Origin: Opisthorchis felineus
Lineage: Eukaryota > Platyhelminthes > Trematoda > Opisthorchiida > Opisthorchiidae
Length of the DNA stretch: 64,000 nt
Assembly: GCA_004794785.1 (NCBI GenBank)
Contig: SJOL01005699.1
Span: 216,299-280,298, forward strand
Direction of reading: 5' to 3'
A model generated the notes under the pieces. It did not search any database, had not been told where the DNA came from, and was given only the letters and a program-made list of their open reading frames with translations. Of the stretch, positions 1 through 64,000 are shown piece by piece. How positions within the stretch are numbered: position 1 is the first letter of the stretch; every line of letters starts with the position of its first letter. Position numbers and translations under genes: made by a program.

Positions 1-450
1 GACAGAATCGAACGCACCCTTGAAGTCAAGGAATACCAAGATTGTGGGTCGTCTGTACATATGGCGTTGCTCTAACACCTGACGGAGTGTGAAGATGTGG
101 TCAACGCAGCCTCTACCCGGTCGAAATCCCGCTTGGTTCTCACGAGTCAAGGTTTCGCGTGCCACCGTAAGACGACGAAGAATCAGTGACACCAGAAGCC
201 TTGTCACAACAGGAGTCAAACTAATACCTCTGTGGTTACTACATTCACTGCGAGTACCCTTTTTGAAAATGGGCACTACTATCGACTCAACCCAGTTGTC
301 TGGGACGGTCTCTTTCTCCCAGATAGACCCAAACAGGCTAGACAGGCACTGGTTGAGGAGCTCACCGCCGTCCTTGAAAAGAGCAGGTGGAAGGTCGTTA
401 GGACCAGCAGCACGATGACGCTTAAGTAGAGAAATAAACTCGGACACTTC
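1..450 (-). pseudogene. RTE-A reverse transcriptase, N-terminal half, truncated by window edge
   Basis: The minus-strand translation reads through RT motifs 0 to 2: SLLKRHRAAGPNDLPPALFK, then IWEKETVPDNW, SIVVPIFKKG, NHRGISLTPVVTRLL, QAGFRPGRGCVDHIF, and finally motif A, VFLDFKGAFDSV. The polymerase motif-A Asp is present. The palm motif C (YADD) and the C-terminus would lie beyond position 1. The first base of the window is exactly the base where the matching copy enters the N run at 62974. Overlapping plus-strand ORFs here are shadows. Confidence 0.92.
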
Positions 451-705
451 TTAGACTGAAAGCGGCTCCATATTCACGGTCCACCTTTCTGTTGAAGGCC
501 AGGATTCTGGATTAGAGGTAGCAGGTGGCCAGCTGAATTGCTGTTCGAAGTAATGTGCCCAGCGGTCCAAACGTTCTGCTTTGCTGCAAATCAGGGAGCT
601 ATTTTGGTCTCTGATTATTTCGCTGACAAGAGGTTTCCGAGGACCAGTCGAACGAATCAAGTGGAACAACTTGTGGACGTTTCCAGCATTCTTTGCATCT
701 TCCAT
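451..705 (-). pseudogene. RTE-A linker between endonuclease and reverse transcriptase
   Basis: This 84-residue piece carries the segment that precedes the RT fingers in RTE proteins. It includes NVHKLFHLIRSTG and RLDRWAHYFEQQFSWP, the usual 'RW..HF..Q..WP' spacer. It ends at a stop after MEPLSV. The 62.4-kb copy has Ser-Ala-Ser-Glu at that point and no stop, so the stop is a private lesion of this copy. Confidence 0.82.
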
Positions 706-933
706 TTCTTCGGCCTTTCGGGTCTACCAAGCTTCTCGGTCTGCACGGGCACTTAGATTCACCTGGCGTCGGATGATGCGTCGGGTGGAGCTGTGGTGGC
801 GGCTAGGGGGAATCTGTCGCCGGGTCTCTAGCAAGGACACAGTCTTATCAGAGATCCAATTTTTGGATGAGGTTGGCTGAGTTGTACCGCAAACAGACGT
901 TCCGGCTTTGAGTAGCGCCTTGGATATCTTTTC

Positions 934-1356
934 TCAGTGGCCGTTTATATCCGACACCGTACCGTCCGGCAGGCATTGGAGGAGCTGGTTCTGATAGTTT
1001 CGTTTGACTTCTGGGTCCACTAGCTTCTCAATGGCTACGCGAGCTGTGCGCGTTTTGCGTACACCTGAAAAGCGCAATGAAAAGCAGCAGCGTACGAGTG
1101 CATGGTCGGAGTCCACGCTGGTGTTCCAGAAGGAGCGGCAGGCAGTGATCGACCCTCGCCACCGATAACTGACGGCGACGTGGTCTATTTGGATTCGGGG
1201 CTGGTTTGTCGGTGGGCACCACGCTGTCAAGCGATTTCCGCTGTTCCGGAAATTCGTACTGCAAAGAAACAGTCTGTGATCGGCACACATTTGGAGTAAG
1301 CGATTCCCGTTGTCCGTGCGTCTCGTATCCAAACCAAGACGACCACCCAGCAGCGC
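934..1356 (-). pseudogene. RTE-A endonuclease domain, C-terminal part
   Basis: This continues the endonuclease after the frameshift at the 17-bp duplication. Visible landmarks in order are DTRRTDNGNRLL, the DNA-contact segment IDHVAVSYRWRGS, and the final catalytic motif SDHALVR, which supplies the conserved Asp-His pair. All the active-site residues expected for an APE-type LINE endonuclease are therefore present across the two pieces, and only the frame is lost. A stop after DINGH ends this piece. The following linker (about 930-706) can be read only through further stops and frame changes. Confidence 0.88.
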
Positions 1357-1378
1357 TTAGTGCTCAGCAGCGCTTAGT
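1348..1378. repeat. 17-bp tandem duplication inside the RTE-A endonuclease
   Basis: The 14-mer cagcagcgcttagt occurs at 1348-1361 and again at 1365-1378, a 17-bp period. Because 17 is not a multiple of three, the event shifts the endonuclease frame exactly where the 241-residue ORF ends. Confidence 0.85.
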
Positions 1379-2082
1379 CCACCTATCTGGGCGTTCGTAT
1401 CACCAGCAACCACAACGCTATCTAAGCTTTTAGCCCGTTGTAGAAAGGCACCTAGAGCGTCATAGAAACTATCCTTGGCAGATTCAGAGCTACAGTCAGT
1501 TGGGGCGTAAGCAGACACAATAAACAGGGAGAAAAGGACCTCACTTCCTCTAAATTCTCTCACAGATGTTGCCAAACGAACCGCACAGAGGCGACTATCA
1601 ACGGGTATCCAATCGAGCAAAGACGCTTCCGCTCGGTCGCTCAATACAATACCCACCCCAGCATATCCAGCTGCAGCGGCCTCTGCATCACGAGAGTTGC
1701 GCAGCCGGAACCTGGAAGAGAGCGAGGGGGCAGTCAGTTCGATCACAGTGCTTGCATCCTGTGTCCTTATTTCTGACAGACAACATACATCAATGCAGAG
1801 GGAATCCAGCGTACGAACAAGAGCCAACTGTAGACCTGCTTGCTTCAGTGTGCGAACATTAAAGGCGGCTAAGTAGACAGGCTTCCGGGGTTTGAAAACA
1901 GACTTCGAAGTGTTTATGGTTGTAACTGAACTCGGACGTACAGAAACTGCAGCTGAGTGTGATGCAGGGCGAGCGAAACGGTCAGTCCTAGAGCTGGGAC
2001 CTGTGGAGAAAGTATATTTGGGGGGGGGGAGTGGAAGATGGAAAACGTGAAAGTGTAAGAAGGGAGGCGTCAGCAGTAGCAT
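1357..2082 (-). pseudogene. RTE-A endonuclease domain, N-terminal part
   Basis: This 241-residue reading frame holds the first part of an apurinic-type endonuclease. The domain opens at residues 69-80 (VYLAAFNVRTLK, with Asn75 as the expected metal-site Asn). The catalytic Glu lies in SEIR (Glu104), SAYAPT is at 190-195, and the GDTNAQ motif (Asp228, Asn230) is near the end. Residues 1-65 are Ser/Pro-rich and unlike known domains, so the true start may be further in. The frame stops early because a 17-bp tandem duplication (1348-1361 repeated at 1365-1378) shifts it; the remainder continues at 934-1356 in another frame. The domain is commonly annotated as craniofacial development protein 2-like. 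Confidence 0.9.
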
Positions 2083-2090
2083 GTTTTAGC

Positions 2091-2530
2091 TTACCGGCCC
2101 TGCTGTATGCAACAAGTAAGGCGACCCGACTGATGGCACCACGTGACGGCCGATGTGGCATGAGAGTATTGTTGGCTGTAAATGTCACGGTTGTACGAGG
2201 ACTGGGATACTGCCAGGGCGCCCACACCTAGACAGAAGGACGATTAGGGCCCTCAACCAAAGCCTTTGGCTCAAAAGCCTAACCGTAAGGCAGCGGTGTT
2301 GGGCTGGAAATGCAAGTACATTACCAATTTTACGGAACACGTCGCCACACATGTTCCAACCCCCAACCTGGAGGGCCAGGAAACTGTGTTCGTCAGACCT
2401 CTAGCCATTGACCAACCTGGTATGAGAGACTCTGTGAATGTCGCGCGGACACCCGCCAGTATGGCTCAATGGGTCGCCGAGGTCCACAAACCGCCACACA
2501 ACCGTCCAGTCTCTTCGTGAGAGTTAAAAC
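2091..2530 (-). other. Possible 5' flank or 5' UTR of RTE-A copy 1
   Basis: This stretch lies upstream of the endonuclease start on the minus strand. It contains a run of nine G at about 2021-2029 just before it and short ORFs on both strands with no family resemblance. I cannot see where the element ends. It could be 5' UTR or host DNA. Confidence 0.3.
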
Positions 2531-5500
2531 GAATAGTTTTAGGCTACAGATCACGTTTTGTATGACCACATTTTTCATCTAACTAAGCCATCCTGAAAAT
2601 ACCGCCAATAAGACCGACTTTGAACAACGTAAGAACAGCTCTGACATGGCTACCGTCCGAGTGTTTTATGCAAAATTCAGTCTGCGCTCAGCGCAAGGTC
2701 GGACGAAAATGGCTACACCCAACTAACCGCCCTTTCAGCTAGATTTTGGCTTCTATTCTCGGCACAATAACCTGGCTACAGGCTGCACTTCGTTAAACTA
2801 GGAAAAACCTAACCATTGTTTTACCTCTCTTATGTCGCCTTATACCGCCTATAACTCCGTAGGAATTAATCAATGAACTTTCGGTCTGTCGTCAGTAATA
2901 TGATACTTGACCAGTTCTATTAAAGATTGCCAATCTGCTTTGAAGTTAGATAACTGTTTCGACTCGAAATTCCGTAGCCAGCAGTGCATGTACTTGCAGT
3001 ATTGCAAGTGGTGTTTGGAATTTAAGTGCTAAAAGGTGTTGCGGTTGGAACTGAATGCAATTGGTTGGATGTACTGACAGTAATACGTATCCTCGACGCA
3101 GGAAGGGAAAAGAGAACATCGAGTGGTGGGACTTTATAAGAATACTTTGGCGTTCAGAGTATTTACGACCTCAGCTAACCACGCAGATCCTAGTGATTCG
3201 GTGACTTACTACGAGGCCATGATAATTAAATAACCAAGAAGGCGCTAGAAAACCGCACTGTCTTGCATGGCAATCGAATCTGGTTGCTCAGCTGAGAACA
3301 TTTATAAGCACTGTCAAAGTGCCTGATTACAGTTCACGGTGTCTCGCATTGGGAACGTGAATAGTCACGATTCGGACAAGTAATTTCGGGTTCCAGCAGA
3401 CTCATTCTCTCACAGGACATGCTGACGTTCCCAATCCGCAGCGGATAAGGGTGGAATTTTATGTGGAAAATGTGCAGAGTACTCTCCGTACACTGTGTGA
3501 ATCCCAAGTTGATACGCCCAAACCCGGAAAAATATTTTCTGATCGTTTACCCTCGTAGACGGATTTGTTAGGTATATTTGATGTCTTCGAAGATGAGTGC
3601 TGTGCAAAACCTTGAGATTGCAGTGGCATGGAAAATTGTTATGACCTGATATTTGATACACGAGAATCACTTGGCCACAGAGTTTCCACCATTGCCCACA
3701 GAAAACAAGTAACTTCAGTTTTTCTGTGTTAAACAGCTGGTATCCAGTACCACCGTTGTTACCCATTGTCGAGACAGGAAGGGGATGAACTGTTCATTTA
3801 ACGATGGTTATCTAAGCTTCGCTATGAGAGCGAACGCATCCGGTTATCTCACTAGAAGGAAACGTATATGTGGAAATGTCTCACACCAACTAACCAGTTC
3901 TTCCGTACCAATGAAGACAGTACACAAAACAGAATTATTATTGGTTACACCATCCAGTTGTGATTTGAAAGAATAGGCCACAGAGGAGGCATTCAAAAGG
4001 TCGCATAAGTCTGAAACATTGACGCACCTCTGACAGATGGAACATACCTTCAGACGATGCTCGTTACTTAGAAAACAGCATGCAACGGAATTCACAGAGA
4101 TTGACTAATGAGGATTCAAAAAAGTTCACCGGGACTAGATCAACTATTTCAGCGAGGAGGATTAGTACACTGTTCCCACAGTACGCTTTGGAAGGCTAGA
4201 CAAGAACAAAGGTTGCCTGTGAGACATACACGTAGCACGTCTCATTCAGCGACCAATAATCGACAGCTGTTTGACGATCATTAATTTAACGCACAATGCA
4301 GAAGAACACATAAAAAACGATTCATTCAGTATCTATTCGGAAGGGAAGCTATATATCATCACTGCTGTGGTTCATTGGTGCTACATTTTGGAAGGGATTG
4401 GTGCAGCCAATGTAGTACAGATGGTTGGTGGTTTGTTGTTCGGAGGGCAAAGTGTTTTGCGTCTGCACGAGTTTCGGAAAATCATATTCAACACACCTAC
4501 CCCACGTCGTCGTCTTCTGAAACGAGGGCTAACCGCTTCCAAGCAGTTCGGTAAACTAAGCTGTCAATGTGGGGCAGGTGAACATCAGCCAGGACACGTA
4601 AAATCAGATGATTGCTTTTCCCATTCTAAGTTTCTTTCGGACTGTACCACTTGTTAGTCTTCCGTTTCCTACGTTGATTGCTTTGGGCGTGGTCACGTGT
4701 GCTGTTTACGGATACCATATACGGTCGACAGAAAAACGGCCTAACGGTCACAAGTCCATTGAAATGCTAGTAGCAGATGACCGTGTGAAGAAATCGATAA
4801 AGGAGAGAGAGATAGAGAAAGACGAACAGACAATCACAAGAGACACGTGGGAAAAGAGTAACTTCGAGCTTATGAATGAGAGAAAAGGAAGCGTTCTAAA
4901 AAGAAACCTGAGGGAATGGCCGGGTCATTTATTTCATGGCTTCTTTGCCATTCTCTTCCACGAAAAGTTGGGTTAGGATACAAAGTTGACAACTTACTAG
5001 TAAAAATAAAATCCTATGGTTGTGACTACTTTTTTCGTGCAGACTGCTCTGGGATTCATAAGGGAGGCGTGAAAGCTCTACATATGCAAGGGTAATGGAG
5101 AGTGAAAGATCGGGATTCGAAAAGATAGGTCCGACGGACCTTAATTTCGACATTGGCCTTAAGGTATAGCTGTTGCAGATAGACAACTGTTAAGTACAAG
5201 CGTTATCTTTCAAAAAGAGGTCCAAGAGAAGCGGAACTGTGGTGCTCTCTGAACACGTGCAACATCAGGAGTGATTTGCATTACCTTATATCGAGAGGAA
5301 AAACAATTTTAAGGCCAGATTTCCAACAGACTGACCATTCCTCATTTTGAACATAAAGATTAAGGGTTCATTTCAATAGCATTTTGCCCAGAATGGTAGT
5401 AGAACAATAAGACTGAAGTATAACAAAATGTTGCAGTATTTTATGGGATTCTTCCTGAAGTCAAAACAGCGTAATGGCTGCATTTTATTTAAAACACCGT

Positions 5501-8500
5501 ATTAGGAAGCTTACTAGCGGATGGAAAACAAGAAAACGCTGGGCGGCATATTCTCGTTGGGTGTGGAAGAGTAGCGGGTTTCTGTGTTCGTCCCCAACGA
5601 ATCAAAGCCTCTCAGAAGGCAAGTTCGGGAGACCCATCCACCCAGCTGGCTGGCGTGATAACCCTGAAGTAAAGCTAAATAATTTCCCCCTCTATAATGG
5701 GAATCGCGCAACATTTTGATTCACGCAGTCCATTTCTTGATTTAGATGGTTCGAAGTATGGAAACTATACATTGTTTCAGCTAGCCGTTGATTTAGACAG
5801 TCGGACCGCTCGTGAATGGGCTGTTGGTGTTTTGTCCTAACTTGATGTTGATCCCCAAGGAGGACCGCATGATTACCAGGCCACAGGTTTGCACTTTTTA
5901 AACAAAGACCTGGCCGGCTCTTGAATGTGTCTGGGGGACAAAATATGCATATCGTCACATAGCAGATGTGTATTGTCTTCAGCATTTGACAAACTTTCCT
6001 ACTGCCCTGGTGCTTACCTCGATGCACACTAAATGAGTCCTAATGAGGACAGAATACGTAGTGGACTGCGTTTTCTCGGGACTGACCACATGTGCTCCGC
6101 AACCAGATAGTGGCCAGTTCTTTTCTCTAGCCCCGTTCACTCATTTCAGTGTAATTACGGGCACAGTGTCTTTGTTAGCTATCACTCGACTGTTTTGTGC
6201 ACTGCGGCCTGGACTAACCTAAATCCAGACCAAAAACGGCGGTTCTGCAAATGTCCATATGAGTCACTTTTTCCGAATGCGAAACACTCACTCGAGTTGT
6301 GCTGTACAACAATTCGGACGTATTGTTCTGCGTCCACTCAGGGAGAAAGTTTACGAAACGACATTCGCACGTTTTATTTGGTTGTATCCGTCCCCACTCA
6401 CCCGAGTCAATTATCTTTTGACCTTCGACCTGAGGTGTAACAAACTCCTACTACATGCTACATTCTGAAACAGTCTGAGAAGCATATGAGGTCCACCCGA
6501 AGTAGAAGCAAAATAAATCGAGACTTCACAGTGCGAGACGTCGTTTATTTTTTTCACGGCACTGAACAGTCTTTCCAGCTGTAACCAGACCGTTTCACTA
6601 TGCCCCATATGTTTTTGAATGGGTTCATGCCTTTGTTTGTGTGCGTGTCAGTTGGACAACCAAATATCTGGGAAGGAAAGAACGATCGTCGCACTATTCT
6701 TACCTGTTCCTTACAGAAAAACTGAACGACATTATTCTTACGTGTCCTGTTGTGCACAATGGTTTTCATCCGGTTCAACAGTAGAGTACTTACAACATAA
6801 AGCAGGTCCAGAAACATAAACGATCCTCCATTGTAACTTTGCCTGTCGTAAGTTCCCTCCGCATTCCCCATACTTTTCCCGCACTTTTTGTCATCACTGA
6901 ACATTGTTCTCTCCTTGTTCTCTTTTGAGAACATCATAAGCGAGAGATTCAGTTGGGTTCCAGGTGAGTCTCCCGCCAAACCCAAATTGATATACAAATG
7001 AGTGTATTAGTAGAAGCTGTTCTCTCCCATTTGTGCTTCCATAGGATGTGATCTGCTGGTTTGACACTGCAGCCAAAAAGCAATCAAGTCAGACAAGAAG
7101 AATTCCTTGTGTTCGCGCGTTCGGGTAAACTTACTGGACATGCTTGACCCTTAAATGCAAGTTGTGGGGTCTAGTTTATATTCGAGATGTTTAGTATCTG
7201 GTTAGTTAAGGCACCAGGTATCCTTTGCTGCCCTGAGGCGAACCCGTAATTTTTCTGATGCACTACCCAGAGATTAGCTAGAAAACTGTTCACCAAAATA
7301 GTTCATCGAGTAAAATTAGTGTTCGAGCAAATGCTGCTTGTTTCGGTGTTCCTGTGCAGGAAACAGGAGGATCTGTCCAATAGGGAACTGGCATTTCCAA
7401 ATGGAAACCTGATGTTTGTATGGTGGAGAAAAAGGTCAGATCCTCATCACTACCAAGAAAGTTTTAATAGATGCAATCTCAACGGTAAAAGATTTTATTT
7501 TCAATTTTCAGAAGTATGTAAATGGAGAGATTTTTGGACGAAACAAAAATTAGTATGTGGCAAAATATGGGTTAGGACCCGAAATGTGGATATTGGGATC
7601 GCATCTAGCACAAGAATGACAGGAATGCAGTGTTCCAAATGGGCTGGAGTTCGGTAGCCAGCCAACTAAATGGTAGCAGAGAATTAATTAAGGTGACTGC
7701 TTCTAAACAGCCATGTCACACAGACTGGATGAAATAAATGTCCCAAACGCGCAGCATCAAATCGTAAAAAGAACATAATTTCCGTCATTGTACCAAATTC
7801 TTTCGTCACAGTTGGTCTGTCAATGGCAAGCGGAAACATTCACGGTACTCCATATTCCGACAGTGAGAGTACCACGAACTCGGGTCAGACTGGGGGTGTT
7901 CAGGTAGAGATAATAGAATTGAAGTCCATTCATTAAGGAATAAGTGGTTGGATCCTGGAAAGCCAGATATGTTAGTCGCAGCAAACGGGCGGGGCAGCGA
8001 TCATGCGACTTTTATGTTAGAAGCTTTACATTGTAATTCAAAACACTCGACCGCCAGCAGACTTGTGCAACAGACAAAATCAATTTTAGAGGTGCGTACT
8101 AATCTAATCGGTGTTTGACTTTGTCACATAATAGACAAAATTCATGCTTTAAAAAAACTGACCTATCCTACCCATAAGGGGTGACCGATTTGACTGGTTG
8201 GACTGAAGTGTTGCGCTCAGGTTTAAGCTTTGCTTCAGGACTCAGTGAATGAGCTGACAGCCATCACGATTATGATTGATGTGAATCACTGAGTGGGCAG
8301 TATGTACACGATTAGGCTCAAAACCCGCTCAATAGTTTTGCCACCCAGATATCCACCCATAGGTGTCACTATGTACACGGAAGTTTCCTGGCTGCAAAAG
8401 AACTATATCATTTTCCCTATTCGTCAAGGAGTCCTTCAAATCACGAAATGGTCATTTTAAAGTAAAACGAATACTAAATAGTAACGAGTTGGCCACGGGA

Positions 8501-9824
8501 ACTGGACGCAATAACCAACTATATATCCTCGATGTTGATAGCCTCAGAAAAGATGGCGGAATTGCTCAGCGAGGGATGCATATGAAGCTGACGTAAACAG
8601 GATAATCCATTCAGTTTGACACTTTTATGCCACTAAAGTGGAAACAAAACCTAGTACGATGTCTTACCAAGTAGGATAATAAAATGTGATTCAACGAATG
8701 TCAGTTCGTAACGCTTCGTCTTGAAGCGCATTCAGTCTGAGTTAATTGTTAGGTGGGGGACGCTCTGCAGAGTAGTATTGAATGCCAGATGGTCAGAAAG
8801 TATTATTCAGTGTACGTACAAGGAAGTCAATCTATGCTTCGGTTCCAGTTCCATCCCTGCCATCAGGTTTCAGCCGAAAGTCAAACAACCACGATCCACC
8901 GTCATTTTATAAATTTACTCATCATGCCGTCGTGCCAAACACCGTGCTTAGGCCGCACAAATAGGTGTTTGTCAGGAAGAGTATGTAAACATAACTCATT
9001 TCAAGTGGTCATCACAGGAATATGCATAGCTCGAACGCAGTCGCGACGCATCTGGCCAAAACTGATCACCTCGCAAAAGGAAGATGCCAGTCTTGTCATC
9101 CATTGGACACCTTCCGATCAATTAGGAACAGTTAATGTCAGAATGCTATCAATTCTGGAGGCCATCAAAATTCGAATGCATAATAATTAGCCCTGTGTTC
9201 AGAAGACCTAGGATCTTGGGGCTTTTGGTCAGCCAACCTGTGTCCCAATAACGATTGATGATAAACAATTTGCCTGCTTTATCCTTGAAACTCTGCAGGC
9301 AAATTTGAACGCACACAAATACGATGTACTTTTGAACATGGAAATCTAGTTTTGTCCACCGCCTGTTAGATATGATAGGATACTCGTAAAGTTAAGGCTG
9401 TCGGCCATCACAAAATGCCCAATTTCATTCTCTCTGAAGAATTAACAGCTTAAAGCAAAATTTCATTCAACGAGAGTCCAGAAAGCCAGATTACAATGAA
9501 AGTTTCCGATTGAACTGTTCAACTAAAATGTGAGTCATTAGTGTAAACAGGTTACCGGAGCAGTATCACAAAGTGTTTTTGGTGTATCCAACCAATGAAG
9601 ATGACAAAATTCACAACTACCGGGACAGCCCGCCTGCCTCTGGAAACCAGTTGATATGCTGGTATATGCTGACACACTCCGCCTCAGATGAGGTCCACCT
9701 GTCACAAATTTCCAAAGTATCGAGAATTCATGTGCGATGTATTAGAAAGTGAAGTTGAGACGTCAAAGATTAACTCTGCGCTAGATCAAGAAGTCAAAAC
9801 CCACAAATGTAAAACTGAATGCTG
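2531..9824. other. No recognisable gene or element
   Basis: About 7.3 kb of AT-rich sequence. The longest ORFs (3410-3766 minus, 4271-4657 plus, 6554-6997 minus, 8753-9190 plus) show no domain, no codon pattern and no splice-bounded structure that I can support. Most likely it is intron or intergenic DNA with old, unrecognisable repeats. Confidence 0.5.
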
Positions 9825-10240
9825 TGGAATCTTTGCACCTTTCTGACTAGAGCCCATGTGATGCCGCTTGCAGGTGGTCGGAGGCGTTGCAGGACATGGT
9901 ACACAACCGATCCCAGTGGTGCGCATGTTACCATTCCTTTGCCGGACTGCTTAGCTAAAGTTCATTTGTCGTTGGGCTTATGTCGGGTGAGGTTCGCGAA
10001 GGCCACTGGGTAGATTCCGCTGATGGTACCTTACATCGATGTCATGCTCAGATGTGTTTATTTTAAAGGTGTCCAAAGGCGTAGGCATCTTACTCTAGGT
10101 AGTTTTCCTTAAGGACATAGGATTCCTTCACACCAAGTCCCTACCTTTCCATTTTCATTCCACTTTTACCAATACTTTCTTCCCTCATGGTTGTATGACA
10201 GTGAAGCACCAGTGTGTATTACTGTCAATGATGATCGTGA
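9825..10240 (+). mobile_element. RTE-A 3' end: C-terminal tail plus 3' UTR
   Basis: The plus-strand frame through 9840-9957 reads a degraded RTE C-terminus: a relic of the PGWGPRD motif, then CRWSEALQDMVHNRSQWC and a stop soon after. This matches the '[18 protein letters not shown]' end of other copies here. The sequence then runs through a 3' UTR to the tail signature at 10181-10240 (tatgacagtgaagcaccagt, then tcaatgatgatcgtga). It is 5'-truncated. The hairpin in the tail is decayed, so this is an old insertion. Confidence 0.7.
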
Positions 10241-11955
10241 CAAACCTGGAAATCTGCAGACTTATTTTTGCATAAGTCTGGTACGTACTTACAACTTTAA
10301 TGTACATAGTATTGTGTGACAACATTTTACTGGAGTAACCACAATTTTCCCACCAACAATAAAAAAGCGCATCGGTAAGCCCATAGTTGGATTAATAAAG
10401 CCTAAAGAGGAACAAAGCAAACCAAAGCGAGATACTCATTTTGTATTATCTATAAATCGGATCTTAGGGGCTAATTCACATAGTGTTGGTTTACCCTCTG
10501 GTATCAGGTTACCTTTCAACGAGGTTTTCGCTTAATACCTTACAAATTTTAGGCACAGGGTTAAAATGATTAGCATGAGGAGCAAAACACTTTAGTGATT
10601 TTTTTCTGGAAAGCAATGGCATGGGATCATTTAGGTTTTTGTTGAAGTCAACTGGCTGGTTACAATGATAGCACAGAAAGTTTATCACGTACGCCTCCCT
10701 ATGAAGAGGAGCTAAGGTAAGAAACAGACACTGGAAGCGGAATGGAATACTACAGCCATATTGTTACCACTGGCAGACATAACTAGCCTCACAAACCGAT
10801 GAGTCACCTTCAATAATCAGTTGAAAGTGATAGAAACGTTAGAGAAATAGTAGAATGCTCAAGAATGCTCACTTGGCCTGTGCAGTTAATCAACGCGTTT
10901 GGTGCTACATCCAAGTTTTCTATACTCGGTAGCCAGCCGAATATCTGAAAAAGAAGAATAGTGAATAAGTTTTTCAGCAGCTTTGAGAACAGGACTCAGA
11001 CACCTGACGTACTTTTCATCTCAAGCAATACTGCAAAATACAAATGTTCTTTTGAAGCATCCGCATGCGAATGAAAGTGCACTATACTCATGTTGACCAA
11101 CAAGAAGATGCCATCTTGGACTTGAATTTAGACATAATGATTTTGGTCCATTTTGACGCTTCAAAATAGGCCGCAGAGTTGTTTTCAGATATAAAAACAT
11201 AAAAGCCACTTTACTCAAACAGTAAGGGTGATATTATTGAAGGTTATAACGGCAAGTACACAAACAAAACCAGTGGGTTCTCCACATATCACCTCTCACA
11301 AATTCTTCGGTTCATAGTGTCGCGCGAATTGTTCCAATAAGCCCACACCGATTGTCCTTACTTCACTGAAGCTAGTAAGGAAAACGTACATATGAACTGA
11401 TATCAGTACTATGCGCTCAGTGACCACCGGCAACCAATTGTAGTCTATTCGGCAAAATTGATATATTATCACAAGTACGTTCCCATAATGCTGACTGGGA
11501 TAACACATTTCATTTTTGAAATCCTGAAAAATGACATTGAGGACTAGTGCATCGATAAAAAAAACCGTATTGTCTGGCAAAGGCTAGGAACCAGCAACAC
11601 AAACCCACACCTGTGAAGTTCTACAAAACGGAAGAATGAGAACTGAAAATAAACCATAGGATGGTTTCTACGTCTTTTCACTGGAGCTACCTACCTCTGT
11701 GTTACGAACGTTTCATGAGTCACCGGGATCACCGCCAGTCTAAGTGGTGATGACCGCTGAGGCACAGAACAAACAGCAAACACTCCATCCAGAGTGGCTT
11801 TGCAATCAACATCACATTAGTTTACTGCTTCGTCAATACGTGGGAGTCAAACAACAAGCTGTAAGTCGCAACGAAATGGTTTTTAGGCCTGTGAGTTCCG
11901 AGTGGTCTACGAAGAGGACAAGATTTTACCAACACAGTTGATGCCAGCAACCCTC
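10241..11955. other. No recognisable feature
   Basis: About 1.7 kb, AT-rich. A 94-residue minus ORF (11296-11580) has protein-like composition near its end, but I see no matching family and no clear splice sites. Nothing else is supported. Confidence 0.45.
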
Positions 11956-12830
11956 TCTCTCTTCATCATCATCAAAGCAACATCAGTGTTGACACTGATA
12001 CTTCACTTTTCTCTCCTAAACCCTTCACAAAGGGAACCTACTCCGGCTTTGGATAATACTTGTGGTGAGTTCGTTCACAATGTTTAAGCACATAAGGCAC
12101 ACGGAGCCAAAACGGCCGACCGACTGTAAGGGCACTCTACTGTTGACGACAATCCAACCCTGAAGTATTCCATATGTCCAACAAAGACCGCACCGCGTGA
12201 GGCGAAACTGAACGATATAGTTGGTATTATATGCGACAAAGAGTATGATCATCATCAGCTGTAAAAACCGAACACTTGCCGTACAGTGGTCATTGCTGCC
12301 ACCGTTCCGATAGCCGATGATTTGTGGAGGTGGTATGGATAGCTGCGCATTGGAGGCGGTAGCTCTTATAATTGATGCGTAAATACAGGGGTGTCTGTGG
12401 ACTTTTCACTGGGGAGATCGGGATGGGAGACATGCATTGAAGGCAACAGCTTGGATACCCGAGCACCACTGAGGACGTGTGTGGGTCGAGTTTGACAGTG
12501 TCTCTAACCATTGATGTGTCCCGTCTCGTGGTCCACATCCAGGGAGACGGCAGTGACTAGCGTATCTGAGTCTGATGGTACTGGCTCTCAAACTTCGCTG
12601 CCAAGTCATTGCTTGACCTACCCTGGCACGTTTCCACACCTCGAGAGAGTTTCCAAAAGGGCTCTTCGAGGAAGTTGGTCGACTGCCATAGGGGGCACAC
12701 AACCAAGCCAACGCAACCTATGTAGTGTGATCAGCTCATCAATCGTGGACGAGTTATTTCTTCCGAAAACCATCCGACGTACTTCGACATTACTGATCCG
12801 GTGTTCCTACTAGGCTCGGGCAAAGAGTAT
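11956..12830 (-). mobile_element. RTE-B 3' end, 5'-truncated
   Basis: The minus-strand translation from 12830 shows the RTE C-terminal region: ELITLHRLRWLGC, then GQAMTWQRSL, CRLPGCGPRD, WLETLS and QWCSGIQAVAFNA. The last piece marks a family distinct from RTE-A, whose end is [12 protein letters not shown]. It equals the end of the plus-strand copy at 16.3-18.07 kb. A 3' UTR follows and finishes at 11961-12000 with a GAT-repeat tail and the hairpin tatcagtgt/acactgatg on the element strand. Two frameshifts separate the motifs, so the copy is dead. Confidence 0.85.
12406..12711 (-). pseudogene. RTE-B C-terminal coding fragment
   Basis: This 101-residue frame contains KRARVGQAMTWQRSLRA, CRLPGCGPRDGTHQWLETLS and QWCSGIQAVAFNACLPS, the conserved post-RT segment of RTE proteins. 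It has no catalytic residues. The preceding HRLRWL motif is in another frame at about 12700-12760. Confidence 0.82.
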
Positions 12831-15495
12831 ATGCTCACTTGCTGACACAGTATTTGTCTTCTAAACCACAGATTTACCCCGTTTTACTCAGGAGGAGCTT
12901 GATATATGTGACTCAGTTATAGTGTTTTACAACAGGTGGAGAACCCACTTTCGAAGGTTTGCTCTCCAATAAAAAAACGCGGCGTTTTGTATACTTGCAA
13001 CTGCCTAGTACGCGTTTGCTCATTTTCCAAGAGTATATGTATGTCAGAATAGATAATCAAAGGTCCTGTAGCGCAGAAATTAATCATCACTGTTGATCGT
13101 TTGTGGTAGTATTGAGGATATATATGGTCTTGATAGCTGAGCCTTGAGGAAGGCGGTGTATCCTTTGTAAAATATGCGGACTTTGTCATAAAGTTCCACT
13201 CTCAGAGAACCTGTCGTTCAGTTGATTGGTAAACGGCAGCGTTTGAACGTCATGTGACCTGTTTTGCATCCTAGCTCTAAACAAACTCTTCATCACAGCA
13301 CTGTTTAGTAGTGATTGCAGCTTTGCAGCTTCTTTGACCAAAATAAAACCAAGAAAGCTCTCAAAGACTGCCATCTTTAGACGTTAATAATTTTTTGTAA
13401 GTCGTTGTTGGAACAGTTCGACTAGTAGGCGCAGTATTTTCCTCATCAGTTTGAAAGGGGTTTTAGTCTGTGCCCTAAGGTGTCCAAATCTCTTATCGGT
13501 ACAAACTGTCGTTGCAACTTCTCTGCAGTCTTTTTAGAGTACGTATTTGTGCTGGATAGCACTTGTGCAGGACCATTCAGAAACAGAGATTCGGATGCTC
13601 AGCTTTTAAGGTGGGCTTTGGTAAAGCAATTAAAAAAGCCCTGTAACAAACGTAGAACATTTCTGCAGTGTTTTCTCCTCGAATAAAGCTTTTTTCTTCG
13701 TGCATTGTACCAATGTCGTTTGTCCGTACTATAGACTTCGTCGTATGTGAAAATTATATAACAATCAGCAACGCTGTGGAGAAATATCAAATGCTAAAGA
13801 TTCCGAAATAGGAGAAAGTAGTTGTGAGTTAGTCCGGTATCCAAAACCAGAGAACGGCATGCTTTTGAAGTCTTTCACTGTTTTCAGCTCATCTCAAATT
13901 TCTGTACTGTGACTATCGCAGCTGTTTATCGAGTCGGCAAAAGCTGCAACGGCCAGTGGTCATGATAGTTTCGAATACGATTCCAGTGACACTTTGCGCA
14001 CCTTGTTAAAGATACCTAAAAGCTTCAGTTGTCAGAGATACAAAAGTGTGAATAGGTTTTTTCCCTGCTGCCGGGGCGCAAATGGGTAATCCTGGATTGG
14101 AATCAAATTACAGATAATGATAAATCGCTGCCGCATTCGTGTGCCAAGGAGATTATTTTCCTATAGCACCAACTTCCGAAACAACCGCTATCACTTTGCT
14201 ACATGACACCGTCTAAAAACGAGTCTATCTCGAGCGCTGCCTGACAGACCATACTACCATCAGCTCTAGAGGCGTCAAATAATTACCACCTGATCGTTGC
14301 TCTAAACATGCCCCTGTCCACCGATAATTCTCTCCTTTAATAATAGGCATGCAAACGGAGTACAATGTGCCCAATTAGTAGTAAATTTACGCGCTCAACA
14401 TACAAACAGATTCATTAACACAGTCAAGTGAAACTCCTTTTGAACTATTCCACAAAATGTAGGCTAGTGGTGAACTGTGCTTGTCGCCCCACGGGTAATG
14501 CTAGGCGCTCCGCTTGTGGTACAGTGCAACCAGCTAAAATGAAGCAGTGGACATTTTACAAGGCTGTAGTCGTGGGGCCATATTCTGGTTGTTTGGGAAT
14601 ATAAGACAATCATGGCGGCACTCAGGCATCAATCAAAACTGAGTATCCGTGCTGGTCGAGAAACTCGGTAGGTGCAAAAAACTCAGGTGTGAATGAAAAG
14701 TCTGGAAAAGTTAGAAATTTATCCTAACTGATCCAGGAGACACACTTCAAACAGCCGTCATTAAATGAAAGAATTAGTGACAAGAATATATGGCTTCAAA
14801 TTCATGAAAAAAACACTTAAAGTAGTAATTTTAGTTCGCTGCCTACTGTTAATCAGATAGACTTTTGGAAAGCAACACAAGCCTAAACCCAAACACTTCG
14901 ATAGCATAAGAAGCAAACAGATGAATTTATCCGTCTAAGCACTACCAGGCTTCTGGTTTAGGTAAACTATCACCCGTTCTGTTTGAAGACACAAGTGAAA
15001 TCTCCAGCCAGTTATTAGAGTGTTCTTTTGTTATTGCGCAGAAAAAAACACCAGTGCTTATATTTCGGGGGTTGTGCATATTTTCTGGGGTATCACATTT
15101 ACTGCTCTTGCAACTCTAGGCGTAATTTACTGTCTGCTGCTCTACAACACTACTGATACAAAGAATCTGAGAACAGCAGGCAGAAATTTATTCGGGATCG
15201 TTTGATGTGCACAAGGACGGCACGCAAAACTTATATCCCTTGATTTCAAGGGTGTCCTTAATTTCGTTGACCGGCCTGTTAGCCTAGACATGTTTAGGCG
15301 CCAAAGCCTGACGTACAAATGTGCAAATATCACAGGCTCTATATACTCACAGGCTTGTGGGTACACCTAGTGATGGCCAACGAAGCTATATATTTTACTC
15401 GTTTTCCTCTTGTTTTTTCCCGACTTAGAGCTGTCACGTCATCGTGGTGATTTGGTTTCAGTGCTGCAGTGATCCTGAGGGTTAAAACTCAGTTC
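12831..15495. other. No recognisable feature
   Basis: About 2.7 kb between the two RTE-B copies. ORFs are all under 100 residues and unlike known families. No SINE, tail or splice-bounded exon was recognised. Confidence 0.45.
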
Positions 15496-15499
15496 CACA

Positions 15500-16289
15500 A
15501 ACTATATTAGGAAGGCCGGTGGTGAGCACCTCCACGCAGAACATCGAGTCCCCACACTGCGAGGGATCATTTTACAAGGCGGTCTGGAGGTAAAGTTGTA
15601 CTATCCTTCGCGATAGGAGTGTGAAGGTAGTAAGGCGTTTCTTTCATCTCCATATTTATGGAATCGGCGATTCTGCTCTCTCCGGGGAAGGATATGCTAG
15701 GAAAGGTCGACCCTAAAGGCCAGACACTCCAATCGCCCAAAGGTTGACCGTGACTGCGGGCGCATTTTTCAATTCGGTCGAAATCGTTTTACAACCAAAG
15801 AGTCTGATGATGTTCAGAACGCACCTGCCGTGCGCGGCCGTACTAGGAGTGTGGCGTCCTCGGACCAGGTCAACTCCTTGCAGCCAAGTGGGTCAGGCTG
15901 TTGAATCATTGGCCCTGAGGAAAAAACACAAAAACTGCAAAGACCGCTGGCTTTCGGTTCGAACTTTCCAGTCATAGGCTGGTGAAGCTGCAGGGAATCC
16001 TAAGAAAAAAACCCTGCATCCTCCCACTCTCTTATGGATCAGGATTTGGAATCACATGCCTGAGGTGAAGTACCTCAACCACACTTCCTTCTAACGCATG
16101 GGCAACCGGAAAGTATCACTCGCCCTTACAGCTCTTCGCTCACAGGCCTTCCCCTAAACCCCTTCCCCACCCATTGAATGATGCAGTGCGGTCAACTCAT
16201 CTACCGGTCTCCTAGCTAATGTTCCGTGTCTAAACCTTCTGCCAAAAAAGTAGACCAAAAATGACCACTTACTAACTTCAAAACATCTG
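15500..16289 (+). other. Probable 5' UTR or leader of the RTE-B copy
   Basis: This GC-richer stretch directly precedes the endonuclease start. Its base composition changes from the flanking AT-rich DNA at about 15490 and continues smoothly into the coding relic, as expected for the untranslated leader of a long RTE copy. There is no independent motif, so this is inference from position and composition. Confidence 0.4.
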
Positions 16290-16291
16290 GT

Positions 16292-16637
16292 CTATGTTGC
16301 AGCTTTCAATGTCCGTACTCTCTGCCGAAATGAGCAACAGGTACCTCTTGCTGAAACATTGATTTCCCTCTTCGTCGATGTGTATTTTGTCCCCAAAACA
16401 AACACACGAGACTCTACCTCGGTCGTGCATTTCAAGTTGCATAGGACGAACTCAAATGTTCCGCATTCCACTATCGGGAATTTGGTGCTCCTGACGCAAC
16501 GGGTCGTGGTATCTACGGTGTTGGATTTGAGCCTTAATAGACTGATGATAGATTTGGAGTCGACGTTCAAATCTAAGCTACTTAAGCGCCCAGTCATGCG
16601 GATGATGAAGATAGAAAACAGAATACCTGTGAAATAG
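16292..16637 (+). pseudogene. RTE-B endonuclease N-terminal fragment
   Basis: The frame YVAAFNVRTLCRNEQQVPLA then ETLISLFVDVYFVPKTNTRD matches the start of APE-type endonucleases, with the metal-site Asn in FNVRTL. The catalytic Glu position (SEIR/SETR in other copies) reads VPKT here, so the active site is lost. The rest of the domain is missing or unreadable. Confidence 0.75.
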
Positions 16638-16883
16638 AGCGGTCTTCAAGTAGGGCACAAGAACGTTAAGCAAAAACCACCATTGCATCAGACTGGTAGC
16701 CGTGGCACCCAAGGTACTCCCTGGCATTATTTTTTGTAGGTTGATTGATTACCGGGAGAGACAGGTTCTCGAGAATTAAGCTGGGTTTTGACCTGCTCAA
16801 GGATGTATCGCCCACATCTTTACCCCGAGACACGTTCCTGGAAAGCGCCAATTTTTCAAGCGCTCCGCAATGGTTGCTTTCTT

Positions 16884-17304
16884 GATCTAAAGGCTGCTTT
16901 TGACTCTGGCGATCGTCAGAAACTTTGGCGGTGTCTAGCGATCAAAGGTGTCCCTTCTAAATTTACATCCCTTAAGAGCACTGTATTCGACCTCCTATGG
17001 ACGGGTACAAGTACACGGAAAACGTTTGCCTAATTTCATCAGGTCCAATGGTATTATACAAGACTGCCTTCTTTCGTCTTTCCCCTTCAACTTTGTTGTT
17101 GATGTGCTGCTTGAGATGCCTCTGCTTGTCCCTGAAACCTCGGGGGTTGAAATGCTCCCGGCATGTTTGCTCACAGACATTGAGTATGCGGACGACATTG
17201 CTCTCCTTGGCTCAGTCCCTTCAAAAATGCAAACCATTTTAAATAACCTAAATAATTTTGCCTCACGTTTTGGTATGCGCTTCAGACTTACAAAGTGTAA
17301 ATGA
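16884..17304 (+). pseudogene. RTE-B reverse transcriptase palm
   Basis: Two overlapping frames carry the palm. One holds motif A (FLDLKAAFDSGDRQ, first catalytic Asp present). The next (16948-17304, 118 residues) holds motif B-like IIQDCLLSSFPFNFVVD and motif C (EYADDIALLGSV). The YADD box is intact, but the frame change between A and C and the missing fingers rule out activity. Confidence 0.85.
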
Positions 17305-18070
17305 TGCAGCAAGATTGGGTGGGATCAAACACAAACCACCATGTTTGCATAGGAGCCCAGTGACCTAGTAGATGAATTTATTTAACTAAGCAGATGCAAA
17401 AGTTCAGGTTTACTAGTTGAAGATGAAATTAATTCTCAAATTGGGAAGGCCAGGGCAACTTTTGCCAACCTTAGTCACCGATGGCGTCGAGGTGACGTCA
17501 GTTTGCCTATCAAGGATAGCGTATACATTTAGTGGGTACGTTCTCCACTGCTTTATAGATCAGAAGCGTTGTCTGTGCGCGCAGAGGACACACAAAATCT
17601 GTCCGTTTTTGACCACCGACATCTCCAAAACATCAGTCAAGTCTAGTGAAAACGTCGGATTAGTAATGCTGGGGTAAGCCAGGTGGTTTTAGGAAGAAAG
17701 AACTCTAGAAGGGTAGATGAATTAATCACGCTTCATAGGTTGCGCTGGTTAAAAAATGTACTGCGCATGCCTCTGCGTCCGCCTCTTTCTGCCACACCTT
17801 GTGCTGAATGTAAGCGACCGAGGGGTGAACAGTGTACAATCTGGCAGTGAAGCGTAAAAACACTAACCAATAGCCCCATTCGGGTCAACAACTGCCGCCT
17901 CGCTGAATTGGGACCCAGAGACAGAACCTACCGACGGTTAATGACGCTGGTAGACGTAGCCCAACTGCACAGTCAGTGACGCTCATGTATCAAAGCTATC
18001 GCCTTCAATGCGCAGCTATACAGTTCTCGAACCGATTAAAGACGCCATCGCTTCTAAAACTTGGCTGTAT

Positions 18071-20334
18071 TTTCCAAGTTCCCCCACGTTCCGATGATCA
18101 AAAATGCAGCAGCTAAAACCAATGTATCATTTGTACTTGGTTTTTAGCTGACAAACTGAACTGAAACAAACCTCTAACTTCACTAATGCTGAGAAAACCA
18201 GTTGTTAGCCGAATGGTTTCCAAACCTCCGGTAAAAAGTTAAAGGCAGTGTTCTTGATGATTCGTGAAATGCAGTCAACATTGGCTCGGTTTTCAAAAGG
18301 GAAAAGCGTAGGTATTTTAGAGAAGCTTACTGGTTTTCAACTTTCTGGCGTGTGTTCTACGCCCACAAAGTGCCTTGGCCCAGCACACGGAGCCCTGGAG
18401 AGGCCTTTTGCAACAAGTTTCAAAAGTTACGGTAGTGATACAGTAAGATCTCCACAAGGATCTCAAAGACCAAGTGTGCATTTTATAAGATGCACAAAGT
18501 TAATTTCATCACTTCAAGTCTAACACGTCGTGTAAAATAAACTGTGGTACGTATTGTGAAGCATGGTTATGAGAAGTGGCCTTTCTGGGAGGAGGTTCTG
18601 AAAAGCTTCCGGGTATTGGATAATAAGCCTCTTATACAAATGGCCAGAATGGACAAACCACAACAGAGTAGCAACGTCGTACTCAGGAACCAGGCAATTG
18701 GTATGTAGTCAACTTGTGCAGTGCATAAACTACACAGGCTACAGTGGGTCAGTCGATTACAACATAAACCAATTTGTCGTCCGATTTTCGGACAATTTTT
18801 ATGGTGTAGGCTAATCAACTTATAACGCAACAACGGAATGTTTAACAAAAATTAAAGCAAATATAAACCAACTGAAGGCTGTTAACGCTGTCCGTCCTAC
18901 AGAACCAGGTTTTTGTGTCCAGGTCGCCAACCGGTGTCTTCGGTTTTCTAATTGCCTGCTTCTATCCGGAAAGGCTATGTAGATGTTTTGCGATAAAAGA
19001 ACTGGTGTTTGTGACAGACCATTATCAGACTATTCTTTGTTATATACAACTCAGTGCTTTATCCAAATACAGAAACAGACTTTTATAATAGCTGGACAAA
19101 GGCGTTTTTTACTGGAGCTGCTGTCAGTAATGATAATAATCCTTGAAAAATATTGGTTTTAGATGCAGTCAGCACTGATTTGCTGACGAAGACAGTGGAG
19201 TTCCAAGTAGTTCTCCTTCTGCCGGTTAAGAAATCTCCACTGGTTCAAAAAAGGCCTGCGAAACATGCAGGAGGACAGTTTGTTTAGGAACCCGCGGTGA
19301 GGGGACAGATTGAACACCTCGCCGAAGTTTGCAGATAAACCAGCATTTTACCAGTGTTGATTGTCGGTTAATTCTGTTTATTCCGTCTCAAAAAGGAGCA
19401 GTTAACTGATGTAAGATCTTTGTTTCAAAGGGTTATGCGACCGTCTATCTGTGATCAATAATTTTCTTTTCTTTCATTTTCTTTCATCAGACGGTTGAGT
19501 AAAACCAGTAGTCAGACGACGTGTTTTGAAGCAAAAAACAATCCCACGATGGCCCCAAATCATGCTTATCACATTAAATTAGCGGACACACTGAGATGAC
19601 TGTTACAAAGCAACATTTTCGCCATCAGTTGCCACTATATGTTGAGCAGATTTATCTGCGGCCAGACAACAGACGATTTATTGTTTCTGATAGCTGCTGA
19701 ACAAGACTGCCAGGGTGATAATGTTGTAAAGCTAAACAAGAGTAAACAATGTCTGTATTTAAATGAGTCACCTTTCAATAACTATCGGAAGACACTCTGT
19801 CCCAGTTGCTCCCCCAGAAATTACGAGGTACGGAGGTGACGTATGCACTGGAAGAATAGGGACTGGTTCATGTCTCTTGGTGCAGAAGTGACCGGAGTAT
19901 GAAGGTTTAGAAGTGCACTCAAAACGTGAGTGGAAGTCCAGAAATGCACTCAGTGCAAGAGGCGTCGCTCTAATCGATGGCATCAAGGGACACGGACGCT
20001 CGGCGAAAAGATTAGTCAAGATGTACGTTAAAACATGGTTGAGACAATGCAGCACGTAAGTTGGCCATCTGATTTGTCATGTATTCTAATACTTTCAACA
20101 GTTTTGCAGTCACATTAACGGTTTATGTTATGTTGAACGACAAAAAATACAGTTAGTTAGCATCCGTGCGGTGTATTGAGCGTCTACGGACCAGTAAAGT
20201 CGATTGGGGGTTATATCAGTTAACTGAAACCTAATCCCAGCCTTGTTACTAACGGAATAATTTCAGTTGCCGAAGTTTGGTGCTTGAGAGTTCAGCACGG
20301 GGCCCAAATGTTACCTTAAAGTTATATTGCTCAC
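18071..20334. other. No recognisable feature; probably intron of the ATPase beta gene
   Basis: About 2.2 kb downstream (minus sense) of the splice donor at 20334-20329. Nothing coding was recognised. The remaining beta-subunit exons encoding the C-terminal ectodomain are not seen anywhere to the left in this window, so this is likely the start of a long intron that also contains the RTE-B copy. Confidence 0.45.
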
Positions 20335-20627
20335 CTTGTTAAGTTTCAGAATAACACAGGGTTTGCCTTCGGGATATCCATACTTTTCTTCGGCATTACA
20401 AACTCCCAGTTGTTCCAGAGGAAACTTGCAAACCTTTTCTGGATCACTGGGGCTTTTTACCCCATCCGCACAACTGGCAAATTGATTTTCAGGTTTGGCG
20501 TTTACCACACGATACGTTTCCAGGAAAGCGTCAATGTTTTCGGTATAAACCAGGAAGCTTTGCGGGTCCGTCCTTGCAAACTTGATGAGTGACTTCTGTA
20601 CATCGACCATCGGACGAAATCCAACGC
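20335..20627 (-). CDS. ATP1B: Na+/K+-ATPase beta subunit, ectodomain exon
   Basis: This 293-nt exon encodes the first part of the beta-subunit ectodomain. Landmarks are FRPM right after the intron, ENIDAFLETYRVVNA, then FASCADG, DPEKVCKFPLEQLGVCNAEE, and YGYPEGKPCVILKLNK. The four Cys residues match the first two conserved disulfide pairs of beta subunits. The exon ends in phase 0 at Asn-Lys, with donor GTGAGC at 20334-20329. The beta subunit is a single-pass type II membrane glycoprotein that chaperones the catalytic alpha subunit to the plasma membrane and shapes K+ affinity. An internal Met at 20610 is not the start. The rest of the ectodomain is outside what I can find here. Confidence 0.93.
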
Positions 20628-20662
20628 CTAGATGTTGAAATTAACGATAACAAAAGACAAAC
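20628..20662 (-). other. 35-nt GT-AG intron in the ATPase beta gene
   Basis: On the minus strand the interval begins GTTTGT and ends CATCTAG. Removing it joins LQP-G to VGFRPM in frame, with the split Gly codon G/GC, and removes the in-frame stop that otherwise ends the upstream frame. The length is 35 nt, typical of flatworm mini-introns. Confidence 0.85.
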
Positions 20663-20806
20663 CCGGTTGCAACTGCAAAATGCTATGCATCCCAGAACGA
20701 GCTGGTTCGTCGTCAGGGACTTGCGTATGCAGAAATACCATCATCATTCCCATGAAGAATCCAGCCAAGCAAAGGTAGTAGACGACATAAAACAGAATAC
20801 ACAGCG
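20663..20806 (-). CDS. ATP1B: Na+/K+-ATPase beta subunit, transmembrane exon
   Basis: This 144-nt exon encodes the single transmembrane helix and stalk: LCILFYVVYYLCLAGFFMG, then MMMVFLHTQVPDD, then ending LQP-G at the mini-intron. 'FY..YY..LAG.F' is the signature of beta-subunit membrane helices. The acceptor is taken as TACAG just above 20806, so the exon starts in the middle of a codon. The N-terminal cytoplasmic exon must lie to the right (minus sense upstream), but I could not find it. It may be beyond the CR1 insertion in the neighbouring intron. Confidence 0.88.
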
Positions 20807-21125
20807 CTGTATTTAATTAAGCTTTGCTAAAACTAGTCGCGTACCCCAACTGGAGGCAGTTCTGCCAAGAATCGCCTTTTTCTTTGGGTCATAGAGCCAT
20901 AGTGGTATACGGCGCCGGGATACATACGACAGGGTCGATAAATTGTCCGAGAACTCTTGCATGGACATCCTTGTCACGAAGCTTAAAAGTGCGTCACATA
21001 CGGGCCTTGAAATGGCGATTCATGGACTTTTTGAGTGATATATTAAAACAATATTCTCGGTGGGTTTATTGTGTACACCGGTTAAAAAAGTGCACCGTCA
21101 CTGACTGAGCTTGTGGTGACTCCCT
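20807..21125. other. Upstream intron of the ATPase beta gene, no further feature seen
   Basis: The stretch between the beta-subunit exon and the CR1 element. It has no recognisable exon or repeat. By position it should be intron, since the exon at 20663-20806 begins mid-codon at an acceptor. Confidence 0.45.
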
Positions 21126-21324
21126 TCTACTTTACTCCGGCTTGTTGCAGATCATTCCTTCCCAAATAGTAGGAAACGGGGCGAAAAAAACTCTGCACAT
21201 TAAAAGCAGCCCTCGAAACCGCCAAGACGGGAAGCAGACCAGTATGCCGCAGAGGTCTCTTCGGAGCCTTGAACTCAAAGCTGACGTGCAACTAGTAAGT
21301 CTGCTATCCCCTCTGGTTACACAC

Positions 21325-22233
21325 CTCTCGGCTCCTCACCTTCGGGGGCAGCAGAGACAGTGTCGAAATGCTTGTCCACTAACTGCCTCAGCCTTTTCAA
21401 CAAGCTTTGCGATATTAAACAGCCAGTTTACCCTGAACAGCCGTCCCTAATCGCACTCACTGAGACCTGGCTCACACCAGATGTCTCTGACGCGAAGATC
21501 TCGATAGACGGCTACTCCATTTTTCGAGCTAACTCAAAGCGAGGGAGGGCTGGTTGGGTTGCTTTGTACATACGTGCGGTCCTGCCCATCCCGACTGTCC
21601 TCTATGATACCACTCCTGCACCTTTTTGTGATCCACTGTGGATTCAAATCCCGCTGCACGGGTCCGATTCGCTCCTTGTCGGTGTGGTCTACCGTTGCCC
21701 CTCGAGTCCTCCGGAAGATGACCAACTCCTCATACAAACCCTCGAGCAACTCTCCTCCGGCTACCACTTCACTCATCTCTTGCTGGTAGGTGACTTCAAC
21801 GCTCCAAAGGCCTCCTAGATGGAGCTCCAGTGCGTCGGCGCTGACCAAAGTCGTTCAACAGAGTGCTTGGATTGAACATGTCGCTGCACCCACCAGATAC
21901 CGCGCAGGTCAACAACCACCCCTCTCGGATTTGGTCATCACCAACGACAGACACTTCGTCGATCAAGTGACAATTAACGCTCCACTGGGGCATAGTGACC
22001 ACTGTGTGCTAACCTTTGATTTCATCTGCTACTGGGCCAGAAATCCCGAACCTCAAACGTGGATTCGAAACTTCTGCCGTGCAGACTTTTCAGGAATGCG
22101 CATCTTTCTCCAACACGTTAAAATGGGACCAGCCTCAGTAGAAGACTTATACAGGACCATTGTCCAGAAAGTTCACGGGACTGACGCGATGTTCGTCCCA
22201 AGAAAACCAGCAGGCAGCCGGATGAGCCACTAG
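21325..22233 (+). pseudogene. CR1 endonuclease domain
   Basis: Two frames join near 21800. The first reads SKCLSTNCLSLFNKLCDIKQ, then SLIALTETWLTPDV (catalytic Glu in TETW), VGVVYRCPSSPP and LLVGDFNAPK (catalytic Asp/Asn in GDFN). The second reads WIEHVAAPTRYR, SDLVITND and GHSDHCVLTFDF (final Asp-His in SDH). All catalytic residues of an APE-type LINE endonuclease are present. A stop in the first frame after APKAS needs a frame change of about one base. The linker at 22225-22480 is also readable (LPKRIRLLEKGSQLFFKKF). Confidence 0.9.
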
Positions 22234-22479
22234 TTACCAAAAAGGATTCGGCTTCTGGAAAAAGGGTCTCAACTATTTTTCAAAAAGTTCATTACGAGAG
22301 ACACAGAAGGCGAGCTGGAATTTCGTAAAATGCGGAATCGCTGTATATCAGAAATCCGCCAGTGGAACATACGAAAACAAGCCATCATTCTGGACCTCGC
22401 CCGGAAAAACAGAAATGTGCCGCTTAACTACATGAGACATCGCCGCAGAAACGAGCCATCCGCGTTCTCCTAGAGAGAC

Positions 22480-23551
22480 GGGAACGAGCATCCCACGAGT
22501 GACCCAATAGTGGTATCTGAGGTCTACAGAGAACACTATGCAGGCCTATATTCAGCCCCATCTTTCTCGGCACATCCAACCTTGTCAAGGCGTAACTACG
22601 AACGGCCTCTAACCGATTTGGTCTTCACGGTGGAGGACGTTCGTCAACTCATGCACAAGATCAACCCGTTCTGCGCGTTGGGGCCCGACGAAGTCCATCA
22701 AAGGATCCTGAAGGGAACGTCGTGCGCACTGGCAAATCATTTCTACCCGGTGTTTCGTCGGTAGCTTGACGAAGGCCACCTTCCCTCTGCTTGGAAGGAA
22801 GCGATTGTCATACCAATCTACAAAACTGGTGACCGACTATCGCCTGGCAGCTACAGGCCATAAGCCTCACCAGCGTGCCATGCAAGGTGATGGAAAGCAT
22901 TCTGAAGCGAGCCATCCTAGACCACCTTAGATTCAACAACTTTATATCTCCAGTTCAACACGGATTTCTCCCAAACCGTTCTTGCGTGACGAACATGCTC
23001 GTCTTTATGGAGAGCATTACCCAATCCAAAGATGAGGGACTCATATCAGATGCCACATTTTTGACTACTCAAAAGCACTCGATCGAGTCTCACACGTCCC
23101 GCTGCTCCACAAACTCGAGTCTTACGGGGTTCAAGGGGAAATCCTACTCTGGGTCAAGGCGTTCCTATCAGACAGAACATTCCGTGTGAAAGTAGGCCCG
23201 ACCTACACTTCTCCAGCGCCGGTCTCCATTGGAGTTCCTTATGGCTCCGTTCTGGGACCACTGCCGTTTCCGATATACGTTGCCCTTCCAGACGTTCTTT
23301 CAAGTCCATGTCTCCTTTTTGCGGACGACTTGAAATCCTGGAGTTCCAATGCCAGTGCCCTCAAAATGGATGTAGGCGCTGAAAAGCGGTGGTCGTTGGA
23401 CTGGCACCTTCCCCTGAATGACGAAAAGTGCATCCATATGTCATTTGGAGGAGACTCAGCGAATGCCTATGTCGTGCATGGTGAGAATGGACCAGAATAC
23501 ATCACGAAGATAGATGCCAAAAAGGATTTGGTTACCTGGCTCTCTTGAAAC
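22480..23551 (+). pseudogene. CR1 reverse transcriptase domain
   Basis: RT motifs in order across four frame segments: VVSEVYREHYAGLY; VEDVRQLMHKIN..CALGPDEVH; LPSAWKEAIVIPIYKTGDR; PVQHGFLPNRSCVTNML; motif A FDYSKALDRVSH (catalytic Asp present); GVPYGSVLGPLPFPIYV; and motif C LLFADDLKSW. FADD is intact. Compared with the second copy, two residues before the FADD region are missing (IYVALPDV against IYVSDLPAV), a small private deletion. Stops occur at about 22762, 22861 and 23546. Confidence 0.9.
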
Positions 23552-24110
<559 letters not shown>

Positions 24111-24252
24111 AGCACACTGCCCGGCGCTGAGAACTTGCAGAGCAGTGCTACACCTTTTTTTCGCTAATGACTTTCAGGTGAACTACAGCCGCTGAACGAC
24201 GAGAACAAAACCGACCCGGGAAACTTGGGCAAATGGCTCGATCCTGTGCAGT

Positions 24253-24268
24253 AATCCGTGAATCCGTG
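24253..24268 (+). repeat. CR1 terminal octamer repeat, copy 1
   Basis: Two perfect direct repeats of aatccgtg, after which homology with the 32-kb copy ends. CR1 elements characteristically end in short tandem octamers used in priming reverse transcription. Confidence 0.75.
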
Positions 24269-26730
24269 AAAATGTTTGTCGTCATTCACCAAAGGTTGTT
24301 TTCGTATAACAGGTCACCGGAGCAAGGAATACCCGTGACTTGTTTCCGGGCCGCTGTCGTCAAATGTAGTTGGCCTTCCGAAACGATTTATTCCGGGGAA
24401 TGGGTGGTCAGTGTGCAATTGTTCCAATGCCGAAAAGCCACGAACGTTATTAAGCAGTCGGTCGTCATGGGATGGTGCTACTGCGCTGAAACTCAATGTC
24501 CATAATGGATAGCCTGTCGTCAGAGGTCGCGGATAATTGGTCTCAACCCAGGTGGCGGACTCAGCACATAGAACACGGCTTCTATGAGCCTCGTGGCTTG
24601 CCGACTTGCCTGCTTGACCGCTGGTCTCCAGGAACTCACTCATCCAATCAACTGCTTCGATATTGAAAACTGCCCGTTGGATGTTGGGAAACTTTAGCCT
24701 TCAGGAGGGTCAGATTACTGAAAATAAACCCAGAATGCTGAAACCTACTGAGACTCTCAAACTCCACCAAAATCTCAATAAGGAGGCCGACTAGCATCCA
24801 GGCCAGTAAATAAATCAGCCAATTCAGCAAAACCCGACGAGTCTTCAGGCAAGCCACAGAAGCACGACCGACTATGATGAGTGTTGAGGTATTCCACAGA
24901 AGACCGTCGATCATGATGGGTGTTCTCTAACCGCCTGGATCAATGTCCAATTTGCTCCTTAAATAGCGCGAGGCTTCTTGTAAATTTTGCACTCTCTTGC
25001 TCACAATACAGCTGTCGCTTACCTTGTTGGCGAGTCTTTTCCCAGCACTAAGACAGAGCAGGGACAGCAGCAGATACAACAGTATTCTGCTCTCTTAGGT
25101 GAGTATCGATATCAAGCAGTTTTCCAAAAGAACTTGTCCAAGGGGCGCAGATCGTATGAGTTACCGACATTCGGGTCTTCTATCCAATTGAAAGATTACT
25201 ATGAGTACAGTTTATGTTCTGAAGGCATCATGTTTTTCCATCATCGTACAAATTATCAGAGTTTGAAAAGTGTTTTATCATGGTGATTGCTCCGAATAAC
25301 GCTACTCACAGTCCGAGGTCATAGGCTTCTGCATCTGTATACTGAGGCGGTGGATACAAGATACAAATATATATACAGGAGAGCCCATCCCGCATAATTA
25401 GTCATCGAGTGCATTGTATGTTACGGCAGCTTCCATAAATTATTGTTGCTACGGAACTGCTTACATCATTGTTCCATTTTGGTCAAACTCTTACTCCCCG
25501 GCAAGTTGAGAAACTAGCCCACCATCAGATACACACCCGAAATTCCTCTGAAATCAAAGTTTGGAAAAAGCAAGCCTTCATATAAGTTCTAATATTTGAC
25601 GGTGTTTATTGGGAAGCATAAAATATCCCCTCACAGTCACAGTTTTGTAAGAATATGTTCAGACACGCTGAAGCTCCACTCCGGGCATGGAACTCATTTT
25701 TTTCGCCGTCTTGGCCTGGCGGCCGCTCAGTATTCGCACAATGGAATCGAATTCTCTTAAGCTACGGTGTTTTCGTGGTTTTTACTTAGTAGTGAAGAAT
25801 GTCTGTGGATAATAAATTGTTATGCAAATTATCTGCATGGTAATTCGGTTAAGTAAGCCAACCTTCGAGGTCACCAATCACCACCGATTGTGAAAACGTT
25901 GCTAATGTAAAAAGGTATTGAAATTGGGGTAAAACTTAAATAACTTACAAGAGACTAAATTTGCAGATAGTTCTGCGGCTGAAATAGTTCATTGAGCTTT
26001 TTAGAAAATACATGGACTTTGTGGATTCAGAATATGCAGTGCCTCTCCTGTAAATAATGTTTGCTAATTATATCTGCCTGACTGGTCGAACACCGAATTG
26101 TGTGTTCAGGTGCCTCGAGAATTGTTATTCCGAGCTTTCATCGCGAAAGGCGCATTCGTTATTGTTGGGTAAATCGCTCGGGTCCCAAGAACGTAAGGCT
26201 TGTAGCTGGTAATGACTTATGCAAGTTTGGTTGTAAAAAGCAGAGCTCTCCATTGCAACCGGCAACGCCATTTTCAACGGCTGATTCGCATTGCGTGATT
26301 TCTTGCACCTCGATTCCTACTGACTATAACCCACTAGAAGCGTGATATGTACATAGAATGCATGAGGTTTCATCAACAGACGAACAATCTGGAGCTGATG
26401 GCCCTTGTATGAGTCACACAAAACCATGGTCATCTCCTTCCTCTAGCTTGCAACCTACAGCGTTAGTCCTAGTATTGAGACGTTAACCCAAGACTGTCGG
26501 TTAGCTCGATCTTGGAGCCGAAAATCGGACACACGTGAGCTTCCGGGACATACCGTTCTGGGATTCTGTTCTTCGGTTCTTGTCAACATCATTAGAAGCC
26601 TTCTTTGCGGACCGGTTGGCAAGCGTACTTGTGCGCTTTCTGGACGGGCCGCGGGCGATGCACCAAAATAGGTTGATCATCTTCATCACCCTTGGAAGAG
26701 GCCTGAAGAACACCACCGCACAGCCGCTAA
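24269..26730. other. No recognisable gene
   Basis: About 2.5 kb. A 109-residue minus ORF (24314-24643) and an 88-residue minus ORF with hydrophobic segments (24648-24914) are open but resemble nothing I know and have no splice context. The remainder is AT-rich and featureless to my eye. Confidence 0.4.
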
Positions 26731-26743
26731 GGTTCACCACCAC

Positions 26744-26948
26744 AGCAGTCGATGTGATATGATGCACGATCCGTTCCACACCAGCGGTCGCTGGTACTAA
26801 TCATCCTGTCACATAGCACACAATGGCCAATATCTGTTTTCCTAGACTGCGACCTGGGTTGAGGTGCAGTATGCTCAACCACCGACGGCAGGTCGTCAGT
26901 CACAGACTTCGAGGATTGGCGCAGCAGGACTTGTCCCTGAACAATCAA
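26744..26948 (-). other. Cys/His-rich minus-strand fragment near the MULE relic
   Basis: The frame contains HCVLCDRMI then about eight residues, WCGTD and YHIDCCGG, a spacing reminiscent of a zinc-binding knuckle. It lies downstream (minus sense) of the MULE-like transposase and could be its decayed C-terminal part or chance. No family is assigned. Confidence 0.25.
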
Positions 26949-27489
26949 ATTCTTAATGACAAATGTGATCCCCTGGGTTCCAGCCCTCGAATCTTATCCA
27001 CCGCTCAGTTCAGTTCCTTACGCAGGCCGTCGAAAGCTGTCGCCGGTGGCTTGAAGACAAATGTAATGTGTACACCTTGTTCCGATAGGTTGTAATCCGA
27101 CAGCAGCTTTTGGTGGATAGGGAAGCAACCTAAGAAAACAGCTGCGCAGAACGTTTCTAACAACTTGCAACCGATTGTTCGCTAGGTACATCGAACAAAT
27201 GGATGTGGGGGAGCCACATCGCCTGATAGAAAATGTATGTCCACTTTACAGCACAGGTGTCAACCGTCTGGAACTACCTGGGTGCTTACACCAGGAACTA
27301 TAAGTTAGTAAGTGTAATATGATCTCTTGTTTGTTCTACAGCTACGATGGTGAAGCCTTGAAATTTGAGGTCCAGAGCGCCTCAAAACGAGGGAAGACGC
27401 ATACGTGGTCATTCCACAGACAGCTTTAGGAACGTAGCCGCCGCCCTACAGGATTTCCCGTTGGTCGCAGTGATGTGACGTATTCATAT

Positions 27490-28320
27490 CATATTCTCGC
27501 TTGAGTCGCTCGGCGCGCCTAATCACCTACAGCATGGCGTTGCCCGGTGGGTCTGAGTGGGAAAACCGGTTTTTCATGCTGACAAAGGCATCTTCAAGAC
27601 GGTAGCTAGTCGAATTACCAAAGCCGAAAACCTCGGACTGGGGGTGTACAGCAAGTTGTCGGTGACGTAACACAAGCAGGACGTCAGATAAGAGATAAAT
27701 TGTGAGTCCGCATGGCGCAGCACTTGCGGATCTTAGCGAACTCTGTGCGTTAGAAGTATGACAAAAATCTACTGTACCCCACTGACCAGGCGAGACATAA
27801 AGTGGAATGCCTGTTGGCTGCTAGCGCAGTGTCAATGTCCAAAATACACGTGTAACGAGTAATACATACGTGCCTTCTGATAGCATGGCGACTGTGAAAA
27901 TAACACAACAAAACGTCGCAGCCAAGCACGGTTCTGACCGTCTGCACTTGAGCAGCGGCCTTGTCCAGGACAAAAGTATTCACTTGGTCCTGCTCGCACA
28001 CCATTTCCCTGAACAAGACAAACAGTTTGCGCATATTGGCGAACAGTTTGCCTTCCACAAGGGCATACATAGGTGGACGTCCGGTGCCCATGCCACCTAT
28101 GATCAGGAGGGTGTAGATTTTGTATCCACAGGTCTGATATTAGCTGCTTTAAAGGAACTTATTCAAACCGTTTGTCACGTGCGTTACGCCAACATTTACT
28201 ACATCCGGGAAGCATCAAAAAAGCGCTATCTGCTGCCATCTGCAGAAGCGTAGGTGGCTTCGATGACCTTCGGCTGACCGTAGCACAATAACACGTACGG
28301 TGTCTAGAAGTTTTGCCAGA
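27490..28320 (-). pseudogene. MULE/ZSWIM-like transposase relic
   Basis: On the minus strand two frames together give the core of a Mutator-like (MULE) transposase as found in ZSWIM/FAR1-type proteins. The first reads CFPDVVNVGVTHVTNGLNKF and, after two stops, CGYKIYTLLIIGG (about 28215-28090). It then runs into the 113-residue frame at 27750-28091: GTGRPPMYALVEGKLF, LFVLFREMVCEQDQVNTFVL, DKAAAQVQTVRTVLGCDVLL, CYFHSRHAIRRHV. The DK(A)AQ segment and the CYFH motif are the strongest marks, and one catalytic Asp (D of VLDKAAAQ) is visible. Several stops make it a relic. No terminal inverted repeats were identified. A decayed domesticated host ZSWIM gene is the alternative. Confidence 0.72.
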
Positions 28321-30425
28321 ACCAAGGGCATATCATCTGGCACGGCGAAAACCAAATGTCCATCACCCACTCAACACAGATGGTCAACAATTCCGGCAGC
28401 ATTTGCATGTCCTGAGTGGTAAGGACCTGGCCGAATTCATCGGCTGCAAACTGCCCTCACTTCACACGATGGTCTCATACCTCAGCAGAGCCCCGCACGT
28501 GCCCAACTCCTCTTCGGTTAGCCGTCAATTTACCGGGAGCCGATCGTACAAAAACTCGAAAACCTTATGTTTTTGTCTGAGATAATAAGAAGTGCCCGAA
28601 AGATGGTGTCTCTGCCTCCTTAGACCGAAAACGCACTGAACAGCCAATGCTTTACCTACTGTTTGTCAATAACAAATGCGCTCAGCTTACCAGGATTTTT
28701 GATTTCTTGACTTTCTGTTGGTTTTGCTGGCCATTTGCTGCATTTGTGGTATACCCACTCGTAACGCAAAATAGCGTTAGCCCTTTGATTACTGACTACA
28801 CGCACAAACACTACATAGTTATCCGTCAAGTAGTCCTTTAACGCCTTATCAAATGCCGTGAGGGATGAAAAGCAGGCAGCTCACCATTTCTCAAAAAACA
28901 TAACTGAGGCCAGTTCAGAGCCTATCCTTAGACACACCCCAAAATTCTTGGAAACAATAGTCCAATCGAAGATAAATTCAACGTAAATTTTAGCACTTGG
29001 GGGTATTTATTTGAAACCCCAAAATCTATCCTTGCCGTTGCAGTTTTCTCAAACGTTGTTTAAACCTACTCAAAGTACATTATGAACGCGGAATTTATAT
29101 GTTAATGGCTGCCAATAACTTAGAATGATGTCTCTGTGGTGAGGTGAGAGACTTCGTGGAAAAGTTTGTTTCTGCACGTGTTATATTCTGTATTGGGTTT
29201 GAAAATTTTCTCAAGACCACATAGCCATAATTACACCCTCTTCTTCCGCACAAACTTAAAGTGGCACGGTCAATCGCGACCAGCACAGGAAAGGTTTTCC
29301 ATCGTTTTAACAGGCGTCACGCTGGACAAAGCCAAGGAATTCGTCACAGCTTTTAAGTATTTTGCATTTTTTCATGATGGTCAGCACACGTTTTTTCGGG
29401 TGCACGGCAATAGTTTAGCTTCGCCGTCATGCTGGCTCTTTATGGTGCTGCTGGGAGAATTAATAGGTTTACAGGCAGAACTGGCAAGCAATTCAATAAG
29501 TTGGAAAATTCTTCCAGGCTCTGGCACAAATTCAACAGATTGGAGCGTACTTGTGGGTCCATGTAACACGCTTGGTCCGAAAATAATAGGGATATGTTGA
29601 ACTGCGGGAAAACCATCAGACTATGTGTGGCGGTACCGTCATCGCGACGTCGTACTTGGGTCCTTGGACAGCCCTGTAGATCAACGTCCGAGCTGAGTCA
29701 TATGGGTTTGTCATGGTAGTAAGTATTGGCCAACGAATCGTGACAAATTAAGACTAGCATGGATCAAGGATATTCTTGGGTCGATCCACGGCATGGCGTG
29801 GTTCGTTGCAGCCAATTGAACGAGGCAATGATACAGCCATGTCTACCGTGGGGACTGGAAGCAAGAAAGTTGTCGAAAAGGTCTTCTATAAGGCACTACA
29901 GTATGAGTTAGACTGCGGACCGAAATAGCGGGCAGCTACGACTGGTCACGTTCCCTAAATACTGCAGTGAATTGACCCTGCCCGAATTCAAAAGCTGTAA
30001 TTGATATTCGGGTGAAGAGGATCGGTTAGCAGCAGATGCGAGCGGTTGTTAGCGTATGTGAATGTGAGGGGCGTGCATCAGCTAAAGTCTGCTAAACTAA
30101 GGTAGCTCGGAGCGTGAAGGGTCAAGAGATCGGATAAAACGTGGAAAGTCTGGTAGGGTTGCGTTTTTGAACGATGAGGTGACCTCAGATTGGCGCAGTT
30201 CCAGGCTGAATAAAAGCGGGGGGGGGGGCTTTGCAATCCAGTTGTTTCGGAGGCGTCATACAGCGTGAATTAAGTGAGTCACTGCTACCATTTTTTGCTC
30301 TAATATTCATTGGGCTTTTGATTTATAGGAGGATTGCCCAGTATAAATGCTACGACCAGGGCAAACTCAGGCCAGTGGCACGGCGTTCGACTAGAGTTGC
30401 TTCCATTTTAGTTTTCTCGTCCCTC
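28321..30425. other. No recognisable gene
   Basis: About 2.1 kb. The 144-residue plus ORF at 29166-29600 has no recognisable domain. A run of nine or more G at about 30219-30228 precedes the RTE relic. The 29.9-30.2 kb part is GC-richer and could be decayed leader sequence of that relic. Confidence 0.4.
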
Positions 30426-30479
30426 CATTGCTTTCATATACAATGCAATATCCGTCAGAAGTGCTCACCCTCTTATTTT

Positions 30480-31031
30480 TTATTTAGTTTCATCGTCGAT
30501 GAGATAATGAAACACACGCTGGGTGGTTTTCGAAACCCTGGTTCTCCAATAGTCTCCGACAAAAACCTTCTGAATCTGGAATATTCAAATAATGTTGCTC
30601 TCGTCTTCAAGGGGGGGGATAAGGCGCAGTTGTTTTTGCATGAACCTATCAAAGTCATCACGTCCTTTGGAATGCAGTATGCACCCACAAAGTATAAAGC
30701 CATGCTCCTTGGCATGCAGTTACTGAACACGCTACCTGCAATCCGGGGAGAGGCTCTCGAAGTTGTGAAGCGTTTTACATACCTTGAAATTTGTATTAGT
30801 TCTGATCGTAGTGCAAGGAACTGCAGGGCTCGGGTCGCATTTACTAGTTTGCTACACCTACGGTGTCAAAGAGGTATTTCCCTGAATCTCAAGGAGCGTG
30901 CTTATGGGGGTGCAGTACAGGCTGTTTTGTTGCATGGCTCAGACTTGGTCTATCTGAGCAGCGTAACTGAGACGTCTTCAGGTGTTCATCAATTGTTGTC
31001 TCAGAACCATAGCTCGTGTAACATGTTGTGA
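30480..31031 (+). pseudogene. RTE-A reverse transcriptase palm-thumb with mutated motif C
   Basis: The frame covers the part of RT after motif A: FLFSFIVDEIMKHTLGGFR, then LNLEYSNNVALVFKGGD in place of the family's LEYADD.ALVFE. Both catalytic aspartates of YADD are Asn here. The thumb follows, and the frame stops after SSCNML, where the C-terminal frame 30982-31356 takes over with an overlap of about 50 bases. Confidence 0.85.
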
Positions 31032-31356
31032 CGGGATCTGTACCAAAGCAATTAAAAAGCGAGTTTTCGGTTGTCCAACGAGAACTTCCGTTAAAAAATG
31101 TGCTCAACACCAGAAACTGTGTTTTTTAGGCCATGTATTGCGCATGCCGAACCATTGTTTGAAAGAAGAGGGTGCTGTTTTCCGTGTCCAATTCGGGTTA
31201 TCAGAAGCGGAGAGGCGGCCAACCCTTGACCTGGCAGAGGGATATGGAAGAAAGTACGAAAAGTCTGGGTGGTGTCGGTGCTGCTCACCTTCCACGATGA
31301 GGACCGCGTTGACCACACTGCGCCTGGTTGGAGATGCTGCAAAATATGATTGCTAA
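30982..31356 (+). pseudogene. RTE-A C-terminal domain
   Basis: In order: LRTIARVTCCDGICTKAIKK, RVFGCPTRTSVKKC, the family hallmark LCFLGHVLRMPN, LSEAERRPTLDLAEGYGRK and TTLRLVGDAAKYDC. This is the post-RT region of RTE proteins, of unknown exact function. The last [12 protein letters not shown] box follows the stop in a shifted frame. Confidence 0.85.
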
Positions 31357-31784
31357 TGTAAGTCAGTGGCGTTCGTGTCGTCATTTTCTATCCAGCCTGC
31401 CTGAATGAGCGTGTGGAGATGCAGGCGCCTCGGAACAGCACTAAATCCTTCCCCTGTCCACCTTTATTCTTTTCTTCACGATAACGATTTCATATAACTC
31501 ATGGTCGTACGGCAGCGAAGCATCAGCGTTGAACACGTATATCGTGCTGTCCATGATGATGATGATAGGGCCGATTAGTGTCTGAAAAGGCCGATCAAGT
31601 TTGACGTATGTGGTTATGCATGCAAGGCGCACCGAGGTGATGGAATATTGGGAGTCAGGACCCATTAACTACTTGGGATAAACGCGGGCTTAGTGGCACC
31701 GTGGCAATTTATTTTACTTGGATGTGAGTTGAAGGATACTTGTTCCCGGGCAGTGAGCCATAGAAAACCTTTCATTCCTTGCTA

Positions 31785-31825
31785 GATCATCATCATTATC
31801 AGAGACCGATCGCATCAGATGCGGT
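31785..31825 (-). repeat. Decayed RTE 3' tail
   Basis: Plus strand atcatcatcattatcagaga followed by ccgatcgcatcagat aligns with the tail at 48327-48370 (atcatcatcaccatcagaga, cagcagcatcagtg). It is probably the remnant of a very short minus-strand RTE insertion. No target duplication was identified. Confidence 0.5.
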
Positions 31826-31985
31826 TGTCTTAGTAGTTTAATTATTCAGATATTTGAGACATGATTGTGGGAGTGAGGATATACCGCAACACTTCGGCAT
31901 GAACGATGAGTTGGAAGGGGCCCGAATATTGAAGGCTCTTCTTTGGCTCCGGCCTAAATTTGAATTACTCAAGGTTCTGCTTTCC

Positions 31986-32264
31986 ATCTACGTCAGCGAC
32001 CTTCCAGCTGTTCCTTCAAGTCCATGTCTCCTTTTTGCGGACGACTTGAAATCCTGGAGTTCCAATGCCAGTGCCCTCAAAATGGATGTAGGCGCTGAAA
32101 AGCGGTGGTCGTTGGACTGGCACCTTCCCCTGAATGACGAAAAGTGCATCCATATGTCATTTGGAGGAGACTCAGCGAATGCCTATGTCGTGCATGGTGA
32201 GAATGGACCAGAATACATCACGAAGATAGATGCCAAAAAGGATTTGGTTACCTGGCTCTCTTGA
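31986..32264 (+). pseudogene. CR1 reverse transcriptase palm fragment, copy 2
   Basis: This frame carries motif C (LLFADDLKSWSS) and downstream WHLPLNDEKCIHMSFGGDS, identical in sequence to copy 1, ending at the same TGA after DLVTWLS. The open frame extends upstream to 31854, but residues before about 31978 are unrelated flanking DNA. Confidence 0.85.
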
Positions 32265-32267
32265 AAC

Positions 32268-32830
<563 letters not shown>

Positions 32831-32968
32831 CACTGCCCGGCGCTGAGAACTTGCAGAGCAGTGCTACACCTTTTTTTCGCTAATGACTTTCAGGTGAACT
32901 ACAGCCGCTGAACGACGAGAACAAAACCGATCCGGGAAACTTGGGCAAATGGCTCGATCCTGTGCAGT

Positions 32969-32984
32969 AATCCGTGAATCCGTG
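32969..32984 (+). repeat. CR1 terminal octamer repeat, copy 2
   Basis: Two perfect aatccgtg repeats mark the 3' end. Flanking sequence differs completely from copy 1 from 32985 on. Confidence 0.75.
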
Positions 32985-35930
32985 TAACTGCATGCTTTGT
33001 TTCGCGCCTTGACAATTTATAGTTGCTGGTACGCCCGCATCTACAAATACCGCCCGTTAAGTCCTGAAATATGATAATGTTTACTCCCGACTAGTGGGTA
33101 GCATACCATCAGGCGTGATGATAAATTTGCAGTCAGAATACGTGCTTGACTGGTAGGGTTTGTGGGTACCGGGAATTTCGTGAAAAATGGACGGCGACAT
33201 AAACATTGGGCATTACCCGAATTAGACTTGGTCACGCCGAAGGCGGCATGGGTAGGGATCCGAACTTGGAAATATATCAGATGGCGCAAGATACTATCAT
33301 TAAGCTTTGAAAGTGGCGGGAAAAAACAACACGAGGGAGGGCATAGCAAGAGGCTTCCTGCCTGGTACGTGATAAAAATAATTTTTTTAAAACTTCGATC
33401 TGCAGAATAAGTGGAACCAGAATAACGGATCAGGAGAGGCAGCAGATCTGCCACGATCTGACCCGCCGATTTGAACTGAAGCCTAAAACCGTTACTGAGG
33501 CTTCGTAGCCTTGGGCTGTTGGGCGTATGGCCAGAGTCACGAAAAGCGTAATTGGGTAATATGCTGTACGGATAAATGGTTGCAGGAAACCCAGAATCAC
33601 AGTGTGCAGTGAAACTGGAGAGACTCACTAGTGTTGCTGCTGGAGCGAGGTCGGGTGTAAAAGGTTCCTTGGGAGAAGGAGTTCACGCAAGCGCACAAGA
33701 AGGAACGCGAACTGCACGGAAAATAACTGACTTTATGAGGAGTACAAAGTAAAAGACACGAGATGTTTAGATCCAATGGAAGGCTCAGCAGATTGGAATG
33801 AACGCCTCCCGGGGGCGGCTGGGACCAGATGAAGATTTTTGTGTGGTTGTAGGTAAGGGGACAAGTGGGCGAGAGGGCGAAGTCAAAGTAGGGAGTGAGC
33901 AGTTGCAGGCATGCTATCACACTGGGTATGGCAGTGCCACCACTACACTGAGATACTTCAGTTTCTGGGCAGCCCCGTGACGGACATCGTGATTGAGGTA
34001 GTTGGGCTGGGATGTGCAGTCCTGTAAGCAGTGGGATGTGGGTTTGCCCAGGGATTTCGTAGGGAGAGCAAGACCAGTGTAATGTCGTAGGTGGTATTTG
34101 ATTTTTTTGTCCGGTCGGGGATCCCTTCAGGTGTAATGCACTGATCGGGTGGAGAGGATAACGGCCAAACAGGGCGTCCATGGCACGTATTACCGCAGGC
34201 CGAAGCTTGGGAAGATGAGATGGGTGAGATCAATAAGGCCTAGAGAGTTGTAGGAGTCATCAGACAGGAAGTAGTCCTTTAAGAAAAAAACGGAACTTCT
34301 GCTACAGTTAGGTTGCTGACGACAAGTGGTTAAACGAGAGGGGGTAAGGATGGATCCGCACTCAGTAGCCTCATCGTCAAAGCCAAGCTTAGATTTCCGC
34401 TATATGCAATTATACTAGCTGAGACATAGGACGGTACGATGTAAATAGGGAAAGAGTTGGCGTGGTAAGGGAAAACAAACACTTTCGGACTGGCGTGGGT
34501 GGAACTTCTTAGTAGGTGGACTAGATTTCAAGGAGGTTAATAGTGAGTTGGACAATGCTGGGACAATTTAGGATAGAAGGTCAACGCAAGGGGAATGATC
34601 ACCAGTCCCCGAAGCACTACTATCAGCTTCAGTCTAAAAGTGTAGCACGGCGAAAAAAACTTTCGACGCTAGCCTCTCAAGCTGGTAGTGGAGGGTTTGG
34701 AGTCTCTGTATATTTATATTGTATGTGTCCACTCTTTAGAGCAGCTGGTAGGTGTGTATTTTGTTTGGTTGACGAGGTGGGTTTTGGCGCGGTGTAGTTT
34801 CGGTTCTGACGAAAGCAGCTACAGCTATGCACGTCGATGTAGGCCATGGGCATTGTAGAGTATTGTCAGGCTATCCCAGGTATATTGTTTTTTTATTATT
34901 TTGACAGACAGAAGGCCTTTTTTTCTCATCTGTGGTTTATGGCGTTGCCAGATAATTAACTCACTCGAGGCGAGTCCAACACCAGCAGCATCAAACAGAA
35001 AGCAGCAGTGCTCTTTTTTAGTTTCCTGAATTCAAAAGCCCGGCTCAGAACAACCGGCGATGGTCGATGCACCCGTGCTGCTGGATGGGTGGCGGGTATA
35101 CGAACGCATAATGCTGCAACATAACAGGGCAACCTTTCTTGCAGGGCGTACCCGTCCACCACACGAGATTTTCATCCCTCGTGCATGTTACCAGATCTGC
35201 AAGGTGGAAAACCATCCAGTCAGTCATAAATGCGGTTTGTGCATTAACGAAATACTCCAGCCACCAATTTTTTTCCGGTCAAGGGGAAAACAAAGCCAGT
35301 AAAAACAGCTCAGTCAATTCGAACAAGCAAACAGTAAACAGACGCTGGTAAATGCAAGTCGCGGAGGAGGTAAGTAAAATGACAGTTGCCACTGAGACAG
35401 TGGGAATGGAATGGTGATCTACAGATTGCGTGCACTATGGCTAAACAGTGACTGAGCGTTGGTGTGAGCTGCCATGTCAAGTAGAAGGTTACCGTGATGT
35501 TACGTGTGTGAGTGTTTTGTGAGCTGTGGAGCAAATCCTCAAATGGCTATGAGATATATATATCGGCGTATAGTAATGAAGAAAAAAGCTGACTTTGGTT
35601 TTTGTCAGTTACAGTTAGACCAAGAGCACGGATCACTAGATTGAGCTGATAGAATAATCCGGGTTAGGGACCTGACTAGAACGAGGGATAAGTTGGCTGG
35701 GAAGAAAAGAAGAAAACAACCAGGCCAGTAACACCGCATATTTAGACCAAGTAAGCGTTTAAGTCCTAAGGTGGCTTGAAGCAAGTCAAGAGGTTAGGAA
35801 GATATGATAACAGGAACTTTTACTTGCCCAATACCTCTAGCGTCGCTGAACTCAAATGCGCACTTGACCAGATTCACAGAGGAGGTCGGGGGGCAGTTGG
35901 GTATTGAGTAAGGTGGCAGCAGTTTCACAG
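32985..35930 (-). other. Unexplained GT-rich stretch with long minus-strand ORFs
   Basis: About 3 kb between the CR1 copy and the ORF2 end of the minus-strand LINE. Minus ORFs of 195 (33041-33628) and 194 residues (33597-34181) overlap by about 30 bases, with a 91-residue frame at 33958-34233 upstream. Their translations are Pro/Ser/Leu-rich with no recognised domain. Composition (purine- and GT-rich on the plus strand) resembles the neighbouring LINE, so this may be an unusually long 3' UTR, a second decayed element in the same orientation, or part of ORF1 of another copy. I cannot decide. Confidence 0.4.
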
Positions 35931-35934
35931 TTTC

Positions 35935-36459
35935 TCAGTCCACGGACTGAGAAAAAATATAATGATACATGATGTTTCGCAGCTGCTTAGGAAGGCTGTT
36001 CCAGATGCGAGCATAGTAAACTATAAAGACGTGGTGGCGTAGGTTTGTACGGGCTGGAGGACACACTAAGAGGTTGCAGGAGTTACGGAGTCTGTAGAGA
36101 GGACGAGAGTTTACGTTTGTTCTGGCCTCTGCTACAAAGGCGTTTTTGTGCGGCAGACGGTGTAAGAGAGTTAGATTCATCCTAAGCCGTCTGAGCCATA
36201 ATGGTTCAAGGCCTAGGATTTGACAACGGGATCAGTAGGAAAGAGAGTTTGACCGAGGGAACAGCTTTTTCGTGAATGAGCGTTGGACGCTTTCAGTTGC
36301 GAGCCTACAACTTTGGGTGTAAAGGGAGGAGAATGAAGAACAGAATTCCACGATTGGTCGTACGCATAGCTTAAAAATTACAGCCATTGTGTCTGAAAGG
36401 TGAAAGGAGCGTAGTATTGAAAAAATCAGCCTGCGTGCTTGGGCAACGTGGAACTGCAC
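35935..36459 (-). pseudogene. Element C thumb and C-terminus
   Basis: Two frames: 36232-36459 (QFHVAQARRLIFSILRSFHL then CVRPIVEFCSSFSSLYTQ) and 35935-36180 (MNLTLLHRLPHKNAFVA, LRNSCNLLVCPPARTNLRHH, IWNSLPKQLRN). They correspond to the post-palm 'Y...VRPI.EY.S..W' and final 'FF..R...IWN.LP..IR' parts of CR1-like ORF2 proteins. The stop after FSQSVD is the likely natural end. Confidence 0.82.
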
Positions 36460-36599
36460 CTGGTGGGAAAAGCTAAACGTACAGGAGTATCTGAGGCCAA
36501 GGTCTTTGAACTCCGTGGAATGATGGATAGGATTTTCATTAATTGTGAAAGCATCTGCCGGGAGAGAGCAGCTGCAGGAAGTTATGCAGGATTTCGTGG

Positions 36600-37600
36600 A
36601 GGAGAAGCTTAAGCCAGAGTCGCTTGACCAGCGAGTCAGTGAATCTAAGTCTTGCTTAATCTGGTGAAAGGTAAGGGCATGTGCAGTGGGGGAAATGTGT
36701 ACGCGATTTTTAAACTGTCTGCGAGGAGGATATGGCGCTGAAGACGTCGTTGATCTACAGTAAGTAGAGGATGGGGCCTAGCACACTTCCTTGAATGACT
36801 CCATTGGTGATCGATAGTGGAGACGATTGTATGTGTTATTTACGTCCTGTCCGATAAGTAGGAGGCGAACCACTTAAATAAGGTTCCAGTGATGCCGACG
36901 GTACTAAGTTTATGTAGCAGGGCTGCATGGGGGATCTGGTCAAAGGCTTTTTGAATGTCCAGGTAGACTGTTATAGTGGAGTTACCAGCGTCGTAGGCTG
37001 CTGCGATGGTCTCAATGAAGTGAAGCTGGCAGCCACTGACGGATCTTTGAGACAGGAATCCATACTGTCGGTCATCTATGGCATTAGTAACCAGGAGGAA
37101 CTTGGTTAATGGACCTTTGGCCAGACGTTCAAGGGTTCTCATTAGGAGGGAGGCATGGTGGATTCCCCTGTAGCTGGAAGGAGTTTGTCTAGATCCGGAG
37201 TTGAAACGCGGGTGGATTATAGAGTTTTTCTACTGGGAGGGGACGATTCCATGGTTTAAAGAGTGGGTAAAAAGATGTAATACAAGGATTCCGATATCTT
37301 GGTTGCCTTGTCTCAGAACACGGGGTGGAAGTCCGTCGGCCGTTTGGCACAACAGAGTATTCAATCTTTAGAAGAAGGGAAGAAGCATCAGCTCGGGAGA
37401 TGGTTACGTTACTGAGCGTCGGGTGGTTACCCTGACCGTTGAGAGTTTGGAGATATGCAGCAGTGTGTATGGGTTTGGAGTTGGGAGGAATGGGTAATTA
37501 GCAGCTGGCGAAGTAAGCTTTCAGATGGTCTGCTATAGTTACAGGATCAGTGGTAGGGCTATCATCTGTAAAACGTAAACAAGCAATTGAGTGGTTGTTT
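36600..37600 (-). pseudogene. Element C reverse transcriptase
   Basis: The clearest part is the 100-residue frame at 36840-37142: AKGPLTKFLLVTNAIDDRQY, then GFLSQRSVSGCQLHF, motif A VYLDIQKAFDQIPHAALLHK (catalytic Asp present), LFKWFASYLSDRT. Past a stop it continues GVIQGSVLGPIL-like sequence at about 36780-36830. A clean motif C (F/YADD) cannot be read because of frame damage near 36720-36770. Confidence 0.85.
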
Positions 37601-37680
37601 GGGGGTGCGACGCCTACGGAACATTAGGCTGAGTAATTTGGTATAGGAAGGAGCTCTGGGACGGTGTTCTCCTCTCGGCG

Positions 37681-38175
37681 TTAGAAAGATATCCGCAAGG
37701 ATTCTCGGTCAGTGGAGAGTTTATTGATGATAATTAGTGATGAGAAATCCTGAGATTTCCGATATTCTCTGCTAGCCCGATGTATTTTGATATCCAAGGT
37801 TTTTACTAACTTATCGTGGCCGGAGATACTGGAGTGAAAACGTTTTACAGGAGAAACAAGGTGAAGAGCAGTCAATAGGTCTGGGTAAAAGATGCCACAG
37901 ACGCGGTGCGTATTTGTCGAGAGGAACAAGTTGTCCCAACGCTGAGAAGCCAGCGTGGACGAAAAAGCTTGTAAAATATCCAGAGATAGGAGTTGAAACA
38001 GGGATGGACTCTGAGGAATAGTTTGGCCACAACTGACTGAGTTGCAAGAAACGACGCAGTGATCACGTCCTAGGAAGCGCGGGCCAATTGCAGCTGTGAT
38101 GTAGTTTGTGAGCGTAGAAAAAGAATGAGTCTGGTGATCCAGCGAGTGACTGAGTTGTGTAGTCAAGTGCACCAC
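37681..38175 (-). pseudogene. Element C second, diverged copy of the endonuclease end plus linker
   Basis: A 164-residue frame whose first half, YITAAIGPRFLGRDHCVVSC, repeats the preceding segment TAAVGPCFSGSDHCVVSC about 409 bases upstream. After this comes the region expected before RT (VKRFHSSISGHDKLVKTLDI, ASREYRKSQDFSSLII). An internal duplication, or a junction between two related elements, is the simplest reading. Confidence 0.7.
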
Positions 38176-38296
38176 GATTGTGTAGTCAAGTGCGTCACAA
38201 TTGTGACGTAGTTTGTGGGTGTAGGAAAAAAGACGAGCCTCGTGATCTGGTGAGCGGCGGTGAGCTGTACAGTCTAGTGTGTGGGTGAAAGGGTAG

Positions 38297-39084
38297 CTAG
38301 AATTTCAAAAATGCGTTGTGTTTGCTGGAGGAAAGAAGTCGTTCCAGTCCCGGGAGGCCGGTGGGGATGAAAGAGCCAGCAAAATATCCGGAGTCAGGTA
38401 GGTGAAAGAGGGAAGGTTTCGGAGGAACTGTTTTGCCATACCTGACTGCGTTGCACGAAACGACGCAGTGATCGCTACCTGAGAAGCATGGACCAACTGC
38501 GGCCGTAGCCAGGCGACCCTCACCTGAGAATACTAGGTCCAAGGTATGTCGGCCACGAGTGGGGCTGCGCACAATCTGGGACCAACCCTCTGCACTAAGT
38601 TGGCCAAGCAGCGAGGCGTAACGAGTAGGGCCCAAAATGGGAGACCACGAAATATTCGGTAGGTTGAAGTCAACCAGCAAGAGTTTGGACGAATGAGGAA
38701 GGACATATGCAGTGGAGATAATAAGAGAAAAGTCAGTTATAGAAGCGGAGGAGGGGGCCGGTGGTAGATAGATACAACCTACTAGTACAGGTCTTTTGGT
38801 CTATTCTATGAAGATCCAGATGGCCTCTGGAATCCCTTCTAGGCTGGAATCATCCATGGAGGTTACACGAAGTTCCGATTTGGAATAGATGGCACAGCCT
38901 CCACCCTTGAGTTTCTCCTGTCAGAGCGGTGAACATTGTAACCAGGAATTGAAACAGCCGTGTCTGGAGTTTCAACTGAGAGCCATGTTTCAGTCACACA
39001 AATCAGACTTGGTTGTGCGACGGCAATAATGGTACGAAGATTATGGACTTTTGGCAGCAGTGAGCGCGCGTTAAGCATCATCAT
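38297..39084 (-). pseudogene. Element C endonuclease
   Basis: The frame opens MMMLNARSLLPKVHNLRTII and reads SLICVTETWLS (catalytic Glu), IPGYNVHRSDR. After a broken middle (about 38700-38860) it continues MLVDFNLPNISW (D/N of the GDFN-type motif), SPTRGRHTLDLVF and FSGSDHCVVSCNA (final SDH). These are the motifs of an APE-type LINE endonuclease. The loss of frame between 38860 and 38690 inactivates it. Confidence 0.85.
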
Positions 39085-40047
39085 TTATAGGTCCATTGGC
39101 GAACATACCATACTGACTAGGAATTTACTAACCTCGTTTACGATGGAGTTCGGCACTAGGGGGAAATGGATGGGGGAGATAAGGGTACATGAGATAGAGT
39201 TGACTAGGCGTGTGTTTGGAATAAGTCGAAATGTTTTCACCACTGGGGGCAGAGGGGTGATTAGTGGGTTAAGTAGGTTTGAATCCACTGCAGAATGTAG
39301 AGTATTAGGTTCATTTTGGGAAAGGGAATATTTCTGGAAGGCTGGTGTGCAGTTGGAAGTGTTTGGGAGTTGTGAAAGGTCCTGGGACATGAAACCATTC
39401 GCATCGGCAGTTGTGGAGAGTGATGTGGCGCAGAGAGGTGGTGGGTGTGGTGGGATGGGTGGCATCCAAAAATTGTCTACATTTGGGACGGAAGTGGAGG
39501 AGCAGTGTGGTGAAAGCACATAAGGGTCTGAGCTGGCCATCGGTGCTTGCGGATTTGATGTTTTATCAAGCTCGCGGTACATGTGGTTTGATGTACTTGT
39601 AATGCAGTTATGGGGGGGCCGGGGCAAAGTCCGGTTATCTTGGGAAGAACAAAGGTTAGATTCTCGAGGGGGTAGTTGAGGGTGCCTTACGTATCGCGGC
39701 CTTGACAATAAATATTTGAGTCCGAAGGCGTATTTTGGCGGAGGTGGAACGCGAAGAGACAGCAGGTCGGGGGGTCTGCGACGAGAACGAGTGCTGTGAA
39801 CGTCTGGTGTGGTCATTGTTCTAGCTGGGAGACGTGCGGCGTCAGTCGTTTCAGCACCAGGAGAGAGTTCTACTGGGCTGATTGGGGCATTTGCAGTTTT
39901 TACGGACGGTGAAGAAGAAGGTCCATTTCCAGGATCGATGGAGGGCCCAGGGTTTTGTAAGGCCATGAAGCTAGAGGCTGCTGAATAGTTTGGTGTGGGT
40001 TCAGTGCTCGGAGTAATCACAGAGCACTGAGAGTGTAAGGGTGCCAT
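39085..40047 (-). CDS. Element C ORF1, long Pro/Ser-rich open frame
   Basis: The longest intact frame in the window, 320 residues. It is low in charge and rich in Pro, Ser and Thr (for example PPIPPHPPPLCATSLSTTAD), with a basic patch TRSRRRPPD. No zinc knuckle or catalytic motif was seen. It ends ...CSPMDL, stop, and the very next codons, still in the same frame, are three Met codons and NARSLLPKVHNLR, the start of the endonuclease. It is therefore either a real ORF1/ORF2 junction handled by readthrough or reinitiation, or a single nonsense change in a fused polyprotein. Most likely not a host gene. Confidence 0.6.
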   Translation of the reverse strand: MAPLHSQCSVITPSTEPTPNYSAASSFMALQNPGPSIDPGNGPSSSPSVKTANAPISPVELSPGAETTDAARLPARTMTTPDVHSTRSRRRPPDLLSLRVPPPPKYAFGLKYLLSRPRYVRHPQLPPRESNLCSSQDNRTLPRPPHNCITSTSNHMYRELDKTSNPQAPMASSDPYVLSPHCSSTSVPNVDNFWMPPIPPHPPPLCATSLSTTADANGFMSQDLSQLPNTSNCTPAFQKYSLSQNEPNTLHSAVDSNLLNPLITPLPPVVKTFRLIPNTRLVNSISCTLISPIHFPLVPNSIVNEVSKFLVSMVCSPMDL

Positions 40048-40121
40048 GGGAGCTTCAACGCAAGTACTGGCGGTTGATGGGCAACAGGTTCAGGTTACTT
40101 TTTGGTAAGCTGTCTTTGCAT

Positions 40122-40622
40122 TCAAGTACGGGCAGCTTTAATTTTTATGGTTTGGAATTTCTTGGTAGAGGAGAGAAGAGCCTGGGGCGTTAGCAGACGC
40201 GAGGCACCCTTTACATCCCGGAAGTGCATTATTATTGGGCGGCACATGGTAGATTTCAGCATTCGGAGCCGCCGAGCCGTGCACACGGTGCCCAGCATGC
40301 CACATGCAGTTAGAATGGCAGTTTTGGTATGCTCAAGCGGAATCCGATCAGGTGCGTTGGATATTAAGACCTGATTCCGGCATTCGATGCGTAGACAAAT
40401 CTCAGACGCAACTGTGTCAACAAAAATTGACGCTTTTTCTACATTGGTTGGACCGCATGTTGCTTCAGGATTTAGGAGACATGCAATCGACTGTATGGTT
40501 CGGAGGAGGAACATTTCATTTCCCATCTCGTGCAGATGTGTTTTGAGATTTTCCAGGTCTTTCAGGACCTGAGACCCTACTTGTAGCTGTAAGAGAAGAG
40601 TGTTGACATTTTGAGGAGGCAA
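40122..40622 (-). pseudogene. Element C ORF1, coiled-coil and RRM-like segment
   Basis: A 166-residue frame that looks like the RNA-binding core of a LINE ORF1 protein. It has a helical stretch (LLLQLQVGSQVLKDLENLKT) followed by ECRNQVLISNAPDRIPLEHT, then CRPIIMHFRDVKGASRLL and KKFQTIKIKAART. This follows the pattern 'NVIIFNVPE...RP..V.F......LL.....L....I.I..D' seen in ORF1 proteins of CR1/L2-type LINEs. Function in the family is RNA binding and particle formation. It ends at a stop just before the long Pro-rich frame. Confidence 0.6.
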
Positions 40623-40932
40623 AGATGTCAGTTAGTACTACTGAACAATCTGAGGTTGCTTGGAGTACCGTCTTTGCCGGCCTCGAAAGGTGTGGGGGTT
40701 GGAAGCTGGGTCTTCTGGCTGTGAGCCGCTTCTTTGAACATACAGGGGAGATAGATGATGAGGATTTGGGGTGTAGCAACCGCCTTGAGGAGGAAAACGG
40801 GAGCGGTGTCATAATGAGATACTTCGGAGCAGGTTGAGGAATGATCAATTTGGGGGAATACGGTTGAGAGTGCTCTAGGGTAGTAGGGAAACTCCAGATC
40901 GTATTGCGAGGGTCACAGTCAATCTTAGCCAC
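40516..40932 (-). pseudogene. Element C ORF1, N-terminal segment
   Basis: A 138-residue Ser/Pro-rich frame (LPFSSSRRLLHPKSSSSISP, ARRPSFQPPHLSRPAKTVLQ) that overlaps the next ORF1 segment in a different frame. There is no domain call. Position and composition suit the disordered N-terminus of a LINE ORF1 protein. Confidence 0.5.
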
Positions 40933-41050
40933 CTATGTGAACCGGTAGTTTAGATAGGACTATGGAAGCGTTGGGCGGTGGCAGCACGTCGACAGGGACG
41001 ATTAGGTAGATAAGGACTATACGTGCTTGACGAACTGGGGACTAGCACTG

Positions 41051-44000
41051 ACAAGATCAGGCCTACCGAAGAAGGGAGACCTGTTGGCCTTTGTGATCGC
41101 AGCTAATTGGGGGACCACCGAAAAAATAGTTATCTAGTATAAAAAAGTGGTTAAAGACCTATGGATGGGCTAGAATCTGTAAAAAGTTTCTACAACACCT
41201 GACCTTGAAATTTTAGTTTCGCGCGGGAGGACATGAAGTTGAAGGTTTAGTATTTATCATTTTACATAAACACATTTCACTACGATTTGTAACCCTGAAC
41301 TTTTCGTATTTTTGAGAAACATTTTCCATTTTGCGGATACTTACCGGCGCCGCGTTCTGGTCAACTTGCCTCGAATTATTGTGAATGATGAGATCTTCTG
41401 TGGAATTAGCAGTTCCTGAAACATATGTATAGATGCCGGTGGAATCCCACGATTTGAGATTTTTAAAATTTTATGAGTTTAATGTTGTGTTGCTGTACCG
41501 CATTTTTTGATGTGCATGCATTCAAACGATTTGCTTTTTGGGGTTTTGTGCTCGTCCCAACCTGGCCCTAATTATCACCGGAAACAATCACTGGCTGGGA
41601 TATGGAAGCCATAAAAAACATGAACTCTGAGCCTACGGTGGACCCTCAGTCCCCTTAAACAAATTTTGGCAAAACTGCGTCGTTCTGGAGAGATTTTAAG
41701 TTCTTGAATAAATACAATCAGATGCTTGAACGTTACGTAAAGATTTTCTTCGCTCAAATTATCTTTTCAGAGAAATTCGGGGTGTGCCTTCAAGGGCTGC
41801 TGGCTCAGCGCGATATGTCTGTAAGCGTGTTAAAAAATTTTGTTGATAAGCTAGATCCACCACAGTTCTCTTATTTACTGATTTCGAGGATGGTTAAAAT
41901 TAGTACATGAAAGCAAGCTACGTCACGGCAGCCGACCCGCCGGACAAAGCCAAGGTTAAGTCAGGGGGAACAACGATGTGTATTTAGGCAAGCACGGTAC
42001 TTCGCCCTGGAAATTGTCAGCAAACATATCATGAATAACTCAATTTATCAACCATAAAGAGGAATAAAACGTCGTACATCCGGATCTCCAAAGCGCGCAA
42101 GGATTTGCGCGAAAAACTCATTAAAGCAGTGGTTTAAACAGACAACTTAATTCGATTATAGGGGGCACCCAGCCAGTGAATCGAAGCACCAAATTAACCG
42201 GGTTATGCAAGGAAATAGGTCGTTACAATGGAGAAATCAGGGCAATGCACCTTACAAATTTCGAGATCAGAGCTCAAAGCAATGCAAACTAAAAAGGGGC
42301 GAACAAAGCAAAGGAAGAAACTACGAAAAACAAAAGGAATTGGGATAACTTATCGAGTCGAAAGAGCGTAGAGCACAAAGCATCAAAGACCACAAACGGA
42401 CGAGTAAAGTTTCAAGAACGCTCTCCCCCAAGTAGCCAGACACATTAATAGTTAGCAGATTACTTTTCAACGCTATGTAAACTCACCCGGGCGGACAGCA
42501 TGTACCCAACCCACTGGGCACTGATGATGCCTCCTCGCATGTTGACGAAAAGTATGCGGGCAAGTTACTCGGCTCGGCGAACGGATGAACAGTCACATAA
42601 GGCGAGGCTGAGGAGTTCGTCACAGCTGGTAAATTTGGTGGATTGCTTTTTGACAGCGAGCACACCCTGTAGCGGTTGCACAGCTTGGCTGTCTCTCGGC
42701 CGGTGTAAGGTCTCCTTAGTGGTGGCTTCTTACCACCCAGAGCACGTCCATCCCAACAGCAATTTTCGGTCTGGCAGTTTTCACGTCCAACAAAGCTCAA
42801 CATGCGGCTGTTGAAAGGAGTGGTTTGCTGTACGGATGTAAGGGACTACATCATCGACGGTGCCATAATACGTTGCTGATGAATATGGGGAAGTTGTGTC
42901 CCCATACGATATCCGCAAGTACCGCCTCAGGTACCACCTCCGGTGTCAGGCAGGTGGATGCTAGCCTTTTTCTTGAATGAGTAGATGACACGCCTTGGTT
43001 CTTGCAAACTCAAGTATGTGACCGTGTATTTGTTGTGGAATCTGAGGGTGGTAGTTTTAATGACGTGTGATTTTCCCGCGCAGCTCCGCTTTATTTTTCT
43101 TAGACGTCATAAACGGTTGGTACAAATCGTTTTGCCTGAATTTTTAGAGAAGCTGGCTTTAACTGTGTGGGAGTGGGCTGCACATTTTCCTTGTGACAGA
43201 TAGCGTGGAAATAGGGCGCCCGGTCGTGCACGCCTTCTTCAAATGCGAGCATTTCGCGCCTATTTGTAGGGTGTCCAGCTCGCTCAGGGTTATAATGGGT
43301 AAGCCGTACTCTTTAACGACATTCGTTATGGAAGAGTTGTCACCGCAAATGCGAAATCTCTCCAATATCCACGTGCCAACTGGCTGTACGTCACTAGCAG
43401 CTGGGCGACGCATGCACAACGCGGCTGGTTACACGCTGGAAACGTGACATATCACATCCTTGATAACACAAAGGGGCGTTTGAGACGGCGTGCGCACCAC
43501 ACCGGTAGTCTGGAACATATCATCCAGAACATGACATCATGCACTGCGAGTAACGCATGCGTGGGTGTGAAACACACCATTTATCACAGTGATCGCCGAG
43601 AATTTCTTGAATGAGACAGCTAACTACTTTTGTGGTTTATAACGTGATTTCATAGGCCATTAGCCAGGTCCTCAAGTTATAAGAACACGTATATTTCCCA
43701 ACTTTTACGGAACATTCCATCTCAGGCATGTTTGGAGCGCTACACTTTAAACGTTGCAGGGAACCGCAAAACGGAGGGAAAACCAAAATTAAGGAGACAT
43801 GCTTATCGCTCGTTTGGTGACTATGAATTCTGTAATTCGAGCAGCAAGGCTATTTCGGTTATGAGGCCGGTTGCTTTTGACTGAGATCAACGCAGGCAGA
43901 GTCAAGTCGATGTGAAATCACAAGTAATTTCGGTTCAGTGATTGATACACGTGTTCGCAAAGCCGTGTCCAGGTAGAATAAACAACGGCCATGTGAGGCC

Positions 44001-46963
44001 TTCGGAACGGATACTGCGGAAGATTGAGGTTTGCACCGACGTACGTTCCCCTACGTAAGTTAAATCTTCACATGTGCAATGCCTAAGCAAGTTTCCAACT
44101 TAACTTTGCTCAGCCGAATGCAACACACCAGAGCAAGCTATGTATTTGTCCCCGGTTCGCAGGCCACAGCTGTCACCTATAGAAAGATTGTACGGACAGC
44201 TTGAACGCTTTATCGGCAAAATGAAGTTTTTGGGGGCGCACGCAGTCACAAGTTGCTTAAAGCGCTAAATTATGCAAACACAACTGACGCTACGCCACCT
44301 CTTGAACAATGGGCAGTTCAACCAACCCCCGGTTTGGGAGGAAAACCCTCCTTAGCCCAGGCAGTGGTCTACACAAACGGAAAATGATGTGATAACCCAC
44401 CGGATGACCATGTGGTGCCCGCCGTACCTAGTGCAATCTCACGGCCATCGCAGTGACAAGAAGCTTTGTCCGCTGTTTGCGGAAAGTCTGTGGGTGCCCA
44501 ACAAGCGAGCGCACACGTAGCACTGAAACCATTCTCCTTATTCGCGGATACCTCCCGCAAATCTAACTTTCCATCTATCGAGGGATCTGCCAAGGGAGCA
44601 CGCTAGAATGTGGGCCTCTACAGGTCTAGCGGAGCGTGTCCCGTAAAACCCTTGCTTGCTGCAACGACCCCGCAGACCATTCTAGTCGAAAGTATAGCCT
44701 ACAAGGTTCAGCCACAGCAGGAAGTCTAACGAATAGCAACCAGACCAGTGAACAAACGCTAAATCTTTTCATCACAATTTGTTACTTGTTTACTTGATGG
44801 ATATTAATACCAATGAAACTTGCTACAGATATCGGGTACGATACCGGATGCGTAACTGCGAGTATTTCACGGCCTAATCTGGAGGAGCAGATTGCATGCC
44901 AGGTGCCCGCCCAACCAATACACTGTCCCTGCGGTAGCATCCATGGGTGCGCGTCTGGGGATGCATGAGTTGATCGAACCGTACCGTAAGGCTCCTAGTG
45001 CAGCTAGACCTTGTACACATCCAGCAAGCATCTACTTTGCTAGCATCCGGAATCCTATGCTTCGTCACATTAGTGCTGAGACCCACCGTTCATTGTCGAC
45101 AATGGGACTAACTAAGCGCTTAATAAGTTAAAATATTAAGATATTTTCACGCTTTACTTGAGTACATGTATGAGATTCAATTGGTTATGTATTTTGTACG
45201 CCAGAATCACCGTCCTGGACAAGTCGTTTACGGAAAACGAGAACCGGAGTAATTACCCATTACGTTTGTACCGGTGCATCAAATAAATAAACACATCATT
45301 CGCCAACAGTGGTTCCATAAATTTCAGGCTTGAGCACATTCGAGCGACAGTACGTACGGTTGGGATAATGCTGGTACATCTCTGGTTATTGGGCTAAGCT
45401 ATCATGCGCAGTTAAGGCCTCATAATTAACGACGTGCATAGGTACGGGCCCAGAAGCTACGGAAGGCGGCAGAGGTAAGTGGGAATAGATACAGTTATGA
45501 TTATGAGGGGCAGCTGTTGACTACATTTTATGGCAACTTCGTTGTTTCTTCTGACGAAACCGAGCTTACAAACGTTATGCATTGAGAAATCTCTCCCATC
45601 AGAGTGATTGCAATTTGCACATATATTGTCGGGGGATGCTGTAGCATCTCTTGAAGAGTTGCACGTACCTGAGAGCGAGGGATCATCCACTGAGACGCAC
45701 AGTCACTTAAGTGTGGCGCAGTGCAGCGAGTTACCCTCGATTGTTATACTCGATACAGCGCGAGGTTCCCATGCTTGACGGTGTGCCGTCCACTAGCAGG
45801 GAATAAATATTATAATTAACAACATCACTGCACCGAACTTCTTTGAAACAATCAGTATAACTTGTTACATCACACAAGAAGAATGGGTCCAAGTATCCAT
45901 GTGAGTGGGCCGTTAGAATGTGAAAAAATCATATTTATGTCTTAATAATAAATCGGCAGTAGCATGCAGACCGGTGCTTGGTGACCTTGAAAGTCAGTTC
46001 ATTCAAACGAACACCTATGAGCAAAGTACCGCAGAAACGTGCAGCCGGACCACAATAACTTGCTATAAAATTCCGAACTTTTAAAACCCCGTAGTTTCGA
46101 CGAAGTCAATTTCGGTTGGCTTTTGGTGATCTGCACTAGGTGGTCAGAGGACTCATCGTCTGGCCAATCACGTGCAAGTGCTGCTCATTGGCCGTTGCAG
46201 TGTCCAACGGCATGTGGTTTCGGCGTAGGGTTCCACCTTACATCTCCTTGTGGTTTGTTTACTTCGTAGTTGGGGGTTCGCTTTCAATGGGCCCACCGGC
46301 GTGTGGATCCTGTCTGTTTAGCGTTGTGGCCACAGTGAGTGACTGTTCTGAACCTCCGAGGAAGCTGCTGATGTGGTTTCCGCAGTGGAGCCGACATCAA
46401 GGGCGTCGAGAACCACCACGGGACTTAACTCATTCAATTGGAGAGGTAGGATCACCGCAGTGTAATATGAAACGAAAGACGCAACATAGCTGTGGTTGCT
46501 GGAACCGGAAATGTATGGGCTATTATATTTTACAGGGCTTTTTGACTGCATGACAATGGAACATGCATCCTATGTTACATTCTGATACCCTTAAGCTCCG
46601 ACCATGGGCAACATATCCAACTGTAAAATGAGAAACTCCCATTGTGGTTAAAATTACCAACTTCTGGAAAGCTTCTGGCTTAGCCGATTCTTTAGTAATT
46701 CCATGTCCTTGGAATTCCAAGGAGGCAAGGCAGTACTGCTGGCAGGTGGCGTGGGCATCCATGCGAGCGCAATGCGCCATTCCTTGCGCATCGCACGCAC
46801 TTGCAGGGTTTGATGGAAAGTCTGGCTGGGCTTTTCATGTACATCTGCGAGCATTTGCACCGTAAGGAATGAGCTCACCAGTATTGAAAAATATGCTGGA
46901 TTTTCCGTTTTTTTTGCACTAATTAAGGGTCTATACAAGCCGGGGGTGACATTATTTGGGAGC
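41051..46963. other. No recognisable gene
   Basis: About 5.9 kb. Several ORFs of 70-140 residues exist (42483-42803 minus, 43159-43419 minus, 46140-46553 plus), but none shows a family resemblance or splice-bounded structure. The 46.14-46.45 kb part is GC-richer and lacks stops, which could mark an old repeat leader. Nothing here can be named. Confidence 0.4.
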
Positions 46964-46991
46964 TATATATATATATATATATATATATATA
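46964..46991. repeat. (TA)n microsatellite
   Basis: An uninterrupted run of about 14 TA dinucleotides, flanked by unique sequence. Confidence 0.95.
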
Positions 46992-47595
46992 ATGGCGATG
47001 GGGCTATGAAGTTACACCGTAATATATTGGTTGGCATCCTTTCATGAGCCTTTTCTTGTCTTGGCTAGCTTCGTGGACAATACTCACGGACCTGTAGGAG
47101 GATTAAGTGGCGCTGAAAACTGGAAAATTCATTAGTTGTACATCGTACATGGTCATACTTATATTACGGTTTCATCTTTTTGTGGCGATTTTCAAGAACG
47201 GAACGTCTGAAGTCAGCCGTTTATTGTACCTGGAGATATTCCACACATACGCCTTACCTGCCTGTTATAATATCGGCACCTGTTCCATGTCCTATCACAG
47301 TGCACTTGTTCACAAGAATAACCTGCAATTCTGAGTTCCATCGCCACCAATTAAGAAATGCTCTTGCTCATTTTATATCTATAGCTCAGATAATATCATT
47401 CCGAGCCTGTACATCCTCTCACTTGCTTCCAGAAAACGAAAAAGCCCAGGTAGATTGCATTATTGGTAAGCTCTGTTTTTTCGGTGTATATGTTTGCACC
47501 AACATATGCACCGAAAACAATGAGCCTATCATTATTGCAGTTGACTCATGATCCGTGATTAGTGAACCTGGAACTCCCTGTGCCCTCGGAACTTT

Positions 47596-48326
47596 ATGAC
47601 TGCATATGTGTCAAGCTCCATGGACCTAGCCGGGATAACCTCCCACTTGTATTGCTCCAGAAATAGGCATGGGGTCCTCGGCCAGTGCTTGTGTAAGTTA
47701 TTTGCCTCTATCTGGGAAAAGCAGACTGTCCCAGATGATCGGGGAGAATCGGCGATAGTACCCATTTTCAAAAAGGGTCCCTAATGAGTGTGATAATCAC
47801 GAGGGGCGGGGGTAAACTTGACCCCAACCTTAACGATACTCTTGGTACCACTTGTTCTTCTTCGTCTTATAGTGCCCCGTGAAGCACTGACCTGAGAATA
47901 GCGAACAGGATTCCGGCCTGACCGGGACCGCGTAAAGCAAATGTTCACATCATCAGGTGCTGGAACAATGCCACATATCGACCCACATTTTCAATCTTCC
48001 CGGATTTCTAAGTTGTATTCGACTCATTTGAATCAGTCCTCCTTAACACGCTTGCTCAGCAAGAAATGCCTCGGAAGTTTGCAAATAGTAAGTTCTCTGT
48101 GTTGTCAGATTTCCGGGCGTGCGAGAGTATACAGAGCTCTCCAAAAGCTTCCGTACACAAAATGATGTTCGTCAAGGTGCTGACTCCATTCCTATTTAAT
48201 TTTGTGATTGAAGAGACAATGAGGTTAGCTCTAGAAGGCCTTCGAAACCATGGTTCAAATAGCATCTGACAAAAACCTTGTCGGTCTGCGATTTGCAGAC
48301 GACATAGTTCTCATCTTCGAAGAGCG
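47596..48326 (+). pseudogene. RTE-A reverse transcriptase, upstream half of the nested host copy
   Basis: Fingers and palm with several stops. Recognisable segments are LCKLFASIWEKQTVPDDRGE, AIVPIFKKG, AQQEMPRKFANSKF and LTPFLFNFVIEETMRL, and an intact FADD (RFADDIVLIFEE). The frame is cut at 48326 by the minus-strand insertion. Confidence 0.82.
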
Positions 48327-48870
48327 TCATCATCATCACCATCAGAGACAGCAGCATCAGTGTTGAGACTGATGCCTCACTACCATACAGTCGCAGTTTA
48401 TTTAATGGTATTTAAGGTCAAAGTGAAAAGAAAGTGAGGAGGGGACGGACCTGATGCTAGCCTATCATAAGCATTCGGAGGTGCATACACTTCCAGGTGC
48501 TCATTTAGATAATCTGGGAAGAAACTGCCAGAACGTATGTCACTGACATCGATTGCCTTCCGTTTCTCGCAATGTTTCCAGCCAAGAAGAATGGAGTCAC
48601 AGGGAGCTCATCCCGGAAGGCGGATCCCACCAACAATACCCAAACCCCTCGTCATATTTCTCACACCCTTATTCCAAGTCATACGTTGTTGACCTCGCAG
48701 TTCGTGCCATTCTCAAAGAAATATGGAGAATAACACTCCTCTCGGTAGACGATGCTTTCGCGTGCGTAGCACATGACCGACCCGCTGTTGTCGATGTTGT
48801 CGGATGTTTTCCTCGACCAAGGTACCTGCTGCAGTCGCGGTAAACATCCAGCGAAAAGGAGCAGAAGCGA
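48327..48870 (-). mobile_element. Nested RTE 3' fragment (about 544 bp)
   Basis: Inserted in opposite orientation into the RTE-A host between FADD and NELTKAIPS. The minus translation reads RQHRQQRVGHVLRTRKHRLP, RGVLFSIF, RMTWNKGV, then KAIDVSDIRSGSFFPDYLNE as the counterpart of the [12 protein letters not shown] end. A 3' UTR follows, then the hairpin (catcagt/actgatg stem at 48355-48374) and a GAT-type tail at 48327-48345. It is 5'-truncated. I could not identify a clean target-site duplication, so the right edge (about 48870) is set by where host coding resumes. Confidence 0.85.
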
Positions 48871-49003
48871 ATTGATAAATGGATGAACTGACCAAAGCCA
48901 TCCCGTCCTCTGGCTTGTGCTTTGCATTCAGTGGGTGTAATGTTATAGTCCTGAACATTACGTCACTAAGTACGCCACTTACAATCCAAGGACAGGCACT
49001 AGA

Positions 49004-49069
49004 TCATCATCGTCATCATGGACAGCACGACATCAGTGTTCAACACTGATGCTTCGCTGCCGTACAAAG
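49004..49069 (-). mobile_element. 66-bp micro-insertion of an RTE 3' tail
   Basis: Only the terminal part of an RTE: on the minus strand it starts ctttgtacggcagcgaagc, has the full hairpin catcagtgtt...aacactgatg (49031-49051) and ends in a GAT-rich tail. It is flanked by the 9-bp direct repeat ggcactaga (48995-49003 and 49070-49078). Removing the insert and one repeat restores the host sequence QALE-VVE, which matches the 30.4-kb copy. This is a clean retrotransposition event of minimal length. Confidence 0.88.
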
Positions 49070-49131
49070 GGCACTAGAAGTTGTGGAGTGTTCTTTATAC
49101 CTTGGATTTTGTAATAGTCTCGATTTTAGTG

Positions 49132-49322
49132 TGGGGCGAGATGGCCGAAGTGGTTAGAGCGCGAATTTACTGACCGCAAGGTTCGTGGTTCGAACCCGAC
49201 CTCTGCCTCTCGACTTCCCCTGTCTAGGCTTGGGCAACCTGGCAGTATCCCAGCCCTCGTGCTTCCTTCTGGTAGCATGGCAGTTAGGCACCGAAAGGGT
49301 GCTACAGCTGAACGATTTTTTA
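49132..49322 (+). mobile_element. tRNA-derived SINE, full-length copy
   Basis: About 190 bp. The 5' part is tRNA-like with an A box (tggccgaagtggtta, 49143-49157) and a B box (ggttcgaaccc, 49187-49197). A unique body follows (cctgtctaggcttgggcaac, later caccgaaagggtgctacagc) and it ends in tgaacgattttttat, a T-run that also suits Pol III termination. It is inserted in the RTE-A host between its CISS-type segment and LNLKGRV. Other copies are at 59435-59556 and 61301-61471. No exact target duplication was seen, and about 80 bp of host may be deleted. Confidence 0.85.
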
Positions 49323-49790
49323 TTTATGCCTTGGAATCTCAAGGGACGTGTGTGTCAGGCAACAGTGCGGGCTGCTTTTTATGGCTGAGACGTGGCTTCT
49401 GCGAGCAGTAGAACTGAGACGCCTTCGGGCCTTCGATAACCGTTGTCTCAGAACCATGGCCAACCTTAATCTGGCGGAAGGGTATTAAAGCGACTGCAAA
49501 ACTTCTGTGTGTTGTCGGTGCGACTCGCCTTCCAGGACGGGGCCGTGTGTGTCTGGTTAGATACACTGCAAGATATGGCTGCCAATCGATATCAATGGCG
49601 TTCTTGTTGTCAGTTTCTATCCAGATTGCATGAATGAGTGTCTGGAGGTTTAGACAATGGAATAATTGTGGTGAACTAGCACTAAGTCCCTTCCCCATCC
49701 ACGTTCATTTTTTCACAATAAGGCTTTAACGTAAAGTATGGTTGTACGACGATGAAGCACGCTAGTGTGCTGTCGATAGTGATTTTGAAG
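49323..49790 (+). pseudogene. RTE-A C-terminus and 3' UTR of the nested host
   Basis: Resumes PWNLKGRVCQATVRAAFYG, continues through decayed C-terminal coding to the box [25 protein letters not shown] equivalent at 49588-49625, then a UTR. The tail (tatggttgtacgacgatgaa, gtgtgctgtcgatagtga) is at 49735-49790, with the hairpin decayed. Confidence 0.75.
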
Positions 49791-49819
49791 ATGACGGGAA
49801 CGTGGACTGTAGCTATGTA

Positions 49820-50778
49820 GCCCTGTGCAGCTGATGACATGTTCTAGTGGATTTCTCTACAATATTCCAGCTGCCTTGTACAAAACTAGGTGTAAGTTCC
49901 ACAACCACTGTCTGCCTGAGCCTATCTGGGAGAGTGACCTTCCTAGGCACCCGGGGTGGGTCGATATCAGCATCCCCTTTAAAATGGGCATTCGCAGTGA
50001 AGTTAATAACCAGAAAGGAGTCAGTCTGACCCCCGTTGTAACAAGGCTTCTGGCATCACTATAATAAATATAAATCAAGAATCAGAGGTCGGGTTCGAAT
50101 CACGGGCCTTCCGGCCAGTAAATTCGTGCTCTAGCCACTGAGTCATCTCCCCCCCCAAAAAAAACAACAATGGATCGCTTCACGATTTTGCGTGTCATCC
50201 TTGACATCCCTACTTATGGATCTTTCGGCGGCACGCATGATTATATCCCGTGAGCATCGAGCAGGATTCCAACCGGTTATAAGCTGCTTCAATAACATCT
50301 CCACATTGTATCAGATGTTATAATAGTGATGTATTTACAGAGACCCACAGTCTTAGTGTTGTTGTACTCTAAGTTTGCGCTCGATGCTGTCTACCGGCCT
50401 GTGCTTTCAACGGCGCTTGCCCAACAACAGATGCCTCAGAAATTCTTGAACATAATCCGATCGTTACGTTCCATCACTTCAGAGTGACAGAGCTTATGAG
50501 GAGCTTTATAAAACCTTTCCTACACAAAAGGGTATCCGGCATGAATATCCACTCTCGTACCACCCATTCGTGCTGCCAGTTTCTTTCTGGATTGTTTGAT
50601 TGCGCATTTGAAGGTGTAGATAAATCAGAGTGGTTGCATAAGCTGCCGCCAGGTCCCTCCCCCACTCTTGTCTTTTTTGGTTTAAGTTTTCGATGCTGTT
50701 AAATAAGCCTTATGACTGTGTGACAGTGGAGCATCATTGTTAACACTGATGTTGCTGTCTCTGGTACTGATGGTGATG
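49820..50778 (+). mobile_element. Second plus-strand RTE relic, internally deleted
   Basis: Follows directly after the previous copy. It reads RT fingers (CLPEPIWESDLPRHPGWVDI, IPFKMG, NNQKGVSLTPVVTRLLASL) to 50062. It is interrupted by a tRNA-like insertion (50082-50157) and resumes at about 50205 with ISREHRAGFQPV and at 50345 with RPTVLVLLYSKFALDAVYRP and LAQQQMPQKFLNIIRSL. It then jumps to the C-terminal box HSCCQFLSGLFD at 50570-50605. The 3' UTR ends with the hairpin (catcattgtt/aacactgatg, 50732-50752) and a degenerate GAT tail ending near 50778. Confidence 0.82.
50082..50157 (-). repeat. tRNA-like insertion (SINE head only)
   Basis: On the minus strand: an A box (tgactcagtggctagagcac) and, after gaatttactggccgg, a B box (gtgattcgaacccgacc). 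It resembles the SINE head at 49132 but lacks the SINE body. It splits the RTE reading at VVTRLLASL. A run of C and A borders it on the right. It is not a functional tRNA gene: no anticodon arm can be folded with confidence. Confidence 0.7.
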
Positions 50779-51170
50779 ACCGTTGACTGTGGATTCCGAC
50801 AGGTTCGGCTAGTCTGACTTCAGGCAGCCGCTTATTCACAGGAGTCCAGTCAAGCGGAGCTTTATCGACTCTTATGCTCAGCGCAACATCCACACCACTG
50901 ACACCACATCGTACTATGTCTGGATCACCTAATAGGAGAAAGAACCATCAACGACCTGAGCTCTTTTGGGTGGTTTTCAGATGCCTTACCGTAGTAAGGT
51001 ATTGTAAGCGTGATTTAGAGACACTTCAATTTTAAGGGAGAAAGAAGTCTGTCGACTTATTGGGCAAAGAGGACGGATAGTAAATGCTGCTGCGTTTACG
51101 ACATTCCTTGATTTTAGTAGCGCATGGCTAGCTTTTCTGGGTGGACCGCTGGGAATGGATATTGATTTCA
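50775..51170 (-). pseudogene. RTE endonuclease relic, minus strand
   Basis: Two frames of an RTE endonuclease. At about 51030-51120 is KSRNVVNAAAFTIRPLCPI, the decayed 'AAFNVRTL' start. At 50775-50893 is VDVALSIRVDKAPLDWTPVN then RLPEVRLAEPVGIHS, matching 'VGIVLSDRAEASLLDWIPVDSRLCAVRLA' of copy 1. It abuts the 3' tail of the plus-strand element at 50778, which probably inserted into it. Confidence 0.78.
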
Positions 51171-51689
51171 CAGGACTACAGACGGACCGGGTCGTAGTGT
51201 CATGGGTAGTAATTAGGGTTGGGGCTGATAAATTGGAGACTAACCGCTGTTCCTACACTGCGTCGGCAGATAATAATTCTTTGTTGCTCAACGAAGGGGG
51301 TTCGTTGGGGTACGGAACCTTGAGGCCTTGACTCAAAAGTAGGACCCACAGCAAGGTACGGTTTCTCTCTGGTGCCCTGCTCGCAGCCTCCGACTCAACG
51401 GTCTAATTGGCGAAGCAACAGGCGTCAGAATCGGACTCTGCCCGGAGCCAATGACTCAATTGCCTGATTCATTTCTCCGTGGGTGGGTGGCGTTATCTGA
51501 GGTCGCAGGGAGTAAGAAATATTTTTTGGCTGCCTAAACAGTTGCTTCTTAGGCAGCAATCATTTAGACCACATCGAACAATGCGTCGGCGTTAACGGTC
51601 AGCCTTTGAGCTCTCAGAGCATATCACACTGATGTGGCAGCTACTGGTCGGACAAGACTGGTAGGATGGAACCCGAGTATCGTGCTTGC
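51171..51689. other. No recognisable feature
   Basis: About 0.5 kb of mixed composition, GC-richer than average. It could be decayed RTE leader by position, but no motif supports that. Confidence 0.35.
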
Positions 51690-52210
51690 GGATGAATCTA
51701 TTAATGTGGAAAGTAAACTCATCTGTCTCGATCAGTTGGCGAAAGAAGAAATCGTTTACGAATCGGGAAACCCAGGGGAGCTTTTGCCAACCTGTGACAT
51801 TTTTGGTGCCAGCGAGACTTCAGTTAGGCTATGAAGGTTGGAGTGTACACTGTTGCGGTGCAACTGGTGGATCAGAGATGGGACCGCCGATATTCGGAGA
51901 CTCTGTGTTTGGCCGATCTCGTGAAAACATCAAATCAGTGTTGCTGAGTACACCAGATATTTTTCAGAAAAATAACCCAATGGTTTCATTGGTCACATTC
52001 CATAAGGTTAGGCTTTACACTTCATATGCTTCTGAAAATCCTCTTCGGCCATATGTCGGATGGAAACAAGCCAGAGACAACGAGTCAGTTGATAGGCGAA
52101 TTACCAGTAAACTCAGTCGCTCTGAAAACAACATCTCTTTTGGGTGGGACACACCACACGGTCCCACGTCCAAACTTCATTCATCATGTAGCTTCCTCAT
52201 TGCGCGCTGA
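51690..52210 (+). pseudogene. Weak RTE C-terminal relic
   Basis: A 174-residue open frame (51686-52210) plus an overlapping one. Faint RTE landmarks appear in order: ICLDQLAKEEIVYESGNP, VYTVAVQLVDQRW in a third frame, LVTFHKVRLYTSYASENP (for 'LITLHRLRWLGHVLRMP'), then GWKQARDNESVD and ITSKLS (for 'WKRPRGGQ..TW...K.LTSGLS'). The match is by pattern only and could be wrong. An alternative is a host exon of unknown family. Confidence 0.45.
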
Positions 52211-52558
52211 GGTAGACAAATAGAACGAGCTAATTTGGCCACCACTCCGAGTGCCTGGTTCTCATTCACTTATTACCCTTATCCACGGTGAAAAAAAACT
52301 AGTTGTAACCAAGTTACTCCGGTACAGGGTTTATGGCTGAGTAGCTGATCGGCTGACTGGATTTGCTTGCCGCCGAATGTAAAGCGAGATACTTCTGCAG
52401 AGTTGCTTGAAACAGTTCTTTAGCGGAATTACTCCCATTATTTTTGATGTTATTTTCTCATTTCAGATGTGTTGCTGTTGATGGTTGCTTTGCCTGTTAT
52501 GGCGATATTAGCAGATGACCAGCATGAAGTGAACTAGCCGTCTTCTCACCTGTGTACT

Positions 52559-52672
52559 ATGTTGGACAGTGAGCGTACGCCACAAGAACTTCAAAAGGAA
52601 GAATTGTTTGTCTTATTGTCCGTCTTTCCGGATGTGATTGTCTCGGTCGATGGCCTAGAAGACAAACCTCTG
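52559..52672 (+). CDS. Exon 1 of the unidentified gene
   Basis: Encodes 38 residues from an ATG: RTPQELQKEELFVLLSVFPD then VIVSVDGLEDKPL, ending at donor GTACGT in phase 0. An in-frame stop about 24 bases upstream favours this ATG if the exon is initial. The Kozak context is weak. Confidence 0.5.
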
Positions 52673-55600
52673 GTACGTGATCTGAACGTTCCCGGATTCC
52701 CGTGCACATATATTTATAGAACTGTGTCGACAGCTTGCGTGTGATTGGTGATGCGGCCTTTCCGTTGAACATATCTGTCGCGCTCCACTCTGGTTTTCGA
52801 AAAAAACATGAAAAAACGCGCAAAGCCGCATACAATACTGGGTTGCCGAAGAACAAACACATGGTGTTGTTGCGTGTCGCCTGTGATATAGCCTACCCCA
52901 AGTCGTAAGTGGGTTTTTGTATGGTCACTCCGATGTGTCTTGAGATGCCGTATAACCTTGCGGTTTTGATTTTGCGGGTTCATACTCATCTGTTCTCCAG
53001 CCGAACGAGAGGACACCCGATGAACACCTAGACTGTGTTTATGCCTATGGTTTCCAGGTCAGGTATGTGACCAATCGGCATTCTAGCTGAATTACTTCTG
53101 TCTTGATGGTCGGAACAAATAATACACGGAATGTGATACATGAGAAATGAATGAGAATATGATGTATCCTAACATTCCCTTACTCGCCTTACAGTCACTT
53201 ACAGCCTTGTAATAAGTCTTTTACTTTTTGCGAATATGATGGCTTTTTTAGGTCTGCGAGGTTTTGCCATTGTCATGTAGATAAAGAAATCCTTCTGACA
53301 TGCACTTGTGTTTCAGTAATATCCCAGAACTTCGGGAAGGATCGTAGGTGAATTAACTTATTTGGGAAGGGTATAACTTAAGGGAGTTACTGTAGTTCAT
53401 TGCAACTAATCGTCAATGTCTTATTGGCACTCTGCCTTGTATCCTTTTCTCAATATGACTAGATCGCCCAGTCTTCAGGTTCAAGGTTCAAAGCGCCTAT
53501 CTTCCGATGTCTTGTCTGGCCTCGACGCTCGACTTCAGAAGATTGTTGTGGCAATGCGGGGACAGGTGAGTAACTGAGTGCCGTACGAGAGACATTTTGG
53601 GCCAATTTTCAGCTTCGGTGTGGCGTTCGTTTTGTTGTATTGTATTGGATCGAGCCTTCCTCTGAATGCATCATTATTTTTCAGTTACAGGAAATTACAC
53701 TCTCCACCTTTTTCTGCCATGAGAATTTACCAGTATCTGTGTTTCGGCTTAATGCACACAAACATCCGAAGATGTGCCAAATCCTCACTCACTAAATGGT
53801 CGCTTCAGAAATAATCCAGCACTCCAGAGGCACACAACTGAAGGAAGGATGGAAAATATTTAAAAATTCATCGCCTGCTTTTCGGCCTATTTATTAGCAT
53901 TTCGAGACTGCAAACCTACATACTGCTTCATCCGCCCCTTATATCATTGACACTCAACCTATCAGGCCAGTAGTTCGTTTTGCCGCTGAATTTCCCTGTA
54001 GCCTCGTCTGAGGCCAGCCGCTCTTAATAGCCGAACATCACGTCGACTGAACGTGTGTGTCACGCGCGGGCTACGGACCAGATGAAGGCATGCCTTGATT
54101 TCTGAGAATGTCAGCCACTCTAGATCGAGCATCTATAGCTCGGCGCTTCTCGTACCCTCACGAAGATTCTAGTGTGACCTTATAGAACATTCTGTGATGA
54201 CCCTATAAATACGGTTGTTATAATCTTCCTCTGTCTCCATAAAGGGCTGTCTCAAGTAACCGTGCCGTTTGATATACCATGGTAGGCGAAGCAGGAAGCC
54301 AAGGACCGATTTAGAAATTGCGGTACCATCAGCAGGACACAACAGATACATTGAAAATTCGTTTTTTCTACGGTTGAGGTTGATTACCAAACGACGATTA
54401 CCCACTTCATCTGCTAAATGGCCCTCAACTAAATCGTTCGCATTAGGCCACTTATTTTCCGTCGTCTAGGTGAGGTTGGCAATCGCCTTCTGTAGCAAAA
54501 GATCGGTTCTTATCTTAAAGTGATCTGGTTCAGCCACTGGGTTGTGAGTTTCTGTAGTTACGTTTCACAGTGAACTTCTAATTGCGCCCAGCAGCCTTAT
54601 GAGTAGTGTATCACGTCTATACGTCCATACTGCTTACAAAACTGCCAAAAGGATGCCAATCATTATGTCGTACTTCGGCTTGGCCCATGGGGCGTGAAAT
54701 ATGAGTGTATCGATACAAATGGGATCCCACAAAAGTCGAGTCCTAATTTCTCTTTCGTTGTTCGTCTCCCTGGTGCATGTTCAACTGAACTGACTGACTA
54801 AACAATAATGAGGAGCCAAAAATTGGGGCCCCTATACATTCTGTAAGGACGATAGAATTCCTACCTACCTACTGTTTAGGCAAGCAGTCGCTTGATCGTT
54901 TTATGGTCAAGAATTCATTTCTTAGATGATACCACCCCCCGTAATTTATTCAACCAGTCACAATAAGGTAGTACTTTAGCACACCAGTTTCTGGTTAAAC
55001 TTTTAAATCATACGAGAAGTCTTTCAAACACTGGCGGTTGAAGCTTATTGAAGGGCTCAGCTCAGAATTCATACTTTTGACAACCAATGCAGTGTAAGGA
55101 AAGATTTACATCCCCTATTTGTGATATTTCGTGTTACTTCAATTTTATTTGGTGGGAAAACAAGGTGCAGGAAATTTGCTGTGATACTTAGGAAGTTGTC
55201 TACAAACGTCTATCAACTCTTAGGCGTCCCTCATTCCTTTCCTCTCTCTCTCTCTCTCTCTCTCTCCGTCTCCTTTCAAACCAGGTGTGCATTAAAGAGA
55301 TCATTGAGACAGGTCTGGAATACCTGAAGTCTGTTACCGAAGCCCACAAACGTCAGCACCTTACGAAACAACAACCCACGGGCATAGAAGAGTCGATAGA
55401 AGAGCGCATCGGTGTCAAGGAGGTAAGGAAATGTAGCAGGAAAGTACTAAGGGACCAAGAAGCACATTACAGCTTCACTTTTCTGGAAACGGACGCAGTG
55501 GATAAACCGTACACTGCGAAGGTGTCTTTAACTCACAGTTTTAATCGGCCTGGTTAAACTTCACCGCCGAGCTACACGGGCTACTCTTCAATTGCTGTTG

Positions 55601-57412
55601 TTTTACGCGCAGTCGGTTGCGCACTGATGGTGTCTCCTCGTATGGTGACGAAACGTTTTCAAGCCAATCGCCAAGCTCGGCGAACAGATCAACAGCCACC
55701 TGATCAACAACCAATAATTTGGGTGTGTGTATATCTGTCTGCTTTTTCCTTAGCAAATACGTGCACGTCAAACGAAGCACTCTAGTTGTCTGCTCGATAC
55801 ATGGAGCAGCTACAAAAAATAGTCTTGAACTGTGGTGTGTGTTCACCCATCATTCAGTCGCGCTAGCTGCCAACGTTGGCTTGTCCCATCATCAGGATTG
55901 ATACAGATGGGATGCCTCAGTTGAAGGTGAAACTCTCTTGAACTTTTCAATCTGGAGTTTGTTAATATGACTTTCGGAGTAGGCAAACTTCGCCCAACAT
56001 TAACAAATTAGCCCGATCGCCCGCTAGGGTTTCCGTGTTCGATTCTCGACCCGACCATTAGTCATATAATGTTTCGCCGCTAAATCATTTCATATTCCTG
56101 TTTCTGTTTTCGGTATCCATAAAGCGTACTCAGCTGCAAGAAAATTTGTTCCAAGGAAAGCAACAATGTTGGACTCTTCGTGTGTTGTGCATTTTCACTT
56201 TTGGCGCAGTATTCCGATCGTAATTCACACTGATATTTCGTGAAACACGTGCAGTTGCCCTGCTTGTTTCTACTTTTTCGCAATCATCTCTGATCACTAC
56301 TTGGTGTTATGTCGGTTCCCTTCTTGTTTGTATGAACTTTAGCTCAACTGCCTTCGGGAAGCCGTTACCTGGAGAATTGCAGAAGCCCAAGTAAGCCCAC
56401 TTACCTTACTTTCTCCGGTTCTCACATGGACAACTGTGCCCAGATCTCATTCACTTTGCCACTGAGTTATCGCCTAAAAACGTACGTCCAGCTAGCAAAC
56501 GGTCATGAACCATCTGTAATTAATCAGAAATTCGTCCGGATGTCAGACATTTTTCGAGTGATGTTATGCTAGGTTCATGTTAGTAAACTGGTGCTACAAT
56601 GATTTCCATTTGAATTGTACATATGAAAAGAACTCTACTATTTATTAGCCTCCATACGTGTACTTGACGGTTCCATAGTCATTGGTTCCTGTCCGACACC
56701 CAAGACTCACTTTGACTGAATAGCTGTTGGCACGCGTCGGTGGCCACTCCACTTCGACGGTCAGCCTAAACCCAAGGATCTGAAGCTCGGGCGAGGAACA
56801 AAGATAAACTTGTAACCATAGACCACGCGGATCCCGTGACTTATGGACCAAACTACCATATTAGTGGTTTTTTAATCATGTCGCTACCTCGCTCAGCTGT
56901 GGAGGCTCAGGGGTGGACTGCAAACCAAACGAGTGGTCGAAAAAGCTAGCGGAAAACTTGATTAACAGACTTGGTCGACGCCCACTCCCTGTTGCACCTA
57001 TGAATTGTAATTCTCACGCATTACTTTGTGACGATTTATGCGAAAGCCTTTCTGGGTAGGTAGACGATATTACCATCTGCCCCTCTGTAGAACACACACT
57101 AACGGCCCGGACTGATATCAACTTTCGCTCATACTGTATGTTCTCCCTGCATAGTACAAGATCGCACACCTTTTTGGGTTTTCCACCATGCGTGAACTAC
57201 CTTTTCGGAACTATGAGTTTTTAGTAGTCCATTTCCGTACATATTTATTGTTTTTCAACACCGTACTTTTGGAGAAACAGACCAACAACTAAGTAGTGCA
57301 CTCGAGTTGCTTATCTTCCAAATTTTCCATGTTTTTCAGTTACGAGGTAAACACAATAGTCCCCTCCAGCTCGACTCCTTCCAACAGAAACCAGCCCCTA
57401 CCTAAATTATGA
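52559..57412 (+). CDS. Unidentified six-exon gene, predicted 165 residues
   Basis: Six splice-bounded segments join in one frame: 52559-52672, 53479-53565, 55285-55422, 56343-56390, 56444-56481 and 57340-57412. The lengths 114+87+138+48+38+73 sum to 498 nt, 165 codons plus stop. Donors are GTACGT, GTGAGT, GTAAGG, GTAAGC and GTACGT; all acceptors are CAG or TAG. The first four junctions are phase 0 and the last is phase 2. The product looks mostly helical and charged, with an acidic N-terminus and a Ser/Pro/Asn-rich C-terminus. I do not recognise the family. The first exon may instead be internal if the ATG at 52559 is not the start. An AATAAA at 57835-57840 could serve as poly(A) signal. Each exon is inference from splice pattern and frame, and the third and fourth are the most secure. 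Confidence 0.55.
53479..53565 (+). CDS. Exon 2 of the unidentified gene
   Basis: A pyrimidine-containing acceptor (cccagtcttcag) leads into 29 codons, VQGSKRLSSDVLSGLDARLQ then KIVVAMRGQ, and a consensus donor GTGAGT. Phase 0 on both sides. Confidence 0.6.
55240..55266. repeat. (CT)n microsatellite in a splice acceptor tract
   Basis: About 13 CT dinucleotides ending 18 bases before the acceptor of exon 3. They form most of its polypyrimidine tract. Confidence 0.9.
55285..55422 (+). CDS. Exon 3 of the unidentified gene
   Basis: A strong acceptor: a long CT tract, then tttcaaaccag. Then 46 codons, VCIKEIIETGLEYLKSVTEA, HKRQHLTKQQPTGIEESIEE, RIGVKE, and donor GTAAGG. Predicted helical. This is the best-supported exon of the gene. 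Confidence 0.7.
56005..56050 (+). repeat. Possible SINE/tRNA-like fragment
   Basis: The stretch ctagggtttccgtgttcgat then tctcgacccgacc resembles the B-box side of the tRNA-like SINE head (caaggttcgtggttcgaacc). It is short and decayed, and lies in the intron between exons 3 and 4. Confidence 0.35.
56343..56390 (+). CDS. Exon 4 of the unidentified gene (48 nt)
   Basis: The acceptor ttcttgtttgtatgaactttag is followed by 16 codons, LNCLREAVTWRIAEAQ, and donor GTAAGC. Phase 0 on both sides, an amphipathic helix in character. Confidence 0.6.
56444..56481 (+). CDS. Exon 5 of the unidentified gene (38 nt)
   Basis: After a 53-nt intron ending tgcccag: ISFTLPLSYRLK plus two bases of a codon, then donor GTACGT. 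Its 38-nt length is what brings exon 6 into the frame that ends at a stop, but alternatives exist. Confidence 0.4.
56645..56851 (-). other. 68-residue minus-strand ORF with AATAAA overlapping its stop
   Basis: Reads LGFRLTVEVEWPPTRANSYS, VKVSLGCRTGTNDYGTVKYT, YGG, stop, and the stop TAA is the start of TAATAAA. The alternating hydrophobic pattern looks like a beta-sandwich end. It could be a terminal exon of a minus-strand gene inside the plus gene's last intron, or chance. Confidence 0.28.
57340..57412 (+). CDS. Exon 6 of the unidentified gene, with stop
   Basis: The acceptor catgtttttcag leads to YEVNTIVPSSSTPSNRNQPL, PKL and TGA when joined in phase 2. If exon 5 is skipped, phase 0 gives LRGKHNSPLQLDSFQQKPAP, T and TAA instead. 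Either way it is a terminal exon. Confidence 0.42.
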
Positions 57413-58709
57413 TCCATTCACTCTGGCTCCGTGACATTTTGTTTGCGATTGACATCTTTCGAGAGACCACCCCACACTCTCAACAAGGACCACTCTATTT
57501 GTCCCGAAGAAGCAGCTTCCAACAAAGCTCAGGGTGCGAAGTGCATGTTGTAGGTTTTCCAACACTGGCACGAAGTAAGCAGATGACTACCTGCCATATG
57601 CAGCTTCGTTTCCAGTGTGATGGAGGTCTTCAACAACGTGAAGCTTAAACACTCCAGTAACCCCTCGAAAGTAGACCCTCCCAAAGAGAGCTTGGTGGCC
57701 TGAAAATGCCGAAAATAGATGGCAAAATTAATCACGATTAAGTAGCTAAGTTAATGCGCATTCTGGTAGGTTACTGGGATATGGAAGCATTATAATGTAG
57801 AGACCAACCAAAAGTTGAACCTGTAATGGGAAACAATAAAATCGAACTTCAGCCAGGTAGCATGGAAATTTCTGAATTCTTGTGTGGTCCATTAGTTCTC
57901 AAACGTTTCACCTCATCAGGCCTTAGCGCGCAGTGTATGACAACATCGCTTATCCTGTATGTAATGCTTGAACAGCGTACTAGAGTTTGTTGCAAGACGT
58001 ATTAATTAGGGGTGTAGGCTGTTGTACATGTGAGACCCCTCCGAATGGGGGTCACTCTTCCGATAAATCTTCCCGGATGGTGTGTTCTATTGTAGGATCC
58101 CATTGAAAACAAGAATGCAAAATGTGTACATAGGATTTTTGCCTGTTGGATATCTGGACCGTAGTATTGGGGGGCAAAATTGTCCCTCCTATGTGGTCGG
58201 AGGTCTCGTGAAATCTTGTGGCACATAGCTGACAATCCCCCCATCCATGAAGACAACCCTTCAGATAAAATCACCTGGGATTAGTCTCGTGCGTATTTCG
58301 AATGGCTGCGCGTTTCCCTAAAGAGTCTAAGTGTCGAAAAATATAATTTTTGGCAAGTCCCTGCGGCTAGTCTCAGTTTTATCTGGCGTCGGATGATGTG
58401 TCAAGTTGGGTTGTTGTGACCAGAAGGTATCTATCTTCGGGTCTCCAACAAAGCAATGGCCCCCCTCAGAAATCCAATGCTTTAAGAAGCTAGCTGGAAT
58501 GTACCGTAGGTGGAACTCCCCGGCATCAGTGTATATCCTGCCCCAGTGATTTTTAATCTCTGGTATTGGATCAGCAGTCAGGCGTTGGATAACTAGCTTC
58601 TGATTATTTGATTTCGGTACTCATAAGCCTGTCAGTAGTCGAGCAGTTTGTGCGTAGACCTCAAAAGTTCAATGAAAGGCAGCAATGGACAGATCCGTGG
58701 TTGGAGCCT

Positions 58710-58779
58710 CATCATCATCATCATCATCATCGACAGCATGACATCAGTGTTCAACACCGATGCTTCACTGCCGTACAAC
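58710..58779 (-). mobile_element. 70-bp micro-insertion of an RTE 3' tail
   Basis: Minus-strand content: starts gttgtacggcagtgaagc, hairpin catcggtgtt...aacactgatg (58742-58762 on the plus strand; one G.U pair in RNA), then seven GAT-type repeats. It is flanked by the 11-bp direct repeat ggttggagcct (58699-58709 and 58780-58790). Deleting the insert and one repeat restores collinearity with copy 1 around 1105-1135. It is therefore a genuine target-primed insertion of almost nothing but the tail. Confidence 0.9.
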
Positions 58780-59434
58780 GGTTGGAGCCTACACAGTTAT
58801 TCCGGAGGAAACGGTAGGCAGTGATCGACCATCGCCACCGGTGACTGGTGGAGACGTGGTATGTTTGTCTCGAATTTGGTCGGTTGGCCCAACATAGTCA
58901 GACGAGTTCCGCTGTTCCGGAATTCGGTACTGCAAAGGTATAGTGCATGATCAGCACGCATCTGCAGTAGTCACTTTCTGTTTCCCGTGCGTCTAGTGTT
59001 AAATTGAAAACGACTACCCATTGAGCCTCAGTAACGATAAACCTACCTATCTACGTGTTAATGTTACCAGTGGTCACAACGATTTCTGGGCTTTTAACCG
59101 GTTGTAAAAGAACACGTAGATATTCATAGAAAATGTATTTGACAGATTCAGAGCCATAGGGCGTCGGGACGTGAACGGGTACAAGAAACACGGACCGATG
59201 GATAGCTCTTTCTCGAGGTTATTTGACAAACGTTGACAAACGAGTCGCAAGAGGGTGATTACCATCGGCTCACTTGTCATCTAGAGACCCCGCTTACTGC
59301 TTCAGCACAATTCCCACTCCAGTCTGCCTGGTCGCAGCTGGGTCCTTGTCACCAGAGGTACGCAGCCAAAAACCGGAGGAGAGTGAGGACGCAGTCAGTT
59401 CAATTACGGTACTTGTGTCCTAGATTCTGGTTTG

Positions 59435-59556
59435 CGATCGACATCTCGACTTTCCCTGTCTAGGCTTGGGCAACCCGTCAGTATCTCAGCCCTCGTGCTT
59501 CCTTCGGGTGGCATGGCAGCTAGGCACCGGAAGGGTGCTACAGCTGAACGTTTTTT
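59435..59556 (+). mobile_element. tRNA-derived SINE, 5'-truncated copy
   Basis: The SINE body only: ccctgtctaggcttgggcaa, ggcaccggaagggtgctaca, ending gctgaacg plus a T run. It is flanked by ttctggtttg (59425-59434) and ttcttgtttg (59557-59566), a 10-bp target duplication with one mismatch. The insertion lies in the minus-strand RTE-A endonuclease relic. Confidence 0.82.
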
Positions 59557-59710
59557 TTCTTGTTTGTTACAGGCAACATGCATCAATGCAGAAAGAATCC
59601 AGTGTGCAAACATGAGCCGCTTGTTGTCTTGCTTTCTTCAGTGTGCGAACATCAAGAACGTCTAAGTAATCCGGCTTTGGGAGTTTGGAAATCGATTTTG
59701 GGCTGTTACC

Positions 59711-60994
59711 TAAGTTGGGTCCGTAGAAGTGGCTTACACGCCACTGAAACAAGTGAGCTTTAAGAAAAACTCGCGTTAGTGGCTTCTTATGACTGTGCTG
59801 AAGATTAACTACATTGGTCATGGCAAATCTGAACTTATGTGCACCGTATTGGGCACATAGTGGGGATGTCAAGTCGTTGGACCATATTTGTGCACTCAAT
59901 TGGGTTTGTCAGTGTACAGATTCATTCAACAGTAATATGACCAACTGTCATCTCCATAAAGTGTCCTTTTTTACACCACCGCTTCATTTCCTATCAGATG
60001 CTTCCTTTCCAATTTTGTCGAACTCAACACGGTTCAGCAGTAATTTTTACGTGCCTGCACTCGCCGTGTTCTTATCCCAACTGGACGTTTGATGATGTTG
60101 GCGTAGATAGGTACTTTGTTGTTTGTGTTTGACACTGCATTGTCACGATTAGTTTCGACGTATGAAACTATACATTTGTATATCACATAGGCCGGCATAA
60201 ACTCTCTTTCCATAACAGTGTCCCATAGGGACAGTGAGGGTTGCAGATGTCCTATCATCTCATATGTGCAAACTGGCCCACTAAGCAGATGATGAATGAT
60301 CCGATTTTTTGTCCTCAAACTGAAGCTCTATACATCAGTTAACGAATACTCCGGAGTTGGGGAAACCTAGGAAAACAAGTTTGTGTGCATAAATCAGCTG
60401 TTGGTGCAATGAACTCACATTACGCGCACCTGTTACTTGCCTTATGTAGGCAAGAAGAGAGACCTCTACCTCGTGTGTGGGCAGGTTTTTGTGTCTAGAG
60501 TTTGTTTTCATAGAAGTGCCTGACGTACCGCAGTAGAGAAGAATCTTCGGAATAGGGAAACGGTTCTTATGAGCAATGATTCTTAATTTTCCTCTATTTA
60601 TCGGTCAACGTTGTGCTTTCAGCGAATTCAACCAGTTCATAAACTTTCAAGACGTAGTCAAGTCGTCAAACCATTCCGCAATGCGATTGTGTGTAAAACA
60701 ACTCAAACATAAACGAAACCGTTCTTATTTGTTGTCGACGAAATTCATCGTGATCTAGTCAGATGTATCTTCTCAATTTACAGCGGTGTCTTCAAAGCAT
60801 TGTTCTGTTATATGAGTTGAGCAGAAAGTCGATTGACGAACCATGTGAACGTATCAAAGACAGACGTAGTATACTAGGTGTACTGGGCGCTTTTCCTATT
60901 CTGAACTCATTCACTAATTTTTGTTGTGCTAGCATGACGCTTGTTCGCTTCAGGTTCCCACACGCAGGATCGGCTGGTTTGAAACAGAAGAATT
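59711..60994. other. No recognisable gene
   Basis: AT-rich, only short ORFs (up to 94 residues) without family resemblance. The first 150 bases may still be leader of the minus-strand RTE-A relic. Confidence 0.4.
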
Positions 60995-61228
60995 CTAACC
61001 ATTAGCACAGCTTGCTTCCTTAGCTTTGTCAACTTCTGTTGGAGCCCCATTGTTTTGTGCAGTGGCCGAGGCAAACGGTTCCGTAAGTTTAGCACACTCC
61101 TTGACCATTTTATTGAGGTCAAGGTTAGCGACATTGTGTTGGAATTCCTCATCGACTATCATGCTGTTGTCTTGGAAGTCATGTGGCATTTTCGCTGCGC
61201 ACTTTCTGCTTCGGATGGATGAAAACAA
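60995..61228 (-). other. Minus-strand ORF of 77 residues, possible terminal exon
   Basis: Reads KMPHDFQDNSMIVDEEFQHN, VANLDLNKMVKECAKLTEPF, ASATAQNNGAPTEVDKAKEA, SCANG, stop. It is hydrophilic and protein-like in composition, and a possible acceptor (atccgaagcag) lies near its upstream end. No family recognised and no partner exon found. Confidence 0.3.
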
Positions 61229-61300
61229 GAACGTTTTTTGGAACTACAACTGGCCCCTACTCGGGTAGAAATGGATCCGATAATTCCCTGGTAATTCACT

Positions 61301-61471
61301 GGCCTCGAGATTGCTCAGTGGTTAAGGCGCCATGGACCGGAAGCCGACCTCAGCATCCCGACTGTTCCTGTCTAGGCCTGGGCAACCTGGCAGTATCCTA
61401 GCCTTCGTACCTCCTTCCGTTGGCATGACAGCTAGGCACCGAAAGGGTGCTACAGCTGAACGATTTTTTTT
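61301..61471 (+). mobile_element. tRNA-derived SINE with deleted B box
   Basis: Starts ggcctcgagattgctcagtg (A box region, attgctcagtggtta). The segment that holds the B box in the 49.1-kb copy is missing. The body is complete (cctgtctaggcctgggcaac, caccgaaagggtgctacagc) and it ends tgaacgattttttt. About 170 bp against 190 in the full copy. No clear target duplication. Confidence 0.82.
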
Positions 61472-61534
61472 ACATCCAAGCGAGGGAGCACTGTACCCGG
61501 GTTTCGTTTTCGTTGCAGCTGATTAGCAGTGCAG

Positions 61535-61617
61535 TTCCTTGACAGTACTGGGATTTGAACACTGCACACCTGATGTGCGAGGCGAACGTTCCACAACTGT
61601 TCCACTGGCGCGCGTCA
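61535..61617 (-). repeat. tRNA-like fragment, opposite orientation
   Basis: On the minus strand: ccagtggaacagttgtggaa (A-box-like), cgttcgcctcgcacatcagg, then tgtgcagtgttcaaatccca (B box). It resembles a degenerate tRNA or SINE head rather than a functional tRNA. It lies 65 bases downstream of the plus-strand SINE, facing it. Confidence 0.4.
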
Positions 61618-62442
61618 TAGTAACGAGAATAATTGAGCTAAGACAGAGGAGAACTGGTCAAATGCGCTTGACAAGTGTGACCATTTATATGAGCTTCATT
61701 CAACCACAGACTTACTTTCACTTATCGCGTACGGCTTGTTTTAGTCGAGTGGAACGTGCACTCCTTTTGACTTGATCGGACAAGCTAAATGAGGTCAAGA
61801 TCACAGATGAAGCTGTTTTGTGAGTGTTTTTGTTTGAACGTGGAGTTTTTACTGCCTGCTTACTGGAAAGGTTTACCGGTATTCCTATTACAGGAAAATA
61901 TTCCCTCCGTCAAGTGTTTATTAGATAGAGGTTTCTTTTAGAGTACTCTTGCGGAATGCTCTATAGACATCCATCATTTTGATGATATAGTAGCCATCCT
62001 CATGTCGTGGATGCCTGACCGTCCATTCGGACTTTTAAATGTGTGTTGGTGATTTCAAACATTCCGTAAAACCTCGCGGCCATTTTCATTCTATTCAGCA
62101 TGCTTAGTAATATCGTTTTCACTTCCTCGGGTGTCACTAGACCAGAAAGGCTAGTTGCTCCCTCTAATTTGTTAATGCTGGCAGGTTTTCGGCGTACCGC
62201 CTGTCCCGTCAGAATTTGGTCATTCAGGTCACTATGACTAGCTGTTTCACGATGTTTATCGTTTTCTTTTGTGTTTTGATTCCATTTAGTCAGCGCTACA
62301 AAAACGAAAACAAGAAGAAGCGGAACTTGCTAAGTAAGCGTTTTGTGGTTCGATCGCCGATGACCGAAATTTTGCATAGGCGACACCTTACCGCCAGATT
62401 CATTTGAAACTAATGTGCTAAGTTTCCGATAGTTGTACTCTA
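61618..62442. other. No recognisable feature
   Basis: AT-rich sequence with small ORFs only. The right edge is set by the start of the RTE-A copy. Confidence 0.4.
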
Positions 62443-62445
62443 GCT

Positions 62446-62973
62446 TTGGTACTGAGCTTACCCCCCCTGCTACCTCCAATCCAGGATCCTGGCCTTCAAC
62501 AGAAAGGCGGACCTTCAGCCTCGGAAGTGTCCGAGTGTATTTCTCTACTCAAGCGTCATCGTGTTGCTAGTCCTGACGACCTTCCACCTGCTCTTTTCAA
62601 GGATGGCGGTGGACTTCTCAGCCGGTGCCTGTCTAGCCTGTTTGGGTCTATCTGGGAGAAAGAGACCGTCCCAGACAACTGGGTTGAATCGATAGTAGTG
62701 TCCATTTTCAAAAAGGGTACTCGCAGTGAATGTAGTAACCACAGAGGTATTAGTTTGACTCCTGTTGTGACAAGGCTTCTGGTGTCACTGATTCTTCGTC
62801 GTCTTACGGTGGCACGCGAAACCTTGACTCGTGAGATCCAAGCGGGATTTCGACCGGGTAGAGGCTGCGTTGACCACATCTTCACACTTCGTCAGGTGTT
62901 AGAGCAACGCCACATGTACAGACGACCCACAATCTTGGTATTCCTTGACTTCAAGGGTGCGTTCGATTCTGTC
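62446..62973 (+). pseudogene. RTE-A reverse transcriptase, N-terminal half
   Basis: Frame with ASEVSECISLLKRHRVASPD, DLPPALFKDGGG, IWEKETVPDNWVESIVVSIF, KKGTRSECSNHRGISLTPVV, TRLLVSLILRRLTVARETLT, REIQAGFRPGRGCVDHIFTL and RQVLEQ, up to motif A. It has no stop, unlike copy 1. The first 30 residues are frame-shifted relative to copy 1, so the element's own start is not here. Motif C lies inside the gap. Confidence 0.9.
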
Positions 62974-63941
62974 NNNNNNNNNNNNNNNNNNNNNNNNNNN
63001 NNNNNNNNNNNNNNNNNNNNNNNNNNNNNNNNNNNNNNNNNNNNNNNNNNNNNNNNNNNNNNNNNNNNNNNNNNNNNNNNNNNNNNNNNNNNNNNNNNNN
63101 NNNNNNNNNNNNNNNNNNNNNNNNNNNNNNNNNNNNNNNNNNNNNNNNNNNNNNNNNNNNNNNNNNNNNNNNNNNNNNNNNNNNNNNNNNNNNNNNNNNN
63201 NNNNNNNNNNNNNNNNNNNNNNNNNNNNNNNNNNNNNNNNNNNNNNNNNNNNNNNNNNNNNNNNNNNNNNNNNNNNNNNNNNNNNNNNNNNNNNNNNNNN
63301 NNNNNNNNNNNNNNNNNNNNNNNNNNNNNNNNNNNNNNNNNNNNNNNNNNNNNNNNNNNNNNNNNNNNNNNNNNNNNNNNNNNNNNNNNNNNNNNNNNNN
63401 NNNNNNNNNNNNNNNNNNNNNNNNNNNNNNNNNNNNNNNNNNNNNNNNNNNNNNNNNNNNNNNNNNNNNNNNNNNNNNNNNNNNNNNNNNNNNNNNNNNN
63501 NNNNNNNNNNNNNNNNNNNNNNNNNNNNNNNNNNNNNNNNNNNNNNNNNNNNNNNNNNNNNNNNNNNNNNNNNNNNNNNNNNNNNNNNNNNNNNNNNNNN
63601 NNNNNNNNNNNNNNNNNNNNNNNNNNNNNNNNNNNNNNNNNNNNNNNNNNNNNNNNNNNNNNNNNNNNNNNNNNNNNNNNNNNNNNNNNNNNNNNNNNNN
63701 NNNNNNNNNNNNNNNNNNNNNNNNNNNNNNNNNNNNNNNNNNNNNNNNNNNNNNNNNNNNNNNNNNNNNNNNNNNNNNNNNNNNNNNNNNNNNNNNNNNN
63801 NNNNNNNNNNNNNNNNNNNNNNNNNNNNNNNNNNNNNNNNNNNNNNNNNNNNNNNNNNNNNNNNNNNNNNNNNNNNNNNNNNNNNNNNNNNNNNNNNNNN
63901 NNNNNNNNNNNNNNNNNNNNNNNNNNNNNNNNNNNNNNNNN
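62974..63941. other. Assembly gap (968 N)
   Basis: A run of 968 undetermined bases inside the RTE-A copy. In the 30.4- and 47.6-kb copies the distance from motif A to the QWRSCC box is of the same order. Confidence 0.99.
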
Positions 63942-64000
63942 ATGTCAGTGGCGTTCGTGCTGTCAGTTTCTTTCCAGATTGTTTGATTGAGTGGTTGGAA

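What the first reader, a model, noticed from the sequence alone, without database searches (positions are those of the whole stretch)
49004..49069. Candidate ultra-short non-autonomous family built from an RTE 3' hairpin
Both micro-insertions (this one and 58710-58779) begin within one to three bases of the same internal point (ttgtacggcag on the element strand) and end in the GAT tail. Random 5' truncation would rarely give the same start. They may be copies of a discrete unit of about 65 bp, far smaller than typical SINEs, or RT may stop at a fixed structure. A decayed third candidate is at 31785-31825.
Basis: inference. Interest (0 to 1): 0.85.

Follow-up and report, generated by a model that had tools for sequence, protein, structure and literature searches.

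The report
LINE copies cut at their hairpin
In this fluke-like genome many copies of one kind of jumping gene stop at the same spot, the foot of a hairpin at its tail end, leaving tiny insertions of about 61 bases, which points to where the copying enzyme lets go and hints at how other short jumping elements acquire such tails.

Summary
Two insertions (49004-49069 and 58710-58779, element on the - strand) are real: each lies between perfect target duplications (9 and 11 bp), and related sites elsewhere in the window lack it. They consist only of the 3' hairpin and GAT tail of an RTE-like LINE. The third candidate is not confirmed. The predicted 5'-end peak exists. Of 100 exact hits of a 25-nt hairpin core, the first in genome order (4,554 places at up to 2 mismatches), 35 have no LINE sequence upstream, and 31 of these begin within 10 nt at the hairpin foot. 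The other copies end at scattered points, about 0.05 per nt. A second hairpin subfamily does it too (8 of 40). Against a discrete family: starts jitter over about 10 nt, and micro and longer copies share the same variants. Best explanation: recurrent target-primed insertions in which the reverse transcriptase disengages after copying the 3' hairpin. A few copies with a re-copied hairpin arm, with presumed 5'UTR joined to the hairpin, and one tRNA-like fusion suggest template switching there. RNA already trimmed to the hairpin is the main rival.

The parts
49004..49069 (-). Micro-insertion 1: RTE 3' hairpin plus GAT tail, 66 bp, starting at TTGTAC with two extra bases
   Evidence: relative without the insertion
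49021..49061 (-). Hairpin of micro-insertion 1 (lower stem GGCAGC/GCTGTC, upper stem CATCAGTG/CACTGATG)
   Evidence: typed version of the end
48995..49003 (+). Target duplication of micro 1, first copy (ggcactaga)
   Evidence: sequence
49070..49078 (+). Target duplication of micro 1, second copy
   Evidence: sequence
58710..58779 (-). Micro-insertion 2: same unit, 70 bp, longer GAT tail
58732..58772 (-). Hairpin of micro-insertion 2
58699..58709 (+). Target duplication of micro 2, first copy (ggttggagcct)
   Evidence: sequence
58780..58790 (+). Target duplication of micro 2, second copy
   Evidence: sequence
31504..31566 (+). Same hairpin region and tail at the 3' end of a longer RTE copy, with 3'UTR and coding remnant upstream (comparison copy)
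11955..12007 (-). Second-subfamily copy starting at about +9 in the hairpin foot; no clear target duplication
48327..48391 (-). Second-subfamily hairpin at the end of a longer copy
50714..50780 (+). Second-subfamily hairpin at the end of a longer copy
31785..31825 (-).

Best explanation
The micro-insertions are extremely 5'-truncated copies of an RTE-like LINE, made repeatedly and independently by target-primed reverse transcription. The 3' end of this LINE is a hairpin followed by GAT repeats. Priming begins in the GAT tail, the enzyme copies through the hairpin, and in a large share of events (35 of 100 sampled copies of one subfamily, 8 of 40 of another) it lets go of the template within a few nucleotides of the hairpin's 5' foot. 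The cDNA end is then joined to the target, in several copies through one to four bases of microhomology or with one or two extra bases. Sometimes the enzyme re-engages instead on the hairpin arm, on the LINE's own 5'UTR, or once on a tRNA-like RNA. Shown: location and sharpness of the 5' ends in the samples, target duplications, relatives without the insertion, recurrence across sequence variants and in a second hairpin subfamily. Inferred: that the hairpin is the RT recognition structure, as in stringent-type LINEs, and that the stop happens during reverse transcription rather than on RNA already cut there.
For: Among 100 exact core hits: 35 micro copies, 31 of them starting at 0..+9 with the mode at +3/+4 (13 copies); 2 copies with the hairpin arm re-copied (L099, L100); 3 with presumed 5'UTR joined to the hairpin; 60 others. 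Truncation points of the rest are scattered: 49 points, 13 more copies running to the end of the fetched stretch. Target-duplication score >=7 in 20 of 39 copies tested, against 3.9% of 1,523 shuffled pairs. Same variants in micro and longer copies. Start position follows tail length only weakly (slope 0.25; 0.13 within 0..+9), so structure more than product length sets the boundary. Second subfamily: 8 of 40. Typed 84-nt end: fold z -4.2; 90% of pair cells kept across 12 hairpins against 20-59% when slid. Other breakpoints at the foot, read by eye: L042, L059, L123, L037, L136:334, L069 and L111, L032 with a tRNA-like head.
Against: A hairpin in the template should hinder an enzyme before or inside it, not after it has been copied; a special cause is needed (the protein still holding the hairpin, or the new cDNA folding back). 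RNA already trimmed to the hairpin would give nearly the same ends. Covariation of the hairpin did not exceed shuffles. Of 11 internal deletions found in 86 longer copies only 2 have a breakpoint at the foot (one place counted twice, as L039 and L094). Micro copies are less diverged than the others in +13..+22 (0.26 against 0.60 mismatches), which a younger separate source could also explain. Start and tail length are weakly correlated (rank 0.38, p 0.03; 0.32, p 0.07 without L044). In 15 of the 35 micro copies no target duplication reached the threshold. Second-subfamily micro copies are fewer, though not significantly so (p 0.11).
Confidence: 0.55

Rival explanations
1. Pre-trimmed template: LINE RNA is degraded from its 5' end up to the hairpin, perhaps because the bound RT protects it, and this 60-nt stub with its tail is then inserted by the RT.
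For: The commonest ends lie 3-4 nt before the stem (+7), where an exonuclease blocked by a hairpin could stop; extra bases at the junctions of several copies (L048, L051, L078, L089, window copy 1) fit run-off at a template end (read by eye).
Against: Ends inside the stem (+8 to +15: L109, L122, L136, L050, L047, L130). Copies in which LINE sequence resumes beyond the foot (L136:334, L069, L111 and the presumed 5'UTR joins) need a further jump onto another RNA.
Confidence: 0.28
2. A discrete non-autonomous family of about 65 bp with its own source transcript.
For: 35 of 100 sampled copies share one start region, 20 of them with target duplications; micro copies are less diverged in +13..+22.
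Against: No private variants at three sites (Fisher p 0.26, 0.62, 0.67); start spread over about 10 nt; the same boundary recurs in a second subfamily; no room for an internal promoter in a 61-bp unit (inference).
Confidence: 0.1
3. A longer cDNA is made, its single strand folds into the hairpin, and a host structure-specific nuclease cuts at the hairpin foot before the second strand is made.
For: Ends cluster on both sides of the stem foot; junction microhomology in several copies.
Against: The mode lies 3-4 nt outside the stem; re-copied arms and a tRNA fusion are not expected.
Confidence: 0.05
4. Polyadenylation cleavage at the AATAAA just upstream of the boundary frees the downstream hairpin piece.
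For: AAATAAATCATGG or a close variant precedes the boundary in most longer copies of subfamily 1.
Against: The longer copies of subfamily 2 show no AATAAA at that place, yet the subfamily gives micro copies; the signal is only 6 nt from the boundary.
Confidence: 0.02

Closest known systems
5'-truncated RTE copies that found microsatellite families in Lepidoptera (Tay et al. 2010, PMC2887409; abstract and passages seen)
   Same: 3' end of an RTE element plus simple-repeat tail, flanked by 6-12 bp target duplications
   Different: Those pieces include the end of the RT coding region; in the passages seen no fixed truncation point at a hairpin is described
Stringent-type LINEs with a 3' stem-loop bound by the RT protein (UnaL2, ZfL2; Hayashi et al. 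2014, PMC4176376; passages seen)
   Same: 3' stem-loop followed by short repeats
   Different: Recognition of this hairpin was not tested here; the passages seen do not deal with stops at the stem-loop
Short internally deleted elements (SIDEs; Wang et al. 2019, PMC6740152; start of abstract and passages seen)
   Same: L042, L059, L123 and L037 appear to keep the LINE's 5' region and 3' end with the middle missing; that paper also suggests RT template jumps
   Different: Here the 3' breakpoint sits at the hairpin foot that is also the truncation hot spot
Tailless retropseudogenes with truncation hot spots (Noll et al. 2015, PMC5322556; passages seen)
   Same: Retrocopies with preferred truncation points tied to RNA structure
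   Different: [quoted passage not shown] here it is the 5' end of a LINE copy, at a stem foot

Membership tests
5'-truncated copy of an RTE-like LINE | 3' end like that of longer LINE copies with a reverse transcriptase frame | tested here: met
   Longer copies continue upstream; L063 and L067 carry a frame with RVT_1, E 1.1e-35 for L063; among the 120 best of 903 protein relatives the named ones include flukes such as Opisthorchis viverrini
5'-truncated copy of an RTE-like LINE | Variable-length target duplications | tested here: met
   7-14 bp, one mismatch allowed and tail bases sometimes included, in 20 of 39 copies scored; 9 and 11 bp in the window
5'-truncated copy of an RTE-like LINE | Placement in the RTE clade by a tree | not tested
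SINE | Own Pol III promoter or small-RNA-derived head | tested here: not met
   Micro units hold only hairpin and tail; no Rfam (gathering) or ARAGORN hit in the window. L032 alone has a tRNA-like head, 20 bits, below the cut-off of 29
Discrete repeat family | Shared private variants or one exact 5' end | tested here: not met
Stringent-type LINE | RT binds the 3' stem-loop | not testable with these tools
   Stable hairpin present; binding needs the protein
MITE or other DNA transposon | Fixed-length target duplication next to inverted repeats | tested here: not met
   Duplications vary in length and lie outside the GAT tail
SIDE (for L042, L059, L123, L037) | Both ends of the LINE kept, middle lost, mobilised as one unit | tested here: inconclusive
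   L042 and L059 lie as whole units between duplications read by eye. That the body is this LINE's 5'UTR rests on window order 2520-2167, 2085-1357, 246-1 on the - strand, the last 90% identical to the L063 frame; no copy was read from end to end. Not shown for L123 and L037

The most novel reading that the evidence does not exclude
The LINE's 3' hairpin is an escape barrier for its reverse transcriptase: the enzyme, still bound to the hairpin, often lets go as soon as it has copied it. One event then gives micro-insertions, re-copied arms, 5'UTR-hairpin mini-elements and tRNA-hairpin chimeras, so that the hot spot which makes 60-bp insertions is also the place where SINEs and internally deleted elements acquire their LINE tails.
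Probability: 0.33. Interest if true: 0.8.

Novelty: new variant of a known kind. Interest (0 to 1): 0.6.

Why it matters
Truncation of LINE copies is usually seen as scattered along the element (recalled). A fixed, heavily used stop at the foot of the 3' hairpin gives a genomic record, with thousands of hairpin copies to read, of where the reverse transcriptase leaves its template. It may explain how short elements come to carry exactly the LINE's hairpin and tail, for which template switching has been proposed (PMC4476161, passage seen). Insertions of about 61 bp are also short enough that repeat annotation may miss them (inference).

Tried and rejected
I first took L042, L059, L123 and L037 for a SINE with a borrowed tail; comparison with window 2520-2167 and with L120, L091, L071 and L058 showed that their body continues there into other sequence, and in the window into an endonuclease-like and then an RT frame on the same strand, so it is most likely the LINE's own 5'UTR. 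On a 5'UTR tree they do not form one clade, but support is weak. Covariation of the hairpin: none beyond shuffles. Led nowhere: protein search with window 30210-31031; viral contigs (0 matches); Rfam and ARAGORN on the window; phage records. In eight literature searches I saw, from titles and starts of abstracts, no paper on a LINE truncation hot spot at the foot of the 3' hairpin; most subscription papers are not held.

Full report
Observation. The two insertions are present as described. On the element strand both begin at TTGTACGGCAG (with two and one bases before it), run through one hairpin and end in GAT repeats. Perfect direct repeats of 9 and 11 bp flank them. Joining the flanks gives a sequence that aligns to diverged relatives elsewhere in the window with only a gap of about one duplication at the junction: an RTE coding remnant at about 30657-30813 for copy 1 and a region within 900-1400 for copy 2. 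Copy 1 itself lies in a remnant of the RT frame (48879-49133). The hairpin core occurs twice in the window at up to 3 mismatches and in none of 100 shuffles. The third candidate is not confirmed: 30 of 500 random pieces match the second subfamily as well, 82 of 500 the first.

Source. The window lies in a 630-Mb genome of 1,848 contigs. Longer copies of the same 3' end continue upstream into a 3'UTR and a reverse transcriptase frame. The fragment in L063 matches RVT_1 at E 1.1e-35. The organism is thus probably an opisthorchiid fluke (inference). L063 and L067 carry the same 455-residue frame without one nucleotide difference, which suggests recent activity or recent duplication.

First sample. 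A search with the 70-bp unit scored 40 of 691 candidates. Flanks of all 40 were read. By the reading, 11 of 40 lose LINE homology at the unit's start (L001, L020, L026, L028, L030, L031, L032, L033, L034, L037, L038), 3 begin within about 30 nt upstream (L006, L023, L024) and 26 continue. L037 later proved to be a join to the presumed 5'UTR and L032 has a tRNA-like head, so 9 of 40 are plain micro copies. L001 is the window's own copy 1.

Second sample. A 25-nt core inside the hairpin, which says nothing about what lies upstream, matches 2,275 + 2,279 places at up to 2 mismatches, and 0 for the reversed control. The listed 100 exact matches, in genome order, were all read (99 loci, one holding two hits; one place, L094, is also L039 of the first sample). 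With +1 as the first T of TTGTAC and the stem starting at +7, automatic 5' extension put 39 hits at 0 to +23. By eye, one (L069) is a longer copy with a short deletion and three (L042, L059, L123) are 5'UTR joins. That leaves 35 micro copies: 31 at 0..+9 (5, 3, 3, 6, 7 at 0 to +4; 2, 2, 2, 1 at +6 to +9) and 4 at +12, +13, +15 and +23. Two more (L099, L100) have the 5' arm of the hairpin copied a second time. The remaining 60 are longer. Ends 3' of +23 could not be seen, since the core begins there. Median insert length of 34 micro copies (L044 left out) is 61 bp, range 52-73.

Background. Among the 62 copies not called micro or 5'UTR join (the 60 plus L099 and L100), 49 truncation points lie between 13 and 1,436 nt from the boundary and 13 copies run to the end of the fetched stretch. 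That is about 0.05 per nt, against 3.1 per nt at 0..+9. With an expectation of 0.5, the chance of 31 is about 3e-44; with five times the background it is about 2e-23. Runs of N limit a few copies (for example L041, L131).

Target duplications. A direct-repeat score of at least 7 was found in 20 of the 39 copies tested and in 3.9% of 1,523 shuffled pairs. All 20 are among the 35 micro copies; in L132b the listed repeat is tail sequence, although CTTATGT can be read on both sides. Read by eye, duplication-defined starts are: +2 with one extra base (L051), +3 (L060), +4 (L056, L081, L119), +4 with two extra bases (L048), +4 to +6 (L055), +4 to +5 (L125), +6 to +8 (L057), +7 (L107, and L078 with one extra base), +8 to +12 (L109, L122), +9 to +13 (L136), +15 to +17 (L050). 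Ranges reflect bases shared by target and element. In 15 of 35 no duplication reached the threshold.

One family or recurrent truncation. At +12, +21 and +48 the micro copies show the same variants as the others (Fisher p 0.26, 0.62, 0.67). Upstream flanks differ from copy to copy, apart from the 5'UTR joins, insertions into shared repeats (for example L091 and L120), and a 53-bp match of L087 and L119 some 60-110 nt upstream. This argues against one source unit. The micro copies are less diverged in +13..+22 (0.26 against 0.60 mismatches), which I cannot explain fully.

Second hairpin subfamily. A pattern for a shorter hairpin matches 977 + 954 places at up to 2 mismatches, control 0. Of the first 40 listed exact matches, 8 have no LINE sequence upstream, starting at 0, +4, +4, +6, +8, +8, +13 and +21; L175 starts at -8; three that the program placed at +10 to +22 (L162, L164, L167) are, by eye, longer copies with deletions at the hairpin. 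The difference from subfamily 1 (8 of 40 against 35 of 100) is not significant (p 0.11). The longer copies have no AATAAA just upstream, so polyadenylation cleavage is not needed. A small sample not chosen by exact core, from the flanks of other loci and the window, has 9 micro-like copies of 16 by eye, the window's three included.

Hairpin. A typed 84-nt version of the end folds at -32.4 kcal/mol, z -4.2 against shuffles. Across 12 hairpins 90% of pair cells are standard pairs, against 20-59% when partners are slid, but covariation does not exceed shuffles. The start position moves little with tail length (slope 0.25, or 0.13 within 0..+9; rank correlation 0.38, p 0.03, or 0.32, p 0.07 without L044), so the boundary follows the hairpin more than a fixed length.

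Other events at the same point. L042, L059, L123 and L037 join a body (about 430 nt in L042 and L059) to +3..+5. In the window the same body (2520-2167, - strand) is followed by an endonuclease-like frame (2085-1357; weak match, E 0.0061) and, at the window's edge (246-1), by an RT stretch 90% identical to the L063 frame, so it is most likely the 5'UTR of this LINE. L042 and L059 are flanked as whole units by duplications (TGTCTGCTGCC; TGTATCAAGCTGTC; read by eye). The four bodies do not form one clade, with weak support. L136:334, L069 and L111 carry internal deletions ending at about +2 to +9, but only 2 of 11 deletions in 86 longer copies lie there. L032 has a tRNA-like stretch (20 bits, below the cut-off of 29, E 0.41) six bases before the unit; an imperfect repeat (9 of 11) around the whole was read by eye and not tested against chance.

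Mechanism. A template hairpin should block an enzyme before or within it, yet here the stop lies after it. Two causes are possible: the protein still holds the hairpin and cannot move on, or the finished cDNA hairpin folds back behind the active site. Re-copied arms and joins to other templates fit an enzyme that has let go and re-engaged. RNA trimmed back to the hairpin remains the main rival. The choice between the two is inference; the hot spot is not.

Known relatives. Truncated RTE ends with repeat tails are known from Lepidoptera (PMC2887409), stem-loop recognition from zebrafish L2 (PMC4176376), template-switch chimeras from L2 and RTE elements (PMC4476161), internally deleted LINE derivatives from CR1 (PMC6740152), structure-linked truncation hot spots from tailless retropseudogenes (PMC5322556), and target duplications of reptile Bov-B elements (PMC13295347). 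Passages only were read in each, with the abstract for PMC2887409. PMC5135761 and PMC6530080 were also looked at in passages. None of the passages seen describes a fixed stop at the 3' hairpin foot.

Mended on checking. Lengths of duplications (7-14), the wording on the relatives without the insertion, and the SIDE row (now inconclusive) were corrected; one search added the RT stretch behind the presumed 5'UTR.

Noticed in passing
window 23284-24274 and 32000-32990: Two direct repeats of 991 bp, 99.3% identical, starting about 8.7 kb apart: could be the long terminal repeats of a young LTR retrotransposon; not tested.
   Followed up: no
window 2520-1 (-): RTE-like copy running off the window's start: presumed 5'UTR, a frame with a weak endonuclease match (E 0.0061, below the cut-off) and an RT stretch 90% identical to the L063 frame.
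   Followed up: partly
window 49124-49330, 59444-59557, 61340-61469: Copies of one short repeat; the first looks tRNA-like by eye (no ARAGORN or Rfam hit) and is nested in the same RTE remnant as micro-insertion 1.
   Followed up: no
L032, 638-701: tRNA-like stretch just before the hairpin unit, with an imperfect repeat around the whole: possibly a newborn tRNA-LINE chimera; no second copy in the loci held then.
   Followed up: partly
L132, two hits 71 bp apart: A micro copy inserted right behind the GAT tail of a longer copy.
   Followed up: yes
L163 and L173: Two second-subfamily copies with the same loss in the hairpin arm between GCA repeats, perhaps slippage.
   Followed up: no
window about 62950-63940: Run of N (withheld stretch) inside a reverse transcriptase frame.
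   Followed up: no
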